Assembly (NCBI GenBank): GCA_020630975.1
Contig: JAHDID010000042.1
Coordinates: 1-53,449, forward strand
Direction of reading: 5' to 3'
DNA: 53,449 nt
Source: Verrucomicrobiota bacterium
GTDB taxonomy: Bacteria > Verrucomicrobiota > Verrucomicrobiia > Verrucomicrobiales > DEV007
The position numbers were made by a program, and so were the translations under genes. The notes under the pieces are model-generated. The model saw only the letters and a list, made by a program, of their open reading frames with translations. It was not told the origin of the DNA and made no database searches. Positions 1 to 53,449 of this stretch are shown one piece after another; the first letter of the stretch is position 1, and each line of letters starts with the position of its first letter.

Positions 1-2
1 AA

Positions 3-52
3 AACTGTTACCCATGTTGCCGGTTCAAGTGTTACCTATGCTTTCGGTTCAT
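3..52. repeat. IS21-type terminal iterons at the left edge
   Basis: Two imperfect direct repeats of about 24 bp, beginning TGTTACCCATG and TGTTACCTATG and each ending in CGGTTCA, lie head to tail at the window edge. Such multiple terminal repeats are characteristic of IS21-family ends, where the transposase IstA binds. No transposase gene follows inside the window, so the element body, if present, lies to the left. Assignment rests on pattern only. Confidence 0.45.
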
Positions 53-532
53 ACCTCCAGCAGACTTCAGCAGCAGCCCAAATGAATCCGTTGGATCGAT
101 CCGAAAGAGTCGACACTGGATCTCCCGCAGACTTCCCTCCGCCAGCAGCCCTGCTCATTGAGCGGCAACATAAACTTTATCTGATCTGGGTCGTACCCTA
201 TCTGATTAGGGTCGTGCCATATTTGTTTGGTCCCTCCTCCACTCTTACCTCGAAGGCGAAGATTTTCTCTAGGCTTACCTACTGAAACAGGTATTTCTTA
301 GACCCAGATTGAATAAAGTATCAAGAAATTACACCTGACCCCTATTTCACAGATTGAATAAAGTGTCAGGAAATCACACTGCCACCATTTTACTTAGATT
401 GTAGGTCTAGCTTTGTCCGTTATCCAGGTTCACCAAGATGGTTACTTTTGTTGCATTCCCCGATCTTAAGATTTTTATAAAAATATTTTACAAACATGCA
501 AAGTCATGCTCGAATGATCTTAAGCATTACTA
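53..532. other. Gene-free region upstream of the DUF262 gene
   Basis: No convincing coding sequence. Besides the tandem repeat at 305-386 it holds a word resembling the GGGTAC repeats seen elsewhere (gtaccctatctgattaggg near 191-209). It becomes strongly AT-rich from about 460, where the promoter of the next gene should lie. Confidence 0.5.
305..386 (+). repeat. Tandem pair of ~40 bp repeats
   Basis: Two copies starting with CAGATTGAATAAAG begin at 305 and 350. They continue with related sequence (TATCAAGAAATTACAC and TGTCAGGAAATCACAC). The inner words resemble the dispersed GTGTCAGG family found further right, so this may be a diverged tandem member. Confidence 0.55.
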
Positions 533-2482
533 ATGGATAACCAACTTTTAACACTCTCAAAAATTTTTACCGAGCGATTGTTTAGAATACCCGATTATCA
601 AAGAGGTTACGCTTGGGGAGCAAAACAACTTAAGGAGTTCTGGACCGATTTGGAAAACCTTGATTTAGATTCGAATCATTATACAGGAGTTTTAACTTTG
701 GAAGAAGTTCCAGGCGAAAAGGCAGAAAAGTGGGATGAAGATTTCTGGATTATCGATGCAAAATCATTTGCTGCATTTTACGTAGTTGATGGGCAACAAC
801 GGTTGACGACGCTGATTGTGCTAATTCAAACGATTCTAGAAGCCATAGATGAGTCGGACGAAATCAACTATACTTCGAGAGCGGACATTCGAAGGAAATT
901 TATCTTTGACTCCAAAGATAATCAAATCTCGCGTTCCTATATTTTTGGTTACGAGAAAGATAACCCAAGCTACGAGCATCTAAAGACAAAAATTTTTGGT
1001 GAGGCTTCGATGACTTCTGCGTTTGAAGAAACGGCTTACACTAACAATCTCGACCGGGCTAAAATATTTTTTTGGGAAAAGGTGGCTTCAATGTCCATGG
1101 AAGAAATTCAAATTCTATACAGAAAGATAACTCAACAGCTTTTGTTTAATATATTTACAATTGGTGAAGAAATTGATGTTTGTGTAGCTTTTGAGACAAT
1201 GAATAATCGAGGTAAGCCGCTATCTAAGCTCGAGCTTCTTAAAAACCGATTAATATATTTGTCGCTACTTTTTGATTCAGAAAGCTATGAGAAAGAAAAG
1301 TTGAGAAGATCAATCAATGATTGCTGGAAGGCGCTTTATCATAATTTGGGCAGGAATAAAGAGAACGTTCTTGATGATGATGAGTTTTTGAGGACGCATT
1401 ATTTTGTGTATTTTGGTGAAGATCTTTTTTATGTAAGTGAAGACGAACGGTTGTTTCCGAGAAGGGCTCTTAATCCTTCCGTCATTATTGAAGATTTATT
1501 GGAACACCGTTTTTCGCCTCAAAAAGTCAATTATCGCCCCGATGATACAAAGATCGACCTATCCGATGTCTATGATTATGCAAACTCGTTGCAGGAATCG
1601 ATTTTGATTTGGTATGCGATGCATAACCCATTTGAATCAAAATATGATGACGATGTAAGGATTTGGTTGGATAAACTTAACCGTATAGGGATACATCCCT
1701 ATAAACCTATTGTTCTTAGTTTTTTATCACAGACGGATGATCAGAAAAAAATCCTCGAGTTTTTAAAAGTTCTTGAGCGTAGATGTTTTGTTTTGTATTT
1801 TATGTTTGATTATCCTGTTCATTTCTCTGGTATGATTCCTGAAGCAATTGAAGCGGCCGTAAATTTAAGAGAGGGTTCCATTACGCTACAGCAAACTATA
1901 AAAAAATTTGATGAGAGTACTAACCGATTTTTGGACGAGATCGAATTGAAAAAAGTGTTTAATTCAAAAATGAGGAATAAAGGTTTTTATAAGTGGACTG
2001 GAATTAGATATTTTTTATACGAATACAATCTCCATCTTCAAGCATCATCGAAGACTTCTCGTACAAAAATATTTTGGCCCGAGTATAACGAAGAGATGGA
2101 GGATTTTATTTCCGTCGAGCATATATACCCGCAAAATGCTAGGGCTAGATATTGGACTGACCGATTTAAGAGTTTAAGCCAACCGCAAAAGAAATTGGTT
2201 CGTGATTCTTTAGGTAATTTGCTCCCTTTATCGAAGCCAAAAAACTCGAGCCTTTCAAATAGAGAATTCCCCGATAAAGTGAAATGTCCTAATCACGAAT
2301 CGGTCGGATATCAATTTGGATGCTATGCTGAAAATGAAGTTGCGATCGAAGATGAGTGGACTCCGAATGCAATCCTATCAAGAGGGATAAAGATGCTAGA
2401 GTTTATGGAGCAACGGTGGGATTTAAAACTTGGAGGTAAGCAAGTTAAGAAAGACATTTTAGGACTTACTTTTTTGGATTGA
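533..2482 (+). CDS. DUF262/DUF1524 (GmrSD-like) protein
   Basis: A 649-residue protein. The N-terminal DUF262 domain (ParB-like fold) shows FRIPDYQRGYAWG at about residues 17-29 and the hallmark DGQQRLTT near residue 86. A C-terminal DUF1524 His-Me-finger nuclease domain has ISVEHIYPQ near residue 525 followed by LGNLLPLSKPKNSSLSN. Families with this pair include GmrSD-type (type IV) restriction enzymes, in which DUF262 binds or hydrolyses nucleotides and DUF1524 cuts modified DNA. The protein should be cytoplasmic. No second restriction subunit is adjacent. Its base composition is clearly AT-rich compared with the carbohydrate loci to the right, which suggests horizontal transfer. The start is the ATG after an AT-rich leader. 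Family assignment is firm; the anti-phage role is inferred. Confidence 0.88.
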   Translation: MDNQLLTLSKIFTERLFRIPDYQRGYAWGAKQLKEFWTDLENLDLDSNHYTGVLTLEEVPGEKAEKWDEDFWIIDAKSFAAFYVVDGQQRLTTLIVLIQTILEAIDESDEINYTSRADIRRKFIFDSKDNQISRSYIFGYEKDNPSYEHLKTKIFGEASMTSAFEETAYTNNLDRAKIFFWEKVASMSMEEIQILYRKITQQLLFNIFTIGEEIDVCVAFETMNNRGKPLSKLELLKNRLIYLSLLFDSESYEKEKLRRSINDCWKALYHNLGRNKENVLDDDEFLRTHYFVYFGEDLFYVSEDERLFPRRALNPSVIIEDLLEHRFSPQKVNYRPDDTKIDLSDVYDYANSLQESILIWYAMHNPFESKYDDDVRIWLDKLNRIGIHPYKPIVLSFLSQTDDQKKILEFLKVLERRCFVLYFMFDYPVHFSGMIPEAIEAAVNLREGSITLQQTIKKFDESTNRFLDEIELKKVFNSKMRNKGFYKWTGIRYFLYEYNLHLQASSKTSRTKIFWPEYNEEMEDFISVEHIYPQNARARYWTDRFKSLSQPQKKLVRDSLGNLLPLSKPKNSSLSNREFPDKVKCPNHESVGYQFGCYAENEVAIEDEWTPNAILSRGIKMLEFMEQRWDLKLGGKQVKKDILGLTFLD

Positions 2483-2583
2483 GATTTATGTAACCCTTAC
2501 TGCCTGTTTATTCTAGGTGTCAGCAAAGTGGCTATCCGGTTAATAGTGGCATACGTTGCTGATATGCAGTTTGGGGGCGTGTA

Positions 2584-2630
2584 GATGGTGTCAGGCGCAT
2601 TGGGGGTGAAGTATCTAGATTTCTTAAGTG
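2584..2630 (+). repeat. GTGTCAGG dispersed repeat, copy 1
   Basis: About 47 bp: a GTGTCAGG head, a spacer ending in GAAGTATC, then a TTTCTTAAGTG tail. Other copies are at 3037, 5759, 7404, 7501, 7541 and 8651. The form suggests a REP or MITE-like element; the mobiliser is not in the window. Confidence 0.6.
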
Positions 2631-2701
2631 TGTGTTCGTTTTTGGAAAATTTATAATGGATGGCCTGCAGTTGAGTGAATTGGAGCGACTTAAACGGAGA
2701 T

Positions 2702-2736
2702 TTGAATAGGGTACATTCCAGATTGAATAGGGTACA
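2702..2736 (+). repeat. Paired TTGAATAGGGTACA repeat
   Basis: TTGAATAGGGTACA occurs at 2702-2715 and again at 2723-2736, a 21 bp period. The same pair with the same period occurs in reverse orientation at 50205-50239. Confidence 0.7.
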
Positions 2737-3036
2737 ACGTGCAGATCTAGGGATGAGTGGTTGCTTGCCTCTGGTTTTAGGAGACAAATTGTTGTCAGTG
2801 GGGCAGGTAAACGAGCGTCTTGTCAAACTCTGCGCTAATGGACGTTGCTACTGGATGGCCCGCGGTCTACCGACCTTCGCTATAGCTCCGGCGAGCGGGC
2901 TGGATTGAGCATCGATAGTGGGATTTGTACTCGAAGGGGGAGGCGGTTGTGAAACCAACTTTACGTAAGTGTTTCGCCGGATTGGCTTTGCGACCTTTGC
3001 GTCTTTGCGCGAGGCTCTTTGTGGAGGCAATTGGGC

Positions 3037-3083
3037 ACACGGTGTCAGGTAGTTTGAAGAGAAAATATCAACATCTCTTAACT
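3037..3083 (+). repeat. GTGTCAGG dispersed repeat, copy 2
   Basis: A diverged copy that keeps GGTGTCAGGT, AAAATATC and CTCTTAACT. Confidence 0.5.
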
Positions 3084-3228
3084 TCCCACACACTGCCTGA
3101 GTTCTGTCCTCCGAATTCAATCACCGCTCCGGCATCGAACTTCAGACGTCTATTCAGCAGGGCCACCAAGTAACAGTTACTTTTGAAACCTTGATATTCT
3201 TCCCGGAATTCGCCTGGCACCATTTACA

Positions 3229-3415
3229 GGCAGCACCATTTACAGGCACGTTTAAGTTCTCGGCTCACAGTACTGGGGTGAACCCCTATTAACTCAGCGT
3301 TCTCCTTCTGACTAACCCGCTCCTTGCGAAGGCGTTAAATGATGTCACGCTGTTCTCGGGAGAGGCGTTTGAATGATTTTTTGATTTGGCATTGCTTGAT
3401 TTGGTAGTTGAGCAT
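3229..3415 (-). pseudogene. IS30-family transposase N-terminal remnant
   Basis: Reading the minus strand from the ATG at 3415 gives an IS30-type N-terminus. It has LSREQRDII, then an in-frame TAA stop, then RLRKERVSQKENAELIGVHP and STVSRELKRA. This is the helix-turn-helix of IS30 transposases (LS.eeR..I..l...G.s...IA..LGrs.STISRElkRN). The catalytic DDE part is absent. The left end runs into a 15 bp direct duplication (CACCATTTACAGGCA at about 3218-3247). It is a non-functional relic. Confidence 0.7.
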
Positions 3416-3486
3416 CGCTCTACCACAATCCAGCATTTCTTTCATTAGCACTTTGATCCCAAGTAATATTAAAAAATAATGTAGCT

Positions 3487-5655
3487 ATGAATTATAAGGC
3501 TTTTATTTCGTATAGCCACCAAGATAACACCATTGTTAATCGAAAATGGGCAACTTGGCTGCAGGAACAACTTGAAAGCTTTGATGTTCCGGAACTACTG
3601 GTAGGACAAGCTTCCACGGTTCACCAAAAAGTCCCTAAAAGTCTCTACCCGATTTTCAGAGATGAAACAGAGCTAACTCCAAATTGGGATTTGAATGGTG
3701 CTTTACGGAAGGCACTAGATGATAGCGAATATCTAATAGTAATTTGTAGTAGTAACTCAAAAAACTCTGCCTATGTAATCAGTGAAATTGAATACTTTAA
3801 AACCACAAGAGACCCCGATAGAGTTATTGCCGTTCTAATAGAGGGTGGAACAGATCCCTTACAATCCAATTGCTGCTTTCCTGAACCTCTTATTTATTTT
3901 GATGGTAAAAAGTACGATTATGATAACCCAATTATCCCGCTTGCATGTGACTTTAGGAGAAACCGGGAAGGACAAGAAGGTAAAACAGACTACCGGTCTT
4001 TTAATGATGAAAACTATAGTAACTCGTGCCAAAATGCAATCCTCCAAATATCAGCTACCCTTCTAGGAGTGCCCCTTGCCGATTTAACAGAGCGCCATGT
4101 TAAATCAAAAGCAGAATCAAAATTGAAGTCCGAAATTTCTAAGCTTTCGACAAAATCGGCTCAGGATTTGATAGATCAAATAAATACCATCATAAGAAAT
4201 CCAGAATGTAATCTTAAAGTTGAAGAGAAAACCAAAATTGAAAAAATAGTCTATCAATTTAAAAGCGATCACATAACACTGGCAAAATCACGAACCGAAG
4301 TACTGAGATTCGCATATAATGTATTCACTTCTGCTATGAATTTAATAGAAGTGGGTGATATCGATGAAGCACTGGTATTAATTAATGACGCATTAGAATT
4401 AGTTTCATCAATAGAATTAGATACAGAAAGTGAACACCTGAAAGCTGGCCTATTAATAGCTAAGGGGGAAATTTTTCAGCGTTTTAAAAGACCGGAGTCA
4501 GCATTAAAAATATATACGGAAGCTCTGAAATGCTACGATCGATCGAAGGTTGCTGACACAGATCCGGCTTACATAACTAGCAGAGTAAAACTGTGCGACG
4601 GATTGCGCGAGGTTAATTGTGTTTTGAACAATACGAGTGAGTCGCTTCTCAATTTGAAGTTAATGCATAAATGGACTAAAAAATTAAAACGTCATTGCTG
4701 CGAAAAATCGCAGTATCAAAGATCTATTGCAACCTATTACACAAGGCTAGGCAATCATTACAGAAAAACTGGAGATCGTAGAAAACAACTGAAATACTTA
4801 AAAAAATCACTCCGTATAACAGAGCGAATGCACAAAGGCAAAAGTGTATCTTTCCAAGATTTGAAACCACTTGCTATTGCGTACGATGATGTCGGTGATT
4901 CATACCTAGAACTCAGGTTTGCAAACACCGCTAGAACTTATTACGAAAGAGGAAATAAAATTTTTAGACATCTTTGTAATTGTGACTCTAGTGATTTGGA
5001 TTTTCAATTCGATCTTGCCGTAAATTTGAAATGTCAGTTTGTGATGTTTAGATACCTGGAAGATTTATCAAATCAAGAGCGGTTAATTAATGAAGCGGTA
5101 TCGATAATGAAAAATGTTACTTATCGTTCAATGGATAATCGTTTTCTGCATTTCTATAACGAAATACTATTAATGATTATCGATCTCCATAAGAGACAAA
5201 ACATGTATTTCGAGGCGTCGCAATTTGCAAAGGAACGAATTGAAGTTTTAGAACAGATACTAACGGAAACAACAGAAGATATCCAATTGCTTAGAGAGTA
5301 CGCCAACGCTCATTCGGATCTGGCCTTTATTTATAACTCAGCAGATAAGGGTTTAATTGAACCACAACTTAGAGCTTATGAACATTATGATACTACTCTA
5401 TATTCAGCAGAGATATGTTATAAAAAAACAAATAATAAGATTGACAAAGAGGCAATTAGCAAAGCTAAGTCTAAACTAATCAAGGTCGAAAGAGAACTAT
5501 TGCAATTAGGAGTTGATCGGCGGGATTTCCCGAACCGAGCTACACCTGTTAGCCTATTACTTCTATCGAACCTATCGCCACGCTTAACAAAACTTATGTC
5601 TGAAAATGATCAGTTGACAAGTTGGGTAATTGACAAGGATCTTGAAATAGAATAG
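3487..5655 (+). CDS. TIR-domain protein with TPR-like repeats
   Basis: A 722-residue protein, probably cytoplasmic. Residues 1-130 form a TIR domain: KAFISYSHQD at residues 4-13, the BB-loop-like YPIFRDETEL at 54-63, and SEYLIVICSSNS. Glu100 in VISEIEYF sits where the catalytic glutamate of NAD-consuming TIR domains lies. From about residue 270 to 640 there are helical repeats consistent with TPRs, for example a stretch with TYYTRLGNHYRKTGDRRKQL. Bacterial TIR proteins with repeat sensor regions often act in abortive-infection immunity by depleting NAD; that role is inferred here. The gene is AT-rich, like the DUF262 gene 1 kb upstream, and both lie among IS debris. The start ATG follows an AT-rich leader. 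Confidence 0.85.
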   Translation: MNYKAFISYSHQDNTIVNRKWATWLQEQLESFDVPELLVGQASTVHQKVPKSLYPIFRDETELTPNWDLNGALRKALDDSEYLIVICSSNSKNSAYVISEIEYFKTTRDPDRVIAVLIEGGTDPLQSNCCFPEPLIYFDGKKYDYDNPIIPLACDFRRNREGQEGKTDYRSFNDENYSNSCQNAILQISATLLGVPLADLTERHVKSKAESKLKSEISKLSTKSAQDLIDQINTIIRNPECNLKVEEKTKIEKIVYQFKSDHITLAKSRTEVLRFAYNVFTSAMNLIEVGDIDEALVLINDALELVSSIELDTESEHLKAGLLIAKGEIFQRFKRPESALKIYTEALKCYDRSKVADTDPAYITSRVKLCDGLREVNCVLNNTSESLLNLKLMHKWTKKLKRHCCEKSQYQRSIATYYTRLGNHYRKTGDRRKQLKYLKKSLRITERMHKGKSVSFQDLKPLAIAYDDVGDSYLELRFANTARTYYERGNKIFRHLCNCDSSDLDFQFDLAVNLKCQFVMFRYLEDLSNQERLINEAVSIMKNVTYRSMDNRFLHFYNEILLMIIDLHKRQNMYFEASQFAKERIEVLEQILTETTEDIQLLREYANAHSDLAFIYNSADKGLIEPQLRAYEHYDTTLYSAEICYKKTNNKIDKEAISKAKSKLIKVERELLQLGVDRRDFPNRATPVSLLLLSNLSPRLTKLMSENDQLTSWVIDKDLEIE

Positions 5656-5683
5656 GGCATTAGGGCTTTTTAATTGGAGAAAG

Positions 5684-5760
5684 CCTGAGGCGTTAGGTTT
5701 TAGTCGCGATAAGTCGAATAGCCCGAGGGAACGGCTCCTCAGGTTCCACAGAACCGTGTG
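5684..5760 (-). other. Possible 3' remnant of a group II intron
   Basis: On the minus strand this segment reads CACACGGTTCTGTGGAACC, then GAGCCGTTCCCTCGGGCTA, then TTCGACTTATCGCGAC. That resembles the distal arm of domain V and the domain VI region of bacterial group II introns (..ACGGTTCTG..., ..CTATTCGAC...). The proximal half of domain V is missing because the GTGTCAGG repeat begins right there. No intron reverse transcriptase is present. Weak call based on motif memory; a covariance-model search would decide. Confidence 0.3.
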
Positions 5761-5810
5761 CAAATGGTGTCAGGTGAATTCGGAGAAGAATATCAAGGTT
5801 TCTTAAGTGT
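5759..5810 (+). repeat. GTGTCAGG dispersed repeat, copy 3
   Basis: This copy is nearly identical to the one at 7404-7455: TGCAAATGGTGTCAGGTGAA, then TCGGAGAAGAATATCAAGG, then TTTCTTAAGTG. The two copies are direct repeats bracketing the MITE and IS21 debris between them. Confidence 0.7.
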
Positions 5811-5944
5811 CTGCTACTTGTTGTGGCTAGGCTCCATTGAGGTCTGGAGTTCGATGCCTGAGCGGTGGTTGGATTGGGCCTACGGAGTGCAGTAAGTTAA
5901 GTGCTGTTGATGGGTTTCCTTCAAACTGCCTGTCAGCTTCTACG

Positions 5945-6045
5945 CATTTCGATTTGTCCACACTACCTAATCTGGCGGTAAATCCGGAATATGCTGCCCT
6001 GCTGACAGAACTCCGCGAGAAGGCTGCGGCCGGGGTTCGTAATAA
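5945..6045 (+). pseudogene. Sulfatase C-terminal fragment
   Basis: The plus strand encodes HFDLSTLPNLAVNPEYAALL then TELREKAAAGVRN, which resembles the C-terminal tail of PVC sulfatases (..dLAgnPeya..l..lr..l..w). It is cut at 6046 by the left end of a MITE. The upstream sequence from 5811 has no recognisable sulfatase core. Short similarity only. Confidence 0.4.
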
Positions 6046-6173
6046 GGGCTGCGGAAAAAATAACTTGTCCCAAACTGCTTGATCTCTCACCTGTCAGCTT
6101 TGTTGCCATCCAGCTCATTTAGCCCGCTAAACTCTGCTCGATGCCGCCTAGCTGCCAGACGAGATCTCTGTGT
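6046..6173 (+). mobile_element. Truncated copy of the GGGCTGCGG MITE
   Basis: This starts with the inverted-repeat end GGGCTGCGGAAAAAATAACT, preceded by TAA. It matches the intact 159 bp element at 42466-42624 almost base for base up to about 6173 (for example GCTTTGTTGCCATCCAGCTC in both). The right end is replaced by IS21-type end sequence, so an IS21-family insertion or a deletion cut it. Confidence 0.75.
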
Positions 6174-6335
6174 CACCGATCACTTTAAAACTTTAAAACC
6201 AGCCAGTGGCGATCACTTCAAAACCGGCCACTCGGGATATTTTTTTAGTAATACGCTCTAGCCCCTTTGGCTAGTAGGTTTCTGGAGTTTTTCATACTTT
6301 GACCCCGGCGATCACTTAGTGGCGGGTTTTGATCC
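6174..6335. mobile_element. IS21-family terminal repeat region next to istB
   Basis: Repeats of the type GATCACTTTAAAAC and GATCACTTCAAAACCGGCCA, followed by a further GATCACTTAGTGGCGGG near 6310, lie just beyond the 3' end of istB. Multiple related repeats at an end are typical of IS21 elements, so this is probably the right end of the element that carried istB. Confidence 0.5.
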
Positions 6336-6437
6336 ATTGCCGCGATAGCGGGTGTTCAAGCGAGCCCTCACTGGTGATCCGCAGATTAATCGTTCTCGAA
6401 GCGCCTTCTTTCCCAGCTCGCGTGTGGTGAAGATGCA

Positions 6438-7256
6438 TCAGGATGAGATAGGTGCGTCCAGCTCGCCACTAGGCACGTTGGCTTTCGTCATCTGTGGCGC
6501 TTCTGCTGTGTCCACTGCTGCCTCCAGCCGGTCTTTTATCCGGTAGCTTTGGCCTGTGATCTGGATGATCTCGGCATGGTGCATAAAGCGATCCAAAATC
6601 GCCGTAGCCGCTGGAACGTCGCCAATGACTTTGCCCCACTCTTCCAGAGCTCGATTACTCGTCATGATCGTGGAGCGCAGCTGATGACGACGCATCACGA
6701 TCTCAAAGAGCTGCTCGCTAGCTCGTGGTGGTAGCTGCTTGATCCCCATGTCATCGATGATCAGTAGCTCACACTTCAGGTAGCGATTGAGACGGCTGCG
6801 CGATCCTGGAGCCGTCTCCTCCTCCACTGATAGGTCTCGCACTAGATCGAAGATACTCGTGTATAGCACCGAGTGCCCTTGCTTGACGGCCTGGTAGCCT
6901 AGCGCCTGCGCTAGGTGACTTTTACCCACTCCAGGAGGACCGATAAAGAGGATGTCTTTGGCCGACTGTAGGTAGTGACAGGTGGATAGCTCGTAGATCT
7001 GGGAGCGACTTATCGTCGGATTAAAACTAAAGTCGAAGTCCTCGATCGTGCGATGCTCTCGAAAGCCAGCGTTTTTCTTGCGACGCTCGAAAGCCCGCTG
7101 CCTGCGCACCAGTAGCTCATCTTGGAGCACTAGATCTAGGAACTCCGCGTGACTTAGCTGATTGGCGGTGGCCTCCTGCAAGCGCACATCTAGGCACTGA
7201 GATATGCCTGATAACCGTAGCTCTCGGGCGGTGGTAATGATGTTCTGTGTCGTCAT
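6438..7256 (-). CDS. istB: IstB-like ATP-binding transposition helper, orphan
   Basis: A 272-residue AAA+ ATPase of the IS21 helper family. Walker A is FIGPPGVGKSHLAQALG and Walker B is LLIIDDMG; MTSNRALEEWG and ATAILDRFMHHAE match the IstB C-terminal motifs. IstB normally works with the transposase IstA, encoded directly upstream. Here the upstream side (7257-7400) has at most a short possible istA tail before the repeat at 7404. The gene is intact in frame, but the element should be unable to transpose by itself. The C-terminus extends about 20 residues beyond the usual end. Confidence 0.9.
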   Translation of the reverse strand: MTTQNIITTARELRLSGISQCLDVRLQEATANQLSHAEFLDLVLQDELLVRRQRAFERRKKNAGFREHRTIEDFDFSFNPTISRSQIYELSTCHYLQSAKDILFIGPPGVGKSHLAQALGYQAVKQGHSVLYTSIFDLVRDLSVEEETAPGSRSRLNRYLKCELLIIDDMGIKQLPPRASEQLFEIVMRRHQLRSTIMTSNRALEEWGKVIGDVPAATAILDRFMHHAEIIQITGQSYRIKDRLEAAVDTAEAPQMTKANVPSGELDAPISS

Positions 7257-7403
7257 TTATAGGTATCTATTCATTTAGGTTTGGTTGGTGGGAGTTAGAG
7301 ATTTGTGATCAAGCTGCCGAGCTGCTCAAAGAGCCCGATTCTCTAGCGATCTTCGGCTCAAAACTCGCTGCAGCTGACTGGCTAGCCGCTATTTGTTGAT
7401 AAT

Positions 7404-7455
7404 GTGCAAATGGTGTCAGGTGAATTCGGAGAAGATTATCAAGGCTTCTTAAGTG
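7404..7455 (+). repeat. GTGTCAGG dispersed repeat, copy 4
   Basis: Nearly identical to copy 3 at 5759. It sits where the istA gene would be expected and so probably marks the deletion or insertion that removed it. Confidence 0.7.
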
Positions 7456-7500
7456 GAATGGCTCTAGTTTAGGGACATTGCTCGAGAATTTTGGCATATA

Positions 7501-7588
7501 AACGGTGTCAGGCAGATTGGGTGTGAAATATCTAGGGGTTGCAAATGGTGTCAGGTGAATTTGGAGAAGAATATCTGGGTTTCTTAAC
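7501..7588 (+). repeat. GTGTCAGG dispersed repeats, copies 5 and 6 in tandem
   Basis: Copy 5 (from 7501: GGTGTCAGGCAGATTGGGTG then GAAATATCTAGG) runs directly into copy 6 at 7541 (GCAAATGGTGTCAGGTGAAT then TTTCTTAAC). Confidence 0.65.
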
Positions 7589-7604
7589 ATTTATTGCTGG
7601 ATAC

Positions 7605-7660
7605 TGTAAAAGATGACATGTAAACATGAAGATTGACATGGGCGTGTAAAAAATGACTGG
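7605..7660. repeat. IS21-like iterons TGTAAAAnATGACnnG
   Basis: Three spaced repeats: TGTAAAAGATGACATG (7605), TGAAGATTGACATGG (7627) and TGTAAAAAATGACTGG (7645). They look like transposase-binding repeats at an IS end, and differ in sequence from the end at 6174, so a second element is implied. Confidence 0.4.
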
Positions 7661-7764
7661 TAGCTGGACAACCAGTCACAATCCGCCTGACACCCTTTAC
7701 ACATTTGATCTATTCCTTGACGGTTCTCCTTGACGGTTCTGATTAGGTAAGATATTCCTACTTT

Positions 7765-8013
7765 ATGACAACGGTTCTTTCTCAGAAAGGCCAGATCGTC
7801 TTGCCTGCTGGGATACGCAAGCAACTCGATTTGCAGCCAGGAGATGATTTTGAGATCTTGGTGGATGATGATGACGATGGTACGATCGTGTTAAAACGAG
7901 TGCAATCGCCGCCCAATGCGGGGCTGATTGATCATCTGCTGAGTGCTCCGGGTGGACTGGATATACCAGACCGAGCAAAGGATGCCCCTGAGGCAATAGC
8001 CTTCGATGATTGA
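7765..8013 (+). CDS. vapB: AbrB/VapB-type antitoxin
   Basis: An 82-residue protein with an N-terminal swapped-hairpin AbrB/MazE DNA-binding domain (LSQKGQIVLPAGIRKQLDL, QPGDDFEILV) and a short C-terminal tail that would bind the toxin. Its stop overlaps the start of the PIN-domain gene, a normal arrangement for vapBC. Such antitoxins neutralise the toxin and repress their own promoter. The family is clear; the symbol is used generically. Confidence 0.85.
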   Translation: MTTVLSQKGQIVLPAGIRKQLDLQPGDDFEILVDDDDDGTIVLKRVQSPPNAGLIDHLLSAPGGLDIPDRAKDAPEAIAFDD

Positions 8014-8437
8014 TGAAATGGAGAAGTACCTGGTCGATACCAATCTCTGGAGTGAAGGCACCAAAAACGAACCCGACGAGCGGGTGATAACATGGATGAG
8101 GGATCATGAGTCGGTACTGTATATATCTACTATCTCAATAGGTGAATTGAAGTATGGCATAGAGAGGCTGGAGGACGGCCGAAGAAAACGAGCCTATCAA
8201 AGCTGGCTGACGGGACTAACGCAGCGAATGAAGGGCCGAATCCTCAACTACAACACATCGGCGGCTAACGTGTGGGGGCAACTACAGGCAAAATGCGAAA
8301 TCCAAGGCATAACCCTACCCAGCTTGGATAGCCAGATAGCAGCCATAGCGATTCGCCACGGCTTGATCATAGCCTCTCGAAACGAAAGCGACTTTAGGCA
8401 CACGGGAGTGAAAGTGATCAATCCTTTTTCTAAGTAG
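8006..8437 (+). CDS. vapC: PIN-domain ribonuclease toxin (VapC family)
   Basis: Up to 143 residues. The PIN-domain acidic residues are visible: Asp in YLVDTNLWSE, Glu in ISIGELKYGI, and Asp residues in LPSLDSQIAAIA and SRNESDF. VapC toxins are Mg-dependent RNases, usually cutting tRNA or rRNA. The first ATG (8006) overlaps vapB by 8 bp. The ATG at 8018, giving MEKYLVDTN, fits the usual family start better. No frame damage is seen, so the pair is probably active. Confidence 0.88.
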   Translation: MIDEMEKYLVDTNLWSEGTKNEPDERVITWMRDHESVLYISTISIGELKYGIERLEDGRRKRAYQSWLTGLTQRMKGRILNYNTSAANVWGQLQAKCEIQGITLPSLDSQIAAIAIRHGLIIASRNESDFRHTGVKVINPFSK

Positions 8438-8544
8438 TATCAAAAGGGGACCTCCGGAAACCTCTGAATGCAGACTGAGTGGCCAGAAACACCGCTAACT
8501 TCGTTGGAAAAATGGCCCTCTATTAACTAACTAAATACCTAGTG

Positions 8545-8632
8545 TACCGTCGGCGTTGCCGGGAAGCATGACTTTCTCCGTGTTGTTCCAGATATAGGTA
8601 GGGTAGTAGCTATGGGCGCGGCGCTGGTTGAC
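8545..8632 (-). pseudogene. 88 bp duplicated sulfatase fragment
   Basis: This matches 11729-11816, inside the sulfatase pseudogene 3 kb downstream, with about three differences. On the minus strand it encodes residues around RRAHSYYPTYIWNNTEKVML. It is a partial duplication, not a gene. Confidence 0.85.
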
Positions 8633-8650
8633 GAATGTTGTGGTTTTGAA

Positions 8651-8699
8651 GTGTAAAAGGTGTCAGGTGGATTCAGTGTAAAATATCTAGTTTTCTTAC
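8651..8699 (+). repeat. GTGTCAGG dispersed repeat, copy 7
   Basis: GTGTAAAAGGTGTCAGGTGG, then AAAATATCTAG, then TTTTCTTAC. It starts about 18 bp after the copied sulfatase fragment. Confidence 0.6.
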
Positions 8700-8836
8700 A
8701 ATCTTGGTAGAGTCAGCCTGGCGTCGTTGATGAAATCCAACAGTCCAATCATCCATTGCGCCATTCTCATCTATTCATCACCTGCTCTTGAATTAACTAA
8801 CCGTGACCTCTTGGCATTTTTCTCAATATTGAAAAC

Positions 8837-10909
8837 TTACTTTCTTATCGTAAACGGTGAAGCAGGCAGTCTTTCTTTGTTTGCCAAATTCACATCCAGC
8901 TTTTCTTTACCCATATCAAGATCGGCTCCGTAACGCACTGCAACGGGTTGCTGAACCGTTGTGGCACTGACCACTACTGTATCGCCTCTGATTTTTGCTT
9001 CTGCAGCCATAAAGGTTTCCCCATCCTCACTGATATAGAAACCGCGCAGAGGCTGTCCGTCGGATGCAATCAAACCGGAACCCATGTGGTCGAATGACAG
9101 GATCGCCGCACCGCCATTCACCTGCATAGATTTGATGACGGGGCCGGAATACACCAGGTTGGTTTCGCCATAGACCTTAGCGCGGGCAGCCAGGGCGAGG
9201 CGATGCCCGATAGGAGCCTTGGTGTTCGGATGGATGGGATGATTGTTTGCATCATAGTCTTTGGGGAGGTCGATCGTGACCGCCATAAAGGTGTTGGGAT
9301 TGTTTTTCCAGATATCGAGCTGGGCTTCGCGAAAGACGTGCCAGTTTCGTTCCTCAAAGCGCGGAAGCTGGACAAAGTAAAAAGGTAGTTCGTCATTGCC
9401 CCAGCTCTTTCGCCAGTCGTCCGCCATAGCAGGCAACAGCCTTTTCTGCTCCTCAAAGCGGCTGATATTGGCGGAGCCCTGATACCAGATAAAACCCTTC
9501 ACCGGGAACGGCATAACGGTCTTGATCATGGATTCATACAAGTAGGAGGAGGCATTGACCGTCTTCCCTTTCGGGTTTTTACGGTTCTGCTTTTCATACT
9601 TATCCCACAGCGGTAAATCCTGACTGAGAACCTCCGGGCTGCACCATGTCTCCGTGACGGTACCGCCATAGGTGCAGGTGATCAGCCCGACCGGAATGTC
9701 GATTTTTTCCTGTAATTCGCGGACAAAGTGATAGCCAACAGCACTCGTGATTTTTGTAACCTCGGAGTCCGGCCCGGCTTTTTCCCAACGCCCAGTTGAC
9801 GAAGCGAACCGTCGAGCACCCGGCACTTTAAACAAACGCAGCATTGGGTTTGCCGATGCGGCAAGGGCTTCCGCCCCATGTTTCTCCTTGAGCAAATAAT
9901 AGGCCATATTCGACTGCCCTGAAGCGAGCCAGACATCGCCAATGAGAATGTTGGAGTATCGAAGTGTGGGAGTATGGGAGTCGGTGGCAACGGTCATCGT
10001 CTGCGGTGCCTTATTCGCCTTCATCGGCGGGAAGAAAACGCGCCATTTCCCGTTGCGGGCAGTGCTGTCGAGATCATAACCGGCAAAAGTGACCGTCACA
10101 ACGGTGCCGTCTGCTGCCGTGCCCCAAACCGGAACAGGCGCGTTGCGCTGCAGGATCATATTATCGGAGAAAACATCCGGAAGAGTCAACGCCGGCTTAG
10201 CGGGTTCCGGAAGAGTGCTTCCGGGAGCGGCATGGAGCAACGCCACTTGATCAGAACTCAGCATATGATCATAAATACGCAGATCATAGATTTTTCCGTC
10301 AAACTGATTCTCCAGACGATTCGCAGTGTCCTCGAGGTTATAGCTGCCGACCCGAATGCCGGACAGTTCAGTTCGTTTCGCATCCTTTTTCGACGCAACC
10401 AACGCCCCGTTCATATAGTAAGACATGGTGTTCGACGACCAATCCCATGTGACAACCGCATGGTTCCACTCACCGACCGAAATCGCAGTTTCCCCCAGCG
10501 GAGTCCACCCATTATAAATAGCCCGTACGGCGAATTTTCCCTTCGGCACCATCAGCTTAACCCCCTTGCTCAGGAAAATATAGTTCCCGCCGGTCAGCGT
10601 TTCGGCTTTCAGCCATATACTGCACGAACCCGAGTCGAAGGTTGGGATATTTGGAAGCGTAAAGCCCGATTTATTCGAAGCGTTCATTCCAAGCTTCAGT
10701 GAGTTTGACGGCGCATCCTCAACCGCACCGGCCGGAATATCCGCGACAAACTGCGGCAACTCTATATGCACCCCATCCAACGTCGGCTTGCCGTGTTTCA
10801 TCCCAACGGAATCTTCGAGGTTCCCATCAAATGTATAACGATGCGACATTCTCGCCTGCGCGGAGAGACATCCCGCGCACAACAACAGTATAATCCAGAG
10901 TATTTTCAT
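8837..10909 (-). CDS. Secreted LamG plus sialate O-acetylesterase-like protein
   Basis: A 690-residue protein. Residues 1-18 form a signal peptide (MKILWIILLLCAGCLSAQA). A LamG/concanavalin-like domain follows (about 20-225; SCSIWLKAETL, GEWNHAVVTWDW, GKIYDLRIYDHMLS). From about 240 to 690 comes a sialate O-acetylesterase (SGNH) domain with the serine block GDVWLASGQSNM near 331-336, YGGTVTETWCSP, and a DANNHPIHPNTKAPIGHR segment that may hold the Asp/His. Homologues remove acetyl groups from sugars outside the cytoplasm; in PVC bacteria they are often plant- or algal-glycan deacetylases. It is the last gene of the minus-strand unit that starts at module A (18.9 kb). Substrate unknown. Confidence 0.85.
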   Translation of the reverse strand: MKILWIILLLCAGCLSAQARMSHRYTFDGNLEDSVGMKHGKPTLDGVHIELPQFVADIPAGAVEDAPSNSLKLGMNASNKSGFTLPNIPTFDSGSCSIWLKAETLTGGNYIFLSKGVKLMVPKGKFAVRAIYNGWTPLGETAISVGEWNHAVVTWDWSSNTMSYYMNGALVASKKDAKRTELSGIRVGSYNLEDTANRLENQFDGKIYDLRIYDHMLSSDQVALLHAAPGSTLPEPAKPALTLPDVFSDNMILQRNAPVPVWGTAADGTVVTVTFAGYDLDSTARNGKWRVFFPPMKANKAPQTMTVATDSHTPTLRYSNILIGDVWLASGQSNMAYYLLKEKHGAEALAASANPMLRLFKVPGARRFASSTGRWEKAGPDSEVTKITSAVGYHFVRELQEKIDIPVGLITCTYGGTVTETWCSPEVLSQDLPLWDKYEKQNRKNPKGKTVNASSYLYESMIKTVMPFPVKGFIWYQGSANISRFEEQKRLLPAMADDWRKSWGNDELPFYFVQLPRFEERNWHVFREAQLDIWKNNPNTFMAVTIDLPKDYDANNHPIHPNTKAPIGHRLALAARAKVYGETNLVYSGPVIKSMQVNGGAAILSFDHMGSGLIASDGQPLRGFYISEDGETFMAAEAKIRGDTVVVSATTVQQPVAVRYGADLDMGKEKLDVNLANKERLPASPFTIRK

Positions 10910-10939
10910 TAACTGATAGGCTAATTTTTCATCCTTTAC

Positions 10940-12464
10940 TTACTTAGTATCCACAGGCGATGGCCAGTGCGGAGAGTTGCTACGACTGGCGGCGAAGAAG
11001 GCTTCGAACTGTTGGGCTTTTTTGGGGTGCGACGCAGCGAGGTTGTTTTTCTCGGCGAGGTCGTTGGCGAGGTTGTAGAGTTGGGTTGGCTTATTAGCAA
11101 AGCGGATGGCTTTCCAGTCACCCATGCGCGCGGCTTGTTTGAAGCCGCCTTCGTAGAATTCCCAGTAGAGTTTGCGCTGGTGAAGATCCTGTTTCTGTCC
11201 GAGGAGCATGGGCAAGACGTTGAGGCCATCGGCGTTGCTCGGAGTATCGCCGCCGGCGAGAGCGGCGCAAGTCGGTAGTGCGTCGGCGAACCACCAGGGA
11301 TCGTTGCGGACCGAGCCGGATTGGATCTTGCCGGGCCAACGGACAATCATGGGCACGCGGATGCCGCCTTCGGTGAGATCGCGCTTGTGACCGGTGAGTG
11401 CACCGGAACTGTCGAAACGTCCATCCCAACGCTTGGCGGCGCCATTGTCGGAAGTAAAGAAAACGATAGTGTTGTCGTCGATGCCTAGTTCTTTGAGTAG
11501 TGCGAACATATCGCCCATATCTTCGTCCAGACGGGTGATCATAGCGGCGTGGACTTTTTCATCTTTCTTCCAGGGCTTGTCCGCGTAGGGACCCAGGTCT
11601 GGAATCTCATACCTTGAGTGGGGAATGAGATAGGGGAGATAGAGAAAGAAGGGCTTCGCCTTCGCGTGGCTGCGGATAAACTGAAGTGCGAATTCCGCAA
11701 ACATGTCGTGAGTATACTGTCCCTTTTTTACCGTCGGCGTTGCCGGGGAGCATGACTTTCTCCGTGTTGTTCCAGATATAGGTAGGGTAGTAGCTGTGGG
11801 CGCGGCGCTGGTTGATGTAACCATAGAATTCGTCCCAACCTTTCTTACCAGGTTCACCAGTGGTTCCCGGTTCGCCGATCCCCCATTTGCCGGTCATACC
11901 AGTGAGATGGACCCGACGTTCAGACCACTCCCAGCTCCTTTTAGAGCAGTCTTTATGGTTGCCCTTCGAGGCGCTAGCCCTGACCAGCACTCATTGCGAG
12001 CCTCCCATGGCTCGGAAAACCCTGCAATGCAAGGGGCGTTAGATCGGATTGAAAACCGGGGTCCTGCTCACAGTGACGTAACCGGCGTCTTTCATGACTT
12101 GTGCCAGGCAGTTGTCGTCAGCTTTCAATGGCACACTCCCCTCGCCACCGCCAAGTCCTTTAACCCCGCCCTTGCCAAAGTTGCCACGAACGGTCGTGTG
12201 GCCGGTATGTTGACCAGTCATCAGGACACTCCTAGCTGGCGCACAGACTGGCGCCCCCGAATAACAATCCGTGAAACGCACACCCTCGGCCGCCATCTGG
12301 TCGAGATTAGGCGTCTGGATGACTCTTTGGCCGTAGCTACCCAAATCGGCATAGCCCAAGTCGTCAGCCATAACGACAATGACGTTGGGTCGTTCTTCCG
12401 CCATGCTCAGCTTGATTCCTAAAAACAGGCAGGTAAGTGTTACGATTACTTGTCTCTTATTCAT
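10940..12464 (-). pseudogene. Sulfatase split by a MITE and a frameshift
   Basis: The N-terminal part has a signal peptide, the RPNVIVVMADDLGYADLGSY motif and the formylglycine site CAPARSVLMTGQ. The frame then enters a 167 bp MITE after GYVT and stops. Downstream of the element coding resumes at GMTGKWGIGEPGTTG. It breaks again at the A-run complementary to 11724-11729: a one-base shift separates GNADGKK from GQYTHDMFAEFALQF. The rest is intact to PSPVDTK (EDMGDMFALLKELGIDDNTI, FTSDNGAAKRWDG, GGIRVPMIVRWPG). This would have been a secreted arylsulfatase-type hydrolase. The MITE break is structural; the one-base shift could be a sequencing error. Confidence 0.9.
11905..12071. mobile_element. 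167 bp MITE with GGACCC inverted ends inside the sulfatase
   Basis: The ends are AGATGGACCC (left) and the complement of GTGAGCAGGACCC (right), flanked by a 4 bp direct repeat AGTG (CACT on the coding strand) at 11901-11904 and 12072-12075. Deleting the element plus one AGTG restores ..GYVTGMTGKWG.. in the sulfatase. It encodes no protein. I see no second copy in the window. Confidence 0.8.
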
Positions 12465-12465
12465 A

Positions 12466-12512
12466 GCGGGCTCTGTAGTGAATCACTCCTGAATCTGAGC
12501 AGAAGCTTTTCT
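12466..12512. repeat. 47 bp direct repeat, copy 1
   Basis: Identical to 33100-33146. It begins GCGGGCTCTGTAGTGAATCA and ends AGCAGAAGCTTTTCT. Here it abuts the start codon of the sulfatase pseudogene. At 33100 the same bases are the end of a glgX fragment and the last codons of another sulfatase, so this copy is out of context. Confidence 0.9.
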
Positions 12513-12625
12513 GGCTTGGAGATGAAGTGAGTAGTGATCCACGTTTCTTCAATGCCAATTTGGTAAAAGATCCGTTTTCGAACTGGACCGGTATTGAGTA
12601 AGCATGGTTTGGTCTCGCTCTCTTA

Positions 12626-14017
12626 TCAAACCAAAACATCATTGATCACATTCCCAAACACGTCGGTTAAGCGAAAATCGCGACCGTTGAAGCGGTAGGT
12701 CAGGCGTTCGTGATCGATGCCTAACGCGTGCAGGACGGTGGCGTGGATGTCGTGAATGTTGACTTTTTTCTCTGTGGCTTTGTAACCAAACTCATCGGTG
12801 GCTCCATAGCTGACGCCTCCCCGGATTCCGCCTCCCGCCATCCAGGTGGTATAGGCAAAAGGATTGTGATCGCGGCCGGGATTCGCACCTTTTTGGGCAA
12901 CCGGCTGACGGCCGAACTCGCCGCAGCAGAGGATGAGAGTATCATCGAGCATGCCTCTCGCTTTTAAATCAGTGAGCAATCCGGCAATGGGTTGATCGAC
13001 TTCCTGCCCGAATCCGCCGTGGTTCGCCTTGATATTGACATGGCCATCCCAACTGTTGGCGTTGGATTCGCCGCCACTATAGATTTGTACCATCCTGACA
13101 CCGCGTTCGACCAGGCGTCGAGCCATCAGGCATTGGCGGGCAAAGTGATCGCAATGCGGTTCGTCGATGCCATATAGATTTCGCGTGGCTGCGGTTTCGC
13201 GCATGACATCAAGGGCTTCGGGAGCCGCAGCCTGCATGCGAAAAGCGAGTTCAAAGGACTGGATGCGAGCTTCCATTTCGTCTTCGAGAAGCGCCTCATT
13301 ATTTCCGCCGCGATTCAATAGATTGAGCAGATCGAGCTGTTCTTTCTGCTGTGATTCGCTCATGCCCTTGCGACGGCTGAGGTCATTGATCGGATCTCCC
13401 TGTATATTGAGTGAGGTTCCCTGGTAGGTTCCGGGAAGAAATCCGCTGCTCCAGTTCTGCGCATAGCCTTTTGGAAAGCCGCGCCCTTTGGTATCCGTCA
13501 TGACGACGAATCCCGGCAGATCCCGACTCGCAGTTCCGAGCCCGTAGAGTAGCCATGAGCCCATACTGGGAAACCCGAGTCGAGGCAGACCCGAGTTCAT
13601 CTGGAACAGGGCTGGTGTGTGGTTGTTCGATTCTGAGTAACACGAATGAATGAAAGCCATATCATCGGCATGGCGTGAGGCAGTTTGGTGAAAGACCTCG
13701 GAGATCATTTTCCCACACTCGCCGTAGGGTCGAAACGTAAAAGGGGAAGGCATCAGGTTGCCTTGTGCGCCGGAAAAGAAAGTACTTTTCGGATCAAACC
13801 CGGGGAGCGGTTCACCGGCATGTTTGGCGAGCGCCGGTTTGTAATCGAAGGTGTCGACATGGCTGGGACCGCCGTTGAGAAACAGCCAGATCACCCGTTT
13901 CGCCGTAGCAGGATGATGTCGCCCACCTGAAAGTGCGCCATCATCGGCGAGCACGGAATTGAGTCCGATTAACCCGGCTCCTGCTCCGGTTTGAGATAGG
14001 AAGGTTCTTCGATTCAT
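12626..14017 (-). CDS. DUF1501 protein, Tat-exported
   Basis: A 463-residue member of DUF1501, a family of the sulfatase/alkaline-phosphatase-like fold, common in Planctomycetes and Verrucomicrobia and usually next to DUF1549/DUF1553 proteins. The N-terminus MNRRTFLSQTGAGAGLIGL is a Tat-type leader. The family motifs KRVIWLFLNGGPSHVDTFDY, LILCCGEFGRQP and GRDHNPFAYTTWMAGGGI are present. The exact reaction of the family is not established; a role in handling extracellular polymers with its partner is usually assumed. It lies 27 bp downstream of the GH32 gene and in the same unit as the PSD1 protein. Confidence 0.9.
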   Translation of the reverse strand: MNRRTFLSQTGAGAGLIGLNSVLADDGALSGGRHHPATAKRVIWLFLNGGPSHVDTFDYKPALAKHAGEPLPGFDPKSTFFSGAQGNLMPSPFTFRPYGECGKMISEVFHQTASRHADDMAFIHSCYSESNNHTPALFQMNSGLPRLGFPSMGSWLLYGLGTASRDLPGFVVMTDTKGRGFPKGYAQNWSSGFLPGTYQGTSLNIQGDPINDLSRRKGMSESQQKEQLDLLNLLNRGGNNEALLEDEMEARIQSFELAFRMQAAAPEALDVMRETAATRNLYGIDEPHCDHFARQCLMARRLVERGVRMVQIYSGGESNANSWDGHVNIKANHGGFGQEVDQPIAGLLTDLKARGMLDDTLILCCGEFGRQPVAQKGANPGRDHNPFAYTTWMAGGGIRGGVSYGATDEFGYKATEKKVNIHDIHATVLHALGIDHERLTYRFNGRDFRLTDVFGNVINDVLV

Positions 14018-14044
14018 GGTTTTACTTTAACTATAATTTTTTCG

Positions 14045-15793
14045 CTACTCCGCTAACTCCGGCCAGATCGATTTCATTTTCCAGGCGGTCAATTGTTTCA
14101 GCGTCGCGCTGCCACCTCTTGCCCGGAAAGAGACCAGCTGGCTGTCTTCTCGACTCGGATAGGTCCGGATGGTCAGGCATTGCCTGTCATTGGCAAAGAC
14201 TTCGACTACGCTGTGATCAATGAAGACTCGAAGGCGCAGAGGCGCATCCTCCTCTAACCAAAGCGGCCCTGACTCGGGCGTACGCGCAGGGACTCGTGGA
14301 TCGAGGCTGCTTTCGCTGACATCGATACTAAGTGTGTGTGCATTTTCTGATCTGCCATGCCATGCCTCGCGAAATATACGAATACGGGTGCGTTCTTCTC
14401 CTGCTGGTGAGTGGAGGATATCGAGAGATACCTCTCTGGCTTCGCGAAAATCGATTTCAGCCTCGATCTCAAGGGCGCGTCCGCTGACGTTCGGCAGGAC
14501 GACTTCTTTGCCGGACTCTACCGTGAGGTTTTCGATGCGGACTGACTCACCTCTTAGGCTTTTCAATTCCGCGACCGGTTCAATCTGTAGCGGGTTGAAG
14601 AAGTCTCGCAGATTCGACTCGATGATAAACGGTCTCTCCTGGAGCACGGGTGGTTTGCCATAGTCTTTATGGAGGGAAAGGACTCGTGGTAATGACATCA
14701 TACCCTTCCAGCCCTCGGTGATCACTTCACGCTTCGTTCCCATGTTTTCGGTGATATTGAAAATGGTGACCAGTCGCCCATCTGGCGTAATCAATCCTGA
14801 AGGAGCGTGAAGACTCCCGTAAAGAACTGGGCCGAAGCTGAACAGTTGACTGTGCTCTTCCTCGAATGAAAGCTTTTGTTTATCGTAACGACCAATGGTG
14901 TAGGCAGGTCCGCGGGCGTGGACAAAGTAGTAGAGTAGATGACGGTGTTTGCCGATTGGCATTAGACTGGCGCAGGCGAGGTCGTGTCCACGCTCAATCC
15001 CGTAGCGCTTTTCGAAGAAGGGTTCGGGATGCCGGGTCCATTTCCGGAGATCCCGCGAGTGAAAAAGGCTCAAGCGGGGGACTTTATTGTCCCAATGATA
15101 GAGGCCGGTGCGTTCTTTGGCCTGGCGAAGGATCATCCACCATTGATCATCCTCCTGCCAAAAGAAAGAGTCGATAGGAGTTGAGTGATCTGCCTGGAGT
15201 TCATCTCCGCTCAGAGCTTTCCAGGTCGTCCAGGATGAAAGATCCGGATCTTTTGAGCGGGCAAGGTAGACGCCATTTGTGCCCCGAGCGAAACTGAGCC
15301 AAGCCTCGTTTTCGGTCACCTGCATTTGTCCTGTGAGGCCAGCGATGCCGGGAATTCGGGCTCGGTCTTTCCAGTGAACCATGTCTTCGCTTACTGCGTG
15401 CCCTTTGCCGCCCGGGGAGATATAGAAAAGGTGATACTTGCCCTTCCAGTAGGCAAAGCCACCCGGGTCATGCAGAGTGCCGATTGGAGAGGAAAGATGG
15501 TAGCGGGGGCGGTGCGGGTCGTTGGCGAGAGCCTCGCGGGAGGCGGTAAGTGTGGCGATGTCGTTGGGAATAGGCAAAGCTGTTTCATCAGCGTTCGCCT
15601 GGATGGTTGTGCAGCAGGCTAGAAAGAGGAGTTTTGCGATGTGGTGGCGAGCGCCGACGAGTGGAGATTCATTGTATGAGCAAGGTTCTCCCGAAGATGC
15701 GGATAGGCTTTGCTGGTCCACTCGCTGGCGCTCGCCGCCACCTTTTAAACCAATACCAGCAATCAACTGTGATATGGACTTAGGGAACAACAT
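14045..15793 (-). CDS. GH32-type glycosidase with an insertion in its leader
   Basis: A 582-residue protein of the GH32/GH68 five-bladed propeller class with a C-terminal beta-sandwich. The propeller includes LHDPGGFAYWKGKYHLFY (candidate nucleophile Asp109, standing for the WMNDPNG motif). The sandwich ends with LRLRVFIDHSVVEVFANDRQ. Known members cleave fructans or sucrose. The usual acid/base motif ECP is replaced by GHDLACASLM, so the chemistry may differ. Residues 18-51 are encoded by a 102 bp in-frame hairpin element, which splits the leader (IAKLLFLACCTTIQANA is the likely hydrophobic core). The gene starts 10 bp after the PSD1 stop, so it is coupled to it. No better internal ATG exists in frame. 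Confidence 0.78.
   Translation of the reverse strand: MLFPKSISQLIAGIGLKGGGERQRVDQQSLSASSGEPCSYNESPLVGARHHIAKLLFLACCTTIQANADETALPIPNDIATLTASREALANDPHRPRYHLSSPIGTLHDPGGFAYWKGKYHLFYISPGGKGHAVSEDMVHWKDRARIPGIAGLTGQMQVTENEAWLSFARGTNGVYLARSKDPDLSSWTTWKALSGDELQADHSTPIDSFFWQEDDQWWMILRQAKERTGLYHWDNKVPRLSLFHSRDLRKWTRHPEPFFEKRYGIERGHDLACASLMPIGKHRHLLYYFVHARGPAYTIGRYDKQKLSFEEEHSQLFSFGPVLYGSLHAPSGLITPDGRLVTIFNITENMGTKREVITEGWKGMMSLPRVLSLHKDYGKPPVLQERPFIIESNLRDFFNPLQIEPVAELKSLRGESVRIENLTVESGKEVVLPNVSGRALEIEAEIDFREAREVSLDILHSPAGEERTRIRIFREAWHGRSENAHTLSIDVSESSLDPRVPARTPESGPLWLEEDAPLRLRVFIDHSVVEVFANDRQCLTIRTYPSREDSQLVSFRARGGSATLKQLTAWKMKSIWPELAE
15641..15742. repeat. 102 bp hairpin element inside the GH32 leader
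   Basis: The left arm GTGGTGGCGAGCGCC (15641-15655, continuing to 15665) pairs with the right arm ending GGCGCTCGCCGCCACC (15717-15742); the arms are about 25 bp long. The element is exactly 34 codons long and in frame. A half-site of the same family (CACTCGCTAGGCGCTCGCCG) lies at about 50410. No clear target duplication was found. Confidence 0.7.
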
Positions 15794-15802
15794 TACTTCG
15801 AC

Positions 15803-18800
15803 CTACTGTTGAAAAACAAATTCATTCAAACTAAACAATGTCTGACAAAAGTCGGCGAGCCGTTCTGAAGTCGGTTGGTCCCCTGACGAAGTGAGGTAAC
15901 TGTGGGCGACCTCTGCTTCCGATTGTGTCGGTGGGCGACCAAGGGCGAGCTGATAAGCATATTCGATCTGCTCCTTCCACTCATCTCCCTTGCCGTCTAT
16001 TCGAGCCGCAAACGCTTCACTATACCTTCGTACCTGTGGATTGTTCATCATCAACAGCGCCTGAGGTGCCACAGTTGTTACCGCACGTTGATCGAGGCTG
16101 GCAAGCGTATCGGGCCAATTGAGCTGGACCATCATCGGGATTAGCTGGCTGCGCTTGATCTCGAAATAGATACTACGGCGAACCATGGTCTCGTGGAGGG
16201 TGCCTTTGCCATACATGGTGTGATCGAGTAGCCCGCTGACGGCAAGCATGCGGTCGCGGATGACCTCGGCCTCTAGCCGTTTCGGAGGGTAGCGCCAGAG
16301 CCAGTGGTTCCGAGGATCCAGGTTGGCGGCATCCGGGCGCAGAGCTGAGCTTTGTCGCCATGTGGCACTGGTGAGGATCAGCTTGTGCATGGCTTTCATG
16401 TCCCAACCGGAGTCGATGAACTGCTGCGCTAACCAATCGAGCAATGCCGGATGCGTGGGAGGCGTGCCCTGGGCGCCAAAATCACTTGGCGTCGAAACGA
16501 TGCCTTTAGCGAAGTGATGTTGCCAGAGGCGATTGACCATGATTCGGGCAGCGATTCGTCCGGCGCCCTTTTCTGCGTCGGTCAGCCAGCTGGCCAGTGC
16601 GGCTCGCCTACCGGATGTGAGCGGGTTGGCGACGGCTTGCTTCCAGGATGAAAACTCCTGTTCGCCATCATTCAGTGCGACGACCTGGAGAAACCCCGGC
16701 TCGGCTTTGCCTTCCTTATTGGCCGGAGAGCCTCTTCTAAGCAAATAGACATCTTCCCAAAAATCGACGCTCTGGGTTTTCCAGTGGGCAGGTGTTTTTC
16801 CTTCGGTGGTGACTAGGGCGGTTTGGAATGGGGCTGGAGGTAATTGATCGGTCAGGTCCTGGACTTGTCTGGCCAGATTGATCCATTCTGGATCGGCGAT
16901 GGCCAGGCTGGCGAGCGTAGCCTGCTTCGAGGCTGATGGTGATCTGGATGCCTCTACTAACCATTTGCCGTCCACCGCTGGCTCGAGAAGTGGGCGTTTT
17001 TCAGTGCCCAGTAAAAACTTGAGCCTAATCTTTCCAAGGCCAAATCTACCCTCAGGCGTGTCATTCGCACAGGGCAGCCGGACGGAGAACCGATACTCAT
17101 CGGCAGCAGGTAGCTGAGCCCAGCCTAAAAACAGGGCTTGTGGTTCAACGCCGCCGAAGGTGGTATTTCTACCACCACCTTTCTCGATGCCATAGACCTT
17201 CCTGGCTTGTTCAGCACCAACGGTCGCATCGGCAGAATTGATTTTTACGGGTACAGGCTTGCCTGGTTTGCCATCGGTAAATGGTGTGGCTGTGATAGTT
17301 ACCTTGAAAAGATTGACACGCCCGATTGAACTGGTGCCGATTCCGCCGGTGGGATTCTCGAGGTCCGGTAGCATCTCTATACTGACGCCGCGGATACCGG
17401 CGAGCGAGGTGCGAAAATTGAGGACGTAACCGGCGTGACCACCATTGACGTAGGTCGCCTGAAACGTGTGCGGAGCGACTTCCTCTACCTTCATCGTGGT
17501 TCGATGCAACTCATTGGCATTATTTTTCGGCGGACTGCTCAGCCCCACGAAAGACTCGGTTGGTAGATAAACCCAACCTACAGGATGAGCCGTCGCCTCG
17601 CTACGATCGTTTTTGAGTAGTTGTTTTTCGTATAGTTTCAGTTTCGCCCTGGCATCGGCGATAGCCTTTTCGTGGGCGTCCGACCGGGCACGGTCTTCGG
17701 CGGTTTGGGGTAGATGTATATTTTCATACCTGCGGGTGGTCGTCGCAAAGATCGAGGCGAGCGAGTAGTAATCGGCAGCTGGTATCGGGTCGAACTTATG
17801 GTCATGGCAACGGGCACAGCCTAGTGACAGCCCGAGAAAGGCGTTGCCTGTGGTATTCACCCAGTCGTCGATCACATCGTATCGCTCCAGCTCAGCTTCG
17901 CGTTCGGTGATTTGTCCGTTCTTCACACCTGCGGCGAGAAAACCGGTCGCCTGCCAGGCGAGATGATTGTCTGGAGCGATTTCATCACCCGCCAGTTGCC
18001 AGTGAACAAACTGATCGTAGGGCATGTTCTGGTTAAAGGCCCGGATCAGGAAATCCCGGTAGGGCCAGGAGTGGTGGCGGTCGTTATCATTCTCAAATCC
18101 GCCACTGTCGGCATACCGGGCCAAGTCCATCCAGTGCCGCGCCCAGCGTTCGCCATAGTGCGGACTGTCGAGAAGCCGGTCGATCACCTTTTCCCAGGCA
18201 TCCGCAGAGGAGTCGGCGAGAAAAGCATCGACCTCGTCCGGTGTAGGCGGCAGACCGGTTAGGTCCAAACTCACCCGGGTGATCAATGTGCGGCGATCTG
18301 CTTCGGGTGAAAGAGACAGCCCGTGTTCTCCTAGTTTTCTGATAATGAAATCGTCGATGCGGTTGCGGTCACCAAAGTCGGTCTGCAGAGGCCGGAAAGA
18401 CCTGAACTGACGATCTTCATTCGTGACCACACTGAGGTCCTCGACCTCGCGCGGATTGTCCACCAGTCGTTTGCTGTAGGGGGCGCCCAGGTCGATCCAT
18501 CGTTTCAGTGCTTCAAGCTTTTCGGGACCGAGCGGATCTCCCTTCGGCGGCATGAAGGGCTCCTCAAGCCGTGCCGTCACTTGATACATAAAGCTACCCG
18601 CCCCATCGCCAAGAATAATGGTCTGACCATGCGAACCGCCTTTCAGCAACCCGGCCCGCGTGGCGAAATCGAGGTCGCCCTTCACCTTTTCCCCGCCGTG
18701 GCAGTTCACGCAATGCTCCTTCAGCAGCGGCGCTATCGTGGAATCAAACAACGCCAATCCTTCGCGCATCCGCTGAGCATGACCCGCATCGACCGCGATA

Positions 18801-18889
18801 CATAAACCAGTGGTGAGCCAAGCGGTTAGCAGTCCCAAAGCGAAACAAGGGAACCGCAAACATCGAAGACCGCTGTCAGTAACTTTCAT
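15803..18889 (-). CDS. PSCyt1-DUF1549-DUF1553 protein (PSD1 type), unit A
   Basis: About 1028 residues from the ATG at 18889; an upstream ATG at 18907 is less likely. A signal peptide is followed by a planctomycete cytochrome-c-like domain with [17 protein letters not shown] and [10 protein letters not shown]. DUF1549 follows ([40 protein letters not shown]), with a second haem-like site [20 protein letters not shown]. A middle beta-rich region leads to C-terminal DUF1553 ([40 protein letters not shown]). It is a large periplasmic or surface protein. The family co-occurs with sulfatases and DUF1501 in PVC glycan loci; its activity is unknown. It is the first gene of the unit downstream of module A. 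Confidence 0.9.
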   Translation of the reverse strand: [1028 protein letters not shown]

Positions 18890-18920
18890 GCTGCAAACCG
18901 TAGGCAAACCAAGCCAAAAA

Positions 18921-19010
18921 TAAAAGCCTTGTTTTTCATAAATAGGATAGTCATCCTATTAAGGATGAATTCAAAGGCTATTGATTCTCCTCAAGATGAG
19001 GTTCGTTCGC
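18921..19010. promoter_or_regulatory. Shared operator/promoter module, copy A
   Basis: Aligned with copies B, C and D. It keeps a T-rich CTTGTTTTTCATAAATAGG stretch, the dyad CATCCTATTAAGGATG at 18952-18967, and GATTCTCCTCAAGATGAG. It lies directly upstream of the unit A PSD1 gene. The dyad with 5 bp half-sites GGATG/CATCC is the best operator candidate. Most diverged of the four copies. Confidence 0.65.
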
Positions 19011-19033
19011 TGGCGTTTAGGGAAACGTGCTGA
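18965..19033 (+). pseudogene. Relic of an iclR 5' end at module A
   Basis: ATG at 18965 opens a 22-codon frame, MNSKAIDSPQDEVRSL then AFRETC, then stop. It lines up with the start of the real IclR protein, MNEAPNDSPRDETF, at the same distance from the operator. This suggests a divergent iclR gene once stood here. Between it and 19180 I see no recognisable coding remainder. Confidence 0.55.
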
Positions 19034-19179
19034 GCATTATCTGAAGGTCGCTTTCGCAAAAAAGAGAACCCTGAGAGCGAGGAAACCTTTTTTCTAAAGC
19101 GACCAAATACCACTTTTACTTAAGTCTGAAATCAAAGCCGGCCCCATAACCATATCAACGTCTTAGCTCTAACGAATAG

Positions 19180-19253
19180 TCAGAGTTCCTCCGTGACGCC
19201 AATCTGCGCAGCCTGTCGTCGGTCAGCGGGCGGGTTGTTAGAGAAAGGCGCAT
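19180..19253 (-). pseudogene. uxuA 5' fragment
   Basis: The minus strand from the ATG at 19253 reads MRLSLTTRPLTDDRLR, then QIGVTEEL, then stop (with a three-residue gap). The intact mannonate dehydratase starts MRLSLVTRPMTDDKLR. The fragment begins 7 bp after the GH32 stop, so the unit headed by module B once continued with a uxuA copy, as unit C still does. Confidence 0.8.
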
Positions 19254-19260
19254 GGTATGC

Positions 19261-20808
19261 TTAGTTCGGTTGCCAAATTTTGTTCTTTCTCGCCCCGTGG
19301 TAGCCCTGGTTGGTGGGTTTCAGGGGCCAGACCTCGAGCGTTTTGAAAGTCGTCGTCGTGCCGTAGGTGTAGGCAGTGACACCGCTGCCGGAACGCCAAT
19401 CCAAATCAGCGGCAATCATCGCCTGCCGATCGTTGACGAATACCTCGACGAGATACTTGTCGATATAGATTCGGACATCCACGTCTTCGCCCTCGGGCAG
19501 ATCGGCCACGGCGAAAGGCGCTTTGGTCGTGCCTACCTGAAGCGTCCGGTGAGCGGGATCGATGATCACTGGCAGGCCCTCTTTCTCCTCCCCGGTGAAA
19601 AGCCGCAGGCCGAATCGTTTGCGCTTCGCTGCGCTGCGATCGACGGTGAGCCGCAGCTCGCAGGCGTCCCCCGGCAGATCGGTGATTTGTTTCAGGTTAT
19701 GCTTACCCCATACGCCAGGGCCGATTTTCACCTCAAAGTCTTCAAAAAACTGTCGCTCGCCGCGCAAAGTTTCGAGTTCGCGCAGCGGCCGGATGCGCAG
19801 TGTGCCGTCGTCCGCGAGGCTCAGCTCACGCGGTAGGGACTGGATGGTCTTCTGGTCGATCCGTTCGTCGAGCGTGGACAGCCAGGCCCACATCACACGG
19901 CGCCCGTCCTCGGCGAGGACACTTTCGGGCGCGAAGAAATCGGCTTGCGGCAGGGGCCAGGCGGGCGGTTCGAGGAAGTGAGGCCCCTGATCGGCTCGCG
20001 GCCAGTTCATGCGGGCGTGGGTTTCAGGCACGAATTGCTCCTTCTCCGCATCCCAGTCGCCCAGGTAGTATCGGCAGCCGTGGCTGTGGCTGATGCAGAG
20101 GAGCATCCACTTGTCTCCGATTGGAAAGAAGTTCGCGCAGGAAATATCCTCGCCGAGCAACACGTCGTCCGGCTCGTGGGAGAGGAATGGCCCCACATGG
20201 GTCCAGTTCTTCAGGTCGGTGGACTTGAAAAGCGGCTGCTCGTGGCCACCGGAAATCGCGTAGTAAGTATCGCCGATGAGGAAAAGGTCGGGATCCCAGT
20301 GGCGCTTGATGTCCGTCTCCGATCCATCAGCGTTTTTCACCTCGATCGGGTAGGGCTTTTCCCAGGCGGACAGTTTTCTGTCTTTGGCAATAGTGATATG
20401 GTTGCGCTTGGAGAGCCGACCGTGGTAGATCGCCGCCGGCCTGCCGTCCTTGGTGAAAAAACCCGTGCCGCTGAACATGCCGTGACCGGTGAACGATTGT
20501 TGCAGCTTGGTCGGCTGCCAGGTCCAATGCAGCATATCGGGACTGGTGACGTGGACAAAGGCGAAGGATTTTTCTTCCCCCTCCATGGTTCGCAGGATGT
20601 AGTGCAAATGGTACGTTCCATCCAGAAAAAACGCCGCGTTGGGATCACCCGGCCGACTGTCTTCGCCCGGATGCATCAGGTGGTAGTTCAGCGCGAGCGG
20701 GTCAGCATCGTCGTCAGCCCAGCTCACACTTGCCGCAGCAAGGATGGTGGAGGTGATAAGGACGACGGGGTGATGGCTTTTGAGCTTCCTGTTCTTCTTG
20801 AATTTCAT
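19261..20808 (-). CDS. GH32-type secreted glycosidase
   Basis: A 515-residue protein with a signal peptide whose core is VVLITSTILAAASVSWA. The GH32 propeller shows GDPNAAFFLDGTYHLHY (candidate nucleophile Asp55), RHWDPDLFLIGDTYY (Asp172, for the RDP motif) and GEDISCANFFPIGDKWMLL (Glu220 close to Cys224, for the ECP motif, but shifted). A beta-sandwich ends with VDVRIYIDKYLVEVFVNDRQ. Likely acts on fructan-like or other beta-linked sugars in the periplasm. It is the only intact gene of unit B, followed by a uxuA relic. Its signal peptide is related at DNA level to that of the PSD1 protein at 24.5 kb, as if promoter and leader were copied together. Confidence 0.82.
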   Translation of the reverse strand: MKFKKNRKLKSHHPVVLITSTILAAASVSWADDDADPLALNYHLMHPGEDSRPGDPNAAFFLDGTYHLHYILRTMEGEEKSFAFVHVTSPDMLHWTWQPTKLQQSFTGHGMFSGTGFFTKDGRPAAIYHGRLSKRNHITIAKDRKLSAWEKPYPIEVKNADGSETDIKRHWDPDLFLIGDTYYAISGGHEQPLFKSTDLKNWTHVGPFLSHEPDDVLLGEDISCANFFPIGDKWMLLCISHSHGCRYYLGDWDAEKEQFVPETHARMNWPRADQGPHFLEPPAWPLPQADFFAPESVLAEDGRRVMWAWLSTLDERIDQKTIQSLPRELSLADDGTLRIRPLRELETLRGERQFFEDFEVKIGPGVWGKHNLKQITDLPGDACELRLTVDRSAAKRKRFGLRLFTGEEKEGLPVIIDPAHRTLQVGTTKAPFAVADLPEGEDVDVRIYIDKYLVEVFVNDRQAMIAADLDWRSGSGVTAYTYGTTTTFKTLEVWPLKPTNQGYHGARKNKIWQPN

Positions 20809-20879
20809 AGATCGTTGTCAGAGATACCTACTTCACTGCGTCCGGCCCAGAGTGAGATTGGCCGCCATGTTGCGGACCA

Positions 20880-21010
20880 TAGAAAAAACGAGCCAATGAT
20901 AAAACCACATTTTTCACAAATGGGATAGGCATCCTGTAAAGGATCGAGTGAGAGCCCAATGATTCTCCTCGGGATGAGACGCTCCGTGATGACGCATCTT
21001 CGACTGGCTT
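20880..21010. promoter_or_regulatory. Shared operator/promoter module, copy B
   Basis: It contains GAGCCAATGATAAAACCACA, TTTTTCACAAATGGGATAGG, the dyad CATCCTGTAAAGGATC, and CAATGATTCTCCTCGGGATG. It is closest to copy C on the promoter side and to copy D on the iclR side. It sits upstream of the GH32 gene; the SDR gene begins 84 bp beyond it on the other strand. Confidence 0.75.
20943..21005 (+). pseudogene. Relic of an iclR 5' end at module B
   Basis: In the frame of iclR codon 1 this reads I-E-stop-EPNDSPRDETLRDDASST. The functional iclR reads MNEAPNDSPRDETFRDYASP. The start codon is lost (ATC) and codon 3 is a stop. About 21 codons match before similarity ends. Confidence 0.75.
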
Positions 21011-21093
21011 TGACGAGATCATCTCCTGATCGGAAAGTCACAGGGTTATCTGACCCCATTTTCTACGACCACTCATTATCAATTTTATAAACT

Positions 21094-21834
21094 ATGACAA
21101 CCACAAGAACAGACTTGAAACCACTAGTCACAATCACTGGAGCCAGCTCAGGTATCGGTGCGGCTACCGCCAAAGCCTTTTCTCAAGCTGGACACCCATT
21201 GCTTTTATTGGCCAGGCGGATCGATCGGATGCAGGCGCTGGACTTGCCGGATGCTATCTGCAAAGAAGTGGATGTGCTGGATCGCGAGGCCATCGCTTCC
21301 GCTATCGAAGAGGCAGAGGCCAAATTCGGTCCTACAGAGTATTTTATCAATAATGCCGGTGTCATGCACAATGGTGATCCCATCACTCAGGATCCTGAAG
21401 AGTGGGATCGGATGATTGATGTAAACCTCAAAGGTGTGATGAATGGCATCCACGCAGTGTTGCCTGGAATGGTCGAGCGAGAGTCGGGTACGATTGTCAA
21501 TATGGGCTCGATCGCCGGTCGTAAAACCTTTGGCACGCACTCGGTCTATTGCGGCACCAAATTCGGGGTCCACGCCATCACCGAAACCATTCGCGAAGAA
21601 GTCTCTCAGAAAAATGTCCGATTGATCACCATGGCGCCAGGGATGGTCGGCACTGAGCTGATCGAGACCATCACTGACCCGGCAGCAAAGCAGGGTTGGC
21701 TGGACTACGCCGAGTCGATTGGCGGCCCTCTGGTACCCGAAGATATCGCTGATGCTATTGTCTGGGCATGCCAAGCTCCACAGAGGATGTGCGTGCGCGA
21801 GATGGTGATCTGTCCAACGCGTCAGGAGCCGTAG
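21094..21834 (+). CDS. Short-chain dehydrogenase/reductase
   Basis: A 246-residue classical SDR. TGASSGIGAATAKAF near residues 14-28 is the Rossmann cofactor loop, NNAGVM is structural, and Ser in NMGSIAG with YCGTK (YxxxK) form the active site. There is no signal peptide, so it is cytoplasmic. SDRs of this type oxidise or reduce sugars, sugar acids or alcohols with NAD(P). Next to mannonate dehydratase, a role as a fructuronate/mannonate or related sugar-acid reductase is plausible but unproven. It is one of two complete plus-strand genes in this locus, divergent from the GH32 gene across module B, so it may share the control region. Confidence 0.85.
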   Translation: MTTTRTDLKPLVTITGASSGIGAATAKAFSQAGHPLLLLARRIDRMQALDLPDAICKEVDVLDREAIASAIEEAEAKFGPTEYFINNAGVMHNGDPITQDPEEWDRMIDVNLKGVMNGIHAVLPGMVERESGTIVNMGSIAGRKTFGTHSVYCGTKFGVHAITETIREEVSQKNVRLITMAPGMVGTELIETITDPAAKQGWLDYAESIGGPLVPEDIADAIVWACQAPQRMCVREMVICPTRQEP

Positions 21835-21858
21835 CTCTTTAAGGATTAAATCTATACA

Positions 21859-21899
21859 AAGTGTACCCGGTACACCTTTTTTATGTACCGGGTACACTT
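21859..21899. terminator. Perfect 16 bp hairpin between convergent genes
   Basis: AAGTGTACCCGGTACA at 21859-21874 pairs with TGTACCGGGTACACTT at 21884-21899, with a T-rich loop. It lies 24 bp after the SDR stop and before the convergent uxuA end. It could serve as a terminator on either strand, though no clear T-tract follows. It shares the GGGTACA core with other repeats in the window, so it may be a REP-like element. Confidence 0.5.
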
Positions 21900-21935
21900 C
21901 ACAAATTCATGCTGGTTTGTATACGTTTCTCCTTT

Positions 21936-21974
21936 ATTTAACAGGGTACAATGACTCATCATACCCTGTTAAAT
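21936..21974. terminator. Perfect 13 bp hairpin between convergent genes
   Basis: ATTTAACAGGGTA at 21936-21948 pairs with TACCCTGTTAAAT at 21962-21974 over a 13 bp loop. This second hairpin in the same 200 bp gap would fit a bidirectional terminator for SDR and uxuA. Confidence 0.5.
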
Positions 21975-22040
21975 GAGGGGATTTTCTTGATTGTTCCAAG
22001 TGGAAAAAAATTCTGAACTATGGTTGGAGGCTACGCCTCG

Positions 22041-23012
22041 CTATAACTTTCTGGCAGATTCAATGAGGCCCTGCATATAGCCAATAGCGTGGAGGCGTCC
22101 GAGCATGGTGTAGCCGGCGTGGTCGGTAGATTCGCCTTGTAACACCGGGACGTGGTCGGGCCGAATGGGGCCGTCAAAGCCGATCTCCAGGTAGGTGCGA
22201 ATGGCCTCGGCCATGTCAGTCGGGCCGTTGTCGTGAAAAGTTTCCACGAACTTCGGTACAGCGCCACGCACATCCCGGAAGTGTACATATTTGATGCTGT
22301 CTCCGAAGTGACGAATGTTCTCTATCACGTCAACGCCCATTGATGCAAAACTCCCCTGGCAGAAACACATCCCGTTCGCCGGGCTGGATGACAGGCTAAG
22401 CAACCGATCAAAGGCCGCGGGTGAGATCATGATCTGATCGTAACCGCGAAAGGGTGACATGGGCGGATCGTCGGGATGACAGGCCAGGGCTACCCCTTCC
22501 TTTTCGGCAACCGGCAACAAGCGCTCCAGGAAATATTCCAAATTTTCCCAGAGCCTGTCCGCCGGAACCCGGTCTTCCGCTGCAGTTTCGGAGTCGCGGG
22601 AAGTTCCATCGGCAAGAAGTGTCGAAACCGACTCCATCTCATTCGCGTCAAAGGCCGACACCAATGCTCCACCTCGCTCCGGCACTTCAACCGAGGTGCG
22701 GTTCCAGTTTCCGCTTGGCATAAAGTTGTAACAGAGAATCGGAATCTCAAGCCGGCCCATTTGGCGAATGACGTTCGCGATTTCCTCGATGTCTTCATCG
22801 CGCCCGTCCTGTCCCAGCACGGGGCGGACCAACGGCAAGTTATTTTCGATGACGGCGAGACGCAACCCGATCGCGGTAATGCGCGCATGCAACGCATCGA
22901 AACCCTCCGGTTCCGGCCTCGGACAGTCGGCGACTATATCGGTGACGCCGATCTGAGCAGCCAGGCGCAGCTTATCGTCGGTCATCGGGCGGGTGACTAG
23001 AGAAAGGCGCAT
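22041..23012 (-). CDS. uxuA: Mannonate dehydratase
   Basis: A 323-residue cytoplasmic protein, shorter than the E. coli enzyme (about 394). Family blocks are clear: ACHPDDPPMSPFRGYDQI, GMCFCQGSFASMG, YVHFRDVRG, FVETFHDNGPTDM and RPDHVPVLQGE. These supply the metal-binding His, Cys and Asp residues. The enzyme dehydrates D-mannonate to 2-keto-3-deoxygluconate, linking uronate breakdown to central metabolism. It is the third gene of unit C, after DUF1501. The presence of a uronate enzyme argues that the glycan handled here contains uronic acids. Confidence 0.93.
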   Translation of the reverse strand: MRLSLVTRPMTDDKLRLAAQIGVTDIVADCPRPEPEGFDALHARITAIGLRLAVIENNLPLVRPVLGQDGRDEDIEEIANVIRQMGRLEIPILCYNFMPSGNWNRTSVEVPERGGALVSAFDANEMESVSTLLADGTSRDSETAAEDRVPADRLWENLEYFLERLLPVAEKEGVALACHPDDPPMSPFRGYDQIMISPAAFDRLLSLSSSPANGMCFCQGSFASMGVDVIENIRHFGDSIKYVHFRDVRGAVPKFVETFHDNGPTDMAEAIRTYLEIGFDGPIRPDHVPVLQGESTDHAGYTMLGRLHAIGYMQGLIESARKL

Positions 23013-23029
23013 ATCGTTTTCTTTATTGA

Positions 23030-24484
23030 TTAAGCTAACAAGTCGTGAATGACTTTAGCGGGTTCTACTCCGGTGAGTTTTTGATTCAGCCCCTGATAAG
23101 GGAAGGAGAATTTCTCGTGATCGTATCCCAGTTGGTGCAAAATAGTGGCGTGGAGATCTCTGATATGGACAGGGTTTTTCACTATATTGTAGCTAAAATC
23201 ATCTGTTTCTCCATACACCGTCCCGCCTTTGATACCGCCGCCGGCCATCCACATGGAAAAGCAGCGAGGGTGGTGATCGCGGCCGTAGTTGGTAGCGGTG
23301 AGGCCTCCCTGGGAATAAATGGTGCGACCGAATTCTCCTCCCCAGATGACCAGGGTATCATCGAGGAGACCACGCTGCTTCAAATCCTGAATCAAAGCAT
23401 AACAGGGCTGGTCCATCTCTTTACAAAGATTAGGTAAGCGCCCCGTGACATCAGCATGGGTGTCCCAGCTGTTTTTGTAAACCTGGACAAAACGCACTCC
23501 TTTTTCGATCAGCCTCCTCGACATAAGCAGAGTGTTAGCAAAGGTGCCGGACTCCCGGGCCTCTTCTCCATATAGAGAAAACGTCGATTCCTTCTCGTCC
23601 TTTAAGTCGACCAGGTTCGGGACGCTGCTTTGCATACGAAAAGCCATCTCGTACTGTTGAATCCTGGTGACCGTGTCGGGGTCCGGAGTCTGATTGAGCT
23701 GGAATTCGTTCATTTCCTTAAGGCCATCCAGCATCTTTCTGCGTAGACTGGATGAAACTCCGGCAGGATTATTGATGTATAGAATGGGGTCTCCTGAGTT
23801 ACGGAATGACACTCCAGCATGTTTCCCGGGCAGATAACCGCTGCTCCAGAGTTTTCCGGAAATCGCCTGAATCTGATACTGCAAAATATTCCTCGCTACC
23901 AATACGACAAAGGCTGGTAGATTTTCGTTTGCTGCCCCCAGTCCGTATGATGCCCATGATCCTAAGCAAGGTCCTCCCGCGACCTGATTCCCGGTCTGCA
24001 TGGCTGTAATCGCCGGCTCATGATTGATCGCTTCGGTATGCATACTGCGGACCAGGCAAATATCATCTGCGCATTTGCCCATCCAGGGAAGCAGGTCGCT
24101 GTTCATCCACATGCCACTTTCACCTCTTTGGGCAAAGTTATATACGGAAGGTGCGATAGGAAAACGGGCTTGATTCGATGTCATCCCGGTGAGCCTTTGC
24201 CCATTGATCACACTTTCCGGCAGGTCTTTATTGTACCACTTTTTCATTTCCGGTTTGTAATCAAACAAGTCCATCTGAGGCGGTCCGCCTACCATGTGAA
24301 GGTAGATGATACGTTTAGCCTTTGCAGGGAATTGAAGTGGTATTCCCCCATCTGAGGCTGGGCCGGCACCAGCTGCTGAGCTGAACGCCGGGCGATTTAA
24401 CAAGGAACCAAGCGCCAGACCTCCGAGAAGATTGCCGCCTTGAGTAAAGAATTTTCTGCGAGTGGGGTTCTCTAAAGAGATCAT
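23030..24484 (-). CDS. DUF1501 protein, exported
   Basis: A 484-residue DUF1501 protein, paralogous to the one at 12.6 kb. The Tat-like N-terminus is NPTRRKFFTQGGNLLGGLAL. Motifs include KRIIYLHMVGGPPQMDLFDY, LVIWGGEFGRTIYSQGG and GRDHHPRCFSMWMAGGGIKG. It follows its PSD1 partner by 21 bp and precedes uxuA by 17 bp, so the three genes form an operon. Catalytic role unknown. Confidence 0.9.
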   Translation of the reverse strand: MISLENPTRRKFFTQGGNLLGGLALGSLLNRPAFSSAAGAGPASDGGIPLQFPAKAKRIIYLHMVGGPPQMDLFDYKPEMKKWYNKDLPESVINGQRLTGMTSNQARFPIAPSVYNFAQRGESGMWMNSDLLPWMGKCADDICLVRSMHTEAINHEPAITAMQTGNQVAGGPCLGSWASYGLGAANENLPAFVVLVARNILQYQIQAISGKLWSSGYLPGKHAGVSFRNSGDPILYINNPAGVSSSLRRKMLDGLKEMNEFQLNQTPDPDTVTRIQQYEMAFRMQSSVPNLVDLKDEKESTFSLYGEEARESGTFANTLLMSRRLIEKGVRFVQVYKNSWDTHADVTGRLPNLCKEMDQPCYALIQDLKQRGLLDDTLVIWGGEFGRTIYSQGGLTATNYGRDHHPRCFSMWMAGGGIKGGTVYGETDDFSYNIVKNPVHIRDLHATILHQLGYDHEKFSFPYQGLNQKLTGVEPAKVIHDLLA

Positions 24485-24505
24485 CGTTTGTCCATACGGT
24501 TTAGG

Positions 24506-27500
24506 TTACTTCTTGAGCGTTTCGTCCAGGTTGAAGACCTGGTTCGTCACCATAGTAAGGGCTGCCACTTCTACTGGAGGCAGTTCGGAATCGGCTTTTG
24601 TTTCTCCCAGGTTGACTAACTTCGAGGCTTCGTCCGGGTGATCACGATAGTGATCGAGAAAAATGTGGTGATTCGATACTAATATCTTTAGCTCCTCTTC
24701 TCTCAGTGGTCTCAGGAGGACTCGTTGGCTCACTTCTCTGACGGCTTCTGAGGGAGTGGTGCCCTTCCCGGATTGCAGAACCTTTTCAGCCAAAACACGT
24801 GAGGCTTCGACGAACTGAATGTCATTCATCGTGACTAACGCCTGGAGCGGGGTATTGGTTCTCTCTCGCTTTACGGTACAGACATCTCTACTCGGAGCAT
24901 TGAAGATCTCCATATTCGGGGATGGAGCCATACGTTTCCAGAAGTTATAGACGGTTCGGCGATAGAGGCCTTCGTCTTTATCCTGCTCATAAATCGTCGT
25001 ATTGGCATTTCTAAAATCAGGGAGTCCCACCATATTCCAAATGTCGTTGGGTTGATAAGGCCGAGCACCGGGCCCGCTTGTTTTATCTGAAAGCAGCCCG
25101 CTAATGGTAAGTGCATAGTCCCTGATCATCTCCGCATCCATACGGAAAGAAGCGGCCCGGCTAAGAAGGCGATTCTCTGGATCGGCAGCATAAGAATGAG
25201 AATTGGCAGATCGCGCCTGGCGATAGGTCGCAGATAGGAAAATCTGGCGGAAGAAACGTTTCACATCCCAGTCACTTTGAAAATCTTTAGCCAACCAATC
25301 CAATAATTCGGGATGACTGGGAATTTCTCCCATGATGCCAAAATCGCTGGGAGTATTGACCAGGCCCACTCCGAAAATCTCCTGCCAGAACCGGTTTACC
25401 GTCACGCGAGCGGTCAGGGGATTTTCTTCGGAAACTAACCATTGAGCCAGCCCTAATCGATTCGCTGGTTGATCTTCACTCAATGCCCCGAGTGCGGCGG
25501 GGATAGCCGCCACGACTTCCTCACCTTTCTGAGTGTAGTCTCCCCGTTCCAGGATATGGGCCATGGGAGTCGAGTTTTTCTTTTCCTCTTGAATCAGGGA
25601 AATCGTACTGCGTTCCTTTATAGAGTTTTGCTCTGCGACAAGTTTCTGTTTTACTGTCGATAGCTTTTGCAACTCGCTGTCGACTCGTTCCAGATAGAAA
25701 TTTCTAACAGTAGCACTCTGGAGCGGCGTTCTTTCCGCCCGGGGAATTCTCAACGCAGAAGAGGCTGTCGAAAACCGTGCAAGTAAACCTACCTGAGGCG
25801 AAGTGATCGCGCCGGCATGGAGCCGCACGTCCTGGATGGTCCCGCTCAAGGTAAGTGGTCCGTTAGGCGCGAAATCCACGATAGGCTTCTTTAGGTCTGG
25901 CTTTTCAAGAGAGGTAAGATCGAGCCGGACTGGTGCCGTCCCTTTGTACAACAAAACACCTCCGTAGCTCAGCCTGAACTGAGCATCTTCCTTATCCAAA
26001 ACAGGACCTCCTCTAAAGGTGATGTAACTCCACTGACCAGGCGGAAAAATCTTTACGCGAGTTGCTTTTAGCTCGTAGCTGAGATTTTTGTCTTTATATA
26101 TAGTAATGCTAAGCCCCAGCCCTTCCCGAATGATTTCCCAACCTCTGCCCGTAACCGGATCGATCTGTTTAGCGATCAATCCTTTCTCTTTACCGCTACC
26201 ACCATAGATCCATGCCGAGAATGTTAGGCCCACTACTTCATCATCCGGGGCTAGAGGATGAGTCGACAGAGGGGATTTTAGTTCAAACACGGCACCGGTC
26301 TTTGCCTCGACATCGGGGTGAGACTCGACTTCTCCCAATGATAGCTTTTCTTCGGTGCCACCCCGAATCATGATCTGTTTCTCAGGACCGCCTCCCAGAG
26401 GTAGAGCCGCGAGAAGAGGCTGCGAGACTAATGATTCTTCCACCACTTTCCAGGGCCGGTTCTTCTGCCACTCGATTAAGGAGGGAGCGACAGCGGCAAT
26501 TCTTGAGGAACGTTGTTGATCAATATCCGCTATCTCGACCGGTAACTCAGCCCATCTTTCCTCATCTTTAGCCGCAGGGATTACGACTGTAGCAGATCTA
26601 CCATCTTTTGTGTTCGCATCGTGAGAAGGTGACGTTGTATTGCGGAAAAACGCTGCCAGGCTATAGTAATCCCTGGCCGTGATCGGATCGAACTTGTGGT
26701 CATGACATTGAGCACAATTCGTAGTAAGCCCCAGGTAAACCCAACCTAAGGTCTGAACGTGATCGGCAGCATAGTTTGCCAGATTCTCCTCAGCGATGGT
26801 GCCCGCCTCGTTCGTGGTCGGATTGCAGCGCTGAAAACCTGTAGCGATCAGTTGATTCCTGGTAGGTTTTTCTAAAAGGTCACCAGCCAGCTGTTCTATC
26901 GTAAACTGATCAAACGGAACGTTATCGTTATAGGCATTGATTACCCAGTCACGGTAGGGCCAAATTTCCCGATAGTTATCGATGTGGACGCCGTGAGTGT
27001 CCGCATACCGGGCTGCGTCTAACCAATATCTGGCGCGGTGCTCGCCGTATCGTGGCGAAGCCAGTAAGGTATCGATATAAGTGGTCCACGCTTCATCTGA
27101 TGAATCGTTTACCAGTTTCTCTACCTGCTCCCAGGTAGGTGGCAGGCCCGTAATGTCCAAAGCTGCCCGCCTGGCAAGGGTGTAGCGATCAGCTGTTGGA
27201 GTTACCTCCAGGTTTGCTTCCCGCACTTTCTTTAAGACGAAGCGGTCGATGGCATTTTGAGACCATTCGTCGCCCTCGATTATCGGAACGGCGGGAGATG
27301 CAGGGTTAATAAAACTCCAGTGAGGCTCCCAGTTAGCACCTTGAGCAATCCACTGACGAATGATCTCGATTTCCTCAGCCTTGATCGTTTCGTGAGCATC
27401 GGGAGGAGGCATCACATCGTCGGGGTCGCCTGTCGTCAGCCTCTCGTAGAGAGGACTGTTCCCGGGCTCGCCCTTTACCACGGTTGGGCCATTTTCTGGG

Positions 27501-27727
27501 TCAAAAAGGCCTGCTTCGAGATCAAGCCGAAGACCAGCTTTTCGGCTTCCGGAGTCGGGGCCATGACAATGGAAACAAGATCTGGCGAGGATCGGCCGGA
27601 CGTGATCATTGAAACCAATCAACTCCGGATTCCCTGCGCCAGCATCTCCCTCAGCCCAGCCCGCCATTGCTGCAGCAAGGATCGTGAAAGAGAGAAGGAC
27701 GACGGGGCGATGAAATTTGAGTTTCAT
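24506..27727 (-). CDS. PSCyt1-DUF1549-LamG-DUF1553 protein (PSD1 type), unit C
   Basis: About 1073 residues from the ATG at 27727 ([20 protein letters not shown] is a signal peptide). The frame is open further upstream but would run through the promoter module. PSCyt1 shows [20 protein letters not shown]. DUF1549 shows [18 protein letters not shown] and a second site [20 protein letters not shown]. A concanavalin-like insert occupies roughly residues 480-650 ([19 protein letters not shown]). DUF1553 shows [20 protein letters not shown]. It is probably periplasmic or surface-associated and handles glycans together with DUF1501. It heads unit C. Confidence 0.9.
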   Translation of the reverse strand: [1073 protein letters not shown]

Positions 27728-27754
27728 AGATCTTTGGCAGGTCTGCTGTGGAAG

Positions 27755-27875
27755 ATAGAAAAAATGAGCCAATGATAAAACCTCGTTTTTCACAAATGGG
27801 ATAGCCATCCTGTAAAGGATGGGTGATGGGGGCAATGATCCTCCTCGGGATGAGGCTCGTCTGAGTTGCTCGAGA
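27755..27875. promoter_or_regulatory. Shared operator/promoter module, copy C
   Basis: It contains GAGCCAATGATAAAACCTCG, TTTTTCACAAATGGGATAGC, the perfect half-sites CATCCTGTAAAGGATG, and CCTCCTCGGGATGAGG. The similarity to copy B continues into the downstream signal-peptide codons on the minus strand. Confidence 0.78.
27819..27866 (+). pseudogene. Relic of an iclR 5' end at module C
   Basis: ATG at 27819 reads MGDGGNDPPRDEARLS, which aligns with MNEAPNDSPRDETFRD of IclR. After that the similarity stops and the sequence runs into the 3' end of the neighbouring DUF1592 gene. Confidence 0.6.
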
Positions 27876-27919
27876 TTAAAGAATAACCCCGTTCTTGTTT
27901 CTTTAAGACAGGCAGAGCA

Positions 27920-30658
27920 TCACTTTGTCCGGAAAACCGGACTCATAACCAAAGCATGTATATAGTGCCGGGGGCTACCGCCTGCTTTTTTGCCTTGTTC
28001 CAGTATCTGATCAGCCAGTTGAGCGTCGGAAAATCCATAGGGACGACCGAGGGCGTATTCGATGAGGTGCTCGACATAGCCACGGGCGAAGGCGGCTTCC
28101 TGTTGGGCGATGGCGTCGCGCAGCTCGTAGAAGCCGCTGAATTTGGTTCCGTCGGGCAGGGTGCCGGTTGAGTCGATGGGGTGCTCTTTTGATTTGGAGA
28201 CGTTGTTGTTGCGGGCAGTCTCGGTGTATTCGGTTTCCCGCCATTTGCCTACTGCATCAAAGTTCTCCAGGCCGTAGCCGATCGGGTCGATCTTGCGGTG
28301 GCATTGGGCGCATTGGGCTTCCTCCATGTGGGCCTCCAGCATCTCGCGGGCGGAAAGCAACTTCCCGGCATGACGGCTGAGTTGCGGCACGTTGGCCGGG
28401 GCGGGAGGCGGTGGATCGTGTAGTAGTTTACGCAGGACCCATGTGCCGCGCTCGACTGGAGAGGTGCGCTCGCCGTCGGACCCCATGGCCAGCACGGCGG
28501 CCATGCCCAGCAGACCTCCGCGAGGTATACCATCGGGCACTTTTACCTCGCGAAACTGCCGACCGTTCACCCTGGGGATGTCGTAATGCTGGGCCAGTAG
28601 TTCGTTTATCACCACGGTGTCGGATTTTAATAGCTCGCCGATGGGCAAATTCCGCCGGATGAGACGAAGCAGGGTTTGGTAAACTTCCTGCCGGGCGGCC
28701 ATCTTCATGCTGTCGTCGAAGCCGGGGTATAGCCGGTAGTTATACTGGAAGAAGTCCAGTCTCTCCATGTGCAGCCATTGATGGGTGAAACCGCTGATGA
28801 ATTCCATCCCCTTTGGATCGAGTAAGAGGCGATTGGTCTCGCGGATCAGGCCGGCGCCTTTTTGCAGGGTTCCGTCGGCTGCTGCCTTTAGGAGTTGGGC
28901 ATCGGGTGGGCTGCTCCAGAGGAAATAAGATAAACGCACGGCCAACTCGGCATCGGACAGGGTGCGTTTGGTCTGCCCCTCGGTGGGCTCGCGCAAGTAG
29001 AGAAAGCCGGGGGATGCGAGGATGATCGATAGTGGTAGCTTCAGCGCTTCTTCAAAAGACTTTCCTGCCTCTATCTCCGAACGGTAGTGGCCGAGGAGAT
29101 CCGAGATATAGGAAGGCTCAGGCTCTTTGATACGGAATGCGCGCCGGGCAAATTTCTCCAGTATGGCACTGGCGTAGGCTTCGTCCTTCTGCGCATGCTC
29201 GCCTTTGAAAAATAGATTCGCATGAGATACCGGCGGCCAATTCTCTACTATAGGCCCCTCCCACTCGACCCAGTCGATCCATAGTGTGGGCTCGGGGCCA
29301 AAGCCGGTTTTTTTGAGCGAGTCAAAGTGGTGATAGACGATAGCATTGCGGTCGTTGTGGCTTCGTTGACGGAAGGCGATGACTCGTTCCCCGATGGGTA
29401 TGCGCTTTTTGGTTTGTGAACCGACGTCGATTTCGAGAGGCTTCGACAACGGCGGGATGTCCACCGTCAGCTCGATGACTTCCGGTTTGCGCTGGGGTGC
29501 CCGGACCTGGAAACAATCCAGCAACTCCATCGCTGCATCAAATCGCTCGCCGCGAAAGCCAACTTCGACAAAGCAATTTTCCGGGGCGGAGCGGGGCATC
29601 ACGCCGATGTTGGCACGCACTATATATTTGCCAGCCGGCATCTCGTCGGGGATGACCAACCCGACTTGGGGATTGGGATTGCCGATGGTTAAGAGTGCTC
29701 CATCGCGGGTTTCCACTCGGCTCAGGTAGTCACTGAAGGGCGGAGAATTTCGACTCCAAACCAGTTTAAAGAAGTCCACCAGCTGCTGGTCGTCGAGGCC
29801 CACATCGGTGGGCTTCAGGGTTTTGTCCGCCTCCAGCTTCTTGATCTTCTTGTAACCGCCCATGTAATAACCACGGAAAGTCGAGCTGATGCGGTGGTTT
29901 GCCTCCTCCTCAGCCTCGTTGCGGACGGTTTTTGTCTGCGGTTTGTCTCCAGTGACAATCGCTCGGTCGAGTGCGGTGCGGGCGAGTTTCAGGTATTGCT
30001 CAAACTGGTCGCTGGAGAAAAACAGCGCTCCTCCTGCCGTGTCGAATCCACCAGCATTGGCATCGCTGGGCAGGTCCTTGGCGTCGATCTGCACGCCTAG
30101 TAAGGATTCGATGGTGTTCTCATATTCCCGGCGATTCAGGCGGCGCATGGTGATTTCGCCTCCCGTGTCGGCCAGCAGTTTGCGGGCAGTGACCAGCTGC
30201 CGGGATAGATCCGCCAGGAAAGTCTCTTTCTCAGCAGATAGTGGCTGCTTCTTTTTCTCCGGAGGCATCTCGCCGGAATTCAGGGTATTGAGCACCTTCT
30301 GCCACATCTCGGCGGACTCAATGCTGCCCAAATTGAACGATAGACTTTCCAGGTCGATCTTTCCCTTTTGGGTATCGGTATCGTGGCAATCCAGGCAGTA
30401 ATTTTCGAGGAAAGTGAAGTGCTTGTCCGGTAGGGCAGCTTTGGGTTCGGCGGCGGTGAGGGTTGTGGCTAAACCGATGAAGATTAGGACAAGAGAATGG
30501 GGACAAAAGAATAGTTTTTTAGTCCAGATTCCTCTGGCCCGATTCCTTTGCAGTTTCAGCAAAGTTCGAATTCTCGCGGGAGTGTACCCTGTACGTTCGT
30601 GGAGTGTACAGGGTACACTTTTGGAAAATACATATATCAAAGATTCTCTTGTCCCCAT
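27920..30658 (-). CDS. DUF1587/1592/1588/1585-type haem-binding protein
   Basis: A large PVC cytochrome-like protein. LENYCLDCHDTDTQKGKIDL is the N-terminal CxxCH domain. RRLNRREYENTIESLLGVQ matches DUF1587, the middle has DUF1592/DUF1588 features (AELAVRLSYFLWSSPPDAQL, GTWVLRKLLHDPPPPAP), and CAQCHRKIDPIGYGLENFDA is a C-terminal second CxxCH. It ends in a DUF1585-like tail. It is exported and normally encoded beside DUF1552, as here. Its start has been rebuilt: a ~180 bp inverted-repeat element sits between the old GTG start at 30678 and the leader core LIFIGLATTLTAA. The ATG at 30658, inside the element arm, is the best current start; others upstream are possible. Confidence 0.85.
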   Translation of the reverse strand: MGTRESLIYVFSKSVPCTLHERTGYTPARIRTLLKLQRNRARGIWTKKLFFCPHSLVLIFIGLATTLTAAEPKAALPDKHFTFLENYCLDCHDTDTQKGKIDLESLSFNLGSIESAEMWQKVLNTLNSGEMPPEKKKQPLSAEKETFLADLSRQLVTARKLLADTGGEITMRRLNRREYENTIESLLGVQIDAKDLPSDANAGGFDTAGGALFFSSDQFEQYLKLARTALDRAIVTGDKPQTKTVRNEAEEEANHRISSTFRGYYMGGYKKIKKLEADKTLKPTDVGLDDQQLVDFFKLVWSRNSPPFSDYLSRVETRDGALLTIGNPNPQVGLVIPDEMPAGKYIVRANIGVMPRSAPENCFVEVGFRGERFDAAMELLDCFQVRAPQRKPEVIELTVDIPPLSKPLEIDVGSQTKKRIPIGERVIAFRQRSHNDRNAIVYHHFDSLKKTGFGPEPTLWIDWVEWEGPIVENWPPVSHANLFFKGEHAQKDEAYASAILEKFARRAFRIKEPEPSYISDLLGHYRSEIEAGKSFEEALKLPLSIILASPGFLYLREPTEGQTKRTLSDAELAVRLSYFLWSSPPDAQLLKAAADGTLQKGAGLIRETNRLLLDPKGMEFISGFTHQWLHMERLDFFQYNYRLYPGFDDSMKMAARQEVYQTLLRLIRRNLPIGELLKSDTVVINELLAQHYDIPRVNGRQFREVKVPDGIPRGGLLGMAAVLAMGSDGERTSPVERGTWVLRKLLHDPPPPAPANVPQLSRHAGKLLSAREMLEAHMEEAQCAQCHRKIDPIGYGLENFDAVGKWRETEYTETARNNNVSKSKEHPIDSTGTLPDGTKFSGFYELRDAIAQQEAAFARGYVEHLIEYALGRPYGFSDAQLADQILEQGKKAGGSPRHYIHALVMSPVFRTK

Positions 30659-30667
30659 TCTCTTGTC
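30488..30667. mobile_element. ~180 bp inverted-repeat element at a gene start
   Basis: The outer arms are 25 bp with one mismatch: GACAAGAGAATGGGGACA at the left (30488-30505, continuing to 30512) and the complement TGTCCCCATTCTCTTGTC at the right (30650-30667). An inner perfect hairpin AGTGTACCCTGTAC / GTACAGGGTACACT lies at 30581-30619. There is no gene inside. It interrupts the leader of the DUF1592 gene. Confidence 0.75.
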
Positions 30668-30677
30668 AAAAGTTTCA

Positions 30678-31970
30678 CTAGCCCTGCAACTCTGGAACCG
30701 TTCCCGTGCTGTCGCCATGAGACTCCACATCGACGCCGCTGCCCTGTAGCAGGGTTAACCACAGGTTACAAAGAGGCGTGCCCTTGTCCGCCACGATGTG
30801 TTGGCCCAGCTGCACTCCTGCTCCGCCACCCGATACGATTGCCGGGCAATTCGTCAGGTAGTGAATACTATTGATATTACTACCGTAACTGAGTGAGACA
30901 TGATCGAATAGCGAAGAGCCGTCCGGCTCTTTGGTGGCTTTGAGTTTATCCAGTAGACCTGCCAACAATTCCGATTGCTTGCGGTCGCGCAGCTCAGAGA
31001 CCTGCTGCCGCGCACCGGGGGAGTAGTGGCTCATGTTGTGCCCGGTTAGCGTTTGGTTCAGGCTCTGGAGAAAACTGGTGCCACCGGGTTGACGATAGGT
31101 GATCACCCGGGTCGCATCTACCTGGAGCGCCGCTACCAGGAGGCTATACATTACTTCCACCTCTTGCCAGCCCTTCAGACTGTCCGATGGTTCTTCGACC
31201 GGATTGGTCGGTTGTTTCTTGGGGACCTCGAGCCACTGCTCCTCTTTGGATATTCGAATCTCGATGTCGCGGATCGACTGCAAATACTCATCCAGCTTTT
31301 CGGTATCGGTCTGGCTGAGTCCACGACCTACCGATTTGGCATCGCCCATCACCGTGTCGAGGATACTCCGGCGTTGTTTCAGCATGGCCTGGCGTTGGGT
31401 CAGAGGGGTGTTGTCTTCTGAAAATAATCGGTGAAACGCCACCACGGGAGTATCCCAGCCAGCGACTGGTTTGCCTTGCCGATTCCACGCCAACGACAAG
31501 CCCGGTCCGTGGCCATCTTTCTCAGCATCGGCCGAGCCCAGCTGCATAGAGGTGAACCGCGTCTCCGCACCAAACTGATCCGCCGCGACCTGGTCGGCCG
31601 ATATGGTGTTACTAAAACTTTTCCCCGGCTCCGCATAGCGATTCGCACCGGTCAGGTAGAAGGTGCTGCCCCAGTGCGCCTCATTGTTGTATTGATTCTC
31701 CAAGTTCTGGATGACGGAAATATCCGCTTTGTGGCGCTGCAACGGAGCCAGTCCCTCCGACAGCTTCCACTCTGATCCCGTCTTTTCGACATCCGGGAAC
31801 CAAGTCTCCTTCGTCACTCCCCAGCCAAACCCGAGGAAAATCATGCGCTTCGGAGATGGTGCAGGTGCAGGTGCTGACGCTGAAGCAAACCGACGAAACC
31901 CCAGGGAGTCTAAAAACGGCAAACCAATGCAGGCGGTGGCACTGCGCAGAAAATGACGACGGTGATTCAT
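30678..31970 (-). CDS. DUF1552 protein, exported
   Basis: About 430 residues from ATG 31970 (MNHRRHFLRSATACIGLPFL, a Tat-like leader). An alternative ATG at 31982 adds four residues. Family motifs include KRMIFLGFGWGVTKETWFP, YRQPGGTSFLQSLNQTLTGH and LSYGSNINSIHYLTNCPAIV. DUF1552 belongs to the same broad alkaline-phosphatase-like group as DUF1501 and pairs with DUF1592 proteins. Its stop TAG overlaps the GTG that appears to have been the original start of the DUF1592 gene. It is the first gene of unit D, divergent from iclR with a 74 bp gap. Confidence 0.88.
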   Translation of the reverse strand: MNHRRHFLRSATACIGLPFLDSLGFRRFASASAPAPAPSPKRMIFLGFGWGVTKETWFPDVEKTGSEWKLSEGLAPLQRHKADISVIQNLENQYNNEAHWGSTFYLTGANRYAEPGKSFSNTISADQVAADQFGAETRFTSMQLGSADAEKDGHGPGLSLAWNRQGKPVAGWDTPVVAFHRLFSEDNTPLTQRQAMLKQRRSILDTVMGDAKSVGRGLSQTDTEKLDEYLQSIRDIEIRISKEEQWLEVPKKQPTNPVEEPSDSLKGWQEVEVMYSLLVAALQVDATRVITYRQPGGTSFLQSLNQTLTGHNMSHYSPGARQQVSELRDRKQSELLAGLLDKLKATKEPDGSSLFDHVSLSYGSNINSIHYLTNCPAIVSGGGAGVQLGQHIVADKGTPLCNLWLTLLQGSGVDVESHGDSTGTVPELQG

Positions 31971-31979
31971 GCTGGAAAC

Positions 31980-32100
31980 CATAGAAAAAATGAGCTGAAG
32001 ATAAAGACTTGTTTTTCACAAATGGGATGCTCATCCTTTAAGGGATGAACGAAGCGCCCAATGATTCTCCTCGGGATGAGACCTTCCGCGATTACGCATC
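31980..32100. promoter_or_regulatory. Shared operator/promoter module, copy D (iclR-DUF1552)
   Basis: The complete version of the module. It has GATAAAGACTTGTTTTTCAC, AAATGGGATG, the dyad CATCCTTTAAGGGATG at 32032-32047 that overlaps the iclR start codon, and then the first iclR codons. Operator overlap with the start suggests autorepression. IclR-family regulators commonly act on divergent neighbours. Confidence 0.75.
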
Positions 32101-32827
32101 GCCGACGGCTGCCAAGGCATTTTGTGTGGAGGAAGCCATTCTCACCGCGAGTTCGCCTCTGACTGTCACTGACCTGGTGAATCAACTGGGCATTGCGCAG
32201 AGCCTGGTCTCCCGAATTCTCAAAACGATGGAATCGCTCGATCTGATTCGGCGTGATCCGGGTTCCCGGGGTTGGCTGCCCAGCGGGCGGCTCGATGAAC
32301 AGAACCGCCTCGCGGCGCATCCTCTGAGCCTGACTCATCGAGCGCGCGCTGCTCTCGAGTGGTTGGTCGCGGAGGCGAATGAAACCACGCAACTGCTGGT
32401 CGAATCCAATGGCAAGGCGCTGATACTTGATCAATGGCTCTGCAATCAAGTGGTGCAGGTAGTGGGCAAAGTAGGAGCCAGGGTTCCTATTCATTCCTCT
32501 GCGCCCGGAAAAGTCTGGCTGGCCTTCTGTTCTGACTGCGATCGGCAAGCGTGGTATGAAACGCACGAACTGAAGCGCTACACCCCAACCACAGTGAGCG
32601 ATCGAGCAGCGATGGATGCTCACCTCGTTCAAATTCGTAAGCGGGGTTATGCAGTTGACAATGAAGAGGGAATCCAGGGGGTGGGTTGTGTGGCCGCTCC
32701 GGTGCTGAATGCCCATGACCAGATCGAGGGAGCGATTACGGTGGTTGGTCCTAAAGAACGGATCAAACCTAAAAGAATGAAGGAACTGGCGGAGTTGGTG
32801 ATGGAATCGACGAAAAGGGTAATTTGA
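32045..32827 (+). CDS. IclR-family transcription regulator
   Basis: A 260-residue protein. The N-terminal winged helix-turn-helix is at about residues 18-80 (PLTVTDLVNQLGIAQSLVSR, ILKTMESLDLIRRD). The C-terminal effector domain has GARVPIHSSAPGKVWLAF and NEEGIQGVGCVAAPVL. The family senses small metabolites such as sugar acids or aromatics. It is the only intact regulator in the 8.8-33 kb locus and is divergent from DUF1552. The other three copies of its upstream module precede units A, B and C, so it probably controls all four. The start ATG lies within the operator dyad. Effector unknown. Confidence 0.9.
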   Translation: MNEAPNDSPRDETFRDYASPTAAKAFCVEEAILTASSPLTVTDLVNQLGIAQSLVSRILKTMESLDLIRRDPGSRGWLPSGRLDEQNRLAAHPLSLTHRARAALEWLVAEANETTQLLVESNGKALILDQWLCNQVVQVVGKVGARVPIHSSAPGKVWLAFCSDCDRQAWYETHELKRYTPTTVSDRAAMDAHLVQIRKRGYAVDNEEGIQGVGCVAAPVLNAHDQIEGAITVVGPKERIKPKRMKELAELVMESTKRVI

Positions 32828-32846
32828 TGAGGAACCTAGGAAAATC

Positions 32847-33104
32847 ATGATGAAATCCACGACATCTGAAACCGTCAGGGCCGGGCGTTCGTTTCCGCCG
32901 GGTTCGAGCGTGGATAGGGGCGGAGTCAATTTTTCGGTTTATTCCAGAGCGGCACTTGAGGTTGATCTCCTGCTTTTTGACGAGGCTGATGATGCACAGC
33001 CTGTTGCTGTCATTTCCATGAATCCGCGCAGTGGTACTCGCCCGACTGATTACTGGCAATGTTAGTTCGGGGGACTGACTGCGGGACAGATCTATGCCTG
33101 CGGG
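32847..33104 (+). pseudogene. glgX-type debranching enzyme N-terminal fragment
   Basis: The frame reads FPPGSSVDRGGVNFSVYSRA then ALEVDLLLFDE, the N-terminal carbohydrate-binding segment of GlgX/isoamylase-type debranching enzymes. A TAG follows DYWQC, then similarity resumes in frame as GLTAGQIYA and ends at the 47 bp repeat. The catalytic domain is missing. It is a truncated relic, 19 bp after iclR. Confidence 0.75.
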
Positions 33105-33146
33105 CTCTGTAGTGAATCACTCCTGAATCTGAGCAGAAGCTTTTCT
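33100..33146. repeat. 47 bp direct repeat, copy 2
   Basis: Identical to 12466-12512. It spans the broken end of the glgX fragment and the final codons (KASAQIQE, stop) of the sulfatase at 33117, so this copy is probably the source. Confidence 0.9.
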
Positions 33147-34650
33147 AATTCGGTCAATCTGTCGCTGAACGTGCTTTCCTGAACGGCTCCTATCAATCCG
33201 TTTTTGTCGCTCCTCATCGATTGTGCCGTACTGCCGCACGTAGAGTTCAATAAATGGCGCAGGACCACTCGATTTAACCGACTCGTTAACCATCATCGGC
33301 AGGGATTCCTGCCACCATTTATCGTATTCGGCGCGCAACTGCGAAACGACTTCAGGATGCTCGGAAATCACATTGGTCGTTTCCCCGGGGTCTTCCCTAA
33401 GATCGTACAGCTCTGTGTTATTAACCAGAGTGAAGCGGGAGTTTTGAATCGCGCAGTTTATATACTTGGCCTGTTCAGCAGTGACTGGTTTCAGCCAGCG
33501 TCCTACGTGATGGACCAGATAGCGATCCGCCCAGTTGGCCTTCGGGTCTTTCAGTAGCGGCACAAGGTTGCGGCCTTCAAGCTGTTTTTTAAGTTCATCG
33601 CTGAGTGTGGCTCCGGAAATGGTGCTTAAGGTCGGGAACATATCGATGATGGAAGTCAGCGCATCACACTCGGCTCCGGCAGGCGCACCACCATCCGACC
33701 AGCGAATGACGAAGGGAACGCGGGTCCCGCCTTGATACGGTGTCATTTTCTTTCCCCTCATGCCTGCGGCGTTGATCTCGACTCCTGCTGTCCCCCCGTT
33801 GTCGCTGCCGAGAAAGATGACGATCGTGTCGTCTCGCATCTGCCACTGATCGAGCTGCTTCAAGAGCTTTCCAAAATTGGTATCAATATTCTCAACCATA
33901 CCGCAGTAGCGAGCTAGGCGACTGTCTTTGTTGATTTTCTGGAGAGGCTCCTCGTAATGTTTGTAGTATTTTTCAGGGATATTATGTGGTGTGTGCGGTG
34001 CATTGGGAGCGATGAAGGCAAAGAAGGGCCTGCTGCCCTGCCGCTTTTCATCCATCCATTTCATTGCCTGTTCAAAAAACAAATCCGTGCAATAGCCCTC
34101 GGTTTGCACAAAACGAGTGTTATGCCACAGGGCAGGATTGACGTTATGATTTCCTGGTGCGTCTGCATGTTGGCCGATGCCTCCGCTGCCGTGAATATAA
34201 ACTTCATCAAAGCCGCGATTTTCCGGTCGATACGCCTCCTCATCACCGAGATGCCACTTGCCGAATATACCTGTTGTGTAACCGGCTGACTGTAGCACCT
34301 GAGCCAATGTGGCCATATTGATATTTGGATGTTTGCGCTGTTGAATTGTATGTGTAACACCGCTGCGAAACTCATGCCGCCCAAGCATGAGTGCCGCCCG
34401 GGTCGGTGCACACGCCGGGGAGACATGGAACTGCGTCAGCAATAATCCCTGTTTCACAACCGCATCCACGTTTGGCGTCTCTATGACAGGGTTTGCCGAA
34501 GATAGAGTAGTCCCCATAGCCTGCATCATCAGGCATCACAAAGATGATGTTGGGTCGCGGCGCCTCTGCCTGAGCCAGTATGGTCGTCGTTAGGAGGATA
34601 ACTAGGAGAGTCCCAAGTCGGTTAGTGTGTTGGATTGTTGTCATTTCCAC
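33117..34650 (-). pseudogene. Sulfatase with a one-base frameshift
   Basis: The N-terminal frame has a signal peptide, PRPNIIFVMPDDAGYGDYSI and FGKP. The second frame continues with PVIETPNVDAVVKQGLLLTQ, the formylglycine site CAPTRAALMLGRH, GYTTGIFGKWHLGD, FLGSDNGGTAGVEI and GTRVPFVIRWSDGG to the end at KASAQIQE. The shift lies at the GGG run near 34489-34491; removing one base gives FGKPVIETPN. Everything else is intact, so this could be a recent mutation or a sequencing error. The enzyme would be a secreted sulfatase of about 510 residues. Confidence 0.9.
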
Positions 34651-34733
34651 TTTGCCTCTCGTTATTTCTCGGCATGTGCCTCAGAAAGACGGGGCTGGGT
34701 GATTAGCGGCTGGAGTCTTCCATTTTCTCCTTA

Positions 34734-34829
34734 TTATTCCAGTTCCTTAATCCGTATATTTCGGTAAAGCAGTTCGGCCCATTCAGCCTGCAACCCGATC
34801 GGACCTTTCGGGACTGGATTGAACATACT
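34734..34829 (-). pseudogene. DUF1080 C-terminal fragment
   Basis: The minus strand reads FNPVPKGPIGLQAEWAELL then YRNIRIKELE and stop. This is the typical end of DUF1080 (3-keto-disaccharide hydrolase-like) proteins of PVC bacteria. Nothing upstream continues it; only about 30 codons remain. The rest of the gap 34651-34909 holds no other recognisable feature. Confidence 0.7.
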
Positions 34830-34909
34830 CCTCCGCTAAAGCTATGGTTCACTAGTGGATTGTATGGATTTTGCTCGTAGTAGTGGGTGCTAGCGGGATG
34901 ACAGTTAAG

Positions 34910-35607
34910 CTATTTATCCCATAGCTGTAGCATCGCTCGAGAAGGGACGAAAATAGCTATATCAATGGGGTGAATCCCTCCGTCGTCGGTCTCAATAAAG
35001 TTGGCAGGCTTGGTATCAGTGATTGCAACAGTCCGTTGCTGACTATACCAAAAACCGTCAGCGATTTGATCAAAGCCTATCTGCTGAACGAACTGATTTG
35101 TGCGAGAGCGCTCAGGGATTTTACCCTGAATATAAGGCTGCGAAATGACTAGCGAGTTACCAGACTCACTAATCCCTTCAAGCCTAACGCTATCACCAAA
35201 AACTTCATTGTGTAATAACATCCGTTCGAGGTATTCTGCCGGAGTCGCGTCGTCTGTTGCTACTCGAATTGCGCCGTCGACTCTATTTACTGCGCGCCCA
35301 TACTGTCCGGCATGGTTGGGATGGGTTTCCTTATAGATTCTCCAGCTAGATTCTGTGGAAATATCCTCAGCTAGATAAACCTCATGTTCGCCACCTCCAT
35401 CTAATCGATGACCGAGACGGGAGCGATCAAAAATGGGAACTCTTCGACTGTTGTAGATGATTCGGAATTGTTTGCGGATGGTTGGCTGGTTTCCTCGTAG
35501 AGCCGAGCAAGGCGGTTCTTCTCGAATTGCTCCACTACGTCCTCCAAAGAGGTCGAGGGCTGATTCAAGCGAATTTCGCGAACTTGATCTGGTGTCAACA
35601 TCGTCAT
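34910..35607 (-). pseudogene. Kinase-fold (polyvalent-protein kinase-like) protein, frameshifted
   Basis: The N-terminal 68 codons from ATG 35607 read MTMLTPDQVREIRLNQPS... to FPFLIAPVSVID, then stop at 35401. In another frame the protein continues as LDGGGEHEVYLAEDISTE, ATPAEYLERMLLHNEVFGDS, LVISQPYIQGK, and TDTKPANFIETDDGGIHPID up to 34910. The second part resembles kinase-fold domains seen in phage polyvalent proteins and bacterial relatives. A one-base shift near 35405-35440 would join them. It could be a frameshift mutation or a sequencing error. The family name is from memory and moderate in certainty; function unknown. Confidence 0.5.
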
Positions 35608-35781
35608 ACACCCATGAAACTATAATCAGAGTAAGCTGAAAGCAAGGTCGGTTCGCTCTGAGCTCTCTGAGTGGGGGAGACAAGAAGTGGAGGAGGATCT
35701 GGTCGGCAGAGGCTCGAAGGGCGCTTTTTTGCATGGATGGCCTGCGGCCTATGGATTGAACATGGATGACCTGGATATGGC

Positions 35782-38364
35782 TTATTTTTGAAAAGCAGAA
35801 TGCTCTGGATCGCCGCCGGAGATGAAGTAGGCAAGCAGGTCGAGGACGTCTTCTTTGCTCATGGTATTGATCAGACCCGGAGGCATCATCGAGAGGGAGG
35901 AGCCTTCGATGGAGACTAGATCCTCGACGTTGACGATGGTGGTGGAGCTGGGATCCATCATATTGGTATTTACCTGGTAGCGGTCTTCGCCGAGATTCAT
36001 GATGCGGCCACTGACCACAGTGCCGTCTTTCAGTATGAAATCGGTCGCTCCATATTGATCGCTGATGACTTTGCCGGGTTCGATGATGGATTCGAGCAGA
36101 TCGTAGGCGCTGAACTTGCCGCCAGCAGAAGACAAATCCGGACCGACGGCGCCGCCTTCGCCCTGGAAGCGGTGACAGACATAGCAGGTGCCTGCACCGG
36201 CCATTTTGCGACCATTGGCAAAGTTACGGTTGGCTTTGACGCCTGCGTCCAAGCCGTCGGCGAAGTCTTGCATGGTCCAATTTTTTACGAAGCTGCGTGG
36301 CTCTAGGGTAAACTGCGGGATGCTGCTCTTGGGCTGGGTAGCGATCAGCTTCTGGAGCTCTGGATTCAGGTCCGACTCGGGCACGGATTCTGTGGCGTGC
36401 TTTTTGATATCGGCTAGGTAATTGGCCAGGCGAGCGCCGCCTTTGTAGTTTCCGGAGAGGACGAACCACTGGAAGTAGGTCTCGCGTGCCTCGGGTGTCC
36501 AGCCGTCTTTGAGGTAGCGAAGATTCAGCGCGTAGCCGATCTGCTCCTCTTGGCCGGAGGCATTGGCCAGTAGCTCGATGCCACGCTCGACGGCAAATGG
36601 AGCATTCAGGTAGGCCGCCATGGCGGATAGATCTCGATTCTCCTCTGGCGTCTGGGCGGGGTAGATACCATCGAGCCAGTTAATCAGTTTGGCTTGGTCT
36701 GCGGCGTTGGGTGTTCCACCGCGAGTCAGGGCTAGAGTGACGCTGCGCAGCAGGTCGAGGCGCGTCTGGCGAGACTTCGTTTTTTGGTAGTCGAAGCTCA
36801 ATGCCTTTTCGAAGATCGCCGATGCCGAGTTCGCCGCACCGACACGAGCGAGTGCGATCAGGGCAGCGGTGGTGGTGATGGGATTGGTTTCACCGGCCAG
36901 TCGATCTTTCCACCCAGCCACGGGCTGCTTCTCTAGCGCGACGCGTGCGGCGTGGCGTATGCCGCGGTCGGCTGAGCCTAGGGATTGCCAGATACCATCG
37001 AGCTGCTCGGCGGTCGCTGGGGTCGCTCCTAGGTGGGTAAAGGACTCGAGGGTGTGCCGGTTTTTGCGATGCTCAGCCCCTGCATCGCTAGTCTCTGCCG
37101 GAGCGGTCGATTCATCGCCGGTGTAGGTCACCCGGTAGAGACCGGACTGGACGCGGCGACCGCCCACTGCCAGGTACATGGCTCCGTCGGTAGGGTTGAC
37201 GAGGATGTCCGTGATCGGGAAGGGCTGAGCCGAGGCAAATTCCTCAAAGGTAGCCGCGTAGGTCGAGCCTTTGGGTTCGAGGTGCACGGCGTATAGCTTG
37301 CCATAGGACCAGTCGCAGGCGAAAAAGGCATTCTGGTATCTGGCTGGAAATTTGGCACCATAGCCGAAGCAGACTCCAGTAGGCGAGCCGGGGCCGATAT
37401 CGACCACAGCTCCAAAGGTGTCGGTGCAGTAGTCCATGAATTTCCCAGAACCGGTGCGCCAGCCGTAGTCGGCCCCGTCGATGACGTGATTGATCCGTGT
37501 GGGGCGATACCATGGAGTATTGAGATCCCACTCCATGTCGGCATCGTAGGTAAACAGCTCGCCATCGCGATTGAAGGCAGCGTCATACTGATTGCGAAAG
37601 CCGGTGGCGACGATTTCCCAGGTCTTTCCCTCAGGATCTATCCGCGCGATGTGCCCTAGTGGCGCCTCTGCACCCTTCATGAAATGCTGCAGGGATGGCA
37701 GTAGCTGATCCTCCGCCCATACCTCGGGCACACGAGAGTGGCTGTAGTCAGCCGGGACTTTGGTCTGATTACCTATTATGACGTAGAGGTGCTCGCCATC
37801 TGGGGCGGGGACGATGCCATGTGGACCGTGTTCGCCAGCTGTGTCGCCTAGAGACTTGAGCTTTACCAGCTGGTCAAAGTGGTCGTCGCCATCGGTATCG
37901 AGCAGGCGAAACACACCGCAGCCCATGGTGCTACTGCGCGAGCTGACCACCACGTAGAGGCTGTTGAAAGCATAGCAGAGCCCCTGCGCATGGCCGATCT
38001 TCGGCAGCTTGGCGAGCTCTTCAGTCATCTCTTTAGGCGCTGTCCCGGTGATATTCTTTCGGGCCTTGGCTCCGACGATCGAGTAGGTGATCTGCTCGAT
38101 GCTCGCGGGATCGACTGTCTCGCCCAGCGCGGGTATCGGAAAGCGATACAGCCCACCGTGCTGGTCGCTGACGATCAAGCGGCCTTTGTCGTCCTGACAC
38201 ATCGCTACCCAGGAGCCCTGGTCATCTCGTGGGACCGAGTAGAGGAGTTCTATATTGAACCCTTCGGGGAGGCGAATCCTATCGGCCGCGGTGGCGGACT
38301 GCTGGGCCTCGGCGACCGTGGCGAGGGCGAAGGTTGTCGCTAGAATGGTTAGTAACTTTTTCAT
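35782..38364 (-). CDS. PVC-type haem-binding beta-propeller protein
   Basis: An 860-residue secreted protein with a signal peptide (MKKLLTILATTFALATVAEA). An N-terminal six-bladed propeller of the glucose-dehydrogenase-like type covers about residues 30-420 (GSWVAMCQDDKGRLIVSDQH, GADYGWRTGSGKFMDYC). A helical-repeat region follows. The C-terminus is a cytochrome-c domain with GAGTCYVCHRFQGEGGAVGP (CxxCH), the conserved DLLESIIEPGKVISDQY and a methionine-containing SLSMMPPGLINTMSKEDVLD that may supply the second haem ligand. The family is abundant in Verrucomicrobia and Planctomycetes and probably oxidises sugars or other substrates in the periplasm. Confidence 0.9.
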   Translation of the reverse strand: MKKLLTILATTFALATVAEAQQSATAADRIRLPEGFNIELLYSVPRDDQGSWVAMCQDDKGRLIVSDQHGGLYRFPIPALGETVDPASIEQITYSIVGAKARKNITGTAPKEMTEELAKLPKIGHAQGLCYAFNSLYVVVSSRSSTMGCGVFRLLDTDGDDHFDQLVKLKSLGDTAGEHGPHGIVPAPDGEHLYVIIGNQTKVPADYSHSRVPEVWAEDQLLPSLQHFMKGAEAPLGHIARIDPEGKTWEIVATGFRNQYDAAFNRDGELFTYDADMEWDLNTPWYRPTRINHVIDGADYGWRTGSGKFMDYCTDTFGAVVDIGPGSPTGVCFGYGAKFPARYQNAFFACDWSYGKLYAVHLEPKGSTYAATFEEFASAQPFPITDILVNPTDGAMYLAVGGRRVQSGLYRVTYTGDESTAPAETSDAGAEHRKNRHTLESFTHLGATPATAEQLDGIWQSLGSADRGIRHAARVALEKQPVAGWKDRLAGETNPITTTAALIALARVGAANSASAIFEKALSFDYQKTKSRQTRLDLLRSVTLALTRGGTPNAADQAKLINWLDGIYPAQTPEENRDLSAMAAYLNAPFAVERGIELLANASGQEEQIGYALNLRYLKDGWTPEARETYFQWFVLSGNYKGGARLANYLADIKKHATESVPESDLNPELQKLIATQPKSSIPQFTLEPRSFVKNWTMQDFADGLDAGVKANRNFANGRKMAGAGTCYVCHRFQGEGGAVGPDLSSAGGKFSAYDLLESIIEPGKVISDQYGATDFILKDGTVVSGRIMNLGEDRYQVNTNMMDPSSTTIVNVEDLVSIEGSSLSMMPPGLINTMSKEDVLDLLAYFISGGDPEHSAFQK

Positions 38365-38435
38365 GTTATTTAAAAGTGATAAGAGTTTAGAAACGGGGAT
38401 TTGACCTATCGAATCAATTTGTGCGAAGCCTATCA

Positions 38436-38549
38436 GATTAGTGTTATTTTAGTGTTCATTAGTGAAAATTAGTGTTGAGAATCTCGTAGGCAGTTGATTT
38501 TAACACTAACTCGGCATGATGAAACAATTGTCACTAATGAACACTAATA
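38436..38549. repeat. AT-rich inverted-repeat element
   Basis: TTAGTGTTCATTAGTGA (38449-38465) pairs perfectly with TCACTAATGAACACTAA (38531-38547), and AATTAGTGTT pairs with AACACTAA inside. A related half is at 47764-47813. It sits between two minus-strand genes. Confidence 0.7.
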
Positions 38550-38634
38550 GGTGGAGGCTTCGCCTTGGCTTATTTTTCAGGAAGTGCAAAAAGCCTATAG
38601 GTAGGAAAATTCTGTTCTAAAGGAAAACCTCAAA

Positions 38635-39018
38635 TTAGTCTAGGCGAAATTCTGAGCTGTTTTCGGGTAATAAAAAGCGTGTATCAAGATCGGCTGAATC
38701 GGCTTTATCAGCGATACTACCTGTAAAGTACTGGTATAACTTTGGGAAACGTTGTTGAAGCTGGTACCGGTCTAATAACTCGGAACTGTCGCTGCCTGAG
38801 ATAGCTGCGATCGAAAAGAGGTTCTGATTGCCATCGCTATAAATGGTGACGATTTGGTCGCTGGTCGCGAATCTGCCCACCACAGGAGTTGCAGGTTTCG
38901 GCAGTCGCTGTACCTGCTCTTGTGTCGCGTCTCTCTGCTGCCAGTAGACTCCTCCCGCCGCTACCAATGCGATTGCAATTAATATCAAAGCTAATTTCTT
39001 CTTCATAAAATTTTTCAT
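38635..39018 (-). CDS. Small membrane-anchored hypothetical protein
   Basis: About 127 residues from the ATG at 39018; the frame is open to 39072. A single N-terminal hydrophobic segment follows basic residues (MKKKLALILIAIALVAAGGV), then a polar region with no recognised domain (VGRFATSDQIVTIYSDGNQN, ELLDRYQLQQRFPKLYQYF). It is probably anchored in the inner membrane with the bulk in the periplasm. I do not recognise the family. Confidence 0.55.
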   Translation of the reverse strand: MKNFMKKKLALILIAIALVAAGGVYWQQRDATQEQVQRLPKPATPVVGRFATSDQIVTIYSDGNQNLFSIAAISGSDSSELLDRYQLQQRFPKLYQYFTGSIADKADSADLDTRFLLPENSSEFRLD

Positions 39019-39146
39019 TTGCTGTCGCCTGCCAATTCTTTTTTTTGACTTTGTCTGAAACGATTCGTTCACTACCTGCGCGACGATCAGGTCCTGAAAC
39101 CCAATTTTATCTCCGCGAATTTGGCTCCCAGCGTACAGTTAATAAA

Positions 39147-39794
39147 TCACGGATCACTGCTAATCTCTTCGAATACCTGATAGTACTTTTGAGGTTGGCT
39201 CTGTATATCAGGCTGGTCAGTAAAAGTTTGCTCGCTGCCGTCGCCTTGAATCGAATCGCCGATCGGGTTCCACGATCCGGTTAAGCTGGTAGATGCATAG
39301 ACTTGGTAAACTTTGTCTGTCTGGGTGGTGAATGTAAGCGCCATAGTAGGGTATGTGGGAGAAGAAAGTACGGAGATACTGACGGGTATTGAAATTTGCG
39401 CAGTAGATACAGCTAATGCAAAAGTGCCACTGCTTTGTGACGAGTGGGTGTCATAAATTTTCGTCCACAAAAGATCAACCGTGTAATTTCCAGCCGGGAG
39501 GGTGCCAATCGATTTGGAGGCCGTTAGATCAGATATTACCTGCTGACAGTCTTCTCCGGTATAGGTAGAGATGATATCTACTGTGAGAGTCGAGCCGTCC
39601 CGAGTGACAGTCATTTGGTGTGTGTAACAAGGCACGGGAAAGGTATCGGTAAACGACAAAGTGATGTTGTCTGTATGGGTCGGTTGCTCCGGGGACGGTG
39701 AGAATGAAGGAAGTTCCTGGGCCGAAATAGGCCAGACCAAGCAGAAAAGAAGGATCAGGATGATTAGGGGAACTCCTAGAGAGAAATTCTTCAT
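39147..39794 (-). CDS. Secreted hypothetical protein
   Basis: About 215 residues from the ATG at 39794 (MKNFSLGVPLIILILLFCLV, signal peptide ending SAQ). The body is rich in Ser and Thr and looks beta-sandwich-like (THTDNITLSFTDTFPVPCYT). Two cysteines may form a disulfide. The C-terminal part (DKVYQVYASTSLTGSWNPIG ... KYYQVFEEISS) resembles short beta segments common in PVC secreted proteins. Function unknown. It is encoded 48 bp downstream of the sulfatase at 39.8 kb, so possibly co-transcribed. Confidence 0.6.
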   Translation of the reverse strand: MKNFSLGVPLIILILLFCLVWPISAQELPSFSPSPEQPTHTDNITLSFTDTFPVPCYTHQMTVTRDGSTLTVDIISTYTGEDCQQVISDLTASKSIGTLPAGNYTVDLLWTKIYDTHSSQSSGTFALAVSTAQISIPVSISVLSSPTYPTMALTFTTQTDKVYQVYASTSLTGSWNPIGDSIQGDGSEQTFTDQPDIQSQPQKYYQVFEEISSDP

Positions 39795-39842
39795 ATTTTT
39801 CGTTGTGGGTAGACTATTTTTTATTGTGACCATCATCACTTA

Positions 39843-41795
39843 CTACTCCTCACCTCCCATAAAGTCCCAATCGACCTCACCGCCTTTACCCTTCACGGTA
39901 TATTGACGGATCTCGACCGGCTGATCACCTACCGATAGCATCAGCCGCAGCAGTTTGATTTTCGACTTAGTAGATATTGTCATCTCTACCGTTTGCCATT
40001 CCTTACCCTTCTGTTCCGTCAGCGCTACAGGCGTGTCCAGCGCCATAAAATCCGTAGATCCCTCCTCCTGCCAAGCCATGCTGATCTGCCCGCCTGCCGC
40101 GCCACGGATGCGCAGCTTCACCTCGATCGGTCCGGCAAATTTCACTCGGGCACTACCGAGGAATGATTTATCAGATTCCGGCGTCACGACTAGCGCGCCA
40201 TCCTTCAGCTCCATCGAGCAGTTTTTCGGCACCAGTCCTTGGGTGAGAGTCTCAGGAGCATTCGCAGGTCGATAGTTTGGATTTTCGATCGGCAATAGAG
40301 CATCCGTTTCCTCTAGGTACTCGTCCATGATTTTGGATAGCTCTTCGACCTTCTCTGGATATTCACTAGCTAGATCGTTGGCCTCGCTCAGATCATCGGA
40401 TAGCCGGTAGAGTTCATGTGCGATACCCGGATCTTCATTGATGTAGCGTCGCACCAGCTTCCATTCGCCCTGGTGGATGGACGATCCTTTGTAGGGAAAC
40501 CATATAAACTGGCTGTTACGATCCAGGGATGGTTTGTCTCCTGTTAGTATAGGTAGAAACGATTCACCATCGACAGGCTGGCCATCGGGCAGCTCAGCTC
40601 CAGCAGCCGCGAGCAAGGTAGGGAAAACATCGACACAGCCGACCATGGCATCTGTCGTAGTCGCAGCCTCGATACGCTCTGGCCAGCGCACCATCAGTGG
40701 CACGCGGGTGCCACCCTCGTAGATCGATGCTTTGCCATCGCGCAGCGGAGCATTGCTAGTAGGTACCTGACCGCCTGCCCAGCGACGCCAGTCTTTCACA
40801 AACTCATACCGTGGGTGTCCCTCGACTAGCTTGGCTAATTTCGGATCGTCAGGACGATTGCTGTGTACGTTGCCGCCATTGTCAGAGTAGAAAACAAAGA
40901 TGGTATTGTCGGCGATACCCAGATTCTCCAGCGTATCGAGCACTCGCCCGAGGCTCTCGTCGACACTCTGTAGCATCGACGCCATGATCGGGTTTGCCTG
41001 CAGTCCCTGCGGGTCTGTCTTCTTGGCATACTCAGCGGTGTACTCGGGCTTGTGCCCCCAGGGGCCGTGCACGCCATACTGCCAGAGGTTTAGGAAAAAC
41101 GGTCGATCACGATTGTCCTCGATAAATGCGATCGCTTCATCAGTCAGCCGATCGGTGATGTATTCGCCATCTGGCCCATCGGTGATATTGCCGATACGCA
41201 CTCGGCCACCCGGAGTGCCTTCCGGCGTGACGCGGTATGGCGAGAAGTAGCTAGGCGGCCCAGGGTCGGGAGCAGCATGCCAGCTAGTGTGAAAGCCCTG
41301 TGCCTCAGGCCGGTGCGGCTCCGTCAGTCCGATATGCCATTTCCCATAGTGCCCCGTCTGATAGCCGGCCTCGGCCAGTATCTCTGCCAGGTTTTCGATA
41401 TCAGGGTCGAGGTAGTTTTTGCTTAGAGGCATCGTCCAGCGAAACCTTGGGTTGTGCTTCTTATACTCGCTAGCCCCAGCCTCCGCCGGAGCGATATGCC
41501 CAGACGCCGTCAGCACGCCATGCCGAGATGAATACTGCCCCGACAGGATCGAAGCCCGACACGGCGAACACAGCGGCAGCGCATACGCCTGGGTAAAAAC
41601 CATCGATCCCGCCGCCAGCCTCTCCATCGCAGGCGTCTCATAATAAGTCGACCCATAAGCCGAGCTATCCCTCCAGCCCATGTCATCGACCAGAAACAAG
41701 ACGATGTTCGGCTGCTGCGAACTCTTCTCCGGCTGGCTAAATGCCTGAGAGATAGCGCAAAGCGTTACAAAAATGATAGAAATAAAAATTCGCAT
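39843..41795 (-). CDS. Secreted sulfatase with a C-terminal beta domain
   Basis: A 650-residue protein. The signal peptide ends near AISQAFS. Sulfatase core: QPNIVLFLVDDMGWRDSSAY, the formylglycine motif CSPCRASILSGQYSSRHG, YQTGHYGKWHIGLTEPHRP, FVFYSDNGGNVH and GGTRVPLMVRWPERI. Beyond about residue 510 there is an extra domain (KDGALVVTPESDKSFLGSAR, AGPIEVKLRIRGAAGGQISM) that looks like a beta-sandwich, possibly glycan-binding. Such enzymes remove sulfate from algal or animal glycans in the periplasm or outside the cell and need an activating formylglycine-generating enzyme, which is not in this window. Confidence 0.93.
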   Translation of the reverse strand: MRIFISIIFVTLCAISQAFSQPEKSSQQPNIVLFLVDDMGWRDSSAYGSTYYETPAMERLAAGSMVFTQAYALPLCSPCRASILSGQYSSRHGVLTASGHIAPAEAGASEYKKHNPRFRWTMPLSKNYLDPDIENLAEILAEAGYQTGHYGKWHIGLTEPHRPEAQGFHTSWHAAPDPGPPSYFSPYRVTPEGTPGGRVRIGNITDGPDGEYITDRLTDEAIAFIEDNRDRPFFLNLWQYGVHGPWGHKPEYTAEYAKKTDPQGLQANPIMASMLQSVDESLGRVLDTLENLGIADNTIFVFYSDNGGNVHSNRPDDPKLAKLVEGHPRYEFVKDWRRWAGGQVPTSNAPLRDGKASIYEGGTRVPLMVRWPERIEAATTTDAMVGCVDVFPTLLAAAGAELPDGQPVDGESFLPILTGDKPSLDRNSQFIWFPYKGSSIHQGEWKLVRRYINEDPGIAHELYRLSDDLSEANDLASEYPEKVEELSKIMDEYLEETDALLPIENPNYRPANAPETLTQGLVPKNCSMELKDGALVVTPESDKSFLGSARVKFAGPIEVKLRIRGAAGGQISMAWQEEGSTDFMALDTPVALTEQKGKEWQTVEMTISTKSKIKLLRLMLSVGDQPVEIRQYTVKGKGGEVDWDFMGGEE

Positions 41796-42214
41796 AATTA
41801 GATGAAGAGTCTGTGCCAGCCTTGCCTGGTTTTCGAAGGCCTCCCTCCATCAGATATCTCCCACGGCTCCGCAACCTGCCCAAATTAATAGCCCGCTCGA
41901 CTAACGGGAACCCGTCTCAAGAACTAGACGTCCTCGCCCACTTAGCGAAGCCCATCAGATCCGTGTGCATCAGTGTCCATCCGTGGTCCCCAAAAAAGTA
42001 GCAGCTTACGAGAAAATCCATGCCATCCGTTAAAATTCAGCTAGCGCGCCGCAGCTTTAGCGAAGGAGGGTCGGCCGTAGGCCATCCATGTAAAATCCCA
42101 TCTACGAGCTCCATTTGTTTCCTTAATTAGCTCAGCGCAGAGCAACGCCTGACATAAGTCTCTCCGTCCGCCACGCCTATTGACAATCTTGATTCTACCC
42201 TGACCTTAAAATCA
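41796..42214. other. Gene-free region with PVC-type intergenic words
   Basis: No gene is recognised. Words such as GTGCATCAGTGTCCATCCGT (near 41968) and GGTCGGCCGTAGGCCATCCA (near 42069) belong to short repeats that recur between genes in this phylum; related words occur at about 2660, 35735 and 43805. The promoter of the small plus-strand gene at 42215 should lie at the right end. Confidence 0.5.
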
Positions 42215-42448
42215 ATGGCAGATACCATCACAGTGCCTGAAAAGTGGATAGAATCGGTTACTGAATTGAAGTTTCCCGAATCCACTGATCGTCGGATGCA
42301 GCAGTTGATGGATCGTAATAACGAAGGGACTCTATCTTCGGAGGAGAGAAAAGACCTTCAGGCATTGGTTGAAATGAGCGAGGAGCTTTCTCTGGTTAGG
42401 GCTCAGGCATTCCGGTTTCTACAACTCGATCCGACAGGGAGCGAATGA
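42215..42448 (+). CDS. Small conserved partner of an HNH nuclease
   Basis: A 77-residue acidic helical protein (TDRRMQQLMDRNNEGTLSSE, ERKDLQALVEMSEELSLVRA). Proteins of this type are often encoded just before small HNH endonuclease genes, and their job is unknown. Here the stop codon overlaps the original HNH start (ATGA at 42445-42448), so the two were translationally coupled. No signal peptide. Confidence 0.7.
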   Translation: MADTITVPEKWIESVTELKFPESTDRRMQQLMDRNNEGTLSSEERKDLQALVEMSEELSLVRAQAFRFLQLDPTGSE

Positions 42449-43014
42449 GTGTTTCGAGGCCTTTAGGGCTGCGGAAAAAATAACTTATCCCAAACTGCTT
42501 GATCTCTCGCCCGTCAGCTTTGTTGCCATCCAGCTCATTTAACCCGCTAAACTCCGCTCGATGCCGCCTAGCTGCCAGACCAGAACTCTGCGTATTTTGG
42601 AACAATTTATTTCTTCCGCAGCCCTTAGACCGAAAGGTCCGAGAGCGAGCAGGTGATCGATATGAGTATTGCCGAATGCACCAATCTCTTCAAGGCGCCA
42701 CTTTTCATGTCGAGCACGTGATTCCAAGCTCACACGGTGGGCAGGAAACTCTTCAAAACCTCGTTCTAGCGTGCCCGAGTTGTAATCTGCACAAATCAAA
42801 TAGAGTCGAAGTGGAGGATCCGGAAACGTCCGAAGTCGTTCCTCTGTATCCTTTGGCGGATGTTTGGGAACAAAATTTTTCCTTCGTCGACTTTGAGATT
42901 GTGGGGAAATCGGCATGTGGTAGAGCGACGCTCAAGGCGTTGAATTTCAATCACCCAAGAAAATTAAAAGTGAGAGAAGTGGAGGCGCTATTCGACTTGT
43001 TCCCGCCAGACTAG
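42445..43014 (+). pseudogene. HNH endonuclease gene interrupted by a MITE
   Basis: The original start is the ATG at 42445. The first codons give MSVSRPL and run into the MITE, which brings a TAA at 42481. After the element the frame resumes DRKVRERAGDRYEYCRMHQS, then FHVEHVIPSSHGGQETLQNL and VLACPSCNLHKSNRVE. That is a complete HNH zinc-type nuclease core (Cys pairs and HVEHVIP). Removing the element and one TTA gives a continuous 135-residue protein, MSVSRPLDRKVRERAG... A TTG at 42499 within the element could start a chimeric protein in the same frame, so some product may still form. Confidence 0.88.
42466..42624. mobile_element. 159 bp MITE with GGGCTGCGG ends
   Basis: The terminal inverted repeats are GGGCTGCGGAAAAAATAA and TTATTTCTTCCGCAGCCC (one mismatch). 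They are flanked by the direct repeat TTA at 42463-42465 and 42625-42627, a 3 bp target duplication. It carries no gene. A truncated copy is at 6046. The 3 bp TNA-type duplication suggests mobilisation by an IS5-like (IS1031-group) transposase; that part is inference. Confidence 0.9.
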
Positions 43015-43106
43015 CTAACCCCCCCCGCTCGGTGGATACGGAAACACTTTAGGCAAAATTCTACGCCATCGATACAAAATGCGAACCTCGACCTTTTGTT
43101 GGGTAA

Positions 43107-43763
43107 CTATTCGCCTTCCCAGAGTCTAATGCAGTCGATCACCAGTCGACTACTCGGACCATCTAATGCTTTGAATGTGAATTCATCGCGCGACCGCATT
43201 GAAATCTGTTCATGTTCGATGATGTGTTGGTGGCCATTGAGGTTGAGGAGGAGTTTTCCTTCTGTCAGTTCGATCACGAGGTCTACCCATTCATTGAGGG
43301 CAAAACTGGATTGTCGATCTTCGATCACTTCGCCGCCGGATAGTTTCAAGGTGTAGCCGCCCTTTCTGAAAAACAGATTGTTGATATGGTGACCTATATC
43401 GAGCTTGGGTCGGGCAGCTTGGTAGTCGTCGCCTTCAAACTTGAATCGCAGGTGGCAAACGAAGTTCTCTGGGAGGTGGTTCAAACGAATCACTGGTCCC
43501 AATCCCAGGTGGTGGTCACGTCCCAGAGCCTTCATCGCCTCTTCGGCGTTTCTAAAATCGGGAGCTCCGATTAACATCCCATCTTTTACCTGCCAGTTTC
43601 GGGTACGGGGCTCCCATTGCTCTCGGTTCAACTCGCCATCGAAATCGTCTGAGTAGACCAGAGTTCCCTTTTCAAATAAGTGGGACTGGAAAGGGGGATC
43701 TTCGGCAAAGAGATTCGAGCTGAGGATGAGTAGGGGGAATAGAGCTGAGAGTGGTTTAATCAT
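43107..43763 (-). CDS. Secreted concanavalin-like protein, DUF1080-like
   Basis: About 218 residues from ATG 43763 (MIKPLSALFPLLILSSNLFA, signal peptide). A beta-sandwich domain follows (GTLVYSDDFDGELNREQWEP, WQVKDGMLIGAPDF, LNEWVDLVIELTEGKLLLNL). It resembles the DUF1080 / 3-keto-disaccharide hydrolase or LamG group. Proteins of this kind are common in PVC glycan loci and may bind or process disaccharides outside the cytoplasm. It is encoded downstream of the enolase-superfamily gene, on the same strand. Confidence 0.75.
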   Translation of the reverse strand: MIKPLSALFPLLILSSNLFAEDPPFQSHLFEKGTLVYSDDFDGELNREQWEPRTRNWQVKDGMLIGAPDFRNAEEAMKALGRDHHLGLGPVIRLNHLPENFVCHLRFKFEGDDYQAARPKLDIGHHINNLFFRKGGYTLKLSGGEVIEDRQSSFALNEWVDLVIELTEGKLLLNLNGHQHIIEHEQISMRSRDEFTFKALDGPSSRLVIDCIRLWEGE

Positions 43764-43877
43764 GGATGCTTGATGGGGAGGGATCTTGTAGGGCGATGTT
43801 TGGAACACAGATGAACACGAATTTGCGCGGACCTGATGGGCTTTGTTGGGTTGATCTAGTGGAGTAGGGGAGCCGCT

Positions 43878-45122
43878 TTACGCCAATCGCTTCCGGCTGA
43901 CTACAAATTTTTCGTCGTATTCGTAGCCTAGTCCAGGCTTACCGGATGGCTTGAAGTAGTAGCCGTCGAATTGGATAGGCTCTTTGAAAAATTGATTCTT
44001 GTTGAGGCCCTTGGGGCCGGTTGGATTTTCCCGTAGGGTGTTGGCTTCTAGGATCAATACATTGGGAGTGGCCATGCAGAGGTTGGCCATGGCTACCCAG
44101 GTGAGGGGGCCGTAGCTGAAAAAATGTGGGGCGATCTGTAAGCCTCGCATTTCGGCTAGGGAGGCGATCTTACGAGCTTCGGTGAGGCCGCCGACGTTGG
44201 GTGGCGATAGATTGAGAATCGATGCAGCTCGCTTGTCGATCAGGCGGGTGAAGTCATCCAGGCCCTGGAGGTTTTCGCCGGTCGCGATGGGGATGGTGGT
44301 GGCTGCTGCTACTTCGGCCATTTCATCCATACTGCTGGTGGCTGCGGTGGGCTCTTCGATCCAGAGTAGGTCATACTTTTCCAGTGGCTTGCAGGTGGCG
44401 ATGGCACCTGCGGCGCTGCATTGGCCATGGCCGCCGTGGATCAGGTCGACCTTGTCGCCGGCGCCTTCGCGCAGGCAGCGGAAGACCATCTCGTTGTACT
44501 TGATGTTTTCCTCGGTCGGCATGCGGCCGCCAGACTCGTAGACGGTGTCTTCCCAGACTTTTCTGTCGCCAAATCGCTCGTATACCAACCAGGGATCGAC
44601 CTTTACTACGGCACCGGGTTGCTTGGCTAGGTCTCGACCGAGCGCGCGCCAGGCATCTTCATTCTCCAGCTGCTTTTTTGGGGGCTTGCCGTAGTAGTAG
44701 ATACGGATGCGGTCGCGCACGGGACCGCCGAGTAGCTCGTAGACGGGGCGACCGGTTTCGCGACCGAGCAGGTCCCATAGGGCGTAATCGACGGCGGTGC
44801 GATGCGAGCAGAGAACACCGGCACGGCGCATGGTTGACCAGATGGCTTCTACGGCAAAGGGATTGGCACCGATGAGGTGCTCCCGAGCGACCCCGCCTAG
44901 TGCTGGTGCATAGTCGAGATCTGGGAAATCTGCATAACCTGCGGTGCCGGTGCTGGAGATGATTTTTAGGACGTGGCGCTGTTCGCTATTTTGTTTTAGA
45001 GTGAGTAGCTCTAGGGCTGCGATATGGTCGCTGGATTGCGCTGCTAGGTCTAGTCTGGGCAGTCCGGTGATGGCTCCTGCGCCTAGTACAGATTGTTTGA
45101 GGAAGTTGCGGCGATTGGTCAT
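43878..45122 (-). CDS. Tat-exported enolase-superfamily protein (sugar-acid dehydratase-like)
   Basis: A 414-residue protein. MTNRRNFLKQSVLGAGAITG is a Tat leader, which is unusual for a family that is normally cytoplasmic. Capping domain: TAVDYALWDLLGRETGRPVY. Barrel: a KxD motif (VVKVDPW, Lys174), LLWIEEP (Glu256/Glu257), ATGENL (Glu283) and APHFF (His333). The usual first metal ligand Asp (as in VDFHGR) is replaced: the sequence is DLIHGGHGQ (His229, Gly230, His232). It could be a dehydratase with altered metal binding, or an inactive relative. It is encoded 94 bp after the sulfatase-enolase fusion gene, so likely one operon. Confidence 0.85.
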   Translation of the reverse strand: MTNRRNFLKQSVLGAGAITGLPRLDLAAQSSDHIAALELLTLKQNSEQRHVLKIISSTGTAGYADFPDLDYAPALGGVAREHLIGANPFAVEAIWSTMRRAGVLCSHRTAVDYALWDLLGRETGRPVYELLGGPVRDRIRIYYYGKPPKKQLENEDAWRALGRDLAKQPGAVVKVDPWLVYERFGDRKVWEDTVYESGGRMPTEENIKYNEMVFRCLREGAGDKVDLIHGGHGQCSAAGAIATCKPLEKYDLLWIEEPTAATSSMDEMAEVAAATTIPIATGENLQGLDDFTRLIDKRAASILNLSPPNVGGLTEARKIASLAEMRGLQIAPHFFSYGPLTWVAMANLCMATPNVLILEANTLRENPTGPKGLNKNQFFKEPIQFDGYYFKPSGKPGLGYEYDEKFVVSRKRLA

Positions 45123-45215
45123 GGTTAGTGTTTTGGGATTCTAGGAGGGCTGAGGTTCATAGGCTTCGGCCGGGGTTGCCGGGCAGCTAAAGGCAGCCCC
45201 TCCTTGAGCTTGATT

Positions 45216-47729
45216 CTATGGGTTCAGCTCTGCGATTCGCTTTACCTGAAATTTGGTTTCGTCGATTTCGCAGGATTCTGTAGTTAGCGATCCTTTGGTT
45301 ATTTGTAGTGGCTCCTTCAGCACGCCATCCGCCTTTAGCCACTCGTCTTGGTAGCGGGAGGTTATCCATAGTACCTCTTCACGATGAGTGAGTGATCGTG
45401 CGACTGTGATTAGGGAAAGTGGGCCGCCCTGGACTATGGGAGCAATCTTTAGTTTGGCTTCTTGCGCGAGGTCGGCTGTTCGAGCTAGCATGGCGACTCC
45501 GCCGATGTGACCGGCATCTGGTAGTAGCACGGTGCCTGCTTGGTGTTTGATGCCTTGAGCGAAATCTTCGAGTTTGTGATAGTCTCCTCCGAATCCTAGG
45601 GCTTGGTGGAATTCTTTGCGGGCCTCGCCCTGCTCGGGTAGATGTCGCAGCGCCATGGGATTCTCTAGTAGGGTTACTCCATTCCGTTGGCAATGGATGG
45701 CTAGATAGGTCATGCCATCGGTGCTTAGGTTTAGGTCGGCGGCGATGGTGATATCCATGTCTGGATCGGCGGCTTGTTTGGCAGCTAGGACCAGCTGGCT
45801 GATCTGGCCTAGTACCTCCTGCGGGTAGCGATAGGGGGCGCATTCGCCGCGGGCTTTCATCTCATCGTCGAGGGCTCCGGCTAGCTTTAGGCGTACGGCG
45901 GTAAAGCCCGCTTGTTTTAGCGATGCCACGCGCTGGTGCATTTCGTCAGGTGTGCAGAGGCGGCGCTGGCCGTCTGCCTCGTGGTCGATCGTGATCGATG
46001 GGCAGAGCCGTATTTGGCATGGGGTGGCTTCTTCGGCTAGGTCTAGCAGGGCTGACTGCAGGGCGATGATTAGGCCGGCTTTTCCGGGACCTTGCCACAT
46101 GGGGCCAAATCCGTCTCTTTGGTACAGGGCTCGTCCGGGCCATTCGCGGGTTCTGGCATTGAGTAGGTATTTGGCAGTTTGGCCGATCACCGTGTGCCCG
46201 CCATCCACGGCTCGCATCGATGGGTCGGTCATGAATATATTTTGCTTGTGACCCTGTGCCGCGTACCGGTTCACCAGTCTTGCCAGTGTCTCCTCGGCTT
46301 CCTTAGCAGGTAGGCCGAAATCTAGGTAATCGCCATAGCCCTTAGCACCGCCTCGTGTCGTCAGGCGGATGACGCGTAGCTGTGACTCGGCTGCCGATCT
46401 GGGCTCTCTAATAGTCAGTAGATCGGCGGCGACGATCTCGTCCGTTTCTTTAGTAGGGAAGACTACTGGGGTGTCCTCCAGCCAGTCATTCATATACTCA
46501 GACAGCTCCTTTACCTTCTCAGGATTCTGCGCAGCGAGATCGGTGCGGTCGTCTGGATCTTTCTTTAGGTCATAGAGTTCGCGGCTGTCAGGTCGTGCGA
46601 TCAACTTGTCCCAGCCATCGATGACGACACGTGCGATCAGGTCGCTATCCCAGTCCTCTAGTGCATCGACTCGGATATTGTCCGAGTATAGGTCTATAAA
46701 GATGCGGTCTCGCTCAGCTAGGGCCTCCGAGTCCCTCAAATCCAGCCCGGACATGGCCTGGTCGGGCTCGATGCCGCAGGCGCTCAAGATCGTCGGTGCA
46801 ATATCTATATTGCTAGCCAGTGTCGTCTGGTCACGACGGGGGGCGATTTTGTTTTTGTGAGTTAGGAAGATCGGCGTCCGCACACCGGCTTCGACTGGTT
46901 CTTTTTTAGATCGTGTATACCAGCCGACTTTCTCCGGATCTGGGCGCCAACCATTGTCAGCGGAGAAGACGAAGAGCGTGTCATCATATAGATTCTTTTC
47001 TTTCAAATGGTCTACCAACTGTCCGCAGGTCTCGTCGAGCCAGGCGACATTGGCCCAATAACGTGCCGTCGACTCATCTGGGGCCAGATCCTTGTATTTC
47101 AGGTAAAGCCGATCCGGGGCATCGTGCGGCGTGTGCGGTAGAAAGACCGCATACCAGATAAAGAAAGGCTGGGCGTTTTTCTGTGCCTGGTCGACGAAGC
47201 GGTAGATCGGCTCCATGGTCTTGCGACCGATCCCGTGACCAAAGCCTTCGTCAAATCCATGGTCGAGAGGATTTCCCTCCCACCACTTACCGGTCTGCAG
47301 CGTCGCATAGCCACTAGCCTGCAGCTGCTTTACCATGGATGGCGCATGCTCCAGAGTAGCAGTCATGAGTTTCGATTGCTGCTGTGCCAGAGGCCATAGT
47401 TTTTCGTTTTTCCTCAATCTTCTGTGATCGACACCCTCACCCATAAAGGGGCGATTGCCCCGTACGCCTGTCTGGTGCGGATATAGCCCGGTAACGATGC
47501 TGGCTAGAGACGGACGACATATCGCAGCGGTGGTGTAGCCGCGTTCATATAGTAAGCCTTCGCCTGCTAGTTGGTCTAGATGGGGTGTCTCGATATGCGG
47601 ATGCCCCATGAATCCGTAGTCGTCCCAGCTCTGGTCATCGCTGAGGATGAATACCACGTTTGGTCTGTCGCCTGCCTGCGATAGTAGGCAGGTGGTGAGT
47701 AGAGTTAGTATAAGAAACAGGATTCTCAT
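45216..47729 (-). CDS. Sulfatase fused to an enolase-superfamily domain
   Basis: About 837 residues from ATG 47729 (MRILFLILTLLTTCLLSQA, signal peptide); the frame is open 23 codons further upstream. Counting from that upstream end: residues 44-450 are a sulfatase (DRPNVVFILSDDQSWDDYGF, active-site AAICRPSLASIVTGLYPHQT with Cys94, LQTGKWWEGN, FVFSADNGWRPD). Residues about 470-860 are a full enolase-superfamily unit, with capping-domain helices (ALQSALLDLAEEA), RLKL (Lys638), ADLN (Asp688), LLENP (Glu712) and LLPDAGHIGG (Asp761). The motif CRPSL lacks the arginine of canonical CxPxR. The frame is continuous with no stop or shift at the join. Predicted to be exported as one chain. The fusion suggests coupled desulfation and dehydration of a sulfated sugar acid; the substrate is unknown. 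Confidence 0.9.
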   Translation of the reverse strand: MRILFLILTLLTTCLLSQAGDRPNVVFILSDDQSWDDYGFMGHPHIETPHLDQLAGEGLLYERGYTTAAICRPSLASIVTGLYPHQTGVRGNRPFMGEGVDHRRLRKNEKLWPLAQQQSKLMTATLEHAPSMVKQLQASGYATLQTGKWWEGNPLDHGFDEGFGHGIGRKTMEPIYRFVDQAQKNAQPFFIWYAVFLPHTPHDAPDRLYLKYKDLAPDESTARYWANVAWLDETCGQLVDHLKEKNLYDDTLFVFSADNGWRPDPEKVGWYTRSKKEPVEAGVRTPIFLTHKNKIAPRRDQTTLASNIDIAPTILSACGIEPDQAMSGLDLRDSEALAERDRIFIDLYSDNIRVDALEDWDSDLIARVVIDGWDKLIARPDSRELYDLKKDPDDRTDLAAQNPEKVKELSEYMNDWLEDTPVVFPTKETDEIVAADLLTIREPRSAAESQLRVIRLTTRGGAKGYGDYLDFGLPAKEAEETLARLVNRYAAQGHKQNIFMTDPSMRAVDGGHTVIGQTAKYLLNARTREWPGRALYQRDGFGPMWQGPGKAGLIIALQSALLDLAEEATPCQIRLCPSITIDHEADGQRRLCTPDEMHQRVASLKQAGFTAVRLKLAGALDDEMKARGECAPYRYPQEVLGQISQLVLAAKQAADPDMDITIAADLNLSTDGMTYLAIHCQRNGVTLLENPMALRHLPEQGEARKEFHQALGFGGDYHKLEDFAQGIKHQAGTVLLPDAGHIGGVAMLARTADLAQEAKLKIAPIVQGGPLSLITVARSLTHREEVLWITSRYQDEWLKADGVLKEPLQITKGSLTTESCEIDETKFQVKRIAELNP

Positions 47730-47763
47730 CTTATCAATGTTGTAATAGGTAAAGGTTGATCTT

Positions 47764-47813
47764 CTAACACTAACTCTGTACGATGAATCAATTTTCACTA
47801 AAAAACACTAATG
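47764..47813. repeat. Half copy of the AACACTAA repeat
   Basis: CTAACACTAACTCTGTACGA then TTTTCACTAAAAAACACTAA matches the right half of the element at 38500-38549. It lies in the gap upstream of the fusion gene, 35 bp before its ATG, so it may affect that gene's promoter or leader. Confidence 0.65.
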
Positions 47814-47837
47814 GGAGAGGGGATTCGTCTTAGTATA

Positions 47838-49190
47838 TCACACGTCGCTCTTTCGGCGCTTCATTGCCGGAGATGGATCGGGTACCGTTTTGAGATAGGT
47901 CGAGAGGCGAGCTTTTAGCTGCTTAGCTATTTCAGTCTGCTCGCTGTATCGATCGTGCTGCTCGGCGATATCTTCTACGACATTGAAAAGCTTGGCAGAC
48001 TGGACCTCGCGCTCAGTATTGATCTCGGCCAGTAGCTTCCACTGACCAGAGCGAATCACGGCCATTCCCTGCCTAGGCCTTGAGAAAATCAGGCCGTCGA
48101 CTGGTCGCTGCACCGCATCTGTTTTTGGATCGGTGAATAGGCAGGCAAAGCTCCCGCCATCTAGTTCATCCGAGAGACTACCCTCGCCTCCAGCCAGGTC
48201 AAAAAAGGTAGGTAGAAAGTCATAGCCTGCTACTGGCACACGGCAGATCGATCCCGCCTCGATAGTAGGGCCGCGCACCATCAGAGGCACCCGTATACCA
48301 CCCTCGAGCAAGGAGTGCTTGGCGCCAGATAGAGGGACATTGGGCGCAGGGCTCTTAGGATCGCCACCGGGCACAGCACCTCGGCCGCCATTGTCGGTGG
48401 TGAAGATCACATAGGTGTTATCTGAGATATCCAGAGCATCGAGCTCGTCGAGTATCCTGCCGATGCCGCTGTCTACCTCCTCGAGCATACCGGCCCAGCC
48501 GGGGGAGTAGGCTCGGTCTGGGGCTCCTTTTTGCTGATACTTTTCCAGCGAGCTTTGCATCAGCTCCGTCCGCAGATGCACGGCGTAATAGCTCACCTGG
48601 GTGTAGAAAGGCTTGCCGGCCTGAGTTTGCTCTCGGATGAACTCGATCGAGCGATCGGTGACCGAGCCTGTGCGCTTCGGATCGTCGACGATGTGGGCTG
48701 GTTTCATCTTATCAGCCATGCCGCCGGTGACATTGCCGGTGTGGCCGTCGCTCACGTCGTAGCCACACTCCTCCGGCGAGGAGATCATCTTCTCGCCCCA
48801 TTTGCCAAAGTGAGCGCAACGGTAGTCGGGGTTAGCCTGTTTCAGGGCTCGAGGAATGGTCAGGTGATCCGCCGGTACCCACTGGCTCTCAAACTCCGTG
48901 CCCGAGCGAGCCGCGCTGGTGCTGCAGAGGATGGCTCGGCGAGTCGGGGTACAGAGAGGGGCGGGGGAATAGCCACCAGTGAATCGCATGCCTTCCTCCG
49001 CTATGCGATCCATCGCGGGTGTGTGCAGGTAGCTCGACCCGCTCGCAGTGTTGTCCGGATCCATCAGGCCCGAGCGCTGGCTCCAGCCCTGATCATCGGT
49101 GAGGATCAGAATGATATTGGGCGGATCAGCCAGGGCCACAGCCGTGAATCCGAAAAGTGTGAGAAGCAAGCAATAGAGAAGTCGGTTCAT
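47838..49190 (-). CDS. Secreted sulfatase
   Basis: About 450 residues from ATG 49190 (MNRLLYCLLLTLFGFTAVAL, signal peptide); an upstream ATG at 49208 is possible. Motifs are PPNIILILTDDQGWSQRSGL, the formylglycine site CTPTRRAILCS, CAHFGKWGEKM, VIFTTDNGGRGAVPG and GGIRVPLMVRGP. It has the full sulfatase core without an extra domain. It is encoded just upstream of the fusion gene with a 108 bp gap, on the same strand. Target glycan unknown. Confidence 0.93.
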   Translation of the reverse strand: MNRLLYCLLLTLFGFTAVALADPPNIILILTDDQGWSQRSGLMDPDNTASGSSYLHTPAMDRIAEEGMRFTGGYSPAPLCTPTRRAILCSTSAARSGTEFESQWVPADHLTIPRALKQANPDYRCAHFGKWGEKMISSPEECGYDVSDGHTGNVTGGMADKMKPAHIVDDPKRTGSVTDRSIEFIREQTQAGKPFYTQVSYYAVHLRTELMQSSLEKYQQKGAPDRAYSPGWAGMLEEVDSGIGRILDELDALDISDNTYVIFTTDNGGRGAVPGGDPKSPAPNVPLSGAKHSLLEGGIRVPLMVRGPTIEAGSICRVPVAGYDFLPTFFDLAGGEGSLSDELDGGSFACLFTDPKTDAVQRPVDGLIFSRPRQGMAVIRSGQWKLLAEINTEREVQSAKLFNVVEDIAEQHDRYSEQTEIAKQLKARLSTYLKTVPDPSPAMKRRKSDV

Positions 49191-49348
49191 GAGCGCAATC
49201 ATTAGCAATCTAGCTCATTCATAAAAGCCGATTTGGCTCGGGCGCTAAAGATCGGTTTCGTGATAATTGCGTAGGGCAGATTCTGAGATTGGGTGATTCA
49301 TTGCGGGGGGATTTCAGGCCTTGTTGGCCGGTATGGTCTAGAGGGAGC

Positions 49349-50047
49349 TTATTCTCCTTTGCCCCCTAGATAGGTGCCTAGCTGTGGAACCACAGTTTTG
49401 AGTTCTTCTATGATCAGATCAGTGATCGCCTCGGCACCTTTTCTGTTGAAGTGAGTGATGTCGCCTTCTTTGAAATTATAGGTCATGCTCTCTTTCTGGC
49501 CGATCTCATTGTGATGCGCGGTACTTGCGCTGTGTAGGTCGATAAATGGCAGTCCCAACTCCTCCGCCACCGCTTTGGCGGTATTGGCGTAGTCTGTGAG
49601 TGTCGCTTGGTAGCTGTACTTTTCGTTTCTGACTAGTTTCGCTACGATCTCTCCGTTTTCGTCGAAGGATCGCCTGGTCACTGAACTGATGATTATCGGT
49701 TTACCACCAGTATTTTTGACTCGCGTCACGTAGGACTTCAGGTGATCGCGGTACACAGTGGTATCATATCGTTTCTGGTCGTTGTGACCGAACTGTATCA
49801 GCACGTAATCTGGTTTTAGTGCGACTAGGTCATCGAGTTTGGCTGATAGGGAATGCAGAGTCGCTCCATTCTTTGCGTAGTTGAGGATCTCTGCCCGACT
49901 GTCAAACCGCCCTGCAAAGGCGGGTCCCCATCCAGATTGCATCGCGACTGTAGAGTCGCCGATGAGACCGATCGTTACCGCTTTTTCTTCCGCCTGCCCG
50001 ACGGCGTGGACGGTGAGCCAGAAGGTGATGATGAGGACTAATTTCAT
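49349..50047 (-). CDS. Secreted SGNH/GDSL acetylesterase (rhamnogalacturonan acetylesterase-like)
   Basis: About 232 residues from ATG 50047 (MKLVLIITFWLTVHAVGQAE, signal peptide). The SGNH blocks are present: GLIGDSTVAMQSGWGPAF (catalytic Ser), YAKNGATLHS, LIQFGHNDQKRY and the C-terminal GDITHFNRKGAE (Asp and His). Relatives remove acetyl groups from pectic rhamnogalacturonan. The frame is open upstream to 50239, but that part has no leader and crosses a repeat. A role in deacetylating the polymer that the neighbouring sulfatases attack is likely. Confidence 0.88.
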   Translation of the reverse strand: MKLVLIITFWLTVHAVGQAEEKAVTIGLIGDSTVAMQSGWGPAFAGRFDSRAEILNYAKNGATLHSLSAKLDDLVALKPDYVLIQFGHNDQKRYDTTVYRDHLKSYVTRVKNTGGKPIIISSVTRRSFDENGEIVAKLVRNEKYSYQATLTDYANTAKAVAEELGLPFIDLHSASTAHHNEIGQKESMTYNFKEGDITHFNRKGAEAITDLIIEELKTVVPQLGTYLGGKGE

Positions 50048-50061
50048 TGGGTATTCGTATC

Positions 50062-50096
50062 GGTAGGATAGGTTGCCTAATCTGTCCGCGAAGCCT
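50062..50096 (+). repeat. GTAGGAT...GCGAAGCCTATCAG repeat, copy 1
   Basis: It reads GTAGGATAGGTTGCCTAATC then TGTCCGCGAAGCCTATCAG. The inverted copy lies at 51590-51632 on the other side of the EF-hand esterase gene, so that gene is bracketed by inverted repeats. Confidence 0.75.
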
Positions 50097-50204
50097 ATCA
50101 GCGAAGGCTGTGGAGAACGGGTTTGGCAACCCATTCTACCGAAATGACAAAGTAGAAGCAATATAAGTTTTGTTTCTATGCAGGTACTGCAGGGTGTTTT
50201 CGAT

Positions 50205-50239
50205 TGTACCCTATTCACAAATTTGTGTACCCTATTCAA
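50205..50239 (-). repeat. Paired TGTACCCTATTCA repeat
   Basis: TGTACCCTATTCA occurs at 50205 and 50226, a 21 bp period. This is the reverse orientation of the pair at 2702-2736. Confidence 0.7.
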
Positions 50240-50501
50240 TCGGGTGTAGGCGCGGGTGGGTTGGATCTAATGAGGGCTGATGTAGTAAGGCGTAGGCTCG
50301 CTAAAGCAGAGGTTGTTTCCGCTAGGTGTCTATATTGGTATCTGAGTTCGCAAATGCCCTGCGGTGAAATGTGCCAGCAAAGCCTATTTGTAGCGCCTTC
50401 TCTGCACGATGAAACGCCACTCGCTAGGCGCTCGCCGCCACACACTTCAGGCGCTGACTATGCATAAATGTGTCGGCGAATACCAGTGAGTGGCAGCGAA
50501 G

Positions 50502-51560
50502 CTACCTGCCTATCTGCTGGGCTGCTTTTCCGAACTCTTGCTTGTCGATGGTTCCATCGCCATTGGTATCGACGCGGTCGAAGTGCTTGGCATATCTACC
50601 TTTTACCTCACTGCGCTCTAGCTGATCGTTTTGATTGCTATCGAGTTTTTTCCAGACTTCTGCTGTCTTGCCGGTTAGCCCAGATGGGGGCGTAGGGTCT
50701 GTGCTGGCGCCAGGATCTTCCATCGTCGGCGATCCTGTGAGTAAGCCTAGAGAGATAAGAAACTCATCGGCGACTATCATGGTTTTTTCTAGCCAAGGGG
50801 AGGTATTGAAAAAGCCGTGCTTCTGCCCTTCGGCCAAATAACTATCAGCGCGCACATCTTTCTCCTCGGCACGCTCATGGTAGAGATTTGCCAGCTGTAG
50901 GAGATTGTCCTGGGTGCCAAACATATCGATCGAAGGTGGTGTTTGTGGCGTGATATTATCAGCGGGAGAGATCTTCATCCACAGGTGCTCTTTGTCGCCG
51001 AGGCGCGCCTTCAGCTGGTCGACATCGAAACTCATGACCGGATTGAACAAAACCGCTGCAGCGGGTATGGGGGAAATGCTCAGGTCATCGTCTGGTGCAT
51101 CAACGCTGTCCTCGATCATCGTGCAGGCTGCGAGGTGGCCACCGGCAGAGCCTCCTGATGATACCATTTTATCCGGATCGATCCCCAGCTCGGCCGCGTT
51201 TTGTTTCATCCAGCGTACCGCAGACCGCGCATCCTCCGCACATTGATCAGGGGTGACTCCATCCCGCGATTTCACCCGGTAGTCGGCCCTCGCGGTCACC
51301 ATGCCGCGCGAGGCGAAGTATTGAGCCTGAGGTATAAACTTATTGGGCGAGCCATCCTTCCAGCCGCCGCCGAAGAAGAATATCATTCCTGGGCGTTTAT
51401 CTGTCGCCTTCCAACCCTCTGGAAAATGCAGGTGAATCTCTAGCTCTCGATCACCTCTTTTCGCATAGATCTCGGTTTTTTCCGTGATTCCAGCTCGTGC
51501 AGAGGTCATGCAGCAGGTGAGAGCTATTATAGTAATTAAGTGAACTGGCTTCATAGTCAA
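50502..51560 (-). CDS. Secreted alpha/beta-hydrolase with C-terminal EF-hands
   Basis: A 352-residue protein. The signal peptide ends at TSARA. The alpha/beta-hydrolase (BD-FAE/esterase-lipase type) has an oxyanion-hole region MIFFFGGGWKDG, the nucleophile elbow GGSAGGHLAA, and a His in EGQKHGFFN. After a Pro/Thr-rich linker (GASTDPTPPSGLTG) there are two EF-hand-like calcium loops, DSNQNDQLERSE and DTNGDGTIDKQEF. It probably de-esterifies glycans outside the cytoplasm, with calcium binding for stability or anchoring. Bracketed by inverted repeats at 50062 and 51590. Confidence 0.87.
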   Translation of the reverse strand: MTMKPVHLITIIALTCCMTSARAGITEKTEIYAKRGDRELEIHLHFPEGWKATDKRPGMIFFFGGGWKDGSPNKFIPQAQYFASRGMVTARADYRVKSRDGVTPDQCAEDARSAVRWMKQNAAELGIDPDKMVSSGGSAGGHLAACTMIEDSVDAPDDDLSISPIPAAAVLFNPVMSFDVDQLKARLGDKEHLWMKISPADNITPQTPPSIDMFGTQDNLLQLANLYHERAEEKDVRADSYLAEGQKHGFFNTSPWLEKTMIVADEFLISLGLLTGSPTMEDPGASTDPTPPSGLTGKTAEVWKKLDSNQNDQLERSEVKGRYAKHFDRVDTNGDGTIDKQEFGKAAQQIGR

Positions 51561-51589
51561 TATAGTTAAATGAGCGTGTAGGTGGAAAG

Positions 51590-51632
51590 GAATCTGATAG
51601 GCTTCGCGGACGGATTAGGTAATCCATCCTAC
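51590..51632 (-). repeat. GTAGGAT...GCGAAGCCTATCAG repeat, copy 2 (inverted)
   Basis: On the minus strand it reads GTAGGATGGATTACCTAATC then CGTCCGCGAAGCCTATCAG, matching copy 1 with a few changes. Confidence 0.75.
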
Positions 51633-51662
51633 GGGGAGAAGGGAGTGTGCTAGGTCACCCTC

Positions 51663-52622
51663 CTACAAGAACAGCAGGTGCATGGCGATGAAGTCGACTC
51701 GGCTCAGGATAGGTGTCTCGCCTGTGTAGGGATCGCGATACTCGACGTCGAGTCCTACCCGCTTCGCCTTCTGTCCGACTGCTATCGCGTGATACGCATG
51801 GTGCAGCAGCTGGCCTTTGTTCTGAGGTAGTGCGCGTCCTTGCCCATTGTCTACCCAGATAGCGGCATCGTCGGCGCTCATCCACGCTAGCATGTCGAGC
51901 TCGCGCTTGATCGCCTGGGCCTCGATCGAGTCGATATCGCCATCGTCTGGTAGACCGTAGAATTGAAGCATCGTCGGGGTCATCTGTGCGACCACCTCCG
52001 CTGCCTGTTGGGCAGGATAGAGTTCCTCGATCTTTGTGATCCAGTGATCAAAGTTGTAAGTGGCTTGGGTGCCAGTTAGACCGATCGCCTGGAGGCGAGA
52101 AGACTGCTGAGCCACCGGGTCATCACTGTTCAGATCGACAAGATCTGGGTGTGTCGCCAGCCATAGGCAGCTACCGGCTCCAGCCGAGCCGCCTATGCCG
52201 CCGAAGCGGCTGCTGTCTAGATTCCACTCATCGGCTCGGCTGCGGATGTATTGCACCGCTAGGGCACAGTCATTCAGGCAGCCTAGGACACCCATGTCTC
52301 CAGTTTGATCGACGTAGCGATAGTTGATGGTGGCCACTGAGATGCCCTGCTCGAGTAGATCGACCAGCTCGGGACTATTGTGCCAGCTGCTCTTATCATT
52401 ATTTTTGAAGCCGCCGCCATGGATGCAGACCACCATGGGGCTGGGTTCATCCGACTCCGCTAGCCAGACATCCATGATATTTCGGCTGTGGGGCCCGTAG
52501 GATAGATCGCTGTGATCGGCAGTCACTCCGGCAGCATTGATAGCGGGTGACTGTGCGTAAGCTCCCTGCGAGGCGATGACAGCTGTGAAAGTGACGAGTA
52601 GAAAAGAAAATAGCGGTTTCAT
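51663..52622 (-). CDS. Secreted alpha/beta-hydrolase (carboxylesterase-like)
   Basis: A 319-residue protein. The signal peptide is MKPLFSFLLVTFTAVIASQG (cleavage near AYA). The oxyanion-hole motif is VVCIHGGGFKNND and the nucleophile elbow is GIGGSAGAGSCLWLA. Candidate catalytic His residues lie in LLHHAYHAIAVGQ near the C-terminus. It belongs to the hormone-sensitive-lipase-like/BD-FAE group, acting on acyl or feruloyl esters. It is divergent from the tetR-type gene, with two operator-like palindromes next to its start, so it is probably repressed by that regulator. Confidence 0.87.
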   Translation of the reverse strand: MKPLFSFLLVTFTAVIASQGAYAQSPAINAAGVTADHSDLSYGPHSRNIMDVWLAESDEPSPMVVCIHGGGFKNNDKSSWHNSPELVDLLEQGISVATINYRYVDQTGDMGVLGCLNDCALAVQYIRSRADEWNLDSSRFGGIGGSAGAGSCLWLATHPDLVDLNSDDPVAQQSSRLQAIGLTGTQATYNFDHWITKIEELYPAQQAAEVVAQMTPTMLQFYGLPDDGDIDSIEAQAIKRELDMLAWMSADDAAIWVDNGQGRALPQNKGQLLHHAYHAIAVGQKAKRVGLDVEYRDPYTGETPILSRVDFIAMHLLFL

Positions 52623-52640
52623 TGAATCAGTTGTTTTAAA

Positions 52641-52690
52641 GACCGAACGATCGTTAGGTCTTTGGGAGGATACCGAACGATCGTTCGGTC
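52641..52690. promoter_or_regulatory. Two TetR-type operator palindromes
   Basis: GACCGAACGATCGTTAGGTC (52641-52660, one mismatch) and ACCGAACGATCGTTCGGT (52672-52689, perfect) are centred 30 bp apart, on about the same face of the helix. They lie 19 bp upstream of the esterase start and about 170 bp upstream of the tetR-type start. TetR regulators bind such 16-20 bp dyads, so they probably control one or both divergent genes. Confidence 0.8.
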
Positions 52691-52856
52691 GTCAATGGTT
52701 TTTTTATCTTCGCCTCATGGCTGCCCGTGCTGCTATAGCACCTATGTGTGTCCGATTTACGGGGTAGAAGGGCCTTGCCAAGCCGCCAAACCTACCGACC
52801 GTTAAGTTTCCCTAGGTTCTTTTATTCTTTCTCCGATAGCAAAGCAGCATCGATTC

Positions 52857-53449
52857 ATGCCTATTCGCACCGACACCGACCAAACGCCTGCTCGCACAGC
52901 CGAGATCTATCAGGCCGCGGCCAATCTCATGGTCACCAAAGGCTTTGGCGGCACCTCCATCGCCGATATCGCCAAGGCAGTGGGCATGACCAAGGCCGGT
53001 CTCTACCACCACATCGCCAGCAAAGAAGACATGCTCTACCAGATCATGTCGCACGCGATGTCGATCATGCAGGCGGCAGTGGTCGAGCCCGCACAGCAGG
53101 TAGCCGATCCCTTAGCTAGGCTGGAGCTGATGATCAAAAATCACATCACCATCATCCTCGAAGGCGGCCAGACATTCACCGTGCTGATCTCCGAGATCCA
53201 CCACCTTACGGAGGAACACCAGGCTGTCATAGGTCAGAGTATCGCCAGCTACCGTGCGATCGTGATGGATAGCATGGACGAGCTGGCCAAAGCCGGCAAG
53301 CTACGCCCGGGGCTGGACACCGACATCGCCTCTCGCCACATGCTGCGCACGATAGCGGGCATCGCCCAGTGGTTTCACTACGACTTCGAGGGCAATCTAG
53401 AGCTCATCATCTCCCAAACGACGGATTACACTCTGGCAGCTATCTTGGC
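52857..53449 (+). CDS. TetR-family regulator, cut by the window edge
   Basis: At least 197 residues; no stop before the window ends. It starts MPIRTDTDQTPARTAEIYQA. The helix-turn-helix is typical of the family: AAANLMVTKGFGGTSIADIA then KAVGMTKAGLYHHIASKEDM. The C-terminal ligand domain is all-helical (LARLELMIKNHITIILEGG, GIAQWFHYDFEGN) and resembles acyl-CoA or fatty-acid-responsive members such as the FadR/KstR2 group. A role controlling the divergent esterase and perhaps itself follows from the two operators between them. The ligand is unknown. Confidence 0.92.
   Translation, partial: MPIRTDTDQTPARTAEIYQAAANLMVTKGFGGTSIADIAKAVGMTKAGLYHHIASKEDMLYQIMSHAMSIMQAAVVEPAQQVADPLARLELMIKNHITIILEGGQTFTVLISEIHHLTEEHQAVIGQSIASYRAIVMDSMDELAKAGKLRPGLDTDIASRHMLRTIAGIAQWFHYDFEGNLELIISQTTDYTLAAIL

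Follow-up and report, generated by a model that had tools for sequence, protein, structure and literature searches.

Can a single exported protein first desulfate a sugar acid and afterwards dehydrate it? The question is raised by an open reading frame that joins a sulfatase to an enolase-superfamily domain, for which an earlier note on this DNA had proposed such two-step chemistry in one enzyme. The frame lies in a stretch of 53,449 nucleotides (the window) from a bacterium recorded as Verrucomicrobia. The sulfatase half is referred to as S, the enolase-superfamily half as E1 and a second enolase-superfamily protein encoded downstream as E2.

Composition of the fused gene

The fused gene and its direct neighbours are all encoded on the minus strand:

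47838..49208, minus strand: second sulfatase, upstream neighbour of S (PF00884)
45216..47729, minus strand: fused gene S-E1, 837 aa, ATG start at 47729 (open frame and Pfam)
47673..47729, minus strand: Sec-type leader, residues 1-19 (by eye)
46479..47663, minus strand: sulfatase half S, residues 23-417 (PF00884 and SGSH_C)
46437..46457, minus strand: junction PTKETDE, seven residues, 425-431 (comparison with relatives)
45219..46436, minus strand: enolase-superfamily half E1, residues 432-837 (MR_MLE_C and profile comparison)
43878..45122, minus strand: E2, Tat-type enolase-superfamily protein, 414 aa (PF13378 E 3.3e-47, PF02746 E 4e-9)

An open-frame check of the assembly sequence found no stop within the 837-aa frame, which bears out the earlier description of a single uninterrupted chain and adds its strand. 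A stop or frameshift between the halves, a possibility raised at the time, is rejected in view of the open frame and of the relatives, which differ through a deletion and not a point change. The residue numbers then used were 23 too high for the ATG start and match a GTG start at 47798; Lys638, Asp688, Glu712 and Asp761 correspond to Lys615, Asp665, Glu689 and Asp738 when counted from the ATG. The claimed signal peptide is visible by eye as a hydrophobic leader, MRILFLILTLLTTCLLSQA. A Pfam search of both halves, as had been suggested, gave matches above cut-off in each: PF00884 at residues 23-320 (E 1.2e-44, 153.3 bits vs a cut-off of 25), with SGSH_C at residues 275-417, and MR_MLE_C (PF13378) at residues 597-816 (E 1.9e-14, 54.3 bits vs a cut-off of 29.4). 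The fusion protein matches 226 places in its own genome, some of which are pieces of one gene, and because nearly all of these lie in the sulfatase half, among the matches listed, the sulfatase as such is ordinary in this genome.

The N-terminal cap model PF02746 was not matched by E1 in the Pfam search. Cap and barrel nevertheless both appear to be present, because a profile comparison with eight enolase-superfamily proteins spans E1 positions 4-403 (98.1%, E 7.7e-14). Two AlphaFold models of E1 were both poor (mean pLDDT 39.0 and 45.3), probably due to a shallow alignment. When the second model was searched against the PDB with Foldseek, the 50 rows listed were named mandelate racemase or enolase-superfamily proteins at TM values of about 0.30-0.37, which weakly supports an enolase-superfamily fold; the alignment behind this model included E2 rows. 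The best solved matches are 6prm, an exo-4S-kappa-carrageenan sulfatase, for S (E 1.3e-34) and 3sjn for E1 (E 1.7e-5, remote profile alignment).

A Tat-leader enolase-superfamily protein had been placed 94 bp downstream. Both the protein and, by eye, its leader with the twin-arginine motif RRNFLK are present, and the gap measures 93 bp. E2 is followed by a 233-aa protein (window 43107-43808, minus strand) with a sub-threshold 3keto-disac_hyd match only; a protein similar to it by eye is encoded at 19147-19815 of L096, one of the relatives described below.

Unfused relatives and distribution

A scan of public genomes yielded 203 relatives of the fusion protein, the best 80 of which were analysed. 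Two of these 80 loci hold both S and E1: L005, from a Verrucomicrobiales genome of the window's genus (G028), and L007, from a single-cell genome. In both, S and E1 are encoded by two distinct adjacent genes with a 7-nt gap, each of which has a leader of its own, and the E1 frame is shifted by +1 against that of S. Between the conserved ends of S and E1, these relatives have 220 nt (L005) and 130 nt (L007), comprising the S stop, the spacer and the E1 leader, vs 21 nt in the window, a net loss of 199 and 109 nt, respectively. A fourth intact E1 (L096, from genome G639) is found alone beside E2, with S not adjacent. In G031, identified by equal coordinates as the genome behind L008, the S-E1 junction is unreadable because S and a remnant of the E1 tail lie at separate contig ends. 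Within the S gene itself, at 9366-9413, the public contig L008 ends in what we take to be an adapter of the Nextera transposase, and this contig end therefore looks artefactual.

The only fused copy among the four intact E1 sequences is that of the window. The earlier note had suggested looking for the same fusion in other genomes; none was found, the other intact copies (L005, L007 and L096) all being unfused. Because these are separate genes, the sequence comparison is best explained by a fusion that arose in the window's lineage. A deletion spanning some 109-199 nt would have removed the S stop, the spacer and the E1 leader and joined both frames, after which one leader would export both domains. 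With S and E1 expected to act in one compartment and encoded as direct neighbours in two relatives, fusion would have been an easy step, and the arrangement hints at joint action. The junction is seen in one draft assembly of 158 contigs, which, together with the unfused state of the other copies, would also suit an assembly chimera in an organism that has two separate genes as its relatives do. Such an artefact, however, would have to delete the stop, the spacer and the leader and at the same time bring the two halves into frame, which is beyond a single-base indel or a miscalled base, and we regard it as very unlikely.

Enolase genes near S are not a general trait: among loci L005-L084 they were seen in L005 and L007 only, within frames of at least 200 aa and with contig ends limiting the view. 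An E2 fragment of 138 aa, too short for this cut-off, is present in L010, a locus of genome G390, where it adjoins an 889-aa protein containing an S-type sulfatase. S-type sulfatases thus occur in other long chains as well. They lie within chains of 889-890 aa at 3978-6647 of L010 and 288-2960 of L009, the N- and C-terminal parts of which were matched by no Pfam model, and the start of the L010 E2 fragment seems by eye to duplicate the end of the upstream gene.

Few of the genomes sampled carry E1. It was found in 3 of 33 genomes of the genus and 3 of 74 of the family, namely the window's own, G028 and, as a contig-end remnant, G031. Of the seven genomes behind chosen loci, three carry E1: that of L007 and two with coordinates equal to G028 and G031. 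The wider sets are samples of larger groups, several sets overlap and the searches scored at most a few candidates per genome; they gave 3 of 386 genomes of the order (again the window's own, G028 and G031), three matches among 273 of L007's order (two true E1 genomes and G439, with a remote Tat-type enolase only), 1 of 387 from the phylum at large (the window's own, with G028 and G031 not among the matches and evidently undrawn) and, with no positive control, 0 of 392 from the phylum of the Aporhodopirellula genome, which we take to be Planctomycetota. A further set of 8 genomes, likewise with no positive control, gave none.

In the family, the 3 of 74 genomes that carry E1 are also those with E2; within L007's order, E2 is intact beside E1 in G639 and present as the above fragment in G390. 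E1 usually occurs with E2. Strict pairing of the two was dropped, L007 carrying E1 with no adjacent E2 and G390 an E2 fragment only. In L007, E1 is directly followed by a gene similar by eye to the PhoD-type gene of L005. Tat-type enolases are also found elsewhere with no E1 (G439, L095).

Active-site residues of S, E1 and E2

The positions discussed in this section are the following:

47505..47519, minus strand: CRPSL, residues 71-75, formylglycine signature of S with Leu where Arg is expected (alignment and SulfAtlas paper)
45885..45893, minus strand: R613-x-K615 of E1, K-x-K position; Lys in the window's genome only, Glu in three relatives
45735..45743, minus strand: A663-A664-D665 of E1, Ala663 being the first metal-ligand position (profile alignments)
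45663..45665, minus strand: Glu689 of E1, second metal-ligand position, invariant in 4/4 E1
45582..45584, minus strand: Asp716 of E1, third metal-ligand position, invariant in 4/4 E1 and unlisted in the earlier note
45516..45518, minus strand: Asp738 of E1, mandelate racemase Asp270 position, no His partner (four E1 compared)

The full sulfatase core that had been claimed for S holds as far as PF00884 and SGSH_C are concerned and fails at the signature. S resembles the S1 formylglycine-dependent sulfatases (PF00884) in fold by sequence, in its leader by eye and in its calcium and catalytic residues, and differs in carrying CRPSL in place of CxPxR; the C/S-x-P-x-R signature includes the Arg that stabilises formylglycine (FGly). 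Besides the window's own, 83 S loci were aligned, three of them from the same genome, and Leu occupies the Arg position (+4) in 82: 71 CRPSL, 7 CRPAL, 2 CRASL, 1 CCPSL and 1 CRSSL. CTPTR is found in the one remaining locus, which encodes a distant sulfatase from the window's own genome. These loci were gathered by similarity to the S-E1 protein, via patterns outside the signature motif. The remaining active-site and calcium residues of S, D31, D32, K148, H199, D258, N259 and K275 (roles in part presumed by us, in part from PMC5066984), are all present and are kept across the clade wherever the alignment covers them, except in L026, a fragment with Arg at S position 199. The accessible text of the SulfAtlas paper gives Arg at the signature in 99% of 4058 sequences and describes Ile or Leu in nine sequences from Lentisphaerae/Planctomycetes, which 'may be inactive' (PMC5066984). 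The breadth of the CRPSL clade and its otherwise retained active-site residues argue against simple decay. Because the clade is devoid of the FGly-stabilising Arg, desulfation by S must be considered uncertain.

For E1, a full enolase-superfamily domain with four catalytic residues had been described. The letters and their order are correct; two of the four assignments are not borne out, Lys615 being Glu in all three intact relatives and Asp665 lying beside a ligand site that falls on Ala663. The comparison follows the usual numbering and residue roles of mandelate racemase. Instead of the K-x-K general base, E1 has Arg-x-Lys in the window and Arg-x-Glu in L005, L007 and L096, the codon at position 615 being AAG in the window vs GAA, GAA and GAG, respectively. 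In each of the four profile alignments shown for this site (3sjn, 5xd9, 5xd7 and 2ovl), the first metal ligand falls on Ala663 with no gap there, and Ala occupies this position in all four E1 sequences, so that the usual three acidic ligands are incomplete. This register is taken from remote alignments (best E 1.7e-5), and ligand spacing varies over the whole enolase superfamily. Asp665 sits two residues past the first metal-ligand position, and a register error of two residues could make it a ligand, yet the position is Asp in two of the four sequences and Asn in the other two. Asp738 is invariant in all four, and the His of the His-Asp pair is absent from its usual place in all four. Also kept are the segments GGDYH and VQGGPLS and the loop ALDDEMKARGEC-PYRYPQE, within which one residue varies. 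Compared with the mandelate racemase/muconate lactonizing branch (PF13378), E1 is therefore alike in cap and barrel, by profile comparison, and in Glu689, Asp716 and Asp738, and differs in the missing K-x-K, the Ala at the first metal position, the missing His, its export and the remoteness of its similarity.

E2 keeps Lys174, Glu256, Glu283 and His333. Its first metal-ligand position is occupied by Gly230, no acid, as in 4e5t. The nearest solved relatives of E2 are the enolase-superfamily structures 4e5t, 4e4u and 3rcy, the first two of which share with it G-x-H-G-Q at this position; E2 differs from all three by its Tat-type leader. Both E1 and E2 stay below the NCBIfam equivalog cut-offs for sugar-acid dehydratases (galactonate, talarate/galactarate), the galactonate dehydratase model giving 21.5 bits for P0001 and 155.2 bits for E2 against a cut-off of 311.

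A bifunctional periplasmic enzyme, taking sulfate off a sugar acid and then dehydrating it in one chain, would agree with the presence of both domains in one exported protein, with Lys615 in the window copy, with the retained Glu689 and Asp716, and with a transporter near S in L005 that is described below. Dehydration by E1 is not supported, however, because the Lys is unconserved, Ala stands in for the first metal ligand in 4/4 and the His is missing in 4/4. The dehydratase scores, the unfused state of E1 elsewhere and a sulfatase with no signature Arg likewise count against this proposal of the earlier note, which we consider distinctly unlikely. With Lys615 present, the fused E1 might itself have reacquired a base.

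Between the window and L005, dN/dS is 0.052 for E1 and 0.067 for S, with dS near saturation. Pairwise E1 values range from 0.05 to 0.17 where computable, one of six pairs being saturated and most others having high dS. Lineage-unique residue changes in E1 number 27 in the window and 27 in L005. Judged from these codon comparisons, selection on the fused E1 is not relaxed and purifying selection has been kept. The loss of its own leader and the differing residue 615 might suggest that the fused half is decaying baggage, but the frame is open, dN/dS is as low as in unfused copies and the unique changes are balanced, leaving decay scarcely credible. A different active site, composed of Arg-x-Glu/Arg-x-Lys, Glu689, Asp716, Asp738 and the above loop, might instead turn over a sugar acid, with or without its sulfate. 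The low dN/dS and the retention of the loop, GGDYH, VQGGPLS and the two remaining acids in four sequences are consistent with such activity, but invariance in four sequences fits binding equally, and we see this as possible, if rather unlikely.

Export, neighbourhood and proposed role

At E <= 1e-5, PF13378 matches four proteins in the window's own genome and seven in G028. Leaders are visible by eye in two of the four (the start of one, L105, being uncertain) and two of the seven, in each case E1 and E2 only, and the remark that export of two enolase-superfamily proteins is odd is fair for these two genomes. The fused E1 appears to have lost its own leader and gained that of S, so that its export would be kept.

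A gene similar to the second sulfatase is the direct upstream neighbour of S in L005 and lies at a greater distance upstream in L008 (orthology by eye). In L005, TctA and TctC/TctB transporter genes lie about 3-6 kb upstream of S. Transporters of this family take up small acids, which would suit the import of an acidic product; the hint is a weak one, because no such transporter is found among the 20 window proteins scanned with Pfam.

Other parts of the window hold further genes of interest. A UxuA-family mannonate dehydratase (22044-23012, Pfam) is encoded beside a short-chain dehydrogenase lookalike (by eye; 21094-23012 together), suggesting uronate use. Two GH32-type proteins (14045-15793 and 19261-20808, minus strand) are located in a sulfatase-rich region, and a broken sulfatase gene lies at 10900-12500 (minus strand), its start at about 12177-12437 and its end at 10940-11857 being in different frames. 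A GmrSD-type restriction protein adjoins a large protein with a TIR-like start by eye (533-2482 and 3487-5655), and base composition around this 533-5655 region is lower, at 38-43% GC.

Our preferred reading, held tentatively and with somewhat less than even confidence, is that S-E1 is a lineage-specific fusion within a rare cassette S-E1-E2, comprising a non-canonical sulfatase, a non-canonical partner and, in E2, the likelier catalyst. S, as a member of the CRPSL clade, would probably remove a sulfate group in the periplasm. Because E1 combines an enolase-superfamily fold (by sequence), devoid of the usual acid-base and metal set, with continued purifying selection, it would most likely work alongside S and E2 in their shared compartment, either binding a ligand or acting in some other non-canonical way. 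E2, with Lys174 and His333 retained, would be the likelier seat of enolase-superfamily chemistry, if any occurs. Against this reading stand the two poor models of E1, the remote alignments to solved structures with their possible two-residue shift, Lys615 of the window copy, E1 with no adjacent E2 in L007, E1 with no adjacent S in L096, Gly230 of E2, and a junction seen in one assembly. A bolder version, which we hold to be unlikely, is a periplasmic S-E1-E2 system for sulfated sugar acids, in which an Arg-less sulfatase would work with a Sec/Tat-exported E1/E2 pair of a new active-site type lacking the first metal ligand, S and E1 being covalently linked in the window's lineage to let substrate pass along a single chain. 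In keeping with the earlier statement that no described family with this sulfatase-enolase order was known to its author, no description of the architecture or cassette was found in the accessible text of the open-access papers searched, that of PMC8857213 included.

The E1 comparison also carries a caution: a catalytic set read from a single sequence can be coincidental, the key Lys being private to the window's genome among four copies. Sulfatase-like proteins with no signature Arg make up a broad, conserved clade rather than a few stray copies, making their activity worth testing. In bacteria recorded as Verrucomicrobia, the exported cassette would put two enolase-superfamily proteins where sulfated polysaccharides are cut up.
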